The notes under the pieces were generated by a model that saw only the letters and a list, made by a program, of their open reading frames with translations, made no database searches and was not told the DNA's origin. 46,410 nucleotides of DNA, taken from positions 1 through 46,410 of the forward strand of contig JAJXZS010000009.1 in NCBI GenBank assembly GCA_021779955.1, in the 5' to 3' direction. Shown here one piece after another: positions 1 to 46,410 of this stretch. This DNA is from Chloroflexota bacterium. GTDB lineage: Bacteria > Chloroflexota > Anaerolineae > Anaerolineales > Anaerolineaceae. Positions within the stretch are counted from its first letter, which is position 1, and every line of letters starts with the position of its first letter. The position numbers and the translations under genes were made by a program.

Positions 1-3000
1 GGCGGAACATAGGCACTCCCGTGTTCCGCTTTCAGAAGGAATATCGCCATCTGCGCCCGGGTCACAGGTTTCTGTGGACAGTACATCCCCGCACTACAGC
101 CCGAGGTGATGCCTTCAGCAGCCAGTTTCTCGATCCAGGCTCCCGCCCAGTGACCCACCGGCACATCGCTGAACAACGCGCCGCTGGCTACAGGGGGAAG
201 ATAATCCTTTCCATATTTTCCTTTAAGCAGGAATATCGCCATCTGTGCCCGGGTCACCTGGTTATCCGGGCAGTAGCGCAAGGGTGCCAGGGCACAGCCG
301 CCGGTGATGCCCTGCGCATACAGCCCTTCGACGTAACGGTAGTACCAGGCCGGGGGAACCACATCGGCAAAGGTGATGATGTACAGGCTCTTTGCAGCGG
401 ATTCGCCAGGGTTGGTTGTGGGGTTGTAGACCATAACATTGATGGTCTTGATCTGCGTCAGTTCGGTCTCATTCACCCAGGTGTACAGTTGAGTTGAATT
501 GACATATGTCGTGTCCCGATCCACCCCGTCCATGCGGATGATCGAGTCTTGGGCAAAATTGCTCCCGTTAACCATCAGCGCGAACGAGGACGTGTTCGTT
601 TGAGCTGCAGTGGGCGAAAGCGCCGAGATTACCGGCAGTGGAGTTGAGGCGGTGAAATTGATCCCGGTCAGGTTTCCGCTCACATTCACACTACGAGTGG
701 TGGGAGTAAACGTGTAGCCTGCCTTCGATGGGGTGATCGCTTTCGAGCCGGCGCTGACATTCTGCAGAAGGTACTTTCCGTCCGCTCCTGTGAGCGTGCT
801 GAGCCCTCCCCCGGCGCTGATGGTCACCCCGGAGACCGGTCCGCCCGAGTTGGTCACCGTTCCTGAGATTGTATAAGTCGATGCCGAAGGCTGGCAGGTG
901 TAGATGCCTACATTGTCGACCACCCAGCCGAAGTACGTTCCGGTTTCATCGGTTGCCAAACGCCAGCGGAAGCGAATGTTTTTTCCTTTAATGTTCGGAT
1001 CCAGATCCAGATTGTATCTTGTGGATACAAATCCATGGCTGTCGATTCCAAATGCCTCACGACCTCTCAAGATATTGGTAGTTCCGTGGGGATAGGTGTA
1101 ATCGTAAACGACATTGTCATACGCCTGACCACTATCGTAAAGAACCTTTGCATCTTTCCATGCCCCGCTGTTGACACTGTATTCAAGCACGCCTCCGTCG
1201 TATGAATACAGCTTGCTGTACTGGTCGATTCCAATTTCAAAAGCAAATGAATGGTCGAAATGGAGATAAGTCGTTCCGGTCGCTGGAACTTGCACGCCGT
1301 TTGACATGGACGCGATCATATCAGATGTGTAGTTCGCCTCAGGACCAAAAAGGCTGTAATCCCCAGTCGCAGCGTATCCGATTGCCCGCTGCCAGTGAGC
1401 CGGCGCTGTGGGATCGGAAAAAACCCAATTGTTGGTAGGGGTCTCGAAACCATCCTGGAAGAGATAGCTGGGGGCGCTTCCGGCCGCGCAGACAGGTGCT
1501 TCCGGCGTGAAGTTGGGCGCCGGATCCAGATTCATCTCCACAGCGTCGAGCGCGTTCTTGACCTGGGCGCAATCAGTATGGGTAACGCCTGCCGGGCCGC
1601 CCACCACATTGTGGCAGGCCTGCTGGAGCGCGTAGTATAGGTCTTTGTAGTCAGAGCCTGAGGTGAGCAGATGAAGCTGGGCTTCGAAGTAGATCTCGGC
1701 AACCTTGTCCAATCCAATGCCGGTAACCGTATGTCCATCATAAGTACCGCCGTCGGTCATCAGGTAGACAGCGTGATTGTTGACGCCGCTGTTGGTATGA
1801 ACGCCACCGTTATCGAAACTGAAGTATCCAGCGTTTGTAGCATTCAAATCGAGAATTCCGTGATGATAAAGCGGATCGGTGATTTTTGCAGGTTGACTGA
1901 AATTGTTCGGATTAGCCATATCTCGAACCGGACCGTAACTCGCTTCAATCATCCACCGGCCGAAAGTTGAATAGCCATAAGTTTGGTCGACGAACTCACC
2001 CCACAGATCGGAGAATGACTCATTTATCGCACCCGATTGATACCAGTAGTAAAGATCTGAGGTGTAATCGGTCACCCCATGCGTCAATTCGTGGCCAACG
2101 GTATCGATCGTGGTCATATCGTCGCCGAATACAACCTCCTTACCATCCCAAAACGCATTGTTATAATAATATCCATAGTGTACGCTATTGACGAATGGAA
2201 GCCCTTTTCCGTCCAGTCCACCCCACCCATGATGCAACAGATAAAAAGTAGAGGTAGCCATTGCATGTTTCTGAGCATAGTCGGCATTACTATCATTCCC
2301 ATACGTACAGCTATAATCGGTTTCGTCGCATAGAAAGACTCCCGGAAGCGGGACTTGTTCTTCCGTCAGGTTTTGCATCGTATATGTGCTGATCGCGATG
2401 CCGTTGGTTACAGTAAGGACAGTTGGCTTATCTACTCCTTGCACTGTTGCGATCACAGAATAGATACCAAAAATTGAATTTTCCACATACTTTGTCTTTG
2501 CCATGCCGGTTTGGTCGGTGACAAGCGAGATGAAATACGATCCATTGGGAAAAGTGCCGCTTGCCCCTGAGGATGGAGCCGTCAGGGTGACAGGAACTCC
2601 GGCAACCGGAAGCCCATTTGAATCCAGGACAGAAACACCCAGTTCATCTGCGAGCGGATTGCCTGCATGACCGTACCGAGATTGCTCTTTGTAAGGGAAG
2701 ACAAACGCCGGTGTAACACCCCCAAATCGGGATTCGACCGCACCGATATCGCAGTAAGCTACCCCATCCAGATCACCGTCGATCGGTCGGGCAGTACCTA
2801 TTTGATCGACAGGCTCGCAGGACCCTGCGTCTAAACTCTTGATTCCATCGACTGCCTTGCTGCCTGGAACCAATGCGTGGTAGCCACCAGGCAGCAAAGG
2901 TGTAAGCAATAAATTGATTTCTGGATTCTTGTATACAATGTCCGTGGCTTGGGCCATTCCAGAGCAGTATGGATCGAAAATGTTATATCCGAGCGAAATA

Positions 3001-6000
3001 ATGCCGGCGCATGACACATATTGGTAGTATCGATTTCCAGCTACGATACTGTTTTGCAGGTATATAGGACCTGTTGTGGCATAAGATCGACTGCCCGTAA
3101 TCGTCGAATTCTTAATAGTTGAGATTGATCCAAGATCATTATCGATTCCCGAATTTCCAATCCCGCTGATGGTGGAATTGACAAGTTCAAAATGACCATA
3201 ATTCGTGATTCCGTCAGTAGATTGGCTTACGACTGATTGCTTGATTATCGCATTCGCGCCTTTACTTACAACTATACCCACTCCAGTATTGCGGATCCAT
3301 AAGCGTTCGATTGTAACTTCGCCCGCGTTCACTTCCAACGAAGAGCCGTAGGCTCCCTTATCCATAATTGTTAAGCCCGCCTGATTTGTATAAGTATCGT
3401 TCCAGCCGCCCAAAAGCGCCAGGTTCTTGTTAATTTTGGCCATAGGCACATTTGGCATGGTACCTAAATATGTTTCTGCTGAAATCTTGATAATATCCCC
3501 ACTAAGAGCCAAATCAACCGCTTTTTGAATCGTTGCGCAGGCCATATCAGGCACATTACAATTATTGGAGTCACTGCCGGATTTCGAAACATACCAGGTG
3601 CTGAAAGCGGCATTGTTCATTTGAATGCCGAGGGGGGGAACTCCCGGTACTTCCGCAATAACCTCGAATGATCCAAGAATGCCATTTGCCGTGAACACTG
3701 GCGGCGTCGCGACCCCATTTGAACTGGACGTTGCAGTTGTTGTAACGGACGCGGTATCTGCAAACGTACCGCTTGCCCCTGACAACGGTGCCGTAAATGT
3801 AACCACCTGGCCAGACATTGGGAAACCAAACTGGTCAAGAACTTTGACACTCAGCTCACTATATGCCATGTTGATTCGCGCAGAACGGTTGGTACTTCCA
3901 ACAATTTCTAAAGACCCAACAGTGGCTATCTCATTTACCATCTGGAACTGAACTTCAATAGCTGTTCCCGCAACATGGGCAGAGACGCTGAATGCTCCTT
4001 CAGTTCCATTCGCTGTGAACATTGAAGCAAGTGCAATTCCCTCGTTATTAGTCAATGCAGTCGAAGTTGCTGTTCCTGTATCGGCAAAAGTGCCGCTGGC
4101 ACCGCCTGAGGGAGCAGTAAAGATCACTTCAACTCCGGGCATCGGGGCGCTAGTCTGATCCGTTACCCTTACCGCCATCTGTCCATAGGCAGAAAGAGGA
4201 TTTGCGTGCAAGCTGGTTTCTCCCACAATTTCAGCTTGGCTGGCGACGGGGATATAAATATAAGGAGTTTCAAATGCGCCAATATCGCAAATCGACACGG
4301 TATCATTGTTGCCGTCCAAAGGTCTTACCGTTCCGAGCTGATCGGTCTCCCAGCATGATGGATTCCCTGTTCCGGGCGTAACGTTGCTTCCAGCATCCAC
4401 CACTGGACTTGTTGATGGGATATCGTAAACACCCGTGGATAAAAGCCCGCCAAATGAAGTACCCACGCCGGTGATATCCCCGTCTCCGGCCGTATACGTG
4501 CACTCCGCGGCATTTTGGATCAGGTTATGGCTCTTTTCTGGAAAGCTTCCATTGCTGGCGCAATCTGAAATGGCAGGAGCATGATTACCTGCAATGACCG
4601 TGTTGAACATCTTCGCTACGCTACCGGCGAAATAAGCTCCACCTGCAGCGACGCGCGCGGTATTGTCAAAGATAGTCACATTGTAGATATTGATGGCCCC
4701 TGTGTTATTGATTCCGCCGCCAGTACCTGTTGCATAGTTCCCGCCAATTGTTGTGTTATAGATCGAGGTTGAGTAGGTATCTACCAATTGGATACCACCG
4801 CCATATACGCCGGTATTTCCATGAATCGAATTATTCACCAGAGTCAGGTTGACGTTCGGTCCAGCGTAAATCCCGGAATTTATCATGTTGACGATTTCGA
4901 AATTCTCGACACTGACGCAGACAAGATAGGATGGGTCGATATAAATCCCCTGGCGGACGCCCTCGCCATCAAGTTTTGTATATCCAACCTTTGCTGAAAA
5001 ATCGGAATTCCAGCCACCGCTCAAAACGACACCCGTATCGACCACCACAAAATGATCGCCGGAAATATCGCTGCTGGTATAAGTCTCGGCCGCAATCCGG
5101 ATCTCATCCCATTCGGTAGCCTTGTCCATCGCTCCCTGAATGGATCCACAGGACGTCGACGCGCTCAAACAGTCATTGGTATCATTTCCCGCTTTTGAGA
5201 CGTACATTATCCTTCCCACTTCTTGTGCTGTGAAAGAACTGCCACTCACCTGCTCAGTTGGACGAGGCGACCCCGTCCACCCTTCGGGCGGCTGAGCGGT
5301 TGGAGTAGGCGCAGGCGTGGCTGTTGCCTGAACTTCCTGCGCCACCCCTGCCGTGTTCGTATCCACCTGGTTGAATTGCAGGCTGATGCCTCCCCGTTCC
5401 GCGTTCACCAGCACCAATATACGCATGCTCTTGTCATTCGCCACCGTGGCTTCCATGCGCCACACCAGTTCGGCCGGTTTGGTGGAGGGCATGATCAGCC
5501 GCTCATCGAAGATCCACAGCTCGGGCTCGCTCAAGACCACGTTCGCAGGGTCTACCTGGTAATTCTTTTCCATCATCCCCACGGCCTGGCTTTTGGCTTC
5601 CTCGGCAGTGATCACCGGTTCCGTGGATATGGTCAGAGCGGGTGAAGCCTCTCCAGACATCGAGTACAACATTCCGCCTGCCGAGAGATCCACAATGATC
5701 TCCCCGCCCATCACCGGAATGCCCTGGTAGGTCTGCTGGTAACGGTAGTACTTGTGCTCAGCACCTGCCACATCCTCTTTCATCAGCGAGAGTTCTTCGG
5801 TCGGATTTTGGATGCCGAACATCGGCCCATATTGAGCCAGGGCTGCTCCCAGCCTGTCACCAACTTGCTGTGCCCCCATCTGCGGACTCTCCACAGGCAA
5901 GGTTTCCCCATTGGCTGCTCCGATAAAGGTGACCATGCCGGTTTCTTCACTCCGGTCGATCACCGGTTCGTCGGCAGCCTGATCTGTGGTTTCAGCTACC

Positions 6001-6104
6001 GATGCGTCTTGCGCCTGCACCGGATTCATCGTGGCCGGCACGTACATCAGTGACTGGAATAGCATGGCGGCTACCATGACAGCATTGAGGATGGTGTTTT
6101 TCAT
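1..6104 (-). CDS. Giant secreted M4 (thermolysin-like) metalloprotease with beta-helix, Ig-like and SLH domains (3' partial)
   Basis: An uninterrupted minus-strand frame of 2034 codons runs off the left edge, so the stop is not seen. I checked the frame at the start, at 5205, 3441, 2088 and 3. Start ATG 6104 has AGGAG six bases upstream. In order: signal peptide (1-30); FTP/PepSY-type propeptide (about 90-260); Pro/Thr/Ala linker; right-handed beta-helix (about 300-620); two Ig-like (Big-1-type) repeats (635-725, 735-827); second beta-helix (833-1125); third Ig-like repeat (1142-1245); M4 domain (1265-1525); MAM/lectin-like region (1540-1735); carboxypeptidase-regulatory-like domain (1740-1812); IPT/TIG domain (1817-1902); SLH repeats from 1909. 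The zinc site is HELTH with His1338, Glu1339, His1342 and then GAINES Glu1362, the 4- and 20-residue spacing of thermolysin; His1436 in GGVHTNSG matches its transition-state histidine. It should be a secreted peptidase anchored to the cell envelope. The roughly 1000-residue insertion between propeptide and catalytic domain is odd. Confidence 0.9.
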   Translation of the reverse strand, partial: MKNTILNAVMVAAMLFQSLMYVPATMNPVQAQDASVAETTDQAADEPVIDRSEETGMVTFIGAANGETLPVESPQMGAQQVGDRLGAALAQYGPMFGIQNPTEELSLMKEDVAGAEHKYYRYQQTYQGIPVMGGEIIVDLSAGGMLYSMSGEASPALTISTEPVITAEEAKSQAVGMMEKNYQVDPANVVLSEPELWIFDERLIMPSTKPAELVWRMEATVANDKSMRILVLVNAERGGISLQFNQVDTNTAGVAQEVQATATPAPTPTAQPPEGWTGSPRPTEQVSGSSFTAQEVGRIMYVSKAGNDTNDCLSASTSCGSIQGAMDKATEWDEIRIAAETYTSSDISGDHFVVVDTGVVLSGGWNSDFSAKVGYTKLDGEGVRQGIYIDPSYLVCVSVENFEIVNMINSGIYAGPNVNLTLVNNSIHGNTGVYGGGIQLVDTYSTSIYNTTIGGNYATGTGGGINNTGAINIYNVTIFDNTARVAAGGAYFAGSVAKMFNTVIAGNHAPAISDCASNGSFPEKSHNLIQNAAECTYTAGDGDITGVGTSFGGLLSTGVYDIPSTSPVVDAGSNVTPGTGNPSCWETDQLGTVRPLDGNNDTVSICDIGAFETPYIYIPVASQAEIVGETSLHANPLSAYGQMAVRVTDQTSAPMPGVEVIFTAPSGGASGTFADTGTATSTALTNNEGIALASMFTANGTEGAFSVSAHVAGTAIEVQFQMVNEIATVGSLEIVGSTNRSARINMAYSELSVKVLDQFGFPMSGQVVTFTAPLSGASGTFADTASVTTTATSSSNGVATPPVFTANGILGSFEVIAEVPGVPPLGIQMNNAAFSTWYVSKSGSDSNNCNVPDMACATIQKAVDLALSGDIIKISAETYLGTMPNVPMAKINKNLALLGGWNDTYTNQAGLTIMDKGAYGSSLEVNAGEVTIERLWIRNTGVGIVVSKGANAIIKQSVVSQSTDGITNYGHFELVNSTISGIGNSGIDNDLGSISTIKNSTITGSRSYATTGPIYLQNSIVAGNRYYQYVSCAGIISLGYNIFDPYCSGMAQATDIVYKNPEINLLLTPLLPGGYHALVPGSKAVDGIKSLDAGSCEPVDQIGTARPIDGDLDGVAYCDIGAVESRFGGVTPAFVFPYKEQSRYGHAGNPLADELGVSVLDSNGLPVAGVPVTLTAPSSGASGTFPNGSYFISLVTDQTGMAKTKYVENSIFGIYSVIATVQGVDKPTVLTVTNGIAISTYTMQNLTEEQVPLPGVFLCDETDYSCTYGNDSNADYAQKHAMATSTFYLLHHGWGGLDGKGLPFVNSVHYGYYYNNAFWDGKEVVFGDDMTTIDTVGHELTHGVTDYTSDLYYWYQSGAINESFSDLWGEFVDQTYGYSTFGRWMIEASYGPVRDMANPNNFSQPAKITDPLYHHGILDLNATNAGYFSFDNGGVHTNSGVNNHAVYLMTDGGTYDGHTVTGIGLDKVAEIYFEAQLHLLTSGSDYKDLYYALQQACHNVVGGPAGVTHTDCAQVKNALDAVEMNLDPAPNFTPEAPVCAAGSAPSYLFQDGFETPTNNWVFSDPTAPAHWQRAIGYAATGDYSLFGPEANYTSDMIASMSNGVQVPATGTTYLHFDHSFAFEIGIDQYSKLYSYDGGVLEYSVNSGAWKDAKVLYDSGQAYDNVVYDYTYPHGTTNILRGREAFGIDSHGFVSTRYNLDLDPNIKGKNIRFRWRLATDETGTYFGWVVDNVGIYTCQPSASTYTISGTVTNSGGPVSGVTISAGGGLSTLTGADGKYLLQNVSAGSKAITPSKAGYTFTPTTRSVNVSGNLTGINFTASTPLPVISALSPTAAQTNTSSFALMVNGSNFAQDSIIRMDGVDRDTTYVNSTQLYTWVNETELTQIKTINVMVYNPTTNPGESAAKSLYIITFADVVPPAWYYRYVEGLYAQGITGGCALAPLRYCPDNQVTRAQMAIFLLKGKYGKDYLPPVASGALFSDVPVGHWAGAWIEKLAAEGITSGCSAGMYCPQKPVTRAQMAIFLLKAEHGSAYVP

Positions 6105-6159
6105 CTGGGTCTCCTGGAATTGGTTTGACTCCCCCGTGCAATGTTTTTGGAGTAATTAC

Positions 6160-6165
6160 ATTATA
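6160..6165 (-). promoter_or_regulatory. Candidate -10 box of the M4 protease gene
   Basis: A perfect TATAAT on the minus strand lies 55 bases upstream of the ATG at 6104, in an AT-rich stretch just after the rfbD terminator. No good -35 hexamer is visible at 16-18 bases. The position, between a terminator and a gene with a good ribosome binding site, favours a dedicated promoter. Confidence 0.45.
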
Positions 6166-6211
6166 TCCACTTTTTTCTCATCCTATTCTCATCTTTAAAA
6201 GTTGTGAATAT

Positions 6212-6237
6212 AAAAGGGGTGGCCATTGGGCCATCCC
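6212..6237 (-). terminator. Rho-independent terminator of the rfb operon
   Basis: Read on the minus strand, about 25 bases after the rfbD stop, a GC-rich stem (GGG, one bulged base, then TGGCC paired with GGCCA and CCC) with a short loop is followed by TTTTATATT. It ends the wzm-wzt-rfbCBAD transcript before the protease promoter. Confidence 0.75.
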
Positions 6238-6261
6238 TCGCTCATGCATCTCATTTCTTGC

Positions 6262-7143
6262 TCATGCCATGAGCAGCTTGAGGCTCTCTTTCCATCCCGG
6301 GAACGATAATCCAAATGCCTGCTGGAATTTTTGGATCGACAACTCAGTCTGCAGCGGACGGGTGGCTGGTGTCGGAAATTCATTCGTCTTTGAAGGCAGC
6401 AGTTCCTTCACTTTGTGCTCATCTTTCCCTTGATCAAGCTCCAGGATCGCTTTTGCCCACTCGTAGCGGCTGGCGGCGCCCGCTCCCGCAAGATGATATA
6501 GCCCTGATTTTTCCTTTATATACCCGATAGGATCACTTCTTCCCCGGGCAATCACCAGAGCAGTCGTTTCGGCCAGCATCCGCGCAGAAGTTGGGCAGCC
6601 GATCTGGTCATCCACCACCCGCAGGGTTTCCTGTTGGCGTGCCCATTGCAGCACCTTGGTCACAAATCCCCCCTGGCGCATGCTATAGACCCAACTGGTG
6701 CGAAAGATCAGGGTTGCCCCTCCCGAGGCTTCGACGACCTGCTCGCCGCCCAATTTCGACCTGCCGTAGACATTCAACGGATTCGGAGCGTCCGCTTCGA
6801 CATAGGGCGAACCTTTCATACCGTCGAAAACATAATCCGTCGAGTAATGGATCAGTGCAGCATCACATCGCCGAGCTTCCTCTGCCATAACCCGCGGAGC
6901 ATCAGCATTGATCCGCTGCGCAAGCTCGGGTTCACTTTCGGCTTTGTCCACGTTGGTATACGCCGCCGCATTGACGATGATTTGAGGGGAAAGCTTGCGA
7001 ATCAGCTCACGAAGATTTTCAGGCGCCGACAAGTCGATTTCTGGATAATCCAGGGCAATGACATCACCTAGGGGGGTCAGAGTTCGCTGAAGCTCCCATC
7101 CCAACTGGCCGTTCTTCCCGATCAGGAGCAGTTTAATGCTCAT
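6262..7143 (-). CDS. rfbD: dTDP-4-dehydrorhamnose reductase
   Basis: This 293-residue protein matches RmlD, the last enzyme of dTDP-L-rhamnose synthesis, which reduces dTDP-4-dehydro-L-rhamnose with NAD(P)H in the cytoplasm. Seen: the N-terminal Rossmann motif GKNGQLG, the STDYVFDG motif and the catalytic YxxxK in YGRSKLGGE. Length is normal for the family. It is the last gene of the operon; its ATG overlaps the rfbA stop by four bases (7140-7143), suggesting translational coupling, and a terminator follows. The three other rhamnose genes directly upstream make the assignment secure. Confidence 0.95.
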
Positions 7144-8009
7144 CCCCTTTTCACCAGTCGCTGAAGATATCCGCCGTAGCCGTTTGTGCTCATCGCTTTG
7201 GACAGATTAAGGAGTTTTTCGCGATCGATGAACCCCATGCGATATGCAATTTCTTCGACACACGAGATCATCAAGCCCTGCCTGTCCTGCACCGCCTGGA
7301 TGAAGTTGGCCGCCTGCAGCAAAGATTCGTGAGTACCTGCATCCAGCCAGGCAATCCCTCGGCCCAGATATGTGACGTGCAGTTCACCCATTTCGAGATA
7401 CAGCTTGTTCAAGTCAGTGATCTCGATCTCCCCCCTTGGAGAGGGCTTGAGCGATTCGGCAAACTCGACAACACGCCGGTCATAGAAATAGATACCAGGG
7501 ACAGCATAATTCGACTTCGGGGCTTTGGGTTTTTCCTCCAGGCTGATGGCCTTGCCTGACGCATCGAATTCAATCACGCCATAGCGCTCGGGGTCGCGCA
7601 CCTCATACGCAAAAATGCAGGCGCCGCTCTTCAACTCTGCTCCCTCGCGCAGCCGTAAAACCAGGTCAGTGCCAAAGAAGATATTGTCGCCGAGGATCAG
7701 GCACACCGGTTCGCCGGCAATGAATTCCTTGCCGACAATGAAGGCATCGGCCAAGCCGCGAGGTTGATCCTGCCTCGCGTAATCAAAGTGAAGACCCCAC
7801 TGCGAGCCGTCCTGAAGCAGACGCTGGAAGGAGGGTAAATCTTCGGGCGTGCTGATGATCAAAATATCCCGGATATTCGCAAGCATGAGCATCGAGAGTG
7901 GATAGTAGATCATCGGTTTGTCGTATACAGGCAGCAATTGCTTGCTCATTGCCTGGGTAAGGGGATTCAAACGAGTCCCTCTTCCACCTGCCAGAATGAT
8001 GCCCTTCAT
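7140..8009 (-). CDS. rfbA: Glucose-1-phosphate thymidylyltransferase
   Basis: This 289-residue protein matches RmlA, which makes dTDP-glucose from glucose-1-phosphate and dTTP, the first step of the dTDP-rhamnose pathway. The nucleotidyltransferase signature [11 protein letters not shown] is at residues 8-18, followed by [17 protein letters not shown]. The later motifs [16 protein letters not shown] and [10 protein letters not shown] are also present. The length is that of the short RmlA class. It sits between rfbB, nine bases upstream, and rfbD, which it overlaps. Its start at 8009 is preceded by an AGGAAG-like ribosome binding site. Confidence 0.96.
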
Positions 8010-8018
8010 GCTTCCTCC

Positions 8019-9089
8019 CTATTTACGCTCTTCATAATTTTTTACCACCCAGGACTGGTATTCCACCTGCTGGCGGATCGCGGACACCCATTCGGGGTGA
8101 CCGAGGTACCATTCGGTCGTTTCACGCAGCCCCAATTCGAGTGTGTGGGTTGGCACCCAACCCAATTCCCTCGAAATTTTGCTGCTATCCATGGCATAAC
8201 GGCGGTCGTGGCCAGGCCGGTCCTTGACATACTGGATCAACCCGCGTCGAGGAGTGCCGCACGGACTCATCTCATCCACCAAATCGCAGATCTTGTGAAC
8301 GATGGACAGGTTGGTGGGCTGATTGCCTCCACCGATGTTATAGCTGCTTCTATCTTTCGCCTGCTTCAGCACAAGATAGATCGCATCGCAGTGATCCTGA
8401 ACATGCAGCCAGTCGCGAATCTGATTCCCATCTCCATAAACCGGCAGAGGCTTATTTTCGAGAGCGTTCAGAATGATCAGAGGGATCAATTTCTCAGGGA
8501 ATTGGTTCGGCCCATAATTATTCGAGCAATTGGTGAGAGTGTATGGAAAATGGTAGGTGTGCCCATAAGACCGGACGAGATGGTCTGCCGATGCCTTCGA
8601 AGCTGAATAAGGCGAACTGGGAGCATATGGGATTTCTTCCGTCCAGGCGGGTTCTCCGGGTTTCAGGGTGCCGAACACCTCGTCCGTTGAGATGTGGTGA
8701 AATCGAAACCTGGCTGAATCAAGACCGCCGTTTGCTGCCCAATACTTCCTGGCAGATTCAAGCAATGTGTAAGTGCCCACAATATTGGTCTGGACGAACT
8801 GGCCCGGCCCCAGTATCGAGCGGTCGACGTGGCTTTCGGCAGCGAAGTGCACGATCGTATCGATCTCATGATCTTGCAGCACGCGGTCCACCAGTGCGCC
8901 ATCGCAAATATCGCCATGAATGAAGCTATGGCGGGATTCATCAGGTAGCCCGCGCAAATTCTCCAGGCTGCCTGAATAGGTGAGAGCGTCCAGGTTGTAG
9001 ACATGGACAAGAGGTTCTTTTATCTGCAACGTGCGGATGAAATTGGATCCAATAAATCCGGCGCCACCTGTCACCAATACGTTTTTCAT
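8019..9089 (-). CDS. rfbB: dTDP-glucose 4,6-dehydratase
   Basis: This 356-residue protein matches RmlB, an NAD-dependent short-chain dehydrogenase/reductase that converts dTDP-glucose to dTDP-4-keto-6-deoxyglucose. Visible are the NAD-binding TGGAGFIGS near the N-terminus, FAAESHVDRS, the catalytic TDEVFG, the active-site YSASK and the sugar-nucleotide-binding NNYGPNQFPEKLIP. Length is typical. Its ATG overlaps the end of rfbC by four bases (9086-9089), and rfbA follows after nine bases, so it is inside a tightly packed operon. Confidence 0.97.
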   Translation of the reverse strand: MKNVLVTGGAGFIGSNFIRTLQIKEPLVHVYNLDALTYSGSLENLRGLPDESRHSFIHGDICDGALVDRVLQDHEIDTIVHFAAESHVDRSILGPGQFVQTNIVGTYTLLESARKYWAANGGLDSARFRFHHISTDEVFGTLKPGEPAWTEEIPYAPSSPYSASKASADHLVRSYGHTYHFPYTLTNCSNNYGPNQFPEKLIPLIILNALENKPLPVYGDGNQIRDWLHVQDHCDAIYLVLKQAKDRSSYNIGGGNQPTNLSIVHKICDLVDEMSPCGTPRRGLIQYVKDRPGHDRRYAMDSSKISRELGWVPTHTLELGLRETTEWYLGHPEWVSAIRQQVEYQSWVVKNYEERK

Positions 9090-9649
9090 GCATTACCCCT
9101 CAGGTCGTAAACTTCAGCCTCGCTCAGCCGCTTCCCGGCCTTGTCTTTTTCTGACAGAATGGGACTTTGCCCTTCTGTCAACGGCCATCGAATCGCAAGA
9201 TCAGGATCATCCCACAAGATGGATCGTTCGTATGCGGGAGCGTAGTAGTCTGTGGCTTTGTAGAATACTTCAGCCCAATCGCTTATTACATAGAAACCAT
9301 GGGCAAAGCCGGCAGGGATCCAGATTTGCCGCCGGTTTTCCGCGGATATCACCTCGCCCACCCACTTACCGAATGTCGAAGAACCTTTGCGGATGTCCAC
9401 AGCCACATCGAAAATCGTCCCGGCCACGGCTCGAACCAGCTTGCCCTGAGGTTGTTGAATTTGATAATGCAGTCCGCGCAGGATGCCCCGCCTCGAGCCC
9501 GAGTGGTTATCCTGCACAAAGCTCACAGTACCACAATTGCGGGCAAATTCATCAGCGCGAAACGTTTCGAGAAAGAATCCGCGTTCATCGCCAAAAACCT
9601 TCGGCTGCAGAACAACCACGTCCGGGATTTCGGTATGTAAATACTCCAT
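9086..9649 (-). CDS. rfbC: dTDP-4-dehydrorhamnose 3,5-epimerase
   Basis: This 187-residue cupin matches RmlC, which epimerises C3 and C5 of dTDP-4-keto-6-deoxyglucose. Diagnostic stretches are PKVFGDERGFFLETF, the catalytic-His region GLHYQIQQPQGKLVR, DIRKGSSTFGKW and AGFAHGFYVISD, followed by the YKATDYYAP motif with the active-site Tyr. The length matches the family. The gene starts two bases after the wzt stop and overlaps rfbB, tying export and rhamnose synthesis into one transcript. Confidence 0.96.
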   Translation of the reverse strand: MEYLHTEIPDVVVLQPKVFGDERGFFLETFRADEFARNCGTVSFVQDNHSGSRRGILRGLHYQIQQPQGKLVRAVAGTIFDVAVDIRKGSSTFGKWVGEVISAENRRQIWIPAGFAHGFYVISDWAEVFYKATDYYAPAYERSILWDDPDLAIRWPLTEGQSPILSEKDKAGKRLSEAEVYDLRGNA

Positions 9650-9651
9650 GA

Positions 9652-10440
9652 CTATAGCCCTCGATATGCTTCAATGACAGAATCAGGATCGCCAACCATT
9701 TCGATGACGCCCTTGTGAACCCATGCCGCACGTTGGCACATTTTTCCCATATCTGTCATGTTGTGTGAGACCAACACGATTGTTGATCCTTTATCTCGAA
9801 ACTCGGTCATTCGAGCATTGCATTTTTTTCGAAATTCTTCATCGCCTACGCTCAGAATTTCATCGACGAGTAATATGTCAGGCACATGTGCAGTTGCCAC
9901 CGCGAACCCCAACCTGGCATACATACCTGAAGAATATGTCCGGATAGGAGCATCGATGAAAGGCCAGAGTTCTGCAAAATCGACTATCTGGTCAAAACAG
10001 GCTTCCATCTCTTTCCGGTTGTACCCCAACAAGGCGCCGTTCAAGAAAACATTTTCCTTACCCGAAAGCTCTGGATGGAATCCGGCTCCAAGTTCGAGTA
10101 ACGGAGCAACTCTTCCGAAAATCACGGTCCGGCCTTTTGTAGGCCGCAGCACCCTGGAGATCACCTTGAGAAGCGTGCTCTTCCCGGCACCGTTTTTTCC
10201 AATAAGGCCAAATACCTCCCCTCGATATACGCTCAGGTCAATATCGTGGAGTGCCCAAAAAGTGTTGTACCGTATTTTCCGTTGTAAGAATCGGATCGCA
10301 TACTCCTTGAATGTCCCGATCCGTTCCTCTGGGATACGATATTGGACGCTGACCTTCTCAAGTCGAATAATCTCTTCCTGGGCAGTCGACGAATCGCGTT
10401 TCTCTGACAATATGGACTCAGACACGGTATGCAAACTCAT
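9652..10440 (-). CDS. wzt: Polysaccharide ABC exporter, ATP-binding subunit (short Wzt type)
   Basis: This is the ATPase half of an ABC-2-type polysaccharide exporter. Walker A GKNGAGKST, the signature YSSGMYARLGFA and Walker B ILLVDEILSVGDEEF are present, and the EILSVGDEEF form is typical of Wzt/TagH/KpsT proteins. The frame opens upstream at 10470, but the ATG at 10440 (MSLHTVSES) gives a normal start and a smaller overlap with wzm. At 262 residues it lacks the C-terminal carbohydrate-binding domain of long Wzt proteins, so it is unlikely to recognise a terminal sugar modification itself. It lies between wzm and rfbC, and its substrate is probably a rhamnose-containing glycan. Confidence 0.9.
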   Translation of the reverse strand: MSLHTVSESILSEKRDSSTAQEEIIRLEKVSVQYRIPEERIGTFKEYAIRFLQRKIRYNTFWALHDIDLSVYRGEVFGLIGKNGAGKSTLLKVISRVLRPTKGRTVIFGRVAPLLELGAGFHPELSGKENVFLNGALLGYNRKEMEACFDQIVDFAELWPFIDAPIRTYSSGMYARLGFAVATAHVPDILLVDEILSVGDEEFRKKCNARMTEFRDKGSTIVLVSHNMTDMGKMCQRAAWVHKGVIEMVGDPDSVIEAYRGL

Positions 10441-11257
10441 CAGATTTGGATGTAAAGAACAGCCAGCCAATTACCAGGACGGCAATGCTGACGACAGCCG
10501 CCGGCCATATCTCATTGAGGGTAGGTATACGTCCATCGTAAATGGGCAACCTGAAGAGACGAACGAGCTGGTACATCGGATTCAGGTGATACAAGAGGTT
10601 GAATTGCGGAGGAATAATATTTTCAGGATAGATAATCGGTGAAAGATACATCCAGGCAATCAGGATGATCTGGTACATTTCTGCCACATCTGGAAAGTAG
10701 ACAGCCAGGGTCGACAAAATCAAGCCGATACCGAGCGCAAATGCGGCCAGGAAAATCATTGATACCGGAAGAAAGGCGATGGCAGGTGTGATCGGGCTCT
10801 TGATGAAAAGCATCACAGCGATCAAAGGGACGATTGAAAGCGACAAATTCACAAGCGCAGTCAGCACGGCAGATATGGCAAATGAAGTTCGCGGTACATA
10901 GATGCGCTGAATGAGGTTGCCGCCCCAAACGATCCCGCTCATAGCGGCGCTGGTGCTTTGAGAAAAAAAGTTCCACGCGACCAAACCGCTCAACACGTAA
11001 GCCGGGTAGTTCGGCACCATTTTGAACAATTGTGAAAAGACAAGACTCATCACAATCATCATGCCCAGCGGATTGAGCATCGTCCATGCGACGCCCAGGA
11101 AAGAGCGCTTGTACCTTGCCAGAATATCGCGCCGGGTGAGCTGGAAGATTAGATACTTATAGCGCTTGATTTCTCGTATCTCTTCAAGCGCTGGCACCTT
11201 CTGGGTTGCTGAATCAAAATAAGGACGTAAAGTCATCAGTTTGTCGGTATGGGTCAT
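10418..11257 (-). CDS. wzm: Polysaccharide ABC exporter, membrane subunit (Wzm type)
   Basis: This 279-residue protein belongs to the ABC-2 membrane family. It has a cytoplasmic N-terminal amphipathic region (RRDILARYKRSFLGVAWTMLNPL, a Wzm/KpsM/TagG hallmark) and about six hydrophobic segments. With wzt it should export an undecaprenyl-linked glycan across the membrane. It is the first gene of the wzm-wzt-rfbCBAD operon and overlaps wzt. ATG 11257 is the longest start; a second ATG at 11236 (MTLRPYF) would leave a more normal leader after the -10-like box at 11268-11273, and no clear ribosome binding site separates the two. Confidence 0.9.
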   Translation of the reverse strand: MTHTDKLMTLRPYFDSATQKVPALEEIREIKRYKYLIFQLTRRDILARYKRSFLGVAWTMLNPLGMMIVMSLVFSQLFKMVPNYPAYVLSGLVAWNFFSQSTSAAMSGIVWGGNLIQRIYVPRTSFAISAVLTALVNLSLSIVPLIAVMLFIKSPITPAIAFLPVSMIFLAAFALGIGLILSTLAVYFPDVAEMYQIILIAWMYLSPIIYPENIIPPQFNLLYHLNPMYQLVRLFRLPIYDGRIPTLNEIWPAAVVSIAVLVIGWLFFTSKSDEFAYRV

Positions 11258-11267
11258 GCTGGTATCA

Positions 11268-11275
11268 ATTATAAT
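11268..11275. promoter_or_regulatory. Symmetrical -10 element between divergent glycan operons
   Basis: The 8-base palindrome ATTATAAT contains TATAAT on both strands, between wzm (minus) and the first glycosyltransferase (plus). On the minus strand TTGAAA lies 15 bases upstream; on the plus strand no good -35 is seen. If used in both directions the two divergent operons would compete for one core promoter. Confidence 0.4.
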
Positions 11276-11327
11276 ACAGCCAGAGTCTTTTCAAAGTTAC
11301 GACAGTGAAGGATCTGAATGCAGGCTT

Positions 11328-12338
11328 ATGTGTTCTCAAGCTGAACCACCAAATGCCGGGGGAAATCCATTTTTCTCGATCATCATACTTTGCTGGAATA
11401 GTGACCGATTTTTAGCCGATTGCTTGAGCGCTCTATCGTTTCAAACCGAAAAAGACTTCGAGGTGCTGGTGCTCGACAACGGTTCGAGGCAACCTGTTTC
11501 TCCAACCAAGGATGATAACATCAAAACCCTGGATATTCACTGGCTCCGTTCCGAAGAGAATCTCGGCTTCGCGGCCGGAAATAATTATGCCGGCAAAAGC
11601 GCCCGCGGTGAATACCTTGCCCTCTTGAACGCCGACGCGTTTCCTGCGCCCGATTGGCTCGAGCAGGTTCGCCGCGGCATCGAGAAATACCCAGATTGCT
11701 TCTTTGCCTCCAGGCTCATCATGGCCGACCACCCCGACCGGTACGATGGAATTGGAGATGTATATCACGCGAGCGGTCTTGCCTGGCGCAATGCGTACAA
11801 CTCGCCGGTTTTGGAAAAAGAATCCGACCACGAAGTGTTCAGCGCATGCGCAGCCGCCGCAATTTACCCCAGGGCCGCTTTTGACAAGGTAGACGGCTTC
11901 GATGAAGCTTTTTTTGCGTACATCGAAGACGTCGATCTCGGTTTCAGGCTGAGATTGGCCGGGTACCGCTGCATCTACCTTTCGAGGGCCACGGTCAAGC
12001 ATGTGGGGTCGGCGAGTACCGGACTCAAGAGCGAATTCTCAGTCTATTATGGCTTACGGAATTCGGTTTGGGCATTCGTCAAAGATATGCCCGGTTTTTG
12101 GGTCTGGCTTCTGGCCCCGGCGCACATTCTCGCCAATCTTCTCCAGATCTTCATGGGCGTGATCCATCATCGAGGGCGGGTAACCCTGCGGGCAAAGGTC
12201 GATGCGGTCAAAGGTCTGCCGAAGGTGATCAAGAAGCGAAAGGCCGTGCAGGCTTCAAGGATCGCTGCGATCCCTGCTGTCCTCAAAGCAATGGACTGGA
12301 ATCCCTTTTCGCCGGTGATCAAATGGCTGCAGAGATGA
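11328..12338 (+). CDS. GT2 family glycosyltransferase
   Basis: A GT-A fold glycosyltransferase family 2 protein of 336 residues. It opens with FFSIIILCWNSDRFLADCLSAL, followed by the nucleotide-binding LVLDNGS, NLGFAAGNN and the metal-binding LLNADAFP (DxD region), then FAYIEDVDLGFRLR with the acidic ED motif typical of rhamnosyl- and related transferases. The C-terminus is hydrophobic and basic, so it may sit at the membrane. The frame opens at 11241, inside the divergent wzm gene. I prefer ATG 11328, just before the conserved domain and after the possible -10 box. It overlaps the next transferase by four bases. The acceptor and donor cannot be read from sequence. Confidence 0.88.
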   Translation: MCSQAEPPNAGGNPFFSIIILCWNSDRFLADCLSALSFQTEKDFEVLVLDNGSRQPVSPTKDDNIKTLDIHWLRSEENLGFAAGNNYAGKSARGEYLALLNADAFPAPDWLEQVRRGIEKYPDCFFASRLIMADHPDRYDGIGDVYHASGLAWRNAYNSPVLEKESDHEVFSACAAAAIYPRAAFDKVDGFDEAFFAYIEDVDLGFRLRLAGYRCIYLSRATVKHVGSASTGLKSEFSVYYGLRNSVWAFVKDMPGFWVWLLAPAHILANLLQIFMGVIHHRGRVTLRAKVDAVKGLPKVIKKRKAVQASRIAAIPAVLKAMDWNPFSPVIKWLQR

Positions 12339-13240
12339 TTCCCTCCGAAGTAGACGTTTCCATCTGCATCCTTGGCTTGAATGCAGGTTCCTACCTTCAA
12401 GATTGCCTGGCGTCGATCTATGCAAGTGGGATCACCTCGACTTTCGAGATCATTTATGCCGACAATCATTCCTCGGACGACAGCGTTGCACTCACCAGGG
12501 CGAACCACCCGGACGTGAAGATCTTCGAACATGAGCAAAACCTTGGCTACGCCAGGGGCTATAACCCTGCGATCCGCCAGGCGCGGGGGAGATACGTTTT
12601 GCTGCTCAATCCGGATACGCTTGTGCCTCAAGGAAGCATTCAGACATTGGCGGACTACCTCGACCAGCATCCCCAGACCGGAATCGTAGGGCCCAAAGTA
12701 CTCAACGCAGACGGCACATTCCAGGCACAGTGCAAGCGCGGCGAAGCCCGTCCGTGGGAAGTCATCTGCTATTTCTCGGGTCTCTCGCGCCTTTACCCGC
12801 ACGACCCCCGGTTTTCCGGCTACCTTCAGGGACACCTCAGTGAAGATGAAACGAACGATGTGCCGGCCATCTCAGGTTCGTGCATGATGATTCGCAGAGA
12901 AGTGATCGAGAAGACCGGACTGCTCGACGAGGCGTTTTTTGCCTACCAGGAGGATACGGATTATTGTGTGCGTGCAAGGAAGGCGGGTTGGAAAGTGACC
13001 TACCTGCCGGCAGCTCAAATCACGCATTATGGCGGCAAGGGCGGAGCAAAAGAGCAGCCTTATAAGGCCATCTATGAATGGCACCACTCCTACATGATCT
13101 ATTATCGCAAGCACCTGGCACACGACTATTTCTTCCTGCTGAACTGGTTCTTTTATTTTCTGATGGGGCTGAAGCTTGCCTATTCGCTGCTCCTCAACAC
13201 TTTCAGAATCGAGAAACATCCCGGCCCAAAGCGGGCATGA
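12335..13240 (+). CDS. GT2 family glycosyltransferase, probable rhamnosyltransferase
   Basis: A second GT2 protein, 301 residues from the ATG that overlaps the previous stop as ATGA (an alternative ATG at 12323 adds four residues). Motifs: VSICILGLNAGSYLQDCL, IYADNHSSDDS, NLGYARGYNPAI, LLLNPDTLVP and FFAYQEDTDYCVRARKAGW. The last part of the protein holds a strongly hydrophobic segment (FFLLNWFFYFLMGLKLAYSL). The pattern resembles WbbL-type rhamnosyltransferases, and the adjacent dTDP-rhamnose operon fits that, but the donor is inferred. It likely extends the same lipid-linked glycan as its upstream partner at the inner face of the membrane. Confidence 0.85.
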   Translation: MIPSEVDVSICILGLNAGSYLQDCLASIYASGITSTFEIIYADNHSSDDSVALTRANHPDVKIFEHEQNLGYARGYNPAIRQARGRYVLLLNPDTLVPQGSIQTLADYLDQHPQTGIVGPKVLNADGTFQAQCKRGEARPWEVICYFSGLSRLYPHDPRFSGYLQGHLSEDETNDVPAISGSCMMIRREVIEKTGLLDEAFFAYQEDTDYCVRARKAGWKVTYLPAAQITHYGGKGGAKEQPYKAIYEWHHSYMIYYRKHLAHDYFFLLNWFFYFLMGLKLAYSLLLNTFRIEKHPGPKRA

Positions 13241-13381
13241 GATTCTCCGGCCGAGACTGACAATTTCCTGATCTTATAGACCATCATTTCCGATAGAATT
13301 AGCATATGATTTAAGTATGACGCTGCGGCGGCGAATGGATTCTACATTCGGATCCCTGACCGCTGGTTGTGCCGAGGATGA

Positions 13382-14416
13382 ATGGCTAAGGAACTCTTCC
13401 CGTCTAAAGAACGTAAAAAGATCTGGCAAAGGCTGGGCGTGGTTGTCATTCTTGGGCTTGCCATCTACCTGATCCTTCCCCAAATTACCGTTCTGACTAA
13501 TTCGCTGCAGATCGTCGAAGCAATGCTCTTCTGGGCGGTCATTCTGGCGTTTATTGCGCAGGTCTTGAGCTATTTCGGCAGCGGCTACCTGCTGCAAAAG
13601 ACGCTCGCCATCGCCCAGGAGGGCGTCTCCCTGGTGCGCAGCACGCTGATCGTTCTGGGAGCAGCCAGCATTTCGATCGTGGCAGGAGGGTTGGTGGGGA
13701 GCTCAGCGGCCATCTATCATTGGACCCGCGGCGAAGGTGAAGACGTCGAAGGCGCCACGCTGGCGAGCCTCTTGCCCTCCCTGTTCAACGATTTTATCCT
13801 GGTCCTGTTTTCGATCATCGGATTGACTTACCTGCTTGCCATCCGCCACCTGGACAAGGCTCAGGTAATCGGGTTCAGCATCATTCTCGCGATCCTGGCA
13901 ATGATATTTTTGATTGCCGTCCTCGCAATGCGTTATCGCGACCGAACCGTGGCAATCTTCGACCGGATCGAGCTTTTGATCGGACGCCTGCTCCGGCGCA
14001 AGGTGGATATCAGCAACGTTCGCAAAGAGGTGGACAATCTGTTCGATGCCTGGGAAATCCTGTGGCATAGCGGGTGGCATTTGCTTGCTCTGGGAGCCTT
14101 TTTGAATGTTGCTTTCGATATGCTCACGCTTTACTTTATGTTCGTGGCATCCGGCCATATCGTGGGCTTTGGAGTATTGATTGCCGGGTACGGACTGCCG
14201 ATCCTCCTCGGCAAGATTGCTTTCATCCTGCCGAGCGGGCTGGGAGTGGTGGAAACCAGTATGGCTGCGCTCTATACCGGTCTGGGCGTGCCGGGAGCTG
14301 TCGCAGTAGTGGTGGTGCTTGGCTACCGGTTGATCTCTTTCTGGATCCCGAGCATCTCGGGGTTCCCCATAGCAGCATACCTGCAAGGCAGAAAGGTAAA
14401 CAGACCGGGGAAATAG
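13382..14416 (+). CDS. Flippase-like / lysylphosphatidylglycerol synthase-type membrane protein
   Basis: A 344-residue polytopic protein with about eight hydrophobic segments, of the UPF0104/LPG_synthase_TM family (the flippase-like domain also seen in MprF and AglD). Visible family features are the LSYFGSGYLLQKTL region, the GGLVGSSAAIYHW loop and the C-terminal LPSGLGVVETSMAALY stretch, which matches the conserved 'PGGLGVxE' signature. It has no catalytic aminoacyl-transferase domain, so it is not a full MprF. Next to glycosyltransferases such proteins are thought to help lipid-linked sugar translocation, but its role here is inferred. A GAGG sequence lies just before ATG 13382. It is 141 bases from the previous gene. 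Confidence 0.8.
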   Translation: MAKELFPSKERKKIWQRLGVVVILGLAIYLILPQITVLTNSLQIVEAMLFWAVILAFIAQVLSYFGSGYLLQKTLAIAQEGVSLVRSTLIVLGAASISIVAGGLVGSSAAIYHWTRGEGEDVEGATLASLLPSLFNDFILVLFSIIGLTYLLAIRHLDKAQVIGFSIILAILAMIFLIAVLAMRYRDRTVAIFDRIELLIGRLLRRKVDISNVRKEVDNLFDAWEILWHSGWHLLALGAFLNVAFDMLTLYFMFVASGHIVGFGVLIAGYGLPILLGKIAFILPSGLGVVETSMAALYTGLGVPGAVAVVVVLGYRLISFWIPSISGFPIAAYLQGRKVNRPGK

Positions 14417-14440
14417 GTAACCCAAGCCAGGCAAGAGCGA

Positions 14441-14478
14441 GAACCGAGAGTCGAGAGCCGAACCGAGAATCGAGAGCC
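14441..14478 (+). repeat. Tandem 19-base direct repeat
   Basis: Two abutting copies of GAACCGAGARTCGAGAGCC (14441-14459 and 14460-14478) differ at one base. Each unit is itself built from GAG/CGAG words, suggesting slippage-generated low-complexity DNA. There are only two copies and no spacers, so this is not a CRISPR. Confidence 0.85.
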
Positions 14479-14588
14479 GTGAAAGAGCAGGCACTCAGGG
14501 GTCAGTAACGGGTAATGAGGAAAAGCTGGCGATTTCCGAGGAGCAAGAACCGGGAGCGCGAGTTGCGAGAAGGCGAAGATCAGGGGGA

Positions 14589-14609
14589 TTCGATATTCGA
14601 TATTCGAAA
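14589..14609 (+). repeat. TTCGATA short tandem repeat
   Basis: TTCGATA followed by a second TTCGATA and then TTCGAAAA gives a seven-base unit repeated about two and a half times, with internal near-palindromes. It lies 70 bases upstream of the lacI -35 box. No function is evident. Confidence 0.55.
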
Positions 14610-14682
14610 ATAGAACTCGAAAAAACGAATCCAGAACGGTACCGGCCAGCAGAATTTCATTAAAATTCGCTAAATTTGACGC

Positions 14683-14711
14683 TTGACATCGTACGTCAAT
14701 CGGCGTATTCT
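14683..14711 (+). promoter_or_regulatory. Sigma-70-type promoter of the lacI-family gene
   Basis: A consensus TTGACA at 14683-14688, a 17-base spacer and TATTCT at 14706-14711 form a near-ideal promoter. The expected transcription start is near 14718, exactly where the palindromic operator begins, so a bound repressor would block initiation. Confidence 0.8.
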
Positions 14712-14717
14712 ATAGGT

Positions 14718-14737
14718 GAACGTTCGCGCGAACGTTC
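14718..14737 (+). promoter_or_regulatory. Palindromic operator for the LacI-type regulator
   Basis: A perfect 20-base inverted repeat with arms GAACGTTCGC and GCGAACGTTC. Each GAACGTTC is also a palindrome with the central CG typical of LacI-family operators, so two overlapping sites about 12 bases apart may be present. It lies at the predicted transcription start and 27 bases before the regulator gene, indicating autoregulation. Confidence 0.8.
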
Positions 14738-14763
14738 GCCCAATCTTGTAGACGGAGTCCCAT

Positions 14764-15816
14764 ATGCTCAAACGCGTAACGCTCAAAGAAGTTGCAGCGA
14801 GAGCGTCGGTCAGTTACCAGACCGTCTCCAAGGTCATTAATCATAAATCCCACGTAACCGGAGAGACCGAAGAGCGCATCTATGCCGCCATCCGCGAACT
14901 GGGGTACACCCCCAGCTACACGGCGCGCAGCTTGCGTTCGCAGCGCAGCAACACCATTGGCTACTCGTGGCAGCCTTCTCCCCCCGACCAGGCCAACCCG
15001 ATCCTGGACGAATTTCTGCAGAGCATGTTCAGAACTGCTGAAACGTGCGGCTACTACCTGCTGTGCTTTCCTTATCATGGAGAAGTCTCGCGCCAGCTTG
15101 ACACCTACCGTGATCTGATCGATACCGGCAGAGTCGATGGTTTCGTGCTCTCCGTGGTCAACTACGGCGATCCCTGCGTCAATTACCTGCTCAAACGAAA
15201 ATTTCCCTTCGTGGCCTTCGGTCACCTGGATGACCTGCAAACCTTCCCGTACATCGATGTCGACGGCGGATTGGGTTTGCATATGGCTGTCGATCACCTG
15301 CTTTCGCTCGGGCATCGCAAGATTGCTGCCCTGGCCTGGCCTGAAGATTCGCGCGTTGGCAATAACCGCATGGATGGATATTTTAATGCCATGCATGAAG
15401 CCGGCATCGAAGTACAGCCGGAATGGGTTCAACGAGGAGTAGGCAGCTACGAAGTTGGATTCAATTCCACGCTGAGACTTCTTGCCATGCCTGAAAAGAT
15501 CCGTCCAACCGGCATCGTCGCGATGAACGACCTCATGGCGATCGGAGCGATGGCCGCCATCCGGCAATTGGGATTGTTCCCCGGAAAAGATATTGGCGTA
15601 ACGGGCTTCGATGACGCTCCCACGGCCCGCTATTTGAATCCCCCCATGACGAGTCTACGTCAGCCGGTTTCTTCGATCGGTCAAAACTTGATGCAAAGAT
15701 TAATCACCTACCTGGAAACGGGTGTATATCCAGAGCCGGTTGGCGAGCTGGTTGCCCCTCAACTGGTCATTCGAGCATCTACAACAGGGGTCGAAACCGG
15801 TGAACTGAGCAACTAG
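14764..15816 (+). CDS. LacI family transcriptional regulator
   Basis: A 350-residue repressor-type protein. The N-terminal helix-turn-helix (VTLKEVAARASVSYQTVSKVIN, residues 5-26) and hinge helix are followed by a periplasmic-binding-protein-like sugar-sensing domain. Late conserved motifs include GIVAMNDLMAIGAMAAIRQLG and the VTGFDDAPTARYLNPPMTSLRQP segment common to this family. A GGAG ribosome binding site precedes ATG 14764. It heads a plus-strand locus for sugar uptake and phosphorolysis and very probably controls it; the effector is likely the imported oligosaccharide or a breakdown product, which is inference. No second copy of the operator was noticed elsewhere in the window, so downstream genes would be controlled through read-through from this promoter. 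Confidence 0.93.
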   Translation: MLKRVTLKEVAARASVSYQTVSKVINHKSHVTGETEERIYAAIRELGYTPSYTARSLRSQRSNTIGYSWQPSPPDQANPILDEFLQSMFRTAETCGYYLLCFPYHGEVSRQLDTYRDLIDTGRVDGFVLSVVNYGDPCVNYLLKRKFPFVAFGHLDDLQTFPYIDVDGGLGLHMAVDHLLSLGHRKIAALAWPEDSRVGNNRMDGYFNAMHEAGIEVQPEWVQRGVGSYEVGFNSTLRLLAMPEKIRPTGIVAMNDLMAIGAMAAIRQLGLFPGKDIGVTGFDDAPTARYLNPPMTSLRQPVSSIGQNLMQRLITYLETGVYPEPVGELVAPQLVIRASTTGVETGELSN

Positions 15817-15875
15817 AAAGGAGAGAGTCACAAATAACACTCAAATGATTCATGCCATTCGTACTTTAAAAGAAT

Positions 15876-15935
15876 GGAGTCACCTTCTCCGGCAAGAGTA
15901 AACAGGTGACTCCAACCGCAGGGTATTCTCCCTGC
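15876..15935 (+). promoter_or_regulatory. Two consecutive RNA hairpins in the leader of the sugar-binding protein gene
   Basis: The first stem pairs GGAGTCACC (15876-15884) with GGTGACTCC (15905-15913), nine perfect pairs around a 20-base loop. The second pairs GCAGGG (15918-15923) with CCCTGC (15930-15935) around TATTCT. Neither has a proper U tract. They could be an attenuator, a processing or stabilising element, or the 5' leader of the binding-protein gene 62 bases downstream. Confidence 0.55.
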
Positions 15936-15996
15936 ATTCGTTAGTATAACATAGCGCAAAACCAGTTCGTTCGAAAAAGAATCAGGAGAAGAAACG

Positions 15997-17328
15997 ATGA
16001 AAAAGATTTTTGCATTGCTGACCTTCTTGGTTGCCCTATCCATGCTCATCGCAGCATGTGGCCCTGCAGCCACCACTGCAGCACCGACCACAGAAGCTCC
16101 CACGCAGCCCCCTGCAACAACCGAAGCCCCTGCTCCGGTAGCCGAGAAAAGCACATGCCCATTGCAGGTCGAGCCAGGCGCGACGATCACATTCTCCGGG
16201 TGGGGTGATGAATCCGAACAGAAGGTGTACCGCGACACGATCGAGCGGTTCAAATCGATTTGCCCGGATGTCACAGTCAATTACGTGCCCGTTCCGAGCG
16301 ATTTCCAGACCAAACTAAAGGCGCAAATGGCCGGCGGCACTGCTCCCGACGTTTTCTATGTCGATGACCAGTTGATGACCGCTTTTGCACCCTCCGGTCA
16401 ACTGCTTGCCCTTGACGACATGATGTCGCAGGCCGGAGTATCTCGAAGCGATTTCATTTCCGCCCTGATACCTATCTACACCCTGAACAACGTAACTTAC
16501 GCGCTGCCCAAAGATTGGGGAACTCTTGGCCTGATCTACCTGCCCGAAGCTTTCGCAGATGCCGGGATCGCTGAACCGACTGCCGATTGGACCTGGGAAG
16601 ATATGCGCACCGCAGCCAAGACCATTGCAGACAAAGGCACTTACGGCGGGTTCTGCATGGGCGCCGATTGGGCCCGTTTCTCGCCCTTTGCCACTTCAAA
16701 CGGTGGGGCGTATGCATCTTCAGACTACAAGACCGCCACGCTGGATACCCCGGCTGTAAAGACCATGGCCACCTTCGTCGCTGACATGTTCAAAGAAAAG
16801 AGCCTCGTCCGCCCCGCAGATGTCAGCGCAGGCTGGTGCGGTGAAGCAATCGGCAAGAAGCTTGTTGCCATGACAACCGAAGGCGGATGGATGGTCAACT
16901 TCATGAAGACCACGTATCCGGATGTCAAGTGGAAAGCCATCGAGATCCCTGCCGGCCCGGTTACCCGCGCCGATGTGATCTTCGTCAACGGGCTGGGCAT
17001 CAATGCCGCCACCAAGTACCCCCTGGCTTCTGCCGCCTTCCTCTTCTATACCACCGGTGAGGTGAATCAAGCCGCCATCGTTGCCACGGGCTTTGCCTAC
17101 AGCACTCACCCGTCTCAGGCAGACCTGATCATCGACCCGAACGACAAAGCCATTGCCCAGGGCGGTCTCCTGCCCGACACCATCGTGGCCTACTGGGGGC
17201 CGTACACCGGTAAAGTGAACGATTCGGTATCCAAAGCCCTCGACCGCATCTTCCTCGGCGATCAGACTGTAGACGAAGCATTTGCACAGGCTCAACAAGA
17301 AGCACAAGCTGCTCTAAACGGTCAATAG
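15997..17328 (+). CDS. ABC transporter sugar-binding lipoprotein (SBP family 1)
   Basis: A 443-residue extracellular solute-binding protein of the carbohydrate family (SBP_bac_1). It has a lipoprotein signal with lipobox LIAAC and lipidated Cys21, then a Thr/Ala/Pro-rich linker to about residue 50 that tethers the domain to the membrane. The binding domain contains typical stretches such as ITFSGWGDESEQKVYRDTIERF, LKAQMAGGTAPDVFYVDD, YALPKDWGTLGLIY and WMVNFMKTTYPDVKWKAIEIP. A strong AGGAGAAG ribosome binding site precedes ATG 15997. It feeds the two permeases downstream, separated by a hairpin. The sugar is not determined; the adjacent GH130 and GH65 phosphorylases point to a short oligosaccharide. 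Confidence 0.93.
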   Translation: MKKIFALLTFLVALSMLIAACGPAATTAAPTTEAPTQPPATTEAPAPVAEKSTCPLQVEPGATITFSGWGDESEQKVYRDTIERFKSICPDVTVNYVPVPSDFQTKLKAQMAGGTAPDVFYVDDQLMTAFAPSGQLLALDDMMSQAGVSRSDFISALIPIYTLNNVTYALPKDWGTLGLIYLPEAFADAGIAEPTADWTWEDMRTAAKTIADKGTYGGFCMGADWARFSPFATSNGGAYASSDYKTATLDTPAVKTMATFVADMFKEKSLVRPADVSAGWCGEAIGKKLVAMTTEGGWMVNFMKTTYPDVKWKAIEIPAGPVTRADVIFVNGLGINAATKYPLASAAFLFYTTGEVNQAAIVATGFAYSTHPSQADLIIDPNDKAIAQGGLLPDTIVAYWGPYTGKVNDSVSKALDRIFLGDQTVDEAFAQAQQEAQAALNGQ

Positions 17329-17385
17329 ACATTGGCCTTCTCTCCTTTTTAGACCGCAGCCTCACTGAACTCCACCCCTGATGGG

Positions 17386-17422
17386 ACCTGGGTTCTCCGA
17401 CCTCTGGTTGGGGAACCCAGGT
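17386..17422 (+). promoter_or_regulatory. Intercistronic hairpin between binding protein and permease genes
   Basis: ACCTGGGTT (17386-17394) pairs perfectly with AACCCAGGT (17414-17422). There is no U tract after it. Hairpins in this place in sugar ABC operons usually stabilise the upstream message, giving more binding protein than permease; that role is inferred here. Confidence 0.6.
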
Positions 17423-17466
17423 GAGAGCAGACCGTTCATCCTCCGCAAGTCCGATCGAGGTACAGA

Positions 17467-18714
17467 ATGGAAAATCAGACCAAGTCAATCGACCGAACAG
17501 GAAATCTGGTGTCGATCCTCGTATTCGCGGGTATCGTCAGCGTGATCCTTGTGATTGCACTGCTCAATGCACCCACCATGGGCGGCCCAAGAGTGATGGC
17601 CAGCATCGACACCTATCTGAGCGAAGTAAAACAAACAGCCATACCCTATATGATCTTCGCGGGCGCCCTGGGAGTATTTGTGGCCTTCTTCGCGGTTCGT
17701 GAACTACGCAAAGTTTGGCCCAACCGCAAGCACCGCTCCGATTTCATCACAGGATACGCCTTCATTGCCCCCTATTTGCTTGTGGTCCTCACCTTCATGA
17801 TCGGAGTGATCCTTTTCGCGTTTTACATCTCCTTCACCAACTACGACATCTTTACCCGCCCGGTTTGGGTGGGGTTAAAGAACTATGCCAAAGCTTTCAT
17901 GGGATTTGTCGACCCCACGCAGCGCGATTTTCTGCAATCGCTTTACAACGTATTGTGGTACACGCTCATCGTTGTGCCCACACAAACCTTCCTGGCCATC
18001 TTGATGGCAGTCCTCTTGAATACTCCCGTGCGCATGAAGCAATTCTTCCGCACGATATTTTATACGCCAAGCGTCACGTCGTCCGTTGTCATCACCCTGA
18101 TCTTCGTCTGGTTCTATCTCAAGGCGGGTTATGTCAACTACCTTGTGGAATCGGTTTTGGGTTGGATTGGGGTCAGCTTCTCCGGCATCAACTGGCTCGG
18201 TGATCCGCGCGGGCTCATCCAATTGATCGTCCAGGCGTTTGGCGGCACGATCCCTTCGGCACAGTGGTACTTCCGCGGTCCAAGCATCGCCTGGATGGCG
18301 ATCATGTTCCAGAACATCTACACCACCGTGCCGACCTTCATGTTGATGTTCCTGGCCGCCTTGCAGGATATCAGCCCGAGCTTATACGAAGCCGCCTCCA
18401 TCGATGGCGCCAACAGATTTCAAATGTTCCGCAAGATCACACTCCCCATGCTCAGGCCGATCCTCTTGCTGGTAGTGGTTCTGGGCACGATTGGCACCTT
18501 CCAGGTTTTCGATCAGGTGTACCTTGCCACCCAGGGGGGGCCTTTGGGTACTTCGCTTACCCCTGTGTACCTGATCTTTACCGAGGCGCTTGGTATCAAC
18601 GGGCCCATCACCATGGGATTTGCATCCGCCCTTGCCTTCATCCTCGCTGTGATCATCTTCGCGTTCACATTCGTTCAGCGCCGCTTCCTCGAACGCGGCA
18701 CAGAACAGTACTAG
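17467..18714 (+). CDS. Sugar ABC transporter permease (MalF-like, N-terminally extended)
   Basis: A 415-residue permease. Its core begins near residue 90 (FITGYAFIAPYLLVVLTFMIGV) with six hydrophobic segments and the ATPase-docking EAA loop EAASIDGANRFQMFRKITLP. About 85 residues precede it, with two more hydrophobic segments (residues about 13-33 and 57-78), giving an eight-segment layout like E. coli MalF and unlike most CUT1 permeases of about 300 residues. GAGG lies before ATG 17467. It pairs with the next permease, eleven bases downstream. No ATP-binding subunit gene is present in the locus. Confidence 0.9.
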   Translation: MENQTKSIDRTGNLVSILVFAGIVSVILVIALLNAPTMGGPRVMASIDTYLSEVKQTAIPYMIFAGALGVFVAFFAVRELRKVWPNRKHRSDFITGYAFIAPYLLVVLTFMIGVILFAFYISFTNYDIFTRPVWVGLKNYAKAFMGFVDPTQRDFLQSLYNVLWYTLIVVPTQTFLAILMAVLLNTPVRMKQFFRTIFYTPSVTSSVVITLIFVWFYLKAGYVNYLVESVLGWIGVSFSGINWLGDPRGLIQLIVQAFGGTIPSAQWYFRGPSIAWMAIMFQNIYTTVPTFMLMFLAALQDISPSLYEAASIDGANRFQMFRKITLPMLRPILLLVVVLGTIGTFQVFDQVYLATQGGPLGTSLTPVYLIFTEALGINGPITMGFASALAFILAVIIFAFTFVQRRFLERGTEQY

Positions 18715-18724
18715 GAGGGTCGAC

Positions 18725-19621
18725 ATGGAAATCGCAGATCAAAAGCCGGCAACCGCGACTCAAGCTTTCGTCGTCTCGCAGAGATTTATCAATTCATTTA
18801 AAGCGTCGTTACGCTATCTGCTGCTGATCGCCATTGGCATCATCATGTTCACCCCCTTCATTCTGGCGATGATCGGCACGTTCAAGACCGACCTCGAGAT
18901 CACGGCCTTTCCGCCCAAGTTCTTTCCCGAAGTCTGGCACTGGGAAAACTGGTCGAGAGTTTGGAACACGGACATCGGCCAGGGAGGAACCTTTCCGCGC
19001 TGGCTCTTCAATACCACCTTCCTGTCCGTTACCATTTCGGTTTTGCAGGTTATCTTCTGCTCCATGGCGGCTTATTCCTTTGCCCGGCTGAAATACGCAG
19101 GCAGAGACCTTGTCTTCAACTTCATGCTGGCGTCGATGATGATCCCTGGCGCTGTCACCTTGATCCCCGCGTATGTATTGATGACCAAACTGCATTTAAT
19201 CAATACCTATGCCTCATTGATCTTCCCCAACCTGGTTGCGGCGGGCAGCATTTTCACGCTCACCCAGTTCTTCAAGACCATTCCCAAGGATCTTGAAGAG
19301 GCGGCTTTCATGGATGGCGCAACGCACCTGCAAATCTTCCGCACGGTCATCATCCCACTTGCCAGGCCCGCCCTGCTGACCGTCCTCATCCTGCAATTCC
19401 AGTCCATCTGGAATGCCTTCCTGCAGCCCCTCCTCTACCTGAATTCCCCCGATCATTACGTCCTCAACGTGGCATTGAGCATCTTCCAGCAGCAGTATAA
19501 AGCCCAGTGGAACCTGACCCTGGTTGGCGCGATGTTCAATGCCATTCCGGTGATGATCCTCTTCTTTATCTTCAGCAGGTATTATATCGAAGGCGTGGCT
19601 TACACCGGCATCAAGGGGTGA
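18725..19621 (+). CDS. Sugar ABC transporter permease (MalG-like)
   Basis: A 298-residue permease of the MalG/CUT1 type with about six hydrophobic segments. The conserved periplasmic loop FKTDLEITAFPPKFFPEVWHWENW follows the first segment, and the cytoplasmic EAA loop is EAAFMDGATHLQIFRTVIIPLARPAL. An AGGAGG ribosome binding site at the end of the upstream gene precedes ATG 18725. It forms the second half of the channel with the upstream permease. The next gene starts about 210 bases later, after a stretch without a convincing terminator. Confidence 0.92.
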   Translation: MEIADQKPATATQAFVVSQRFINSFKASLRYLLLIAIGIIMFTPFILAMIGTFKTDLEITAFPPKFFPEVWHWENWSRVWNTDIGQGGTFPRWLFNTTFLSVTISVLQVIFCSMAAYSFARLKYAGRDLVFNFMLASMMIPGAVTLIPAYVLMTKLHLINTYASLIFPNLVAAGSIFTLTQFFKTIPKDLEEAAFMDGATHLQIFRTVIIPLARPALLTVLILQFQSIWNAFLQPLLYLNSPDHYVLNVALSIFQQQYKAQWNLTLVGAMFNAIPVMILFFIFSRYYIEGVAYTGIKG

Positions 19622-19832
19622 CCGACTCCGCCCGGGCTGCCAGGAGCACAATGGAGCCTGCAACTCTTCCATCGAGCAAGCGCTCCAGGATCTCGGGCGG
19701 ATGCATGGGGAAGACTCAAGAGCAAGCTGAGCAAAGCGAACGCCTTTTGGTGAATGAACCAAATCATTCAAATTGGGTAAAATAAGATTGATTAAGGGTG
19801 ATTGTATTTATCTTTAGCATCTGGAGATGTCT

Positions 19833-20753
19833 ATGTTCTTGAAACGCCACGATTCGAATCCGATCCTCCTGCCCGATCCCACCTCGGATTGGGAAACGTA
19901 CAACGTCTTCAACCCGGCTGTGATCCGTCATAACGGGCTGTTTCACATGCTTTACCGCGCCCAGGGATTGGATTGGGTCAGCCGGATCGGATACGCGGTC
20001 AGCGTTGACGGTATCCATTGGAATCGTTTGCGCCGCCCGGTTTTCGAACCTCACGACGGCAGCGATTCGCGCGGCATCGAAGACCCGCGCATCACCGAGA
20101 TAGACGGCGATTTCATCATGGCGTACACCGCATACGGCAGCGAATACCAGGGGTCCGGCAAACCGACCCACGAGGGCGGGGGCATCCTGCCCATGTTTGC
20201 ACGCAGCAAGAATCTGATCGAATGGGAGCGCATCGGGCCGCTGGCGATCGGGGAAGACAACAAGGATCATCTCCTCTTTCCACGCAAAATCCGCGGACAG
20301 TATGCAGCTCTTCACCGGCGCACACCAAATATCTGGCTGGCGGAATCTGACGATCTCAAGAATTGGCCTGAGGCTTCCATGCGTCCCGTTTTTGGTCCCC
20401 GCCCGGAAAACGGCTGGGATTCGAAAACGGTTGGAGCATCGGGCGTTCCCATCGAAACCGAGTACGGCTGGCTGATGATCTATCACGCTTACGATTCGAC
20501 TCACACCTACCGGCTTGGCGCCTGCCTGCTCGATCTCGATGATCCGGCAAAGGTGATCCACCGCCCCAATCGCTTCATCTTCGAACCGAAGGAGATCTGG
20601 GAATTGCGCGGCGATGTACCCAATGTCGTTTTCTCCTGCGCCAATGTGGTCGTCGGAGACGAGGTCTACTTGTATTACGGCGGCGCCGATCACGTTGTCG
20701 CCCTGGCTACCCTCCCGCTGGCAGAACTGCTCGACTTTGCCCGGCACGGCTAA
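19833..20753 (+). CDS. GH130 family glycoside phosphorylase (probable beta-mannoside phosphorylase)
   Basis: A 306-residue five-bladed beta-propeller enzyme of glycoside hydrolase family 130. Known members phosphorolyse beta-mannosides to alpha-mannose-1-phosphate. Seen: [24 protein letters not shown]-type blade [13 protein letters not shown], the catalytic GIEDPR with Asp84, and the [20 protein letters not shown] stretch that carries phosphate-binding residues in phosphorylase members. No signal peptide is seen, so it acts in the cytoplasm on imported sugar. I use ATG 19833 because GGAG ends six bases before it; the ATG at 19827 touches that GGAG. The exact linkage is not readable. It lies between the transporter and the GH65 gene. 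Confidence 0.87.
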
Positions 20754-20796
20754 GACGACACCAACTGAATTACACAGACTCGATAGAGGCGATTTT

Positions 20797-22980
20797 ATGG
20801 TTGATCTTTGGACGATTTCGGAAGCTTCATTCGAACCCAGGAGATTGCGCCACAACGAGACGGTTTTCACCGTTGGAAACGGATACCTTGGCACTCGCGG
20901 GGCTTTCGAGGAAGCCTACCCCGGCGACCAGCGGACGACTTTCGTCCACGGCGTTTTTGACAACTTACCGATATTCTTTTCGGAACTGGTCAACTTTCCT
21001 GATTGGCTCGAACTGGAGATCATTCTTGCGGGCGAGCACTTCGACCTGGCCGAAGGAAAATTGCTGTCTTTCGAAAGGCATCTCGATCTGCGCAACGGAC
21101 TGCTCACGCGCACGCTGCGCTGGCGAAGCCCTGCCGGCCGCACAACCCGCATGGAGTTTCGCCGATTCGCAAGCCTGGCCGATGTGCATGCAGCCTGTTT
21201 GCAGGCAACGCTTACACCCGAGGATTATTCGGGAAAGATCGAATTTCGAAGCGGATTGGACGGCGGTACGGACAATTTGAGTTTCAAGCACTGGGATTGG
21301 CTTGGGCAGGGTACAGAGGATCAGACCTGCTGGCTGCACCTGCGCACTCACTCGAGCCAGATCGAAGCAGCCATGGCAGTCCGACTTCAGGTTGAAAGCG
21401 GGGCCGCTGTGGCCACCGAAAACTGGGATGTTCACGCCCACCCGACCCTCGCCTGTTCCACAGACGCCGAACCTGGGCAGACCGTGCGCCTGGAGAAGAT
21501 AGTGTCGATATTTACAGGCAGAGATACGCAAGATCCGTTGAGCGCGGCGAGGAAGAAACTGGCATCCCTGACCGGCCGCAATTGGGATGCGCTGTGGCGC
21601 GAGCATGCCAAGGCCTGGAAAGAGGAGTGGCGGCGCTGCGACGTGGTCATCGAAGGCGATGACGAAGCCCAGCTTGCCATCCGTTTCAACATCTACCATC
21701 TGCTTATTGCCGGGCCCAGGTACGACGAGCACGTGAACATCGGCGCCAAAACTCTCAGCGGCTACGGGTATCGGGGCCACGCCTTCTGGGATACCGAAAT
21801 CTTCATGCTGCCTTTCTTCACATTCACCCGACCAGAAATCGCGCGCAACCTGCTCTCTTACCGCTATCACAACCTGCCCGGCGCGCGCGAAAAAGCTGCC
21901 GAAAACGGGTTCAAGGGCGCCCAATATCCCTGGGAGAGCGCAGGGGACGGGCGCGAAGTGACACCTACCTGGGTGCCCAACCCGAACGACAGGACGCGCA
22001 TGATCCGCATCTGGACTGGCGACATCGAGATCCATATTTCGGCCGATATCGCCTTTGCGGCATGGCAGTACTGGACGGCTTCGCATGACGAGGAGTTCCT
22101 GGTCGAACGCGGCGCAGAAATCATCCTCGAGACGGCGCGTTTTTGGGCGAGCCGGGCTGAATGGAATCAAAAACGCGGAGATTACGAGTTCAAAGATGTG
22201 ATCGGGCCGGACGAATATCACGACCACGTGGATAACAATGCCTATACGAATTTGATGGCACGCTGGCACCTCCGCCTGGCGCGCTCCATTGTGGATTGGT
22301 TGAAAGAACATCATCCGGCGAAAGCCGCCCGTCTCTTCGAGAAAATCGACCTGAAAGAGGACAATCTTGAACGCTGGCAGCAGATCGCGGATCATATCTA
22401 CCGCCCGGTAAACCCGAAAACCGGACTGATCGAGCAATTCGAAGGCTATTTCAAGCGCAAAGATGTCAGCCTGGAGTCCCTTGAACCGCGCAACGAATCC
22501 GCGCAGAGTCTCTTTGGCATCGATGGCGCAAACGAAGTCCAGATCATCAAGCAGCCGGACGTGGCCATGCTGATGTACCTCCTCCCCGGTGAACTCGAAC
22601 CCGCGTATGCCAAAGTCAATTACGATTACTACACCGAGCGCACCGACCTGACATTTGGTTCGTCGCTTGGCCCTTCCATTCAGGCGATCATGGCCACCCG
22701 CCTGGGCACGCCCGGCCAGGCATACGAAAATTTCATTCGCGCTGCCCGAGCCGACCTGGAAGACGTGCGCGGCAACGCCGGAGACGGCATCCACGGCGCA
22801 TCGGCAGGCGGCTTGTGGCAGGCGGTTGTCTTCGGTTTCGGCGGGTTGCAGATCAGCGATGAAGGCTGGACGCTCACGCCCAAACTTCCTGCCCATTGGA
22901 AACGCCTGGCGTTCAAATTCGTTTGGCGCGGCGAGGAAGTCAAAGTAGATCTCAAGGGCGAGGACGGCGCAGGCCATTGA
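20797..22980 (+). CDS. GH65 family disaccharide phosphorylase
   Basis: A 727-residue enzyme of glycoside hydrolase family 65, an inverting family that phosphorolyses alpha-glucosides (maltose, trehalose, kojibiose, nigerose and others) to beta-glucose-1-phosphate. The N-terminal beta-sandwich begins NETVFTVGNGYLGTRG. The (alpha/alpha)6 barrel has GYGYRGHAFWDTEIFMLPFF, YPWESAGDG and the catalytic acid Glu473 in VIGPDEYHDHVDNNAYTN. The C-terminus keeps the QAVVFGFGGLQ region. The frame opens upstream inside GH130, but ATG 20797 with AGAGG seven bases before it gives the normal N-terminus. The substrate is not decidable by eye. No beta-phosphoglucomutase gene is in the window. Confidence 0.9.
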   Translation: MVDLWTISEASFEPRRLRHNETVFTVGNGYLGTRGAFEEAYPGDQRTTFVHGVFDNLPIFFSELVNFPDWLELEIILAGEHFDLAEGKLLSFERHLDLRNGLLTRTLRWRSPAGRTTRMEFRRFASLADVHAACLQATLTPEDYSGKIEFRSGLDGGTDNLSFKHWDWLGQGTEDQTCWLHLRTHSSQIEAAMAVRLQVESGAAVATENWDVHAHPTLACSTDAEPGQTVRLEKIVSIFTGRDTQDPLSAARKKLASLTGRNWDALWREHAKAWKEEWRRCDVVIEGDDEAQLAIRFNIYHLLIAGPRYDEHVNIGAKTLSGYGYRGHAFWDTEIFMLPFFTFTRPEIARNLLSYRYHNLPGAREKAAENGFKGAQYPWESAGDGREVTPTWVPNPNDRTRMIRIWTGDIEIHISADIAFAAWQYWTASHDEEFLVERGAEIILETARFWASRAEWNQKRGDYEFKDVIGPDEYHDHVDNNAYTNLMARWHLRLARSIVDWLKEHHPAKAARLFEKIDLKEDNLERWQQIADHIYRPVNPKTGLIEQFEGYFKRKDVSLESLEPRNESAQSLFGIDGANEVQIIKQPDVAMLMYLLPGELEPAYAKVNYDYYTERTDLTFGSSLGPSIQAIMATRLGTPGQAYENFIRAARADLEDVRGNAGDGIHGASAGGLWQAVVFGFGGLQISDEGWTLTPKLPAHWKRLAFKFVWRGEEVKVDLKGEDGAGH

Positions 22981-23042
22981 TCGCCGCAGATCAAAGCCTT
23001 AAGGCCCGGGGTCAATCCCAGGCGCAGCATCTGACATAAGAA

Positions 23043-23078
23043 GGTCCCGGCTCGATGATTGAGCCGGGATCTTCTTTT
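23043..23078 (+). terminator. Terminator between converging GH65 and exporter genes
   Basis: A stem of about eleven pairs (GGTCCCGGCTC at 23043-23053 with GAGCCGGGATC at 23061-23071, loop GATGATT) is followed by TTCTTTTC on the plus strand. On the minus strand the same stem is followed by TTCTTATG, so it may work for both converging operons. Confidence 0.8.
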
Positions 23079-24998
23079 CTATCGGTCCGCTTTGTGAAAT
23101 TGTGTTTTATAGAGTGTGGCGTACAATCCGCCTTTTTCGAGCAGGTCTGCATGAGTGCCGCGTTCGACGATCCTTCCCCGATCGAGAATGAGAATCAGAT
23201 CAGCCGCGAGAATGGTGCTCAGCCTGTGGGCAATGACGATGCTGGTGCGCTGCGACATCACCTTTGAAAGCGCGTCCTGGATGAGCGCTTCGGACTCGCT
23301 GTCGAGACTGCTTGTAGCTTCATCGAGTACGAGGATACGCGGGTCCTTGAGGATCACTCTTGCCAGCGCCAGGCGCTGCTTTTCGCCGCCGCTCAAGCGA
23401 TACCCGCGCTCGCCAACGATCGTGTTGTAGCCGTCGGGTAAAGCTTGAATAAAGTCGTGAATGTTGGCGATCTTGCATGCCTGCTCGAGTTCCTGCTGCG
23501 TAGCGTTCAGGCGCGCATATTGAAGGTTGGTGCGAATGGTATCGTGAAACAGATATGTCTCCTGCGTCACCATGCCAATCTGCGCCGAGAGCGACTCGAG
23601 GGTCAGATTGCGCAGGTCATGCCCATCGATACGTATGCTGCCCGAGTTCGGGTCGTAGAGCCTGGGGATAAGGTAGGTGAGGGTCGTTTTGCCCGCACCG
23701 CTCGGCCCAACCAGCGCCACAAGCTGACCGGGTAACGCGCGGAAACTGATACCCTCGAGCGCGACGCTGCGCGCCTGGCTGCGCGATACCGCCTCGTCAT
23801 CTTCATTCGCGGGCTGGCTGCCCGAAAGGACAGTAGTCACATTGTCCATACTGCCGTAGCGATGCACGTCGCTGAGCAGTCTCTCATCGCCCCGCTCGTA
23901 ATTGAACGAGACATCATCGAAGACGATTTCGCCCCTGGACTCTTGAAGACAATGGGCATCCTCTTTTTCACAGATGTCCGCAGGCAGGTCGATCACTTCG
24001 AATACCCGCTCGAAGCTGACCATCGAAGTAGCGAATTCCACCGGCGCATTGGCCAATCCCTGCAAGGCTCCATAAATCTGACCCAAATAGGCTCCAAAGG
24101 CAACGATCGTACCGATGGTGAATGCGCCTTCGATGACATAATATCCGCCCAACCCGTAGACGAGCGCCGTCCCTGCAGCGCTGATCAGGCCGATGATTGC
24201 GAAGAAGATGGAGCCCGTAAACGCTCTTTGAACGCCCATGTCGCGCACTTCGGTAGCGCGTTCGCCGAATCGCGAAACCTCCAAATTGCTTCGCCCGAAC
24301 AACTTGATCAACAGAATGCCGCCGATGTTGAGCGTCTCATTCATCATGGCGTTCATCCTGGCATTGGCTTCCATCTGCTTTCTCGCCATGTCGCGAAGAC
24401 GAGTTCCTAGCAACCGCGCAGCAAGAATGAACAGCGGCAGGATCGCCACGCTGATCAATGTGAGCCGCCATTCCAGGGTGAGCATCACGGCCACCAGCGC
24501 TACGGCCTGCACAATTTGCGTCACGATGCCGACAAGTGTGCTGCTAATGGCGGTTTGAGCCCCCACGACATCGTTGTTCAGCCGGCTCATGAGTTCGCCG
24601 ATTTTGGTATTGGTGAAGAAACGCAGCGACATGCGTTGCAAGCTCGAATAGAGCAGCACCCGCAGGTCGTAAATGACACCCTCACCGACCCGCGAATTGA
24701 TCCGCCGCTGGCTGACATTGATCGCGCCATTCACGGCAGGGATGGCCAGGAGCGCCAGAGCCAGCCAGATCAGGCGCCGGATATTGCCTGACGGAATCGT
24801 GTGATCGATCATATCGCGCACGATGAGAGGAGTGAGAAGCATCAGCCCTGTCTGTCCAAGGATGAGCAAGAGCATGACGATGATCAAGCCGCGATACGGT
24901 TTGGCGTATTGCAGCACGCGCTTGAGCAGGTTCCACGAAATTTTTGGGCTTTCATCGGGTGAATTGATCATCCCATGCAAGCCGTAATGCATAGACAT
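23079..24998 (-). CDS. Fused ABC exporter, candidate beta-1,2-glucan exporter (NdvA/ChvA-like)
   Basis: A 639-residue half-transporter with six N-terminal hydrophobic segments and a C-terminal ATPase domain, of the MsbA/NdvA exporter class that works as a homodimer. Walker A is GPSGAGKTT, the signature LSGGEKQRLALAR, and Walker B ILVLDEATSSLDSESE with the switch histidine in IVIAHRLST. The frame extends to 25106, but ATG 24998 is preceded by GAGGA at good spacing. Between VSFNYE and the Walker A strand lies an acidic, low-complexity insertion of about 45 residues, absent from ordinary exporters. It directly follows the cyclic glucan synthase gene on the same strand, as ndvA/chvA pairs with ndvB/chvB functionally in rhizobia, so the glucan is the likely cargo. 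Multidrug or lipid export remains possible. Confidence 0.82.
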   Translation of the reverse strand: MSMHYGLHGMINSPDESPKISWNLLKRVLQYAKPYRGLIIVMLLLILGQTGLMLLTPLIVRDMIDHTIPSGNIRRLIWLALALLAIPAVNGAINVSQRRINSRVGEGVIYDLRVLLYSSLQRMSLRFFTNTKIGELMSRLNNDVVGAQTAISSTLVGIVTQIVQAVALVAVMLTLEWRLTLISVAILPLFILAARLLGTRLRDMARKQMEANARMNAMMNETLNIGGILLIKLFGRSNLEVSRFGERATEVRDMGVQRAFTGSIFFAIIGLISAAGTALVYGLGGYYVIEGAFTIGTIVAFGAYLGQIYGALQGLANAPVEFATSMVSFERVFEVIDLPADICEKEDAHCLQESRGEIVFDDVSFNYERGDERLLSDVHRYGSMDNVTTVLSGSQPANEDDEAVSRSQARSVALEGISFRALPGQLVALVGPSGAGKTTLTYLIPRLYDPNSGSIRIDGHDLRNLTLESLSAQIGMVTQETYLFHDTIRTNLQYARLNATQQELEQACKIANIHDFIQALPDGYNTIVGERGYRLSGGEKQRLALARVILKDPRILVLDEATSSLDSESEALIQDALSKVMSQRTSIVIAHRLSTILAADLILILDRGRIVERGTHADLLEKGGLYATLYKTQFHKADR

Positions 24999-25077
24999 AT
25001 TTGTTTCCTCTTCGATACAGTTGTATCTGCTTGCCTGATTATCATCCTCAACAGCAATATTGGCTATTTCGAAGCCA

Positions 25078-25103
25078 TTCAGCCGCCTAAACACTCGGCT
25101 GAA
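25078..25103 (-). promoter_or_regulatory. Hairpin in the gap between glucan synthase and exporter genes
   Basis: TTCAGCC (25078-25084) pairs with GGCTGAA (25097-25103) around a 12-base loop. It sits in the 157-base gap between the synthase stop and the exporter start. There is no U tract. It may adjust the exporter-to-synthase ratio or be chance. Confidence 0.35.
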
Positions 25104-25155
25104 CACTTGAGGCGAAGAAAAGAATTATCTTGAACTCAGAACTTCAAGGCTTTAC

Positions 25156-28100
25156 TTAATTTCCCTGGTCTGCAACTTCTCCAAGCTCGATTTCAACTGT
25201 GTGCATCTTGCGGTCGTCCACCAGGCGGATCTTGTGATTCTTTTGAGCCACGCCGTCCAGGGTCACCGATTTCACTTTGCCGCTAACATGATTAGGATTG
25301 CTCACCCGGATATGATAGCCGGCAGATCCGTGCTTGTACTCGATCTCGTAGCCATCCCATTCGGGTGGAATGGCCGGATCGATGCTGAGAAAATTGCCGG
25401 CCTTCTTGAAGCCCAGCAGCCCTTCCACTCCCAGGCGATACATCCAGGCAGCAGAACCGCTGTACCAGGTCCACCCGCCCCTGCCCAGGTAAGGCGGCCG
25501 GCTGTAGATATCAGCACACATCACATAAGGTTCTACACGATACAGGTCGGCTTTCTCATTTGAATCCGCCATAAGGATCGGGTTGAGCTGTGAAAAGAGA
25601 GCGCCCGCCTGCCCGCCTTCGCCCAGCCTGGCAAACGCCCAGGTTGTCCAAATGGCTGCATGGGTATATTGTCCGCCATTCTCGCGTATTCCAGGAAAAT
25701 AACCTTTGATGTAGCCGGGGTCTCGAGCGGATTTGTCGAACGGAGGAGCGAACAGCAGGGAGAGCCGATTCTCAGGCTGCACCAGCCGTTCGAGGACAGA
25801 TTGCATCGCCTGCCGGCTGCGGTTTGCCTGGCCTGCCCCGCTCAGAACCGACCACGATTGAGCGATCGCATCGATCTGGCATTCCAAATCCAATTCGGAT
25901 CCGATTGGCGTACCGTCATCGAAATAAGCCCGCCTGTACCAGCCGCCGTCCCACGCGCTGCGCTCGATGGCTTCCGAATATTCTTTCGCTTTAGAGCGGT
26001 AACGACTTGCCGTCGATGCATCGCCGTGTTTCTCGCTGATCGCGGCGAAGCGTTCCAGCACGTCGCACAGGAACCAGCCCATCCACACGCTCTCGCCCCT
26101 GCCTTCCACGCCCACCCGGTTCAGGCCATCGTTCCAGTCGCCTGTGCCAATCAAAGGCAGTCCGTGTACTCCACTTGTGGCGCCTTTCTCGATCGCCCGC
26201 AGACAATGGTCGAGCAGCGTAAATGTTGCGTTTGTGTGGGAGTAATCGTTATAGCGTTCCAGCTCATCATCATTCAGCGGCGGGGCGTCCAGATACGGTA
26301 TCTTTTCTTCCAGGATGTCGGCGTCTCCGGTGGTTTCGACGTAGATGGCCGTTACGTAAGGCAGCCAGAGCAGATCGTCAGAGATGCGTGTGCGCACACC
26401 TCGGCTGAGAGGCGGGTGCCACCAGTGCAATACATCACCCTCGGTGAACTGGCGCTGAGCGGCATTGAGGATCTGCCCGCGCGCGATTGCCGGGTCTACA
26501 TGGAGAACAGAAAGCACATCCTGCAGTTGATCGCGGAAGCCGAAGGCGCCGCTGGGCTGATAGAATGCCGACCGTCCCCAGATGCGGCAGGAGAGCGCCT
26601 GGTAGAGCGTCCAGCGGTTGAGCAGGATATCGGTTTCGGGCTGCGGGGTATGCACCTGCAGCGTGCCAAGCAGATGATCCCAGAAGGCGTGCGTGCGCTG
26701 CAGAGCCGCGCCAACATTACTGGGATCATGGTACTTGCCCGCCAGGTTGAGGGCATCCTCTTTGTTACTTCCCTCGCCCAGGACAAAATAGAACTCCTCA
26801 CTCGCGCCTGGCAGCAGGTCGAGGTGGATCTGGAGGGCCGCGCAAGGGTCTTCGCCCGGAGTGAGCCGTGTTTCAAGGCCGATGCGCTGCAGTGCTGCAG
26901 GGTGTGCCCAATTACCTGCACGGCCAAGGAATTCGGCGCGGTCAGCCGTCAAACCGTGTAAAGATTTGCTTGCGGTGAGAAATGCGGTGCGCTGCCCGAA
27001 TTCGGCGTTGTAAGGATTGGTAGCCAGCAGGCAGGCATGAGACGTATCATATTCGGGAATGATGTAGGGCGCCGTGGACGCACGCGTCGTCCCAAGCACC
27101 CATTCGACATATTGGGTTGCCGTCACCCTGCGCGGCCTGTCGAGATCATTGTGCACTTTGACGTGGATGATCTTTACCGGATCTTCAGGGCTGGCGAAAA
27201 GTGTCAGCTGCTGCGTCAAACCATGCGAATGATGTTCGAAAATGGTATATCCTGCGCCGTGCCGTACTCGATAGGGTAAGCCATCGCCGGCGGGTAACGG
27301 CGTCGCGGACCATACTTCGCCGTTTTCTTCGTCCCTGAAATAGAGGACTTCACCTGTCGGGTCGGTCACGGGATCGTTCGACCAGGGTGTCAGACGGTTT
27401 TCACCGCTGTTGATCGACCATGTCGTCTGGCTGCCGCTCTCGCTGACCATGAAACCAAATTTTGGATAACCGATAATATTGACCCATGGAGCGGGTGTGT
27501 GTTTGCCCGCAGGAAGGTCGATGACATATTCATGACCATCCAAGTTGAATCCGCCGTATCCATTGAAGAATTGCAGTTCTTCCAGTTTCGGGAGGGTGCC
27601 CTCTTCGTAAGCCGGGATCGTTCCTTCGGACGGCCGGGTAAAACTGAACTCGGGCAAATGATGCACCTGATAGGGATACGGGGGCATCTGATCATGGAGC
27701 GAACCCTTTTCGCCTTTGAGAATGTATTTTGCAGCAGTCTGCAATAACACGGCTTCATCGGCGTTGATTTGATCGGCATAGAGGATGAAAATACCTCCAC
27801 GCTGATTGAGCATCTGCTCAAGATTCATGCGGCTCACGGTGCGGTGGAGAATACCGTTCAGCTCCGCTCCATATTCGGTACGCTGCCTGTTCAAGATAAC
27901 CACATCGACTGAAAACCGGCGGCTGCGCATGAAATCCTGCACCTGCAGGATTTCGCGCACAAGATCGACATGTTTGGCATCTTCGATCTCGACGAGAATG
28001 ATCGGATAGTCTCCTGAAATACCGAAACGCCACAGCCCCGATTGTCCAAGCCGGTTTGCAGATATGATCTCCGGCGCAGCGCGTACGAGTTTGAACGGGT

Positions 28101-31100
28101 AGAGCATCGCAGAGAGAATTTGCATCGTGTCTTCGAGGAGCTGCGATGTAACTCCCTTTTTCCCCATCCACGCCTGCATTGCCAGGTCGGCATGATGATA
28201 TGTGCGTTCGATGAGCGGCCAAAGGCTGTAGCGGGCTGCCATCGCCAGAATGCCCTCGCGGCTGTCAGCAGCAAAAGTAAGATAGGCTACTTCTGCGCTT
28301 GCATGCGGGTGAAGATCGAGTTCATGCCCGAGCGAAAAGATCGGGTCGAGCGTGGCTCCGCTTGTCCCGCTCAAGTAGGCGTCATTTGTGAGGGCAGCCG
28401 GCGCCCGCGTGCTGCCTCCGCGCCCGATGAATTGCCTCCGGTCTGCTTCGTATCGAATGTTTAGCTGATGAGGGTTGGTGCCTTCCAGGCTTTCGACCAC
28501 CAGCATGTGCCCCAGGTACACGGGTTTTTCGTCATTCGAGCGCAACCGCCGGGTGAAAATCTGCAAATTGTATTGAGGTACAAATTCGCTATCGATAAAT
28601 AGCTTGTTGAACGCTGGGTGGCGTGTATCGCCGGCTTGCTGCGTGAGAATGACCTCGCCGTAGGAGGTTAGACGCAAATTTACCGGCTTGTTGCCAGCGT
28701 TGTGCAGATGTACGCGCCGAATCTCCACGGGGTCGTCTGACGCGACGGTCACTTCCATCGTGGAAAAGATATTTTCCTCAGAGCGCCGGTACACAGCCAT
28801 ATGCGGGAAATAAGTGACCTGAACGTTGGAGGCGTCACCCGGGATGGGCTGATGCCCTGCAGACCACAGCCTGCCATAAGAGATTTTGCCATTGCGGCTG
28901 TGCTCAAGCTGCTGAATGTAGATCCAGGTTCCCCAGGAATCAAGCGCCGGGTCAGCCTGCCAGCGGGTCAGGTCGATGTCGCGCCAGGTACTGTACCCGC
29001 TACCCATATTGGAGATCAGAACGCTGTAGTCCCCGTTGGACAGCAGGTTCGCTTGCGGAATGGCAGATTGCACAGGCACATTCCAGGGGGCAATTTGCGT
29101 CGACGAAGTGGCGATCCGTTGAAAGCCTTTGACTTCACCTGCGAAAGGATTCTGCACGGGCGGCGCCTGGGGAATCTGTTCCTGCAGCAACAACTCCACG
29201 CTCTGGATGCGCGGATCGGAGTGCATGCGTCTGACCATGATGTCGTTTTGGAAATAATTGACGAGCGCCATCATGATCATGCCCTGGTGGTGAGCCATGT
29301 ATTCCTTCACGATCTCCGACTTCACACCCGGCGGCAACCGGCTGCTGGTGAAATCGATCGATTCATACAATCCGTAGAGGCCGTAGCAGTTGCGCGCTAT
29401 AAGGTTGGTCAGGTTCCTGGCCACGGCGGGAGCATCATAGCGGATCGCCAAGAGCGAAGCATAAGGAGCGACCACAAGGTCATCCGCCAGGCCGCGCTTG
29501 AAACCGAGACCCGGAACGCCGAACGCGCGGTACTGGTAATTTTGATTGGGGTCGAAGCGGTAGAACCCTGCCTCAGAGATGCCCCATGGGACGCCCTTGC
29601 TCCTTCCGTAATTGATCTGATGGGTAACAACCACATGGGCGCTGTTGTCCAAAAGAGTGTTTGGAAACGCCCGCAAGAACAGGGGCGACAGCAGATATTC
29701 GAACATCGTTGCGCTCCAGGAGAGGAGCACGTATTCACCTTCGACCCGGGTCAGCGGACGTCCAAGCTGCAGCCAGTGCGAATGCGGGACGTCTCCTTTC
29801 GCCAGGGCAATGATGGAGGCAATTCGAGCTTCAGACGCCAGAAGATCGTAGTGATTGTTATCGAGCATGCCGGCATCGAGATTGTAGCCATTGTGGAAAA
29901 CCCGCCTTTGCGGGTTGTAGAGGAATTGGAAATCCATTTCATCGACGAATCGTTCAGCCTGGGTAGCCAGCGTTGCATAATTGCTGACCAGCGATTCTGC
30001 ATTGAAGGCCGCCTGTGCCAGCGCCGTATCAATCCGTTCGACCCAGTCCTGGGCTTCACGGACAAGTGCCTGGTCGATCACCGGTTCCCCGCTTTTGACA
30101 TCCGTCTCAAGGCTGTAGGGATTGCCATTCAACCGCCGGCGGAGTTCACCCGTCTGGCTCATGGCACTCATTGCCAGGTTGCCGATCCTTCCAAGAAGCG
30201 GGTTGTAAGGCAGGTTGTTTCTCAAGGTATTGACCGTCTCTGCAATCTCGCCCTGCTTGAGCAGCTGCGGTGTGCCTTCCAATAAACCGATCCATGGCAC
30301 CAGTTCATCGAGAGTGCGCTGGATGGCCTGATGGTTGCGGTTCACCTGGGCAGCAACCTCTTCCAATTCACGCAACGCGTCGAGGGTGAGGGCAGAGCTT
30401 CCCGCAGACACCAATTCGCCCAGGCGCTGCGAGACATCGATCCAAAATGAGCCTTTCGCCTCCTGGAACAGGTCGTACCACTGTGCGGGCTCGGTTCGAA
30501 CCGCGAGAATGCGGTCGTGCATACGCCCGATCCGGTTGGTGATCTCTCTCACCTGCCCCGCCACTTCGCCTTTTCCCATACCCTCAAGAACTTCGCCCAG
30601 GGTGGACAGCGTATCGAGGTAGCCACGCCAGAGATCCCAGCGGAAAATCAGCGCGTTGGGCATGGCCTTACAAGCCTGGGCTATGACGACCAAACTGGCT
30701 GCAAGATTACCGCTGTCGACGGTGGAGATATAGCGCGGAATCAGCGGCTTCAAAGTCAGCGTATCGTACCAATTGAGAAAATGGCCACGAAAGCGTTCCA
30801 ACTGATCGAGTGTTTCGAGCGTGGTGGTGAGCCGTGTGGATAACCCAAGCTGATCGAGATATCCAAAATCGAATGCAGCCAGAGTCGACGTGAGCAGGAG
30901 GCCGATATTCGACGGTGAAGTCTGGTGGGCGATGATCCCCACCGGCGATTCCTGAAAATGATCGGGCGGCAGCCAGTGATCTTCAGGCCCTACAAACCGC
31001 TCGAAGAACCCCCATGTACGACGCGCCACCCGCCGGAAGAGGTCGGCTTCTTCATCGCCCAGTGGAATGCGCTTATGAACGATTTGCCTGTCGATGCGCT

Positions 31101-34056
31101 GCGCAATCCATGGCGAAACCATCCATACCACGAGAATTGGAATGGCATATTTCAACGACGGAGCCATGCCATTACCGGTAAGGCCGTAGACGAGCTGGAT
31201 TCCAGCCCCAAGGATCACTGCCATGATCGAAGAAACGCTCATCTTGAGCCAGACTTCATTGCGGTGCGTTTCCAGCCCAAGCAGCTTTGCCGATTGAGCT
31301 GCCGTGGTCCATTGCAGCAGGTAGCGATGGCTGATGAACAGGCGGTAGAGCGCCGTGAAGATAGCATCCGCCGCGTTGTACGCCTCATAAGGTAAAAACG
31401 CGATGGCAAGCAGCCAACGGAAGAAATCCCATTTGGATGCGTGGAAAGCTGCCCCAGGGTTCTTACCGCCTGTTGTCTGGATGACGCCGCCAATCAAGCT
31501 GGTAAGAAGCGGGATTCCAAGCGAAAGGCCCAGGATCGTCAGCCAGAACCAGGCTTTCGAAGGCATGCCAATAATTCCAAGGATGAAGATCACAACGAGC
31601 GCAGGCGAGAGCAGCGAGCGGATGAGGTTGTCGAACATTTTCCAGCGGTCGATCGTAGAGAATCGAACACCAAATTTGCCAGGCGTAAACAGCCAGGGCA
31701 GAAGCTGCCAATCTCCGCGGATCCACCGCTGCTGACGCTTTATATGCACAAAATAATTCGACGGATAATCCTCGACAAGCGTAATATCGGTGACCAATCC
31801 CGCCCGCCCCATGATCCCTTCAAGCAGATCGTGACTGAGCACGCTGTTGTCTGGAATATGATGGTTGACGCTGCGCTCGAAGGCATCGACGTCGTAAATG
31901 CCCTTGCCGACGTAACTCCCCTCGCCAAAAAGGTCCTGGTAGGCATTGGAGACGGCGCGCGTGTACAGGTCGAGCCCGGTGTCGCCGGCAAAGATACGCG
32001 TAAACAACGAGAAATTCGTGCTGCGGGGGTGAATCTCCATACGCGGCTGCAATATGGTGTAGCCTTCCACAACTCTGCCATTCTCATCCGCGAACCTGGC
32101 ATGGTTTACAGGATGCGCCAGGGTACCCACCAGTCTGCGCGCTGCCCCGTGCGGAAGCACCGTATCGGCATCCAGGGTGATCACAAAGTGTACGTTCTTG
32201 AGTACGTCGAAATTACCTGCTCCGCCGGCAACCGCCTGGAAGGAAAGATCCTCCGCTCCACGTAAGAGCCCATCCAGTTCGTGGAGCTTGCCGCGTTTCC
32301 GCTCCCAGCCCATCCATTTACCTTCAGCCGCGTTCCATACTCGTTTGCGGTGGAACAGGTAGAAAATGCGCACGTCCTCCACCAATGACGCCGGGATCTG
32401 CTCGTCGTTTTGTATGCTCTCGACTTCGAACACCTCAACAGTGGTGTCGTCGAGGTTCGAGTGGCTGCTGGGGATTGCCCGCCGGTATTTGAAGTTCAGC
32501 TTTTCGACGGCGGCTTGCGCATACTGAACCAGTCCCTCATCTTCAGGCAGCGATTCGCTGTCTGCATCCGGATAATCGGTCAGGAGTCCGAACAGCAATC
32601 CCGGCTCAGGATTATGCAGGAAATGCATCTCCATCTGGCGGATCAGGCTGTCGACGTCCTCACGACTGCCGATCAACGCAGGGATCACGATCAGTGTCTC
32701 GAACGGATCAGGAATCGCATCTCTGAACTTCATCTTCGGCAGAAAGCTGGGCTTCATCAGGAGTGTAATCAGCCAGTTGATCAAGCTGGAAGAAGCTGTG
32801 AGGATGGGAACAAGGACTGCCAGGCCAAGTAAAACGGTCAATATCCAGCGAATCGCAGTGCTCGAAGAGAATTCGACAGGCACGCGCACTTCAAGCAGGA
32901 TGAGGGAGAGAAAAACAAGGCTCAAAAAGATTATTGCTGTGAGATACAGCGGTCTTGAATGGTGCAGCACCCAGCGTTTGATGCCAGTCCATGTATCACT
33001 CTTGTAGCCGATCTTGTCTTCGAGAAGCCTCTTCTCTTTGCCGATCAGGTATTCACCAACATGAAACGCTGGATGCTCGAGAGCTTCCTCGAAAAGATTC
33101 TCTTCATGAGTGCCTGTGCGTCCGGTTTGCGCTTTTGCATCGCCCGCCAGGGTAAGCGCCTGTTCGGCAATGCGCTGCTCGTCCAACCCGGTTGCAAGAG
33201 CGAGCCGCTCTATCCGAGTACGATAGACGTTTCGCGTTCCAAAATCCATCAACGAGTAGATACCGGCAGGGTCTTTGCGTAAAGTCTGCTCCAACTTGCT
33301 TACCGATTCGAAATAATCGTTCCAGTCCTGCTCGGTGATCGAGCGCAAGCTCAAGATGATATTGGCGACGATACCGCTGGATTGAACGTCATCCGCAGCC
33401 ATCGATGCGCCGGCAAATGGTTCAGAGATCCCGGAAAACTGACGGAGATAAGGGGGGATCTCCGGCGCAACCTGCGGGTGGATGATCCCGACGAGGGTGT
33501 GCGCCAGGGCTTCGATGAGGCTATAGCGCAAAAAGATTGGTACCGCCCACAATTCTCCCATTGTCAGGGCCACCGTATCCTGCACCTCGAGGAGAATGGT
33601 CTGCAAATCGATGACATTCAAAGCAAAAGATTGGGTGTAGAGCACCGCGCGGACGATGGCATAGATGCGGGGGTATCCTCCAAGCGCACCGCCTGCGAGT
33701 TTGGGCAATTGACGATAATATCCCCGGGGAAGGTCTTGCTCGATCTGTTGTCCGGCCTGCTGAATGATATAGAAATTATCGAGCATCCATTCCGAAGCAA
33801 GGCTTAAGGTGAGGTCACGCTCGGAGGCGTCGCGGAAGTAGGCGTGCGCTTTCACCAACCAGGCACGGTACCGATCCAGGTCTCTTCCACCCAGAATAAG
33901 CTTTCTCTCCGCCGGCTTCGAAGAAGGGACGGTAGCGGCATATTCCTTAATAATCGCATCGATCAGGTCTTTTCTTTGGTGCAGTTCTGTCGTTGCCGAA
34001 GTTGCCCCCGAGAGGTTTGCCTGATCCCGGGTGCTGGTCGCCACATCATCGGGCAT
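25156..34056 (-). CDS. Cyclic beta-1,2-glucan synthase (NdvB/ChvB/Cgs-like)
   Basis: A 2966-residue membrane enzyme that should build, cyclise and trim beta-1,2-glucan from UDP-glucose. Order: cytoplasmic N-terminus; two hydrophobic segments (about 369-430); GT84 glucosyltransferase (446-790) with DADTVLPHG near 629 and QRQQRWIRGDWQLLPW near 777; further hydrophobic segments (808-985); glucoamylase-like domain (about 1015-1605; the GH189-type cyclising domain) with NGYNLDAGMLDNNHYDLLASE and YMAHHQGMIMMAL; beta-sandwich regions near 1700 and 2210; and a C-terminal GH94 domain with FGFRDQLQDVLSVLH and GTGDWNDGLNRVG, where Asp2643 matches the GH94 general acid. Known Cgs proteins are about 2800-2900 residues, so it is full length. 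GGGAGAAG precedes ATG 34056, two bases after the stress-protein stop. Whether the product is cyclic cannot be read from sequence. Confidence 0.92.
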   Translation of the reverse strand: MPDDVATSTRDQANLSGATSATTELHQRKDLIDAIIKEYAATVPSSKPAERKLILGGRDLDRYRAWLVKAHAYFRDASERDLTLSLASEWMLDNFYIIQQAGQQIEQDLPRGYYRQLPKLAGGALGGYPRIYAIVRAVLYTQSFALNVIDLQTILLEVQDTVALTMGELWAVPIFLRYSLIEALAHTLVGIIHPQVAPEIPPYLRQFSGISEPFAGASMAADDVQSSGIVANIILSLRSITEQDWNDYFESVSKLEQTLRKDPAGIYSLMDFGTRNVYRTRIERLALATGLDEQRIAEQALTLAGDAKAQTGRTGTHEENLFEEALEHPAFHVGEYLIGKEKRLLEDKIGYKSDTWTGIKRWVLHHSRPLYLTAIIFLSLVFLSLILLEVRVPVEFSSSTAIRWILTVLLGLAVLVPILTASSSLINWLITLLMKPSFLPKMKFRDAIPDPFETLIVIPALIGSREDVDSLIRQMEMHFLHNPEPGLLFGLLTDYPDADSESLPEDEGLVQYAQAAVEKLNFKYRRAIPSSHSNLDDTTVEVFEVESIQNDEQIPASLVEDVRIFYLFHRKRVWNAAEGKWMGWERKRGKLHELDGLLRGAEDLSFQAVAGGAGNFDVLKNVHFVITLDADTVLPHGAARRLVGTLAHPVNHARFADENGRVVEGYTILQPRMEIHPRSTNFSLFTRIFAGDTGLDLYTRAVSNAYQDLFGEGSYVGKGIYDVDAFERSVNHHIPDNSVLSHDLLEGIMGRAGLVTDITLVEDYPSNYFVHIKRQQRWIRGDWQLLPWLFTPGKFGVRFSTIDRWKMFDNLIRSLLSPALVVIFILGIIGMPSKAWFWLTILGLSLGIPLLTSLIGGVIQTTGGKNPGAAFHASKWDFFRWLLAIAFLPYEAYNAADAIFTALYRLFISHRYLLQWTTAAQSAKLLGLETHRNEVWLKMSVSSIMAVILGAGIQLVYGLTGNGMAPSLKYAIPILVVWMVSPWIAQRIDRQIVHKRIPLGDEEADLFRRVARRTWGFFERFVGPEDHWLPPDHFQESPVGIIAHQTSPSNIGLLLTSTLAAFDFGYLDQLGLSTRLTTTLETLDQLERFRGHFLNWYDTLTLKPLIPRYISTVDSGNLAASLVVIAQACKAMPNALIFRWDLWRGYLDTLSTLGEVLEGMGKGEVAGQVREITNRIGRMHDRILAVRTEPAQWYDLFQEAKGSFWIDVSQRLGELVSAGSSALTLDALRELEEVAAQVNRNHQAIQRTLDELVPWIGLLEGTPQLLKQGEIAETVNTLRNNLPYNPLLGRIGNLAMSAMSQTGELRRRLNGNPYSLETDVKSGEPVIDQALVREAQDWVERIDTALAQAAFNAESLVSNYATLATQAERFVDEMDFQFLYNPQRRVFHNGYNLDAGMLDNNHYDLLASEARIASIIALAKGDVPHSHWLQLGRPLTRVEGEYVLLSWSATMFEYLLSPLFLRAFPNTLLDNSAHVVVTHQINYGRSKGVPWGISEAGFYRFDPNQNYQYRAFGVPGLGFKRGLADDLVVAPYASLLAIRYDAPAVARNLTNLIARNCYGLYGLYESIDFTSSRLPPGVKSEIVKEYMAHHQGMIMMALVNYFQNDIMVRRMHSDPRIQSVELLLQEQIPQAPPVQNPFAGEVKGFQRIATSSTQIAPWNVPVQSAIPQANLLSNGDYSVLISNMGSGYSTWRDIDLTRWQADPALDSWGTWIYIQQLEHSRNGKISYGRLWSAGHQPIPGDASNVQVTYFPHMAVYRRSEENIFSTMEVTVASDDPVEIRRVHLHNAGNKPVNLRLTSYGEVILTQQAGDTRHPAFNKLFIDSEFVPQYNLQIFTRRLRSNDEKPVYLGHMLVVESLEGTNPHQLNIRYEADRRQFIGRGGSTRAPAALTNDAYLSGTSGATLDPIFSLGHELDLHPHASAEVAYLTFAADSREGILAMAARYSLWPLIERTYHHADLAMQAWMGKKGVTSQLLEDTMQILSAMLYPFKLVRAAPEIISANRLGQSGLWRFGISGDYPIILVEIEDAKHVDLVREILQVQDFMRSRRFSVDVVILNRQRTEYGAELNGILHRTVSRMNLEQMLNQRGGIFILYADQINADEAVLLQTAAKYILKGEKGSLHDQMPPYPYQVHHLPEFSFTRPSEGTIPAYEEGTLPKLEELQFFNGYGGFNLDGHEYVIDLPAGKHTPAPWVNIIGYPKFGFMVSESGSQTTWSINSGENRLTPWSNDPVTDPTGEVLYFRDEENGEVWSATPLPAGDGLPYRVRHGAGYTIFEHHSHGLTQQLTLFASPEDPVKIIHVKVHNDLDRPRRVTATQYVEWVLGTTRASTAPYIIPEYDTSHACLLATNPYNAEFGQRTAFLTASKSLHGLTADRAEFLGRAGNWAHPAALQRIGLETRLTPGEDPCAALQIHLDLLPGASEEFYFVLGEGSNKEDALNLAGKYHDPSNVGAALQRTHAFWDHLLGTLQVHTPQPETDILLNRWTLYQALSCRIWGRSAFYQPSGAFGFRDQLQDVLSVLHVDPAIARGQILNAAQRQFTEGDVLHWWHPPLSRGVRTRISDDLLWLPYVTAIYVETTGDADILEEKIPYLDAPPLNDDELERYNDYSHTNATFTLLDHCLRAIEKGATSGVHGLPLIGTGDWNDGLNRVGVEGRGESVWMGWFLCDVLERFAAISEKHGDASTASRYRSKAKEYSEAIERSAWDGGWYRRAYFDDGTPIGSELDLECQIDAIAQSWSVLSGAGQANRSRQAMQSVLERLVQPENRLSLLFAPPFDKSARDPGYIKGYFPGIRENGGQYTHAAIWTTWAFARLGEGGQAGALFSQLNPILMADSNEKADLYRVEPYVMCADIYSRPPYLGRGGWTWYSGSAAWMYRLGVEGLLGFKKAGNFLSIDPAIPPEWDGYEIEYKHGSAGYHIRVSNPNHVSGKVKSVTLDGVAQKNHKIRLVDDRKMHTVEIELGEVADQGN

Positions 34057-34058
34057 GC

Positions 34059-35075
34059 TTATCTTCTCCCGGACTGCTCAGCCGCGAGTTCCGCTGCGCT
34101 TAGTTGCACTTGCGAACGCGGAAGGTCCTGAATCACAAGCAAGGGCTTCTCTCCATGTTCGATATAGTTCCGGGTCACTGTACCGTAAGGCCAGGTGCCC
34201 TTGCCCGAATAGCCGTGAGCACACAGGATCACAAGGTCGATATCCGGTTGGTCGGCCAGTTCATGGATCGTGGTTGCGACACTGGTGCCTTCGACAATCG
34301 AGGTCTCAATTTGAACGGGAAGGCGTTCCTTCATTTCGTCGAGGTACTTGCCGACAGCCAGCCGGCTGACTTTGGATAGCTGATCGAGAATCTTTGTAAT
34401 CTCAGGGGGAAAAGGCTCGGCAAGAGGCATTTCAGGCGGGCGAATCACTGCTGCGAGGATGAGCTTTGATTTTTCCGCGCTGGCAATTTTCGACATCTCA
34501 CCTCGCGTAAGCTCCACCGCCGCCGTGATCGAGCACTCCGCCCTGCGAGAACAATCGATGGGCAGCAATATCTTTCGATATCGCTCGATAATATCGGTTG
34601 TGTTCGCCCTGTCGTACGAACGAATGATCAGCACCGGCAGATAGATCAGATTGATCACCTTCTGCGTTACACTGCTGAGATTCCAACGGCTCAAGCCGCC
34701 TGCGCCGTGCGTGCTGATGACCACCAAGTCGATATTTTCACCATGCGCAAAATCGACGATGTTTTCTGCAGCTTTGCCCTCGCGCACATGGTACTCCACC
34801 CTGCTCTTTCCTTCCTCTTCGGCAGCCGGCGGAATCTCTCCAAGATGCTCTCGTATGCGTGTGGCGATTCCCTTCAGATACATGTCTGCCTCAGCCTTGC
34901 GAATTTGCCAGCCCAACGGTTCAACATTTTGGGTCGATTCGCGTTCATCGGGCGGATCCAAAACCTGCAAGAGAAATATCTTGGCGTTAAAGATGCGGGA
35001 AAATAGCTCCGCATGCGGGATTGCACCTTCCGCCAATGACGAGCCATCCAATGGAACCAGGATTCGCGTGAACAT
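34059..35075 (-). CDS. Tandem-domain universal stress protein
   Basis: A 338-residue protein with two UspA domains. The first begins MFTRILVPLDGSSLAEGAIPHA and has VVISTHGAGGLSRWNLSSVTQKV; the second begins near RYRKILLPIDCSRRAEC and has LVILCAHGYSGKGTWPYGTVT, which fits the ATP-binding G-x2-G-x9-G-S/T pattern. The ATG at 35075 has GGAG eight bases before it; the frame opens six codons earlier at 35093. It is the first gene of an operon with the glucan synthase, ending two bases before it. Such proteins bind ATP or act as stress sensors; here it may tie glucan production to stress or energy state, which is inference from context alone. Confidence 0.9.
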   Translation of the reverse strand: MFTRILVPLDGSSLAEGAIPHAELFSRIFNAKIFLLQVLDPPDERESTQNVEPLGWQIRKAEADMYLKGIATRIREHLGEIPPAAEEEGKSRVEYHVREGKAAENIVDFAHGENIDLVVISTHGAGGLSRWNLSSVTQKVINLIYLPVLIIRSYDRANTTDIIERYRKILLPIDCSRRAECSITAAVELTRGEMSKIASAEKSKLILAAVIRPPEMPLAEPFPPEITKILDQLSKVSRLAVGKYLDEMKERLPVQIETSIVEGTSVATTIHELADQPDIDLVILCAHGYSGKGTWPYGTVTRNYIEHGEKPLLVIQDLPRSQVQLSAAELAAEQSGRR

Positions 35076-35123
35076 CTCAACAACTCCGATCAATAATCAC
35101 TCATGACCAAAACCTCAAATCGG

Positions 35124-35136
35124 CGATGAATCATCG
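35124..35136. promoter_or_regulatory. Small palindrome upstream of the stress protein-glucan synthase operon
   Basis: CGATGA-A-TCATCG is a perfect 6-1-6 inverted repeat, 49 bases upstream of the stress-protein ATG and downstream of a possible TATACT -10 box. It could be an operator. No regulator gene lies next to it. Confidence 0.3.
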
Positions 35137-35323
35137 ATCCCCCACATTCATATCCTTTTAGTATACGATATTTTATGTTCTATTTATCCATTTCAACCTG
35201 TTGCACGCGGCTTTCCTTTCAATATTTCTCTGTTCAATTCGCGACGCTCCAACAGATACTTCAGCCAGCTTTTAACACTCCTCAAATTTCAAAGTGCTAC
35301 CATCTCATTAGTAGTTTAGCGTC

Positions 35324-35346
35324 AGTTCATTAACCGTGAATGAACT
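35324..35346. promoter_or_regulatory. Hairpin/inverted repeat upstream of phhB
   Basis: AGTTCATT (35324-35331) and AATGAACT (35339-35346) form eight perfect pairs around a seven-base loop, about 95 bases before phhB. It may be an operator or part of the leader. There is no U tract. Confidence 0.4.
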
Positions 35347-35440
35347 AGCGCCGAATTGAATTGCGCCAATAACGAAACCGTTTCAATCGAAAGCTTCAGA
35401 CGTATCGGCGCAAGGCAAGATCTGAAGAATAGGAGTTCGA

Positions 35441-35776
35441 ATGAGCGAATTGTCGCAGATGCACGCCAGCCCGGTTACTTCGACGACTCACCGGCTCACC
35501 CCCCGCGAGATCAGCCCCATGATGGCAAAGGTACCTGGATGGGAAATCCATACCAAAAAAGGCGAGATGATTCTCGAGAAATCCTTCAAGTTCAAGGATT
35601 TCAGCCAGGCCATCGTTTTCACAGACCGCGTGGCTCAGCTTGCCAATGCTGAAGACCATCACCCCTCGATTCTGACCGAATGGGGAAGAGTGACGGTGAC
35701 CTGGTGGACGCACAAGATCAAGGGCTTGAGTCAAAACGACTTCATCCTGGCAGCCAAAACAGATCAATTGGTTTAG
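35441..35776 (+). CDS. phhB: Pterin-4a-carbinolamine dehydratase
   Basis: A 111-residue protein of the PCD/DCoH family, which dehydrates 4a-hydroxytetrahydropterin to recycle tetrahydrobiopterin-type cofactors of aromatic amino-acid hydroxylases. The signature is clear: AEDHHPSI with the catalytic histidines, then WGRVTVTWWTHKIKGLSQNDFILAAK. An AGGAG site sits five bases before ATG 35441. The length is normal, with about 20 extra N-terminal residues. No phenylalanine hydroxylase is nearby, so the partner is elsewhere or the protein has another role, as proposed for many bacterial PCDs linked to molybdopterin. The neighbouring MoeB/ThiF-like gene converges on it. Confidence 0.92.
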   Translation: MSELSQMHASPVTSTTHRLTPREISPMMAKVPGWEIHTKKGEMILEKSFKFKDFSQAIVFTDRVAQLANAEDHHPSILTEWGRVTVTWWTHKIKGLSQNDFILAAKTDQLV

Positions 35777-35830
35777 GTACCGCGCGATCTGAATTCGGGC
35801 ATGAGGTTCGCAACCCCGCCCCCTTCGAAA

Positions 35831-36622
35831 TCAGGCATCGACCAGGCGGGTCAGGGAAGGAGATTCTCCGCAGATGGCGCAGTTCGGATTCTTTTTGAGC
35901 CTGACCTCTTCGAATTTCTGATCGAGCGCGTTGAACTCCAGCATCCGACCGATCAGGGGTACTCCAGCGCCAAGCACGAGCTTGATCACCTCAGCCGCCT
36001 GGAGACATCCGATAGTTCCGGCAACTGAGCCAAGGATCCCCGCAGCCAGTTGGGCAGCCTTCACGGCTGGCAGAGATGGGAAGAGGCATCGATAGCATGG
36101 CCCGCGGCGGGCATCGAACACGCTGACCTGACCCTGCCATCTGCTTGCGGCGGCAAACACGTCGGGTTTATGCGTCAGCACGCATACATCGCTCACGAGG
36201 ATGCGCGTCGCGAAATTGTCGCTGCAATCGACCAGGATATCGAAATCGCGGGTAAGCTCAAGCGCATTCTCAGCCGTCAACCTCGCGTTGATGCCTTCAA
36301 CATGAATCGCCGAGATGAGGCCTTGCAGCCGCCCGCACGCAGCTTCCACCTTCAGCTCTCCGATGACGCTTTCATCATAGAGCACCTGGCGCTGAAGATT
36401 TCCAGGCTCAACCGTATCGCCATCCACCAAACCGATGCGGCCGATGCCCGCAGCAGCCAGGTATAAGCCGGCTGCCGATCCCAACCCTCCGGCACCAACG
36501 ATCAAGACAGAGGCTGATTTGAGCCTGAGCTGGCCTTCTACCCCGATTTCAGGGATCGCCAACTGGCGGGCGTAACGCTCGAGCTCTTCGTTCGAAAGTT
36601 TATCTCCCCTATTTTTCATCAT
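35831..36622 (-). CDS. MoeB/ThiF-family E1-like adenylyltransferase
   Basis: A protein of about 263 residues of the HesA/MoeB/ThiF family, which adenylates the C-terminal Gly-Gly of ubiquitin-like sulfur carriers. The ATP-binding VGAGGLGSAAGLYLAAAG, DGDTVEPGNLQRQVLY, the DCSDNFATR stretch and two zinc-type cysteine pairs (CYRC and CAIC) are present. The usual Cys-containing crossover loop is replaced: the sequence reads LPAVKAAQLAAGILGSVAG with no cysteine, so a thioester step as in ThiF is unlikely. No carrier gene (MoaD, ThiS) is adjacent. The start is uncertain: ATGs at 36631, 36622 and 36619 lie close together without a ribosome binding site, and a TATGAT just upstream suggests a leaderless message. 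Confidence 0.85.
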   Translation of the reverse strand: MMKNRGDKLSNEELERYARQLAIPEIGVEGQLRLKSASVLIVGAGGLGSAAGLYLAAAGIGRIGLVDGDTVEPGNLQRQVLYDESVIGELKVEAACGRLQGLISAIHVEGINARLTAENALELTRDFDILVDCSDNFATRILVSDVCVLTHKPDVFAAASRWQGQVSVFDARRGPCYRCLFPSLPAVKAAQLAAGILGSVAGTIGCLQAAEVIKLVLGAGVPLIGRMLEFNALDQKFEEVRLKKNPNCAICGESPSLTRLVDA

Positions 36623-36737
36623 TTTTATCATACCAAAGAATTTGAATTGATCTCCAAAACCACAACAAATGGATGTCTGTTGAATTTTAATCTGATAATC
36701 TGGGTCGCAATCCGATTTGGCAAGGAAATCCGACCTC

Positions 36738-36767
36738 TTGACGAGTATCGTTTGAAAAGCATATAAT
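36738..36767 (+). promoter_or_regulatory. Strong sigma-70-type promoter of the 70-residue protein gene
   Basis: TTGACG (36738-36743), an 18-base spacer and a perfect TATAAT (36762-36767). The gene starts 55 bases after the -10 box, with GGAGG five bases before its ATG. This is one of the two best promoters in the window. Confidence 0.8.
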
Positions 36768-36822
36768 GAAAAAAGCCGCTTGAGCGATTATTCAGCTCCA
36801 GGCGGAGTTGACGGAGGTGCCT

Positions 36823-37035
36823 ATGCCAGAAAAAACGAGCGAACCTGAAAAGAATGAAAAAATCGAAGAAGCGCGCAAGCACATGCATGCAGCACGCGAG
36901 AATATGCATAAAGTATACGAGTCGATGATTCCGGAAGGCGTACGCGAAAACAGGCGTGAAGCCCACAAGGAATTCCTTATGGGTTTACGCAGCCTGCTGG
37001 ATGCTGCAATCGAGCATGCTGAAAAGCACAGCTGA
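36823..37035 (+). CDS. Small charged helical protein of unknown function
   Basis: A 70-residue protein that I do not recognise. It has no cysteine or tryptophan, no signal peptide and no hydrophobic segment. It is rich in Glu, Lys, Arg, His and Ala and looks almost wholly helical, with a repeated pattern KHMHAARENMHK in the first half and a more amphipathic LLDAAIEHAEKH end; a short Pro/Gly break (IPEGV) lies between. GGAGG at 36813-36817 fixes the start at ATG 36823. It stands alone, with its own strong promoter and a perfect bidirectional terminator, which implies high independent expression. A soluble helical bundle or a nucleic-acid- or protein-binding adaptor is conceivable, but nothing in the sequence decides this. 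Confidence 0.8.
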   Translation: MPEKTSEPEKNEKIEEARKHMHAARENMHKVYESMIPEGVRENRREAHKEFLMGLRSLLDAAIEHAEKHS

Positions 37036-37061
37036 TCGATCATTCTGAAGGTGTAAAAACG

Positions 37062-37097
37062 CGCGAGGCCATGGCTTACCATGGCCTCGCGGTGTTT
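37062..37097. terminator. Bidirectional terminator
   Basis: A perfect 13-base-pair stem (CGCGAGGCCATGG at 37062-37074 with its complement at 37079-37091) closes a CTTA loop. It is followed by GTGTTTT on the plus strand and by a T run (TTTTTAC after GCG) on the minus strand. It serves the small-protein gene and the converging UbiB-like gene. Confidence 0.88.
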
Positions 37098-37110
37098 TGG
37101 CGGATCAATA

Positions 37111-38766
37111 CTATCTTCCAAACAATATCCAGAAAAATGCAATCAGCGCAACTCCGGCAAATGCGGCCGCAGGGATGATCTGGCCCGCAAGGTAGAGTTG
37201 GACAGCGGCCAATAGAAGTGCAGCAAAAACGACGGCGCCTGCCGTCTTGCGTTGCGAGCGTTCGAGGCGCTGCACCTCGCGGGTGAGGCTGGGGGTGCGA
37301 ACCTCCAGTTTTCCCTCTGACATACGGTCGATCAGCGAGTCGGTCTTGCCAGGAAGCGCGATGAGCACCTGGAAAATCTTGCCTGCTTCTTCAAGCACGG
37401 TTTCCCAGCGATTCGTCCCTTCTTTTTCGACCATCGAGGACGCATAGGGGGAAATGCTTACCCAAACGTTGAAATCAGGGTTCAGGCCGCTGCACATACC
37501 TGAAAGGATGCTGATGCACCGCCCAAGCAGGATGAAATTCTCAGGCACCTGGAAAGGCATCTCATACAAGAGGTCGCCAAATTCATCCGCCAGTTCTTCG
37601 GCTTCCCGGTGGCCCATTTGGCGCAACTGCGAGGTGGACTTGCCCCATAGATGATGGAAAACCTCACGACTGGCGCGTTCAAGTAATTCGGTATCCGCGC
37701 CTGGAAGAAGCAAATTCAGCATTTCATACGCCTGGATCAGGCGATGGGCATCTTGTGTACCAATGGAGATGAGCAGTTCCCTCAAACCCTTAAACGTCTC
37801 CTCGGGAAGCGTTCCTGTCATACCAAAATCGACAAACACCAGTTTCCATTCTTTAGCGTCTGCGCCCTGATCGGCGACCTGAACGAACAGGTTTCCGGGG
37901 TGCGGGTCGGCATGAAAGAATCCATCCTCGAAGATCTGTTTCAGGTAGGTATCGAAAAGCCTTGTAGCCACCTCGCCCCGGTCGATGCCGGCGTCTTCGA
38001 TTGCCGCGTAATCCGTAATCTTAATACCGCCAACATCCTCGAGCGTGAGCACCCGTTTGGTTGTATGGGACCAAATTACTCGGGGGACGCGAACCTTGGG
38101 GTCATCTTTAAAGTTGGCTGCAAAAGTTTCGGCATTCTTCCCTTCGTGCATGTAATCGATCTCTTCGTAAAGAGAACGGCTGAACTCTTCAAGCAATTTC
38201 GGTACGTTCGCGCGCTTGCTGATGGGTTGGTACCGCTCCACCCACCTGCCCACGATCCGCAGCGCAGAAAGGTCGGTTTCGATGATCTCATCGATAAGCG
38301 GGCGTTGGACCTTGACCACAACCGACGGCCAGGGAGTGCCATCTTCGCGGGTGCCCGGCAATTTGGCGCAATAGGCCTGACCTATCGAAGCGGCCGCCAG
38401 GGGAGTATGTTCGAAATGGCTGAATTTCTGCTCGATTGGCATTCCAAATTCAGCTTCGAGCATCTCTTGAATTGGCTCGAACGGCGCAGGCGCGACTTCA
38501 TCCTGCAAACCCGAGAGCTCGCTTGTGATCTCGCGGGGGAGCACATCCAACCGCGCGGAGAGGAACTGCCCCACCTTGATCAACACGCCGCCCATCTGGA
38601 CTGCCAGGTTGCGGAACCGGCGGGCAATCATCTTCAGCCGCCGTGAGCGGGTGGAATTCGATACTGCACGCAGCCCGATCCGCGGCAGGATGATGTCCCA
38701 TCCAATGAAACTTAAAATGGTCCATCCGAAGAACCAGAGAATACGAAAATAACGTCTACGAAACAT
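37111..38766 (-). CDS. UbiB/AarF/ADCK-family protein kinase-like protein
   Basis: A 551-residue atypical kinase-like protein of the ABC1/UbiB family. Family marks are the KxGQ helix (GGVLIKVGQFLSAR), the Ala-rich loop LAAASIGQ in place of the usual Gly-rich loop, VVVKVQRP with the ATP-binding Lys, the catalytic FFHADPHPGN and the metal-binding VFVDFGMTG. A hydrophobic segment lies at the N-terminus and two lie at the C-terminus, so it is membrane-attached. Such proteins support quinone or other isoprenoid-lipid metabolism as ATPases. ATG 38766 lies seven bases after a TATAAT, so the message is probably leaderless; the frame opens seven codons earlier. It is divergent from the RNB gene and ends at the shared terminator. 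Confidence 0.9.
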   Translation of the reverse strand: MFRRRYFRILWFFGWTILSFIGWDIILPRIGLRAVSNSTRSRRLKMIARRFRNLAVQMGGVLIKVGQFLSARLDVLPREITSELSGLQDEVAPAPFEPIQEMLEAEFGMPIEQKFSHFEHTPLAAASIGQAYCAKLPGTREDGTPWPSVVVKVQRPLIDEIIETDLSALRIVGRWVERYQPISKRANVPKLLEEFSRSLYEEIDYMHEGKNAETFAANFKDDPKVRVPRVIWSHTTKRVLTLEDVGGIKITDYAAIEDAGIDRGEVATRLFDTYLKQIFEDGFFHADPHPGNLFVQVADQGADAKEWKLVFVDFGMTGTLPEETFKGLRELLISIGTQDAHRLIQAYEMLNLLLPGADTELLERASREVFHHLWGKSTSQLRQMGHREAEELADEFGDLLYEMPFQVPENFILLGRCISILSGMCSGLNPDFNVWVSISPYASSMVEKEGTNRWETVLEEAGKIFQVLIALPGKTDSLIDRMSEGKLEVRTPSLTREVQRLERSQRKTAGAVVFAALLLAAVQLYLAGQIIPAAAFAGVALIAFFWILFGR

Positions 38767-38773
38767 AAAATTA

Positions 38774-38779
38774 ATTATA
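38774..38779 (-). promoter_or_regulatory. -10 box placed for a leaderless UbiB-like transcript
   Basis: A perfect TATAAT on the minus strand ends seven bases before ATG 38766, so transcription would start at or next to the start codon. The -35 region is weak (TGAATT). No ribosome binding site is seen, in agreement with a leaderless message. Confidence 0.55.
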
Positions 38780-38901
38780 ACATTCACAAAATCACAAATT
38801 CACTCCATTTGCTCCAATTCGGCAAATCGATCCATCAAAACTGCAATAATTGGGAATCGGGTCTACAATTGAAGACAAATATGGGATATAAAGGGGTCAT
38901 C

Positions 38902-40377
38902 ATGGAATCTATCGATCATAATCACACCGAAATCTTGAAGAATATCGCTCATCGGGTAATGCTCGAGCGCGGCTTATTGCCTGACTTTTCAGACGCTGCC
39001 CTGGCTGAACTTGCCAGACTCGACCGGCCAGCCATCCCCGCCGGCAATCTCGATGGGATCCGCGACTTGCGCAACCTGATCTGGTCGTCCATCGACAATG
39101 ACGATTCGCTTGATCTCGATCAGATCACCGTGGCCGAAGATTTGCCTGGAAGCAGCGAAAAAATCCTGGTTGCCATCGCCGATGTGGATTCGCTCGTCAA
39201 AGAAGGTTCAGCAATCGATGAGCACGCCGCTCACAACACAACTTCTGTCTATACCGCGGCTGAGATCTTTCCAATGCTGCCCGAAAGACTTTCCACAGGA
39301 CTCACATCGTTGAATCTCGACGAGGACAGGCTTGCCTTTGTGGTGGAGATGATCATTGCTCCAGATGGATCGCTCACGAAATCCGATGTGTACCAGGCGC
39401 TGGTTCGCAACCACGCCAAGTTGGCGTATAACAGCGTGGCCGCCTGGCTGGACGGCGGGGGACCAATGCCACAAACCATCTCAGCGGTCGAAGGTTTGGA
39501 AGCCAATTTACGCCTTCAGGACAGGGTTGCCCAGCAGATCAAGCAGTACCGCCAGGCGCAGGGAGCCCTGAGCCTCGAAACGATCGAGTCGAAACCGGTA
39601 TTCGAAGATGACCGTATATCAGGGCTTGAAGTCGAAGAAAAGAATCGCGCCAAGGATATCATCGAGAACTTCATGATCGCTGCGAATGGGGTAACCGCGC
39701 GATTTCTCTCCGCGCACCAGTTCCCCTCCATCCGCCGAGTCGTGCATACGCCGAAACGCTGGGACCGCATCGTCGCCATTGCGGCCGAGCATGGAACCCG
39801 CCTGCCGTTCGAGCCGGATCCAAAAGCGCTGGAGGATTTCCTGGTCGCCCAGCAGAAAGTTGACCCGCTGCGCTTTCCCGACCTTTCGCTGACCATCATC
39901 AAGCTGCTTGGAGCCGGAGAGTATGCCGCCGAGCCACCGGATGGAAACCTGGAAGGCCATTTCGGCCTTGCCGTCAAAGATTACAGCCACTCCACGGCGC
40001 CCAACCGGCGTTTTCCCGATTTGCTTACCCAACGCCTGCTGAAGGCGGCCATCCATCACCAGCCTGTGCCCTACACGCTGGATGAGCTGGATTCGCTGGC
40101 CAAACACTGCACCAATGCAGAAGACTCAGCCAATAAAGTCGAGCGCCAGGTGGGCAAATCTGCAGCAGCCTTACTGCTCGAAACGCACGTCGGGGAGCAA
40201 TTCGACTCGCTGTGTACAGGCGCCGCGGACAAGGGCACCTGGGTGCGCCTTCTCAGCTACCCGGTCGAAGGTAAATTGGTCAGCGGCTACCAGGGAGTGG
40301 ATGTTGGCGATAGAATCCGGGTGCGGCTTGAATCGGTCGATGTCGACAAGGGATTCATCGATTTCGTCAGAGCATAG
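38902..40377 (+). CDS. RNB-domain (RNase II/R family) exoribonuclease-like protein
   Basis: A 491-residue protein centred on the RNB catalytic domain of 3'-5' exoribonucleases, with an OB/S1-like end (about residues 445-491). The metal site reads SIDNDDSLDLDQI: Asp65, Asp71 and Asp73 match three of the four acidic residues of RNase II (Asp201, 207, 209), but the fourth (Asp210) is Gln74. The downstream VAIADV and YSHSTAPNRRFPDLLTQRLL motifs, including the RNA-contacting arginines, are kept. The N-terminal cold-shock domains of classic RNase II/R are missing or very short. AAAGGGG precedes ATG 38902; the frame opens at 38809 without a good start. A strong terminator follows. Activity is uncertain because of Gln74. 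Confidence 0.88.
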   Translation: MESIDHNHTEILKNIAHRVMLERGLLPDFSDAALAELARLDRPAIPAGNLDGIRDLRNLIWSSIDNDDSLDLDQITVAEDLPGSSEKILVAIADVDSLVKEGSAIDEHAAHNTTSVYTAAEIFPMLPERLSTGLTSLNLDEDRLAFVVEMIIAPDGSLTKSDVYQALVRNHAKLAYNSVAAWLDGGGPMPQTISAVEGLEANLRLQDRVAQQIKQYRQAQGALSLETIESKPVFEDDRISGLEVEEKNRAKDIIENFMIAANGVTARFLSAHQFPSIRRVVHTPKRWDRIVAIAAEHGTRLPFEPDPKALEDFLVAQQKVDPLRFPDLSLTIIKLLGAGEYAAEPPDGNLEGHFGLAVKDYSHSTAPNRRFPDLLTQRLLKAAIHHQPVPYTLDELDSLAKHCTNAEDSANKVERQVGKSAAALLLETHVGEQFDSLCTGAADKGTWVRLLSYPVEGKLVSGYQGVDVGDRIRVRLESVDVDKGFIDFVRA

Positions 40378-40398
40378 ACATTCAGTGAAGAGTACATG

Positions 40399-40432
40399 AA
40401 GAGGTGAAAGATTGATTTTCACCTCTTTTTTA
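40399..40432 (+). terminator. Rho-independent terminator of the RNB gene
   Basis: AAGAGGTGAAA (40399-40409) pairs with TTTCACCTCTT (40417-40427) around a seven-base loop and runs into a T tract, 22 bases after the stop codon. Confidence 0.9.
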
Positions 40433-40954
40433 ACGGATTCCCGGCTTGTTCCTCCCATGTTGTGTGGAAGAGGCGCTCTTTGTCCGATTTTTGAGGGGCA
40501 CGCGTGAAATAATCATACCAAGCCCGGGAGAGATGCGCAGGCAGCCCCCGGGGCGATAAGCATCGAAATAAGCCGTAGACGCAGCGCCTTCGGAATCAGT
40601 TTCAACATCCCGATACCTGTTGCTCTCGAAATCGAGGGGAGATTTCGTCCCATCATCTCAAGGCCAACGAGTCCAACCGAATAATTCACGTTTCTATAAT
40701 CTTCTTGTCAACTCACGATGCATGCCCGACTATCAATTTACTTAATCATCTTACAAAATTGCGGAGTATATCTGCGAGTAATTGTATTATCATATTTTAG
40801 ACAGCAAATTGTTTTTTTTGAATTCGCCGGTAGAGAATGATCCCTTGAGGCCGCCATTATCGTCACCAAATCCCGCCAGGCGGATCTGCAGGAGGAGAGG
40901 CGTCATCGCATCTCCAGGCTGGCCGACTTCTTCGGTGCGAGCCTGCGCTGCGAT
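40433..40954. other. Long gene-free region between RNB and the TPR-like membrane gene
   Basis: About 520 bases with no convincing gene. The left part (40450-40690) is GC-balanced and the right part up to 40830 is AT-rich. From 40841 the frame of the downstream gene is open without a start and reads SLEAAIIVTKSRQADLQEER and onward, which looks protein-like and may be a decayed coding end. No repeat, tRNA or terminator stands out. Confidence 0.5.
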
Positions 40955-40969
40955 GAAAGGAGCACCAAT

Positions 40970-41716
40970 ATGATCAATCCATTCGAAGGGTACGAACAGA
41001 TCATCCATGCCTGGCAGGAATTGGATTACAGCAAGCTCGATAAGGTGCCGGTCGAACAATCACTGCTGCCGCTCAAGCTGTTTCTGCTTGGACGCGAACA
41101 GGAAGGCTCCGAATTGCTCGAAGAAATCGGGTATCAGTTTGTTTCCAATACGGATAATGCTTTCATCCTCGAAGCCAGGCTGGTCAGCACGCCTTTCGAA
41201 CCGGGGTCGAATGATCCAGTCAAAATGTCGAGCGAGGTGGTTTCCCTGTTCGATAGAGCCTATTTTGCCAATATCACGCTCGCTGAAGATGCCATCAAAA
41301 GGGAAGACCCTCTCCAGGCGATCAATTTCTACCAGAAGGCGTTGACAATCGCGCCGAATTCCCAAAAGATCACGTCCGATTACATCTATACCTGCATCCT
41401 GGGCGAAAAGATGAATTTGGGGATTCGCTACGCAGGGTTATTGAGGTCTCGCAAGGATTACTACGTGGCACTTGCCGGGTGCCTCACGCTTTCGAATCTC
41501 TACGGAAAAGCGGGTCTGGCCGTATTTCTAGCCCTGCTCTCCATCCTTTTCCCGTGGTGCTTGCTGGTTTTCATCCCGGGGCTGATCTTCTTTGGCTACG
41601 AGTTCATCGTCAGTATAAAAGCTGAAAACAAATTGATGAACTACATCTCGAAGTATTTTTTGATGTTCCTTGGGGGATTCCTGTTGCTCAGTTTGTTCAT
41701 GTTCGTTATACTTTGA
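40970..41716 (+). CDS. Membrane-anchored helical-repeat (TPR-like) protein of unknown function
   Basis: A 248-residue protein I do not recognise as a named family. Residues 1-160 are soluble and helical; [25 protein letters not shown] (about 106-130) reads as one tetratricopeptide repeat. Two hydrophobic segments follow, at about 183-213 and 228-248, the second ending at the C-terminus. It is therefore a tail-anchored protein with its helical domain probably in the cytoplasm. AAAGGAG lies eight bases before ATG 40970. It is followed 46 bases later by the arsenite exporter gene and may be cotranscribed with it, but nothing shows a shared function. Confidence 0.75.
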
Positions 41717-41762
41717 GCGATGCTGCTTTGCGCAGCTGATTTCTCTGCCGGGAGCCGGTTTC

Positions 41763-42824
41763 ATGGAAAATCGAAGCGTCAGCGGGCGATTGTCGTTTCT
41801 TGATCGCTTTCTCACGTTGTGGATCTTCATCGCCATGGCGGTTGGCGTTGGTCTCGGATTCTTCTTTCCAAAGGCGATCGCCGCCTTCAATTCTACCGTA
41901 TCCGTCGGCACGACGAACATCCCCATTGCCATCGGCTTGATCTTGATGATGTATCCCCCGCTGGCAAAGGTGCATTACGACGAGCTCGGCAATGTCTTTC
42001 GCAATTGGAAGGTATTGGGGCTTTCGCTGGTGCAAAACTGGGTCATCGGACCCATTTTGATGTTCGTTCTGGCAATCATCTTTTTGCGCGGCTACCCGGC
42101 ATACATGGCGGGGCTGATCATGATCGGTCTTGCCCGCTGCATCGCCATGGTCATTGTCTGGAACGATCTTGCCAAAGGCGACACAGACTACGCTGCTGGC
42201 CTGGTAGCTTTCAATAGCATTTTTCAGGTGCTCTTTTACAGCGTCTACGCTTATGTCTTCATCACCATCCTGCCCACATGGTTTGGGCTTTCCGGCTCGG
42301 TGGTGCACATAACCATTGGCGAAATTGCCCGCTCGGTTTTCATTTACCTTGGCATCCCGTTCCTGGCCGGATTCATCACCAACCGCGTACTCATCCACTT
42401 CAAAGGCAAGGACTGGTACTTCAAATCCTTCATCCCCCGCATCAGCCCACTAACGCTGGTTGCGCTGCTGTTCACCATCCTGGTGATGTTCTCTCTGAAG
42501 GGCAATCTGATTGTTTCCATCCCGCTGGACGCCGTCCGCATCGCCATTCCGTTGTTGATCTACTTCGTGGTGATGTTCCTGGTCAGCTTTGGTCTCGGCA
42601 AGGCGATCGGCGCAGATTACAGGCAAACCACCACCCTATCCTTTACAGCCGCATCGAACAACTTCGAGCTGGCCATTGCCGTCGCCGTTGCCGTTTTTGG
42701 CCTCAACTCAGGCCAGGCGTTTGCGGCGGTGATCGGACCATTGGTCGAAGTGCCAGTGATGATCGGGCTGGTCAACGTTGCTTTCTGGCTGCAAAGGCGC
42801 TTGTTCGGGGTCAAGGTCGCCTGA
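41763..42824 (+). CDS. acr3: ACR3-family arsenite exporter
   Basis: A 353-residue membrane protein with about ten hydrophobic segments, matching the ACR3 family of arsenite (and in some cases antimonite) efflux carriers driven by proton motive force. The functional Cys of the family is present in [16 protein letters not shown], and the second conserved region [23 protein letters not shown] is clear. The start is ATG 41763 ([20 protein letters not shown]), preceded by GGGAG; the frame opens at 41670, inside the previous gene. No arsR regulator or arsC reductase is nearby, which is unusual. A strong GNRA-loop terminator follows. Confidence 0.94.
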
Positions 42825-42847
42825 AACGGCAGCATTTACAAGAAAAT

Positions 42848-42877
42848 CGGGGCGGCGAAAGCTGCCCCGTTCCTTTT
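42848..42877 (+). terminator. Rho-independent terminator of acr3
   Basis: CGGGGCGGC (42848-42856) pairs with GCTGCCCCG (42861-42869) with one G-U pair and a stable GAAA tetraloop, then TTCCTTTT. It lies 23 bases after the acr3 stop. Confidence 0.88.
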
Positions 42878-42899
42878 GTGCCGAGTTGTTACCGGATTC

Positions 42900-43889
42900 T
42901 CACGAGATGAATTCCGCGAATGATTCCATATCCTGACCCGGGAAGTAGCGGGAAATCTCCAGCCCTTCCAACGCGCGCCTGATCTCGTCGCGTTCATACT
43001 TCACGCCCGCGAGCCTTCGTTCCACGTCCTCCGGCTCCAGCTCGGCAAAGTAGTCACCGTAGAATTTGGCGCACTGGATCACGCCCTTTTTGACGTCGAA
43101 TCTGGCATCGATCTCGCCTCCGTTGAAGCGCTGCCGTTTCTCGATGTTGAAATCCGGAGAATTCCCGTACGTCCACTCCCAACTGCGGTAGCGCTCGTCT
43201 GCCAGTTTGCGCACCGCCGCCCAATCTTCGGGAGTCAAGGGAAAGCGTGGAATCTCGGCTATGCCTTCGAAATAAGTTTCCAGAATGAGTTCTTTGAAGC
43301 TTTCGATGTCAAGCGGCTGCTCGAGGAATTCGCTGATGTTTGCCACGCGGCTGCGCACAGACTTGATCCCCTTCGAAGTGATCTTGCTCTCATGCACGTT
43401 CAGAGCTTCTGAGACGTGCGAAAGGTCGCTGTTGAAAAGCAGCGTCCCGTGACTCACCATCCTTCCGCGCGAGATGTATTGCGCGTTACCCGAGACTTTG
43501 CGCTCATTGATCTGAATATCATTTCGCCCGGTCAGTTCAGCATGCACGCCGATTTTGGCCATGGCTCGAACCACAGGTTCTGTGAACTTGCGAAAGTTCT
43601 GGAAATTCTCAGGCTGATAATCCGTGATGAAACTGAAATTCAGATTGCCGAGATCGTGATATACGGCGCCGCCGCCCGACAACCTGCGCACGACGTGAAT
43701 GCCGTGTGTTTCGACGTATTCGCGGTTGATCTCTTCGATCGTGTTCTGGTGCCTGCCAATGATGATCGAAGGCTCATTGATATAGAACAGGAGCAGATCA
43801 TCATGCAGATCGGACTTGCGGAGCACATACTCTTCAAGCGCCAGGTTGATCGCGGGGTCGTGTTCATCCAGGTTGTCAACAAAAAGCAT
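42900..43889 (-). CDS. lplA: Lipoate-protein ligase A
   Basis: A 329-residue protein matching LplA, which activates free lipoate with ATP and attaches it to lysines of 2-oxoacid dehydrogenase E2 and GcvH proteins. Visible: NLALEEYVL, SIIIGRHQNTIEEIN, the lipoate-binding RRLSGGGAVYHDLGNLNFSFI, and the catalytic-Lys motif GRNDIQINERKVSGNAQ followed by HGTLLFNSDL. The C-terminal accessory domain is present, and length is close to E. coli LplA (about 338). GTG 43898 or ATG 43889 could start it; GAGAGG before the latter fits better. It lies downstream of the polysaccharide genes but probably has its own promoter. Confidence 0.93.
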   Translation of the reverse strand: MLFVDNLDEHDPAINLALEEYVLRKSDLHDDLLLFYINEPSIIIGRHQNTIEEINREYVETHGIHVVRRLSGGGAVYHDLGNLNFSFITDYQPENFQNFRKFTEPVVRAMAKIGVHAELTGRNDIQINERKVSGNAQYISRGRMVSHGTLLFNSDLSHVSEALNVHESKITSKGIKSVRSRVANISEFLEQPLDIESFKELILETYFEGIAEIPRFPLTPEDWAAVRKLADERYRSWEWTYGNSPDFNIEKRQRFNGGEIDARFDVKKGVIQCAKFYGDYFAELEPEDVERRLAGVKYERDEIRRALEGLEISRYFPGQDMESFAEFIS

Positions 43890-43966
43890 TGGGTTCACCC
43901 TCTCTTCATCGATTCACCACGCTCACCGTAATGATTTCACCGGTGGGGTTGGGCATTGCGCAACCC

Positions 43967-43996
43967 ATGATACCCCAATTGGCTTGCGAATTCCAA
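43967..43996 (-). promoter_or_regulatory. Candidate lplA promoter
   Basis: On the minus strand TTGGAA (43996-43991), an 18-base spacer and TATCAT (43972-43967) lie about 78 bases upstream of the lplA start, in the 140-base gap after the O-antigen ligase-like gene. Confidence 0.4.
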
Positions 43997-44029
43997 TCTT
44001 CTTGGATTGTGCTGCATTGGAGGACGTCC

Positions 44030-45526
44030 CTATGCAGGGCTCGCTTCCTGAATTTCGACAGCATCTGTAATCGGGCGCGACACAAAGAGCCGGTTTGCCG
44101 CCACCACCAATCCCAGGATCATCCAATAATAAGGCAGGGCAAAGGTATCCAGGCTGAAGCCCTCGAAGATCAAACTTATGATGGCAATCTGGCCGATGAT
44201 GCCAACTGCCTTGGCAATCCGCGATTCAGACTGCTCGGTCTCCCGCGCCGTCTTCCAACCCACCCACATCCAGGAAATGAACACAGCGAAGCCGGCTATA
44301 CCCGTCTCTGCCAGCAGCCGCGTCCACAAGTTTTTTGCATTTGGCAGGAAAGCATTCGAAAGGTAGATGCGCAGCACTTCAGGCAATTTAAAACCGAAAT
44401 TATTCATCACCCGGGGGATGAGATAGCCGGCATTGCCCAACCCCACCCCAAAGATCGGATACATCAGGAAAATACTAAAACCGGCCATCCAATAGACAAT
44501 TCTTTCAGCGAGTTGGATCCGGCTGGCCCACGCCAGGAAGCCGAGTTGCTGCAGTGTCTGGAGGTCGAAAAGATCGGCCATGCGCTTGGGGTCGATCTTG
44601 GTCAACGCCCAACCGGCTGCCAGCACAACCCCTGCCAGGAGGATCATCAAGCCAAGCCAGAATGCCAAATCGAAAAGCGGATTCCGTTTATGAAGGCCCT
44701 GAGCCTCTGTGCTTGAATGGCGATGAAATAATCTCTGCCGCACGGTATTCATCAAACGCAGGAACAGGAAGGTCAAATACCCCAGGCTTCCGAGCCATCC
44801 AATCCTAGATTTGCTAAAGATGAGCACGAAAAAAGCGACGGCCAGAAGAATATTCTCCAGGCTGATCTTGAAAATGCGCAGCTTGTGGAAACTGATCTTC
44901 TTGATGGTCAGTCCCAACCAGATGGGGATGTAGAACATGTTCAATTGATGCGCCAGCCATGATGGTTCAAACGCCAGGCCGTTCAATCTTCCGTAGAATG
45001 TGGTTTCACTGGCCACAAGCAGATTCTGTACACCCATCATCACGCCGGGTACCCGCCCGAGTACAATCACGAACACGAACTGAACCAGGCAGTATGCCAG
45101 CATGGCTGCGCCGCTGATGTTGACAATGCGAAAGAATGCATGCAGCTTGCCTTCATCAGTGATCCACATGGAGATTGCCAGGTAGAAACAAATTCCCAAT
45201 CCCAGGGTAAGGATATTCGGCAATTCGTTTGCCAGCAGGGGTACATTCTTGAAATTGGGCAGCGGCAGGAAAAACGCAAGACTGGATGAAATGAGCGCAA
45301 GGCAGAAGAACACCAGCAAGGGTACTGTTTGAAGCGGAAGTGTCTTGCCGCGAAGAATCGCGGGGATCAACCAGATGACGACGAGGATTGCCAGAAAGAG
45401 CGCAGAAACAGGAGCGACATCCGTCCCACCCATGACTCTGGAAAGCAGCGGCAGGCTGGTGATGGGGAGCAGCGCGACCAGCAAACCCCACGAAGCGTTG
45501 GTGATGACAGAATAGACGCGTCTCAT
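44030..45526 (-). CDS. O-antigen ligase/polymerase-like membrane protein (Wzy_C family)
   Basis: A 498-residue protein with about eleven to twelve hydrophobic segments and a large hydrophilic loop near the middle-to-end region (around FDLQTLQQLGFLAWASRIQLAERIVYW), the usual layout of O-antigen ligases and Wzy-type polymerases. The FSKSRIGWLGSLGYLTFLFL segment resembles the Wzy_C signature with its conserved Arg. It would join glycan repeat units or ligate them to an acceptor outside the membrane; in an organism without lipopolysaccharide, polymerisation of an exopolysaccharide is more likely. Its ATG overlaps the Wzz-like stop by four bases (45523-45526). Confidence 0.82.
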   Translation of the reverse strand: MRRVYSVITNASWGLLVALLPITSLPLLSRVMGGTDVAPVSALFLAILVVIWLIPAILRGKTLPLQTVPLLVFFCLALISSSLAFFLPLPNFKNVPLLANELPNILTLGLGICFYLAISMWITDEGKLHAFFRIVNISGAAMLAYCLVQFVFVIVLGRVPGVMMGVQNLLVASETTFYGRLNGLAFEPSWLAHQLNMFYIPIWLGLTIKKISFHKLRIFKISLENILLAVAFFVLIFSKSRIGWLGSLGYLTFLFLRLMNTVRQRLFHRHSSTEAQGLHKRNPLFDLAFWLGLMILLAGVVLAAGWALTKIDPKRMADLFDLQTLQQLGFLAWASRIQLAERIVYWMAGFSIFLMYPIFGVGLGNAGYLIPRVMNNFGFKLPEVLRIYLSNAFLPNAKNLWTRLLAETGIAGFAVFISWMWVGWKTARETEQSESRIAKAVGIIGQIAIISLIFEGFSLDTFALPYYWMILGLVVAANRLFVSRPITDAVEIQEASPA

Positions 45527-46326
45527 TCGTGATGGAAGATGCTTGCAGGTGAGTAGATGCCTTCAGTGACGAGAAGCGCGAGGATGAACCCGATCACAGC
45601 CCCGGCACTGACCAACCATCCGCGTTCGGCGCGAATCGGGTTGCCCGGAACTGTTGCCTCCTGGTAGGCGTCCACTGTCAATTCGGGGGAGAGGCCCATG
45701 CTGAGCTGCTGGGCAGAGGCGAGATCTTGTGTGATCGCTGCCAACTGGGATTCCAACTCGCTCTTTCCGCCAGTGCAAACTGGCGCGGCTTGGTTCGCTG
45801 CCGTGCCCGCCAGGCAATCTTGCAGATCAGTCTGCGTCTTCGCCAGTTCAGCAGCAATCAAGGACTGCCTTTCACCTTCCTTCAACGCCGCATAATAGAG
45901 ATTGCCCCAGGTATTGGCAATTTGGGCCGCAGTTGCGGCATCTCTCCATTGAACCTTGAGGTACGTGCTTGTGATTTGCCGCTCAACAGTGGAAATTTTC
46001 AACAGTTCAGATTGATCGAGGTCGATACCGTTTTGCTTTTCTGCAGCAATGACGCTGTCGATCACATTCTGAGAATAAGCGAGTTCACCAACATGCATCA
46101 GTTCCACGTCCATCATGAATTCGGTGACATTGGGATTGGACGCCAGATCGATATTGGTCACTACTTCGAATCGGGCTTCATAAACCGGCGGGAAGAGAAA
46201 GCTCAAACTCAAACCGATCAATCCCCCCAGGATCAATCCGGCGGCAATCATCCACCATTGTCTTGTATACTTTGCCGAAAGAATTGCGGGGCGGTAATCA
46301 GCCTTGGGGTTCGTCGCTGCCTTCAT
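45523..46326 (-). CDS. Wzz-like polysaccharide chain-length / co-polymerase protein
   Basis: A 267-residue protein with the Wzz/PCP layout: short cytoplasmic N-terminus, first membrane segment (WWMIAAGLILGGLIGLSLSFLF, about 25-46), the PPVYEARFEVV entry motif, a long extracytoplasmic domain rich in coiled-coil heptads (about 130-210), a Pro-rich VPGNPIRAERGWLV stretch and a second membrane segment (about 230-255). No tyrosine-kinase domain is fused. Such proteins set the length of glycans made by Wzy-type polymerases, and the next gene is such a polymerase. It overlaps both neighbours by four bases in ATGA form. Confidence 0.85.
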   Translation of the reverse strand: MKAATNPKADYRPAILSAKYTRQWWMIAAGLILGGLIGLSLSFLFPPVYEARFEVVTNIDLASNPNVTEFMMDVELMHVGELAYSQNVIDSVIAAEKQNGIDLDQSELLKISTVERQITSTYLKVQWRDAATAAQIANTWGNLYYAALKEGERQSLIAAELAKTQTDLQDCLAGTAANQAAPVCTGGKSELESQLAAITQDLASAQQLSMGLSPELTVDAYQEATVPGNPIRAERGWLVSAGAVIGFILALLVTEGIYSPASIFHHE

Positions 46327-46410
46327 TTTTTCGTAATGTAATCCTTCAACTTACGATTGAGTGTATTTATGAATGATTTGCTTCCCAAAAGTATAATCCC
46401 GATAATCCCC
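46323..46410 (-). CDS. C-terminal end of a membrane protein gene (5' part outside window)
   Basis: Reading in from the right edge on the minus strand, an open frame of 28 codons ends at TGA 46325-46323, which overlaps the ATG of the Wzz-like gene as ATGA. The residues are a hydrophobic stretch (GIIGIILLGSKSF) followed by a basic tail (NRKLKDYITKK). That is the look of the last membrane helix and cytoplasmic tail of a polytopic protein, and a Wzx-type flippase would fit the locus. The identity is a guess; the coupling overlap makes it likely to be a real gene. Confidence 0.6.
   Translation of the reverse strand, partial: GIIGIILLGSKSFINTLNRKLKDYITKK

Follow-up and report, generated by a model that had tools for sequence, protein, structure and literature searches.

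An M4 protease of a Chloroflexota bacterium with beta-helix and Ig-like modules between propeptide and catalytic domain

The 46,410-bp stretch of DNA analysed here (the window) is an entire contig of a 56-contig Chloroflexota assembly, and its left end encodes an M4 protease in which 992 residues separate the propeptide from the catalytic domain. Ten other loci, in nine genomes of the same taxonomic order, have 450-2455 residues inserted in frame at this junction; across related bacteria the junction is nearly empty, bridged by a short linker or occupied by domains of quite another kind. Sequence comparison establishes this junction as a slot for exchangeable modules, with recurring borders, varied content and one block exchange between close relatives. 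Most likely, cutting falls at the propeptide end of the slot, and the modules would stay on as an N-terminal binding arm of a surface-anchored protease.

Domain content and integrity of the gene

A single 2034-residue frame, read from its ATG without a stop, occupies window positions 3-6104 on the minus strand. It leaves the contig at the left end, inside the C-terminal SLH repeats, and the true C-terminus is absent. Its parts, from N- to C-terminus, are as follows, the insert having the order beta-helix, Ig, Ig, beta-helix, Ig.

6009..6104, minus strand: N-terminal signal peptide-like stretch, residues 1-32 (translation read by eye)
5364..5954, minus strand: propeptide with FTP motif and PepSY-like half, residues 51-247 (PF07504 over cut-off; 5a3y propeptide alignment; profile match)
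5208..5363, minus strand: Pro/Thr-rich linker on the propeptide side of the insert, residues 248-299 (sequence composition)
4266..5207, minus strand: right-handed beta-helix 1 with choice-of-anchor Q end, residues 300-613 (PF13229, NF041518, confident part of the model)
3933..4250, minus strand: Ig-like (Big_1) domain 1, residues about 619-724 (Big_1; bounds by BLAST among inserts)
3612..3920, minus strand: Ig-like (Big_1) domain 2, residues about 729-831 (Big_1; bounds by BLAST among inserts)
2733..3602, minus strand: beta-helix 2 with choice-of-anchor Q end, residues about 835-1124 (second stretch in both the Beta_helix and the choice-of-anchor Q matches)
2403..2717, minus strand: Ig-like (Big_1) domain 3, nearly abutting the catalytic domain, residues about 1130-1234 (best Big_1 stretch 1154-1232; model strands)
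1530..2387, minus strand: M4 catalytic domain, residues 1240-1525 (PF01447 and PF02868 over cut-off; thermolysin fold)
2079..2093, minus strand: zinc-binding HELTH, residues 1338-1342 (sequence motif)
891..1502, minus strand: MAM-like jelly roll, residues 1535-1738 (common to relatives; InhA/MAM fold match; below sequence cut-off)
651..872, minus strand: CarboxypepD_reg domain, residues 1745-1818 (PF13620 over cut-off)
384..641, minus strand: choice-of-anchor Z (TIG-like) domain, residues 1822-1907 (NF058597, 68.7 bits, cut-off 30)
3..368, minus strand: SLH repeats, ended by the contig edge (PF00395, two stretches; own-genome search)

The preliminary description had read this gene as an M4 protease with about 1000 residues, including two beta-helices and three Ig-like repeats, between propeptide and catalytic domain. 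The single frame and the Pfam profiles bear this out: two stretches match Beta_helix (39.6 bits, cut-off 25.9) and three match Big_1 (40.4 bits, cut-off 34.9), with MG4 likewise over its cut-off on the Ig part. The choice-of-anchor Q profile of NCBIfam also matches two stretches, the best at residues 562-613. The flanking domains stood in part. The FTP half of the proposed FTP/PepSY propeptide matches Pfam at residues 118-152 (41.2 bits, cut-off 21); for the PepSY-like half there is only the weak alignment between residues 106-263 and the 5a3y propeptide (PDB), and both PepSY and TIG are absent from the Pfam matches at E <= 1. Towards the C-terminus, the regulatory-like domain (CarboxypepD_reg, 35.3 bits, cut-off 32.3) and SLH (two stretches before the contig end, 46.3 bits, over cut-off) were recovered, and the supposed TIG domain is choice-of-anchor Z in NCBIfam. 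The predicted structure of the MAM-like domain matches InhA and MAM structures, but its sequence scores 15.1 bits against InhA-like_MAM, under the Pfam cut-off of 26.9. Surface proteins anchored by SLH carry these repeats, commonly three, at one terminus.

Peptidase_M4 (residues 1234-1346, 71 bits, cut-off 22.4) and Peptidase_M4_C (residues 1349-1523, 103.4 bits, cut-off 24.4) are the Pfam matches of the catalytic part. The zinc and active-site motifs HELTH, INESFSD and DNGGVH are all there; we take the HExxH, the downstream Glu and the histidine of DNGGVH to be the catalytic residues of the M4 family. The FTP-motif residues are retained, and the zinc-site columns are invariant in all 11 insert-bearing proteins. 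By its domains and active-site motifs the protein is classed in peptidase family M4, and the pairing of Big_1 with a right-handed beta-helix is that of adhesins, with putative ligand binding. It departs from a layout that is typical, though not strictly defining, of the family, in which the catalytic domain follows right behind the propeptide and has an N-terminal hairpin. M4 proteases with such a hairpin before an FTYDAKNR-like strand (Bacillaceae only) differ in this from the window protein and its relatives, which are without it; neither this protein nor the relatives that match near the start of the Pfam M4 profile cover its positions 1 to 27-33. The TYT strand of the window protein corresponds to an inner strand of Bacillus-type enzymes.

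Could separate genes have been fused by an assembly join or frameshift, for which the preliminary description had pointed to positions near 5300, 3600 and 2400? The gene stops at a contig edge, in repeats, in an assembly of 56 contigs, and GC, about 0.57-0.60 in the propeptide part, drops near 5000-5250 to the 0.48-0.52 or so of the insert. However, 2034 codons run without a stop, the catalytic part is low in GC like the insert (0.45-0.53), and no such step occurs at 3600 or 2400. Nine other genomes show the same arrangement, including the public contigs JABGOQ010000092.1, JACRBI010000051.1 and JACRBL010000067.1. Because the ten other loci in these genomes have in-frame junction inserts, in independent assemblies, and the frame is unbroken, we reject a fusion as extremely improbable despite the GC step.

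An exact end overlap of at least 15 bases with the window, as expected of a continuation of the truncated C-terminus, is absent from contigs C34, C54 and C1. Similar SLH repeats are seen at the right end of C34 and the left end of C54.

A module slot at the propeptide-catalytic junction

Two loci from two genomes of one genus, L082 and L083, have flanks that are 86% identical in DNA. Between these flanks lie unrelated inserts with borders at the junction, 733 residues with propeller-like and Ig parts in L082 and 450 residues of beta-helix in L083 (for both L079 and L082, the propeller matches score under curated cut-offs). Unrelated inserts in closely similar flanks, together with the repeated inserts at the junction, show that it is a slot for exchangeable modules. 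Locus L084, whose contig begins inside the insert, has by eye beta-helix and Big_1-like sequence right before the catalytic domain. A search for a source of the window insert elsewhere in its own genome gave no other match at E <= 0.001.

In a 61-row tree, all 16 rows classed as insert or linker fall in one clade (support 99/96), the linker label of five rows being our own assignment, and at least five changes between insert and no insert are required. Among the remaining rows, gaps measured at 30-109 were scored as none, on account of a late start of the catalytic match, an early end of the propeptide match or a normal hairpin; for L107 (58) and a distant group (30-60) this scoring is a judgement. 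The tree leaves out contig-truncated or partial loci (L084, L086, L100, L106, L115), L110 with its split catalytic domain, L145 with two catalytic pieces, L050 and others with a catalytic part below 100 bits, public loci below 240 bits and duplicate contigs. The gap in L050 is 180, but its catalytic match begins at profile position 91. Class and phylum loci L210-L244, L215 among them, also lie outside the tree.

How widespread is the slot? Within the order, all 35 matches at E <= 1e-50 and part of the weaker ones were examined. Outside it, all matches at E <= 1e-40 in the class and phylum samples were taken, giving 35 loci (23 of the same class, 12 of the same phylum); both domains lie in one frame in 33, and none of these 33 has a gap over 70. 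One of the outside loci, L215, from another order of the same class, does have a linker of 35 residues at the junction, and linkers are thus not restricted to the order. Both domains share a frame in 73 of the 80 best public loci, a selection that may miss rarer cases; in it, gaps over 300 occur only in L128, L130 and L135, which by their length are the contigs of L078, L081 and L099. A gap of 252 in L184 is filled by a jelly roll, and the remaining gaps in these 80 loci, at most 162, are inflated by weak propeptide matches and the N-terminal hairpin.

The slot clade and its neighbours hold 7-17, 36-94 and 450-2455 residues at the junction, a natural series for asking where self-cutting occurs and how far the link can be stretched. 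Tolerance of up to 2455 residues suggests that proximity of the two parts in sequence is unnecessary for folding or activation.

Where the precursor may be cut

In M4 enzymes, inhibition is released at the link that joins the propeptide to the catalytic domain, and the propeptide is removed at this junction. Where, then, is this precursor cut, and what becomes of its modules?

The preliminary description considered a cut just before the catalytic domain, with a very large adhesive piece set free or kept bound as inhibitor or shield. On this model, propeptide and beta-helix/Ig array would leave as one fragment and serve as adhesin, coat protein or shield. Such a release agrees with the usual place of cutting in the family and with a tail of 7-15 residues ahead of the catalytic domain in five inserts. 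FibA (Protein C) of Myxococcus xanthus (PMC3236237) is an M4 precursor whose non-catalytic part is reused at the surface, as a spore-coat fragment, but that part is a C-terminal PPC, whereas here the module lies between propeptide and catalytic domain. Composition speaks against a release at this place: among the 11 inserts, which are mutually related and not 11 independent observations, the propeptide-side end is richer in Pro, Thr, Ser and Glu than the catalytic-side end in all 11, and has a lower share of hydrophobic residues in 10. (By Pro count alone, the catalytic side leads in L041, 6 vs 4, and L078 is even.) Moreover, the model of the window protein puts the first catalytic strand three residues from the last Ig strand, with moderate confidence at the joint (pLDDT about 65-82), which would leave hardly any room for a cut, and the TYT strand that follows corresponds to an inner strand. 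We do not favour this release and regard it as rather unlikely.

We favour a cut at the other end of the insert, in an M4 protease whose slot holds the targeting arm of a surface-anchored enzyme, and give this explanation about an even chance. As elsewhere in the M4 family, the propeptide would fold and inhibit the catalytic domain, and self-cutting would fall in the flexible stretch just past FNQ[VI]D, with which the propeptide ends. With the cut placed there, the array would remain on the mature enzyme as an N-terminal arm, in addition to the jelly roll and SLH anchor at the C-terminus. The SLH repeats would tie the enzyme to the cell surface, and the arm may keep matrix, polysaccharide or protein close to the active site, a changed arm meaning a changed target. 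The inserts at one junction in 11 loci, their single clade, the L082/L083 exchange, the flexible propeptide-side end, the tight Ig/catalytic joint, the invariant zinc site and SLH matches over cut-off argue for this explanation; the five possibly cleavable tails, the pLDDT at the joint, the Pro counts of L041 and L078 and the DTxW motif, present in 10 of the 11 inserts but replaced by DTNT in the window protein, count against it. If it is correct, the enzyme is also a surface protease of bacteria in which close relatives exchange the targeting part as a block.

Cutting at both ends would instead free the beta-helix/Ig array beside protease and propeptide. Block exchange of whole inserts would suit such an independent payload, and some members have tails at both ends. 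The inserts, however, show no sign of a common cut site on the catalytic side, and the predicted joint in the window protein is tight; we consider double cutting improbable. Equally improbable, in our estimate, is a single uncut chain in which the FTP part is a folding aid only and the array a fixed spacer. A spacer of this length would let the propeptide leave the active site without a cut, but FTP-motif residues and zinc site are kept as in self-processing relatives. A further proposal, which we find doubtful, is a cassette system: a conserved self-cutting frame of propeptide and catalytic domain would be the fixed carrier of exchangeable secreted payloads of 450-2455 residues, block-swapped by recombination in the conserved flanks and released or displayed by protease maturation.

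Relation to known proteases and adhesins

Thermolysin, bacillolysin and vibriolysin MCP-02 share with the window protein the FTP-type propeptide, Peptidase_M4 and Peptidase_M4_C, the zinc site and the fold. In thermolysin-like M4 proteases the catalytic domain adjoins the propeptide, whereas here 992 residues intervene. The arrangement had been described as unusual and without a known example, and we likewise found no described example of modules between an M4 propeptide and catalytic domain in the open-licence literature. E495 of Pseudoalteromonas (PMC3327674) is an M4 protease with two PPC domains, a substrate-binding accessory part kept in the mature form, as proposed here. These domains are a precedent for M4 accessory domains that bind protein substrate, but they are C-terminal in E495 and the modules here lie N-terminal of the catalytic domain.

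Adhesins of the invasin/intimin type and beta-helix proteins have the same module types as the insert. They are without a protease, whereas the window protein has one, and its binding is putative. The model of the insert has a mean pLDDT of 62.7, good in beta-helix 1 only, fair in parts beyond and poor in the second half, and its fold matches InvE, invasin, intimin and a beta-helical alginate lyase weakly (TM-score 0.09-0.15 on the query).

Domain order in a single open frame

The window protein (3-6104, minus strand) comprises 2034 codons from its ATG, open with no stop up to the window end; the window is the entire contig, and the C-terminus of the protein is missing. Its domains and zinc site place it in peptidase family M4, with an arrangement unlike the usual one.

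Domain matches of the window protein (minus strand)
residues 118-152: FTP motif (Pfam)
C-terminal to FTP: two Beta_helix stretches (Pfam)
alongside the Beta_helix stretches: two choice-of-anchor Q stretches (NCBIfam)
N-terminal to Peptidase_M4: three Big_1 stretches (Pfam)
residues 1234-1346: Peptidase_M4 (Pfam)
residues 1349-1523: Peptidase_M4_C (Pfam)
C-terminal to Peptidase_M4_C: CarboxypepD_reg, then choice-of-anchor Z, then SLH (Pfam/NCBIfam)

HELTH, INESFSD and DNGGVH are all present, and the zinc-site columns are identical throughout 11 insert-bearing proteins. A model of residues 1120-1745 (mean pLDDT 78.4) matches thermolysin and, lower in the list, InhA and MAM structures; the sequence score of the MAM-like domain is below the Pfam cut-off. 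No other protein of the source genome matches Peptidase_M4.

Could separate genes have been fused? A frameshift or join had been suspected near 5300, 3600 and 2400, and no stop lies at any of these joints. GC falls from ~0.57-0.60 in the propeptide part to ~0.48-0.52 near 5000-5250; it is as low in the catalytic part as in the insert, with no comparable step at 3600 or 2400. A second insert copy was not found in the source genome at E <= 0.001. The same arrangement occurs in the public contigs JABGOQ010000092.1 (Anaerolineae; gap 885), JACRBI010000051.1 and JACRBL010000067.1 (both titled Chloroflexi; gaps 995 and 840). The open frame and these independent assemblies rule out an assembly artefact, and the order of propeptide, beta-helix and Ig modules, and catalytic domain given in the preliminary description stands.

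The window gene runs off the contig inside SLH repeats, and 7 of 16 slot genes in the tree overrun a contig end C-terminally (window, L077, L080, L081, L082, L083, L085); repeated C-terminal modules may break assemblies of such genes. SLH C-termini closely resembling the truncated one lie at the right end of C34 (L125) and the left end of C54 (L124, with in-frame stops) in the source genome; neither end overlaps the window end exactly.

The propeptide/catalytic junction

Profiles of the propeptide, catalytic and MAM-like parts were built from seven relatives, and the gap between propeptide and catalytic domain was measured within one frame. Large inserts occur in 11 proteins from three families (f1, f4, f12) of one order: the window protein (992 aa) and ten loci in nine other genomes (450, 464, 733, 812, 839, 884, 994, 1191, 1475 and 2455 aa). 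The gap is 36-94 residues in six loci (L044, L045, L077, L080, L086, L103) and 7-17 in 18; gaps of 30-60 in eleven further loci with weaker matches, and of 180 in one with a late-starting catalytic match, are read as fit effects. At E <= 1e-50 the order sample yields 35 matches, of which the analyst counted 12 with an insert (11 in which a propeptide is seen, plus truncated L084), 5 with a linker and 16 with neither; 2 were left unclassed.

The borders recur. The propeptide ends in FNQ[VI], Trp is the fourth insert residue in 10 of 11 inserts (the exception being the window protein), and the catalytic part begins with a TYT-like strand equivalent to FTYDAKNR of Bacillaceae enzymes, the hairpin preceding which is missing in the window protein. 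As read from sequence, the junction is a slot for varied modules and not a single oddity.

Most inserts consist of beta-helix/choice-of-anchor Q units and Ig domains, each step spanning ~400-430 aa. In the largest insert (2455 aa) there are six Beta_helix and four Big_1 stretches, and single units from other inserts match it several times over. The L081 insert contains FG-GAP repeats; L079 and L082 give propeller-like matches under curated cut-offs. The clearest example is the pair L082 and L083, whose two genomes belong to the same genus. They are 92% identical in catalytic domains and 88% in propeptides (DNA: 86.6% over 1519 bp, 86.3% over 739 bp), but their inserts (733 and 450 aa) are not significantly similar, the best protein match having E = 1.1. 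The two DNA sequences cease to match 13 bases past the propeptide and match again from one base ahead of the TYT codons. At the sequence level, the frame is conserved and its middle modules are exchangeable.

Elsewhere, the M4 catalytic domain of L110 (G370:C41, 5180-8194, plus strand) is interrupted between its HExxH part and the remainder by ~158 residues that by eye look like a protease-associated (PA) domain.

Predicted cleavage and role of the modules

Where would such a precursor be cut? In 11/11 inserts, Pro, Thr, Ser and Glu make up more of the first 40 residues than of the final 40, and in 10/11 hydrophobic residues make up less; the inserts are related, so these counts are not independent of one another. 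In a moderate-confidence model of the window protein, three residues join the last Ig strand to the first catalytic strand. Because of this insert-start composition and short joint, the cut most likely falls on the propeptide side, a position we infer; the modules would then remain on the mature SLH-anchored protease as an N-terminal arm. Such an arm may hold substrate, an analogy drawn from the PPC domains of E495 (PMC3327674). The cut directly before the catalytic domain envisaged in the preliminary description is disfavoured by the insert-end composition and the same joint.

Release of the modules from the catalytic domain is not favoured. Some observations nevertheless count against a propeptide-side cut: five inserts finish in a tail of 7-15 residues where cleavage could occur, Pro alone departs from the pattern in L041, and the inserts are kin to each other. 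FibA is a distant precedent for release, its C-terminal PPC part being present in the spore coat (PMC3236237), whereas in the window protein the modules precede the catalytic domain.

Spread, history and neighbouring genes

Catalytic-domain matches occur in 18/147 genomes of the family (E <= 1e-8), 91/400 of the order sample, and, at E <= 1e-40, 31/396 of the class and 20/400 of the phylum samples, both of which overlap the order. All matches outside the order at E <= 1e-40 were fetched (35 loci); none of the 33 with both domains in one frame has a gap > 70. Among them, L215 (G569:C27, 3844-6666, plus strand), of the same class and a different order, has a real 35-residue Pro/Ala-rich linker at the junction. 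Both domains are found in 73 of the best 80 public loci, with large gaps in only three contigs, all counted already. In L184 (Calditrichaeota J004, RFFS01000088.1, 7923-11489, plus strand), ~200 residues forming a jelly-roll (MAM-like) domain separate propeptide from catalytic domain; the junction has probably been used there independently. The preliminary description knew of no described example of modules between M4 propeptide and catalytic domain, and our searches of an open-licence paper library likewise listed none.

A tree was built from propeptide and catalytic segments (61 rows, 481 columns), to which the later-fetched class and phylum loci are external. A branch supported at 99/96 (quick tree: 100) separates its 16 insert-or-linker rows, in classes assigned by the analyst, from all other rows. 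Insert versus no insert requires five changes, gains and losses not being separable by the tree. The neighbours of the window protein are two same-genus proteins with Pro/Thr-rich linkers (gaps 86 and 94) instead of modules.

Elsewhere in the window, a 670-aa open frame (20965-22977, minus strand) has zero Pfam matches at E <= 0.001 and overlaps a 788-aa frame on the opposite strand; either is a candidate gene. A 2966-aa protein (25156-34056, minus strand) combines GH94 supersandwich and catalytic domains with a glucoamylase-like domain, which we take to be the domain set of cyclic beta-glucan synthases. The neighbour genes at 6262-9089 (minus strand) resemble dTDP-rhamnose rmlD, rmlA and rmlB by eye.
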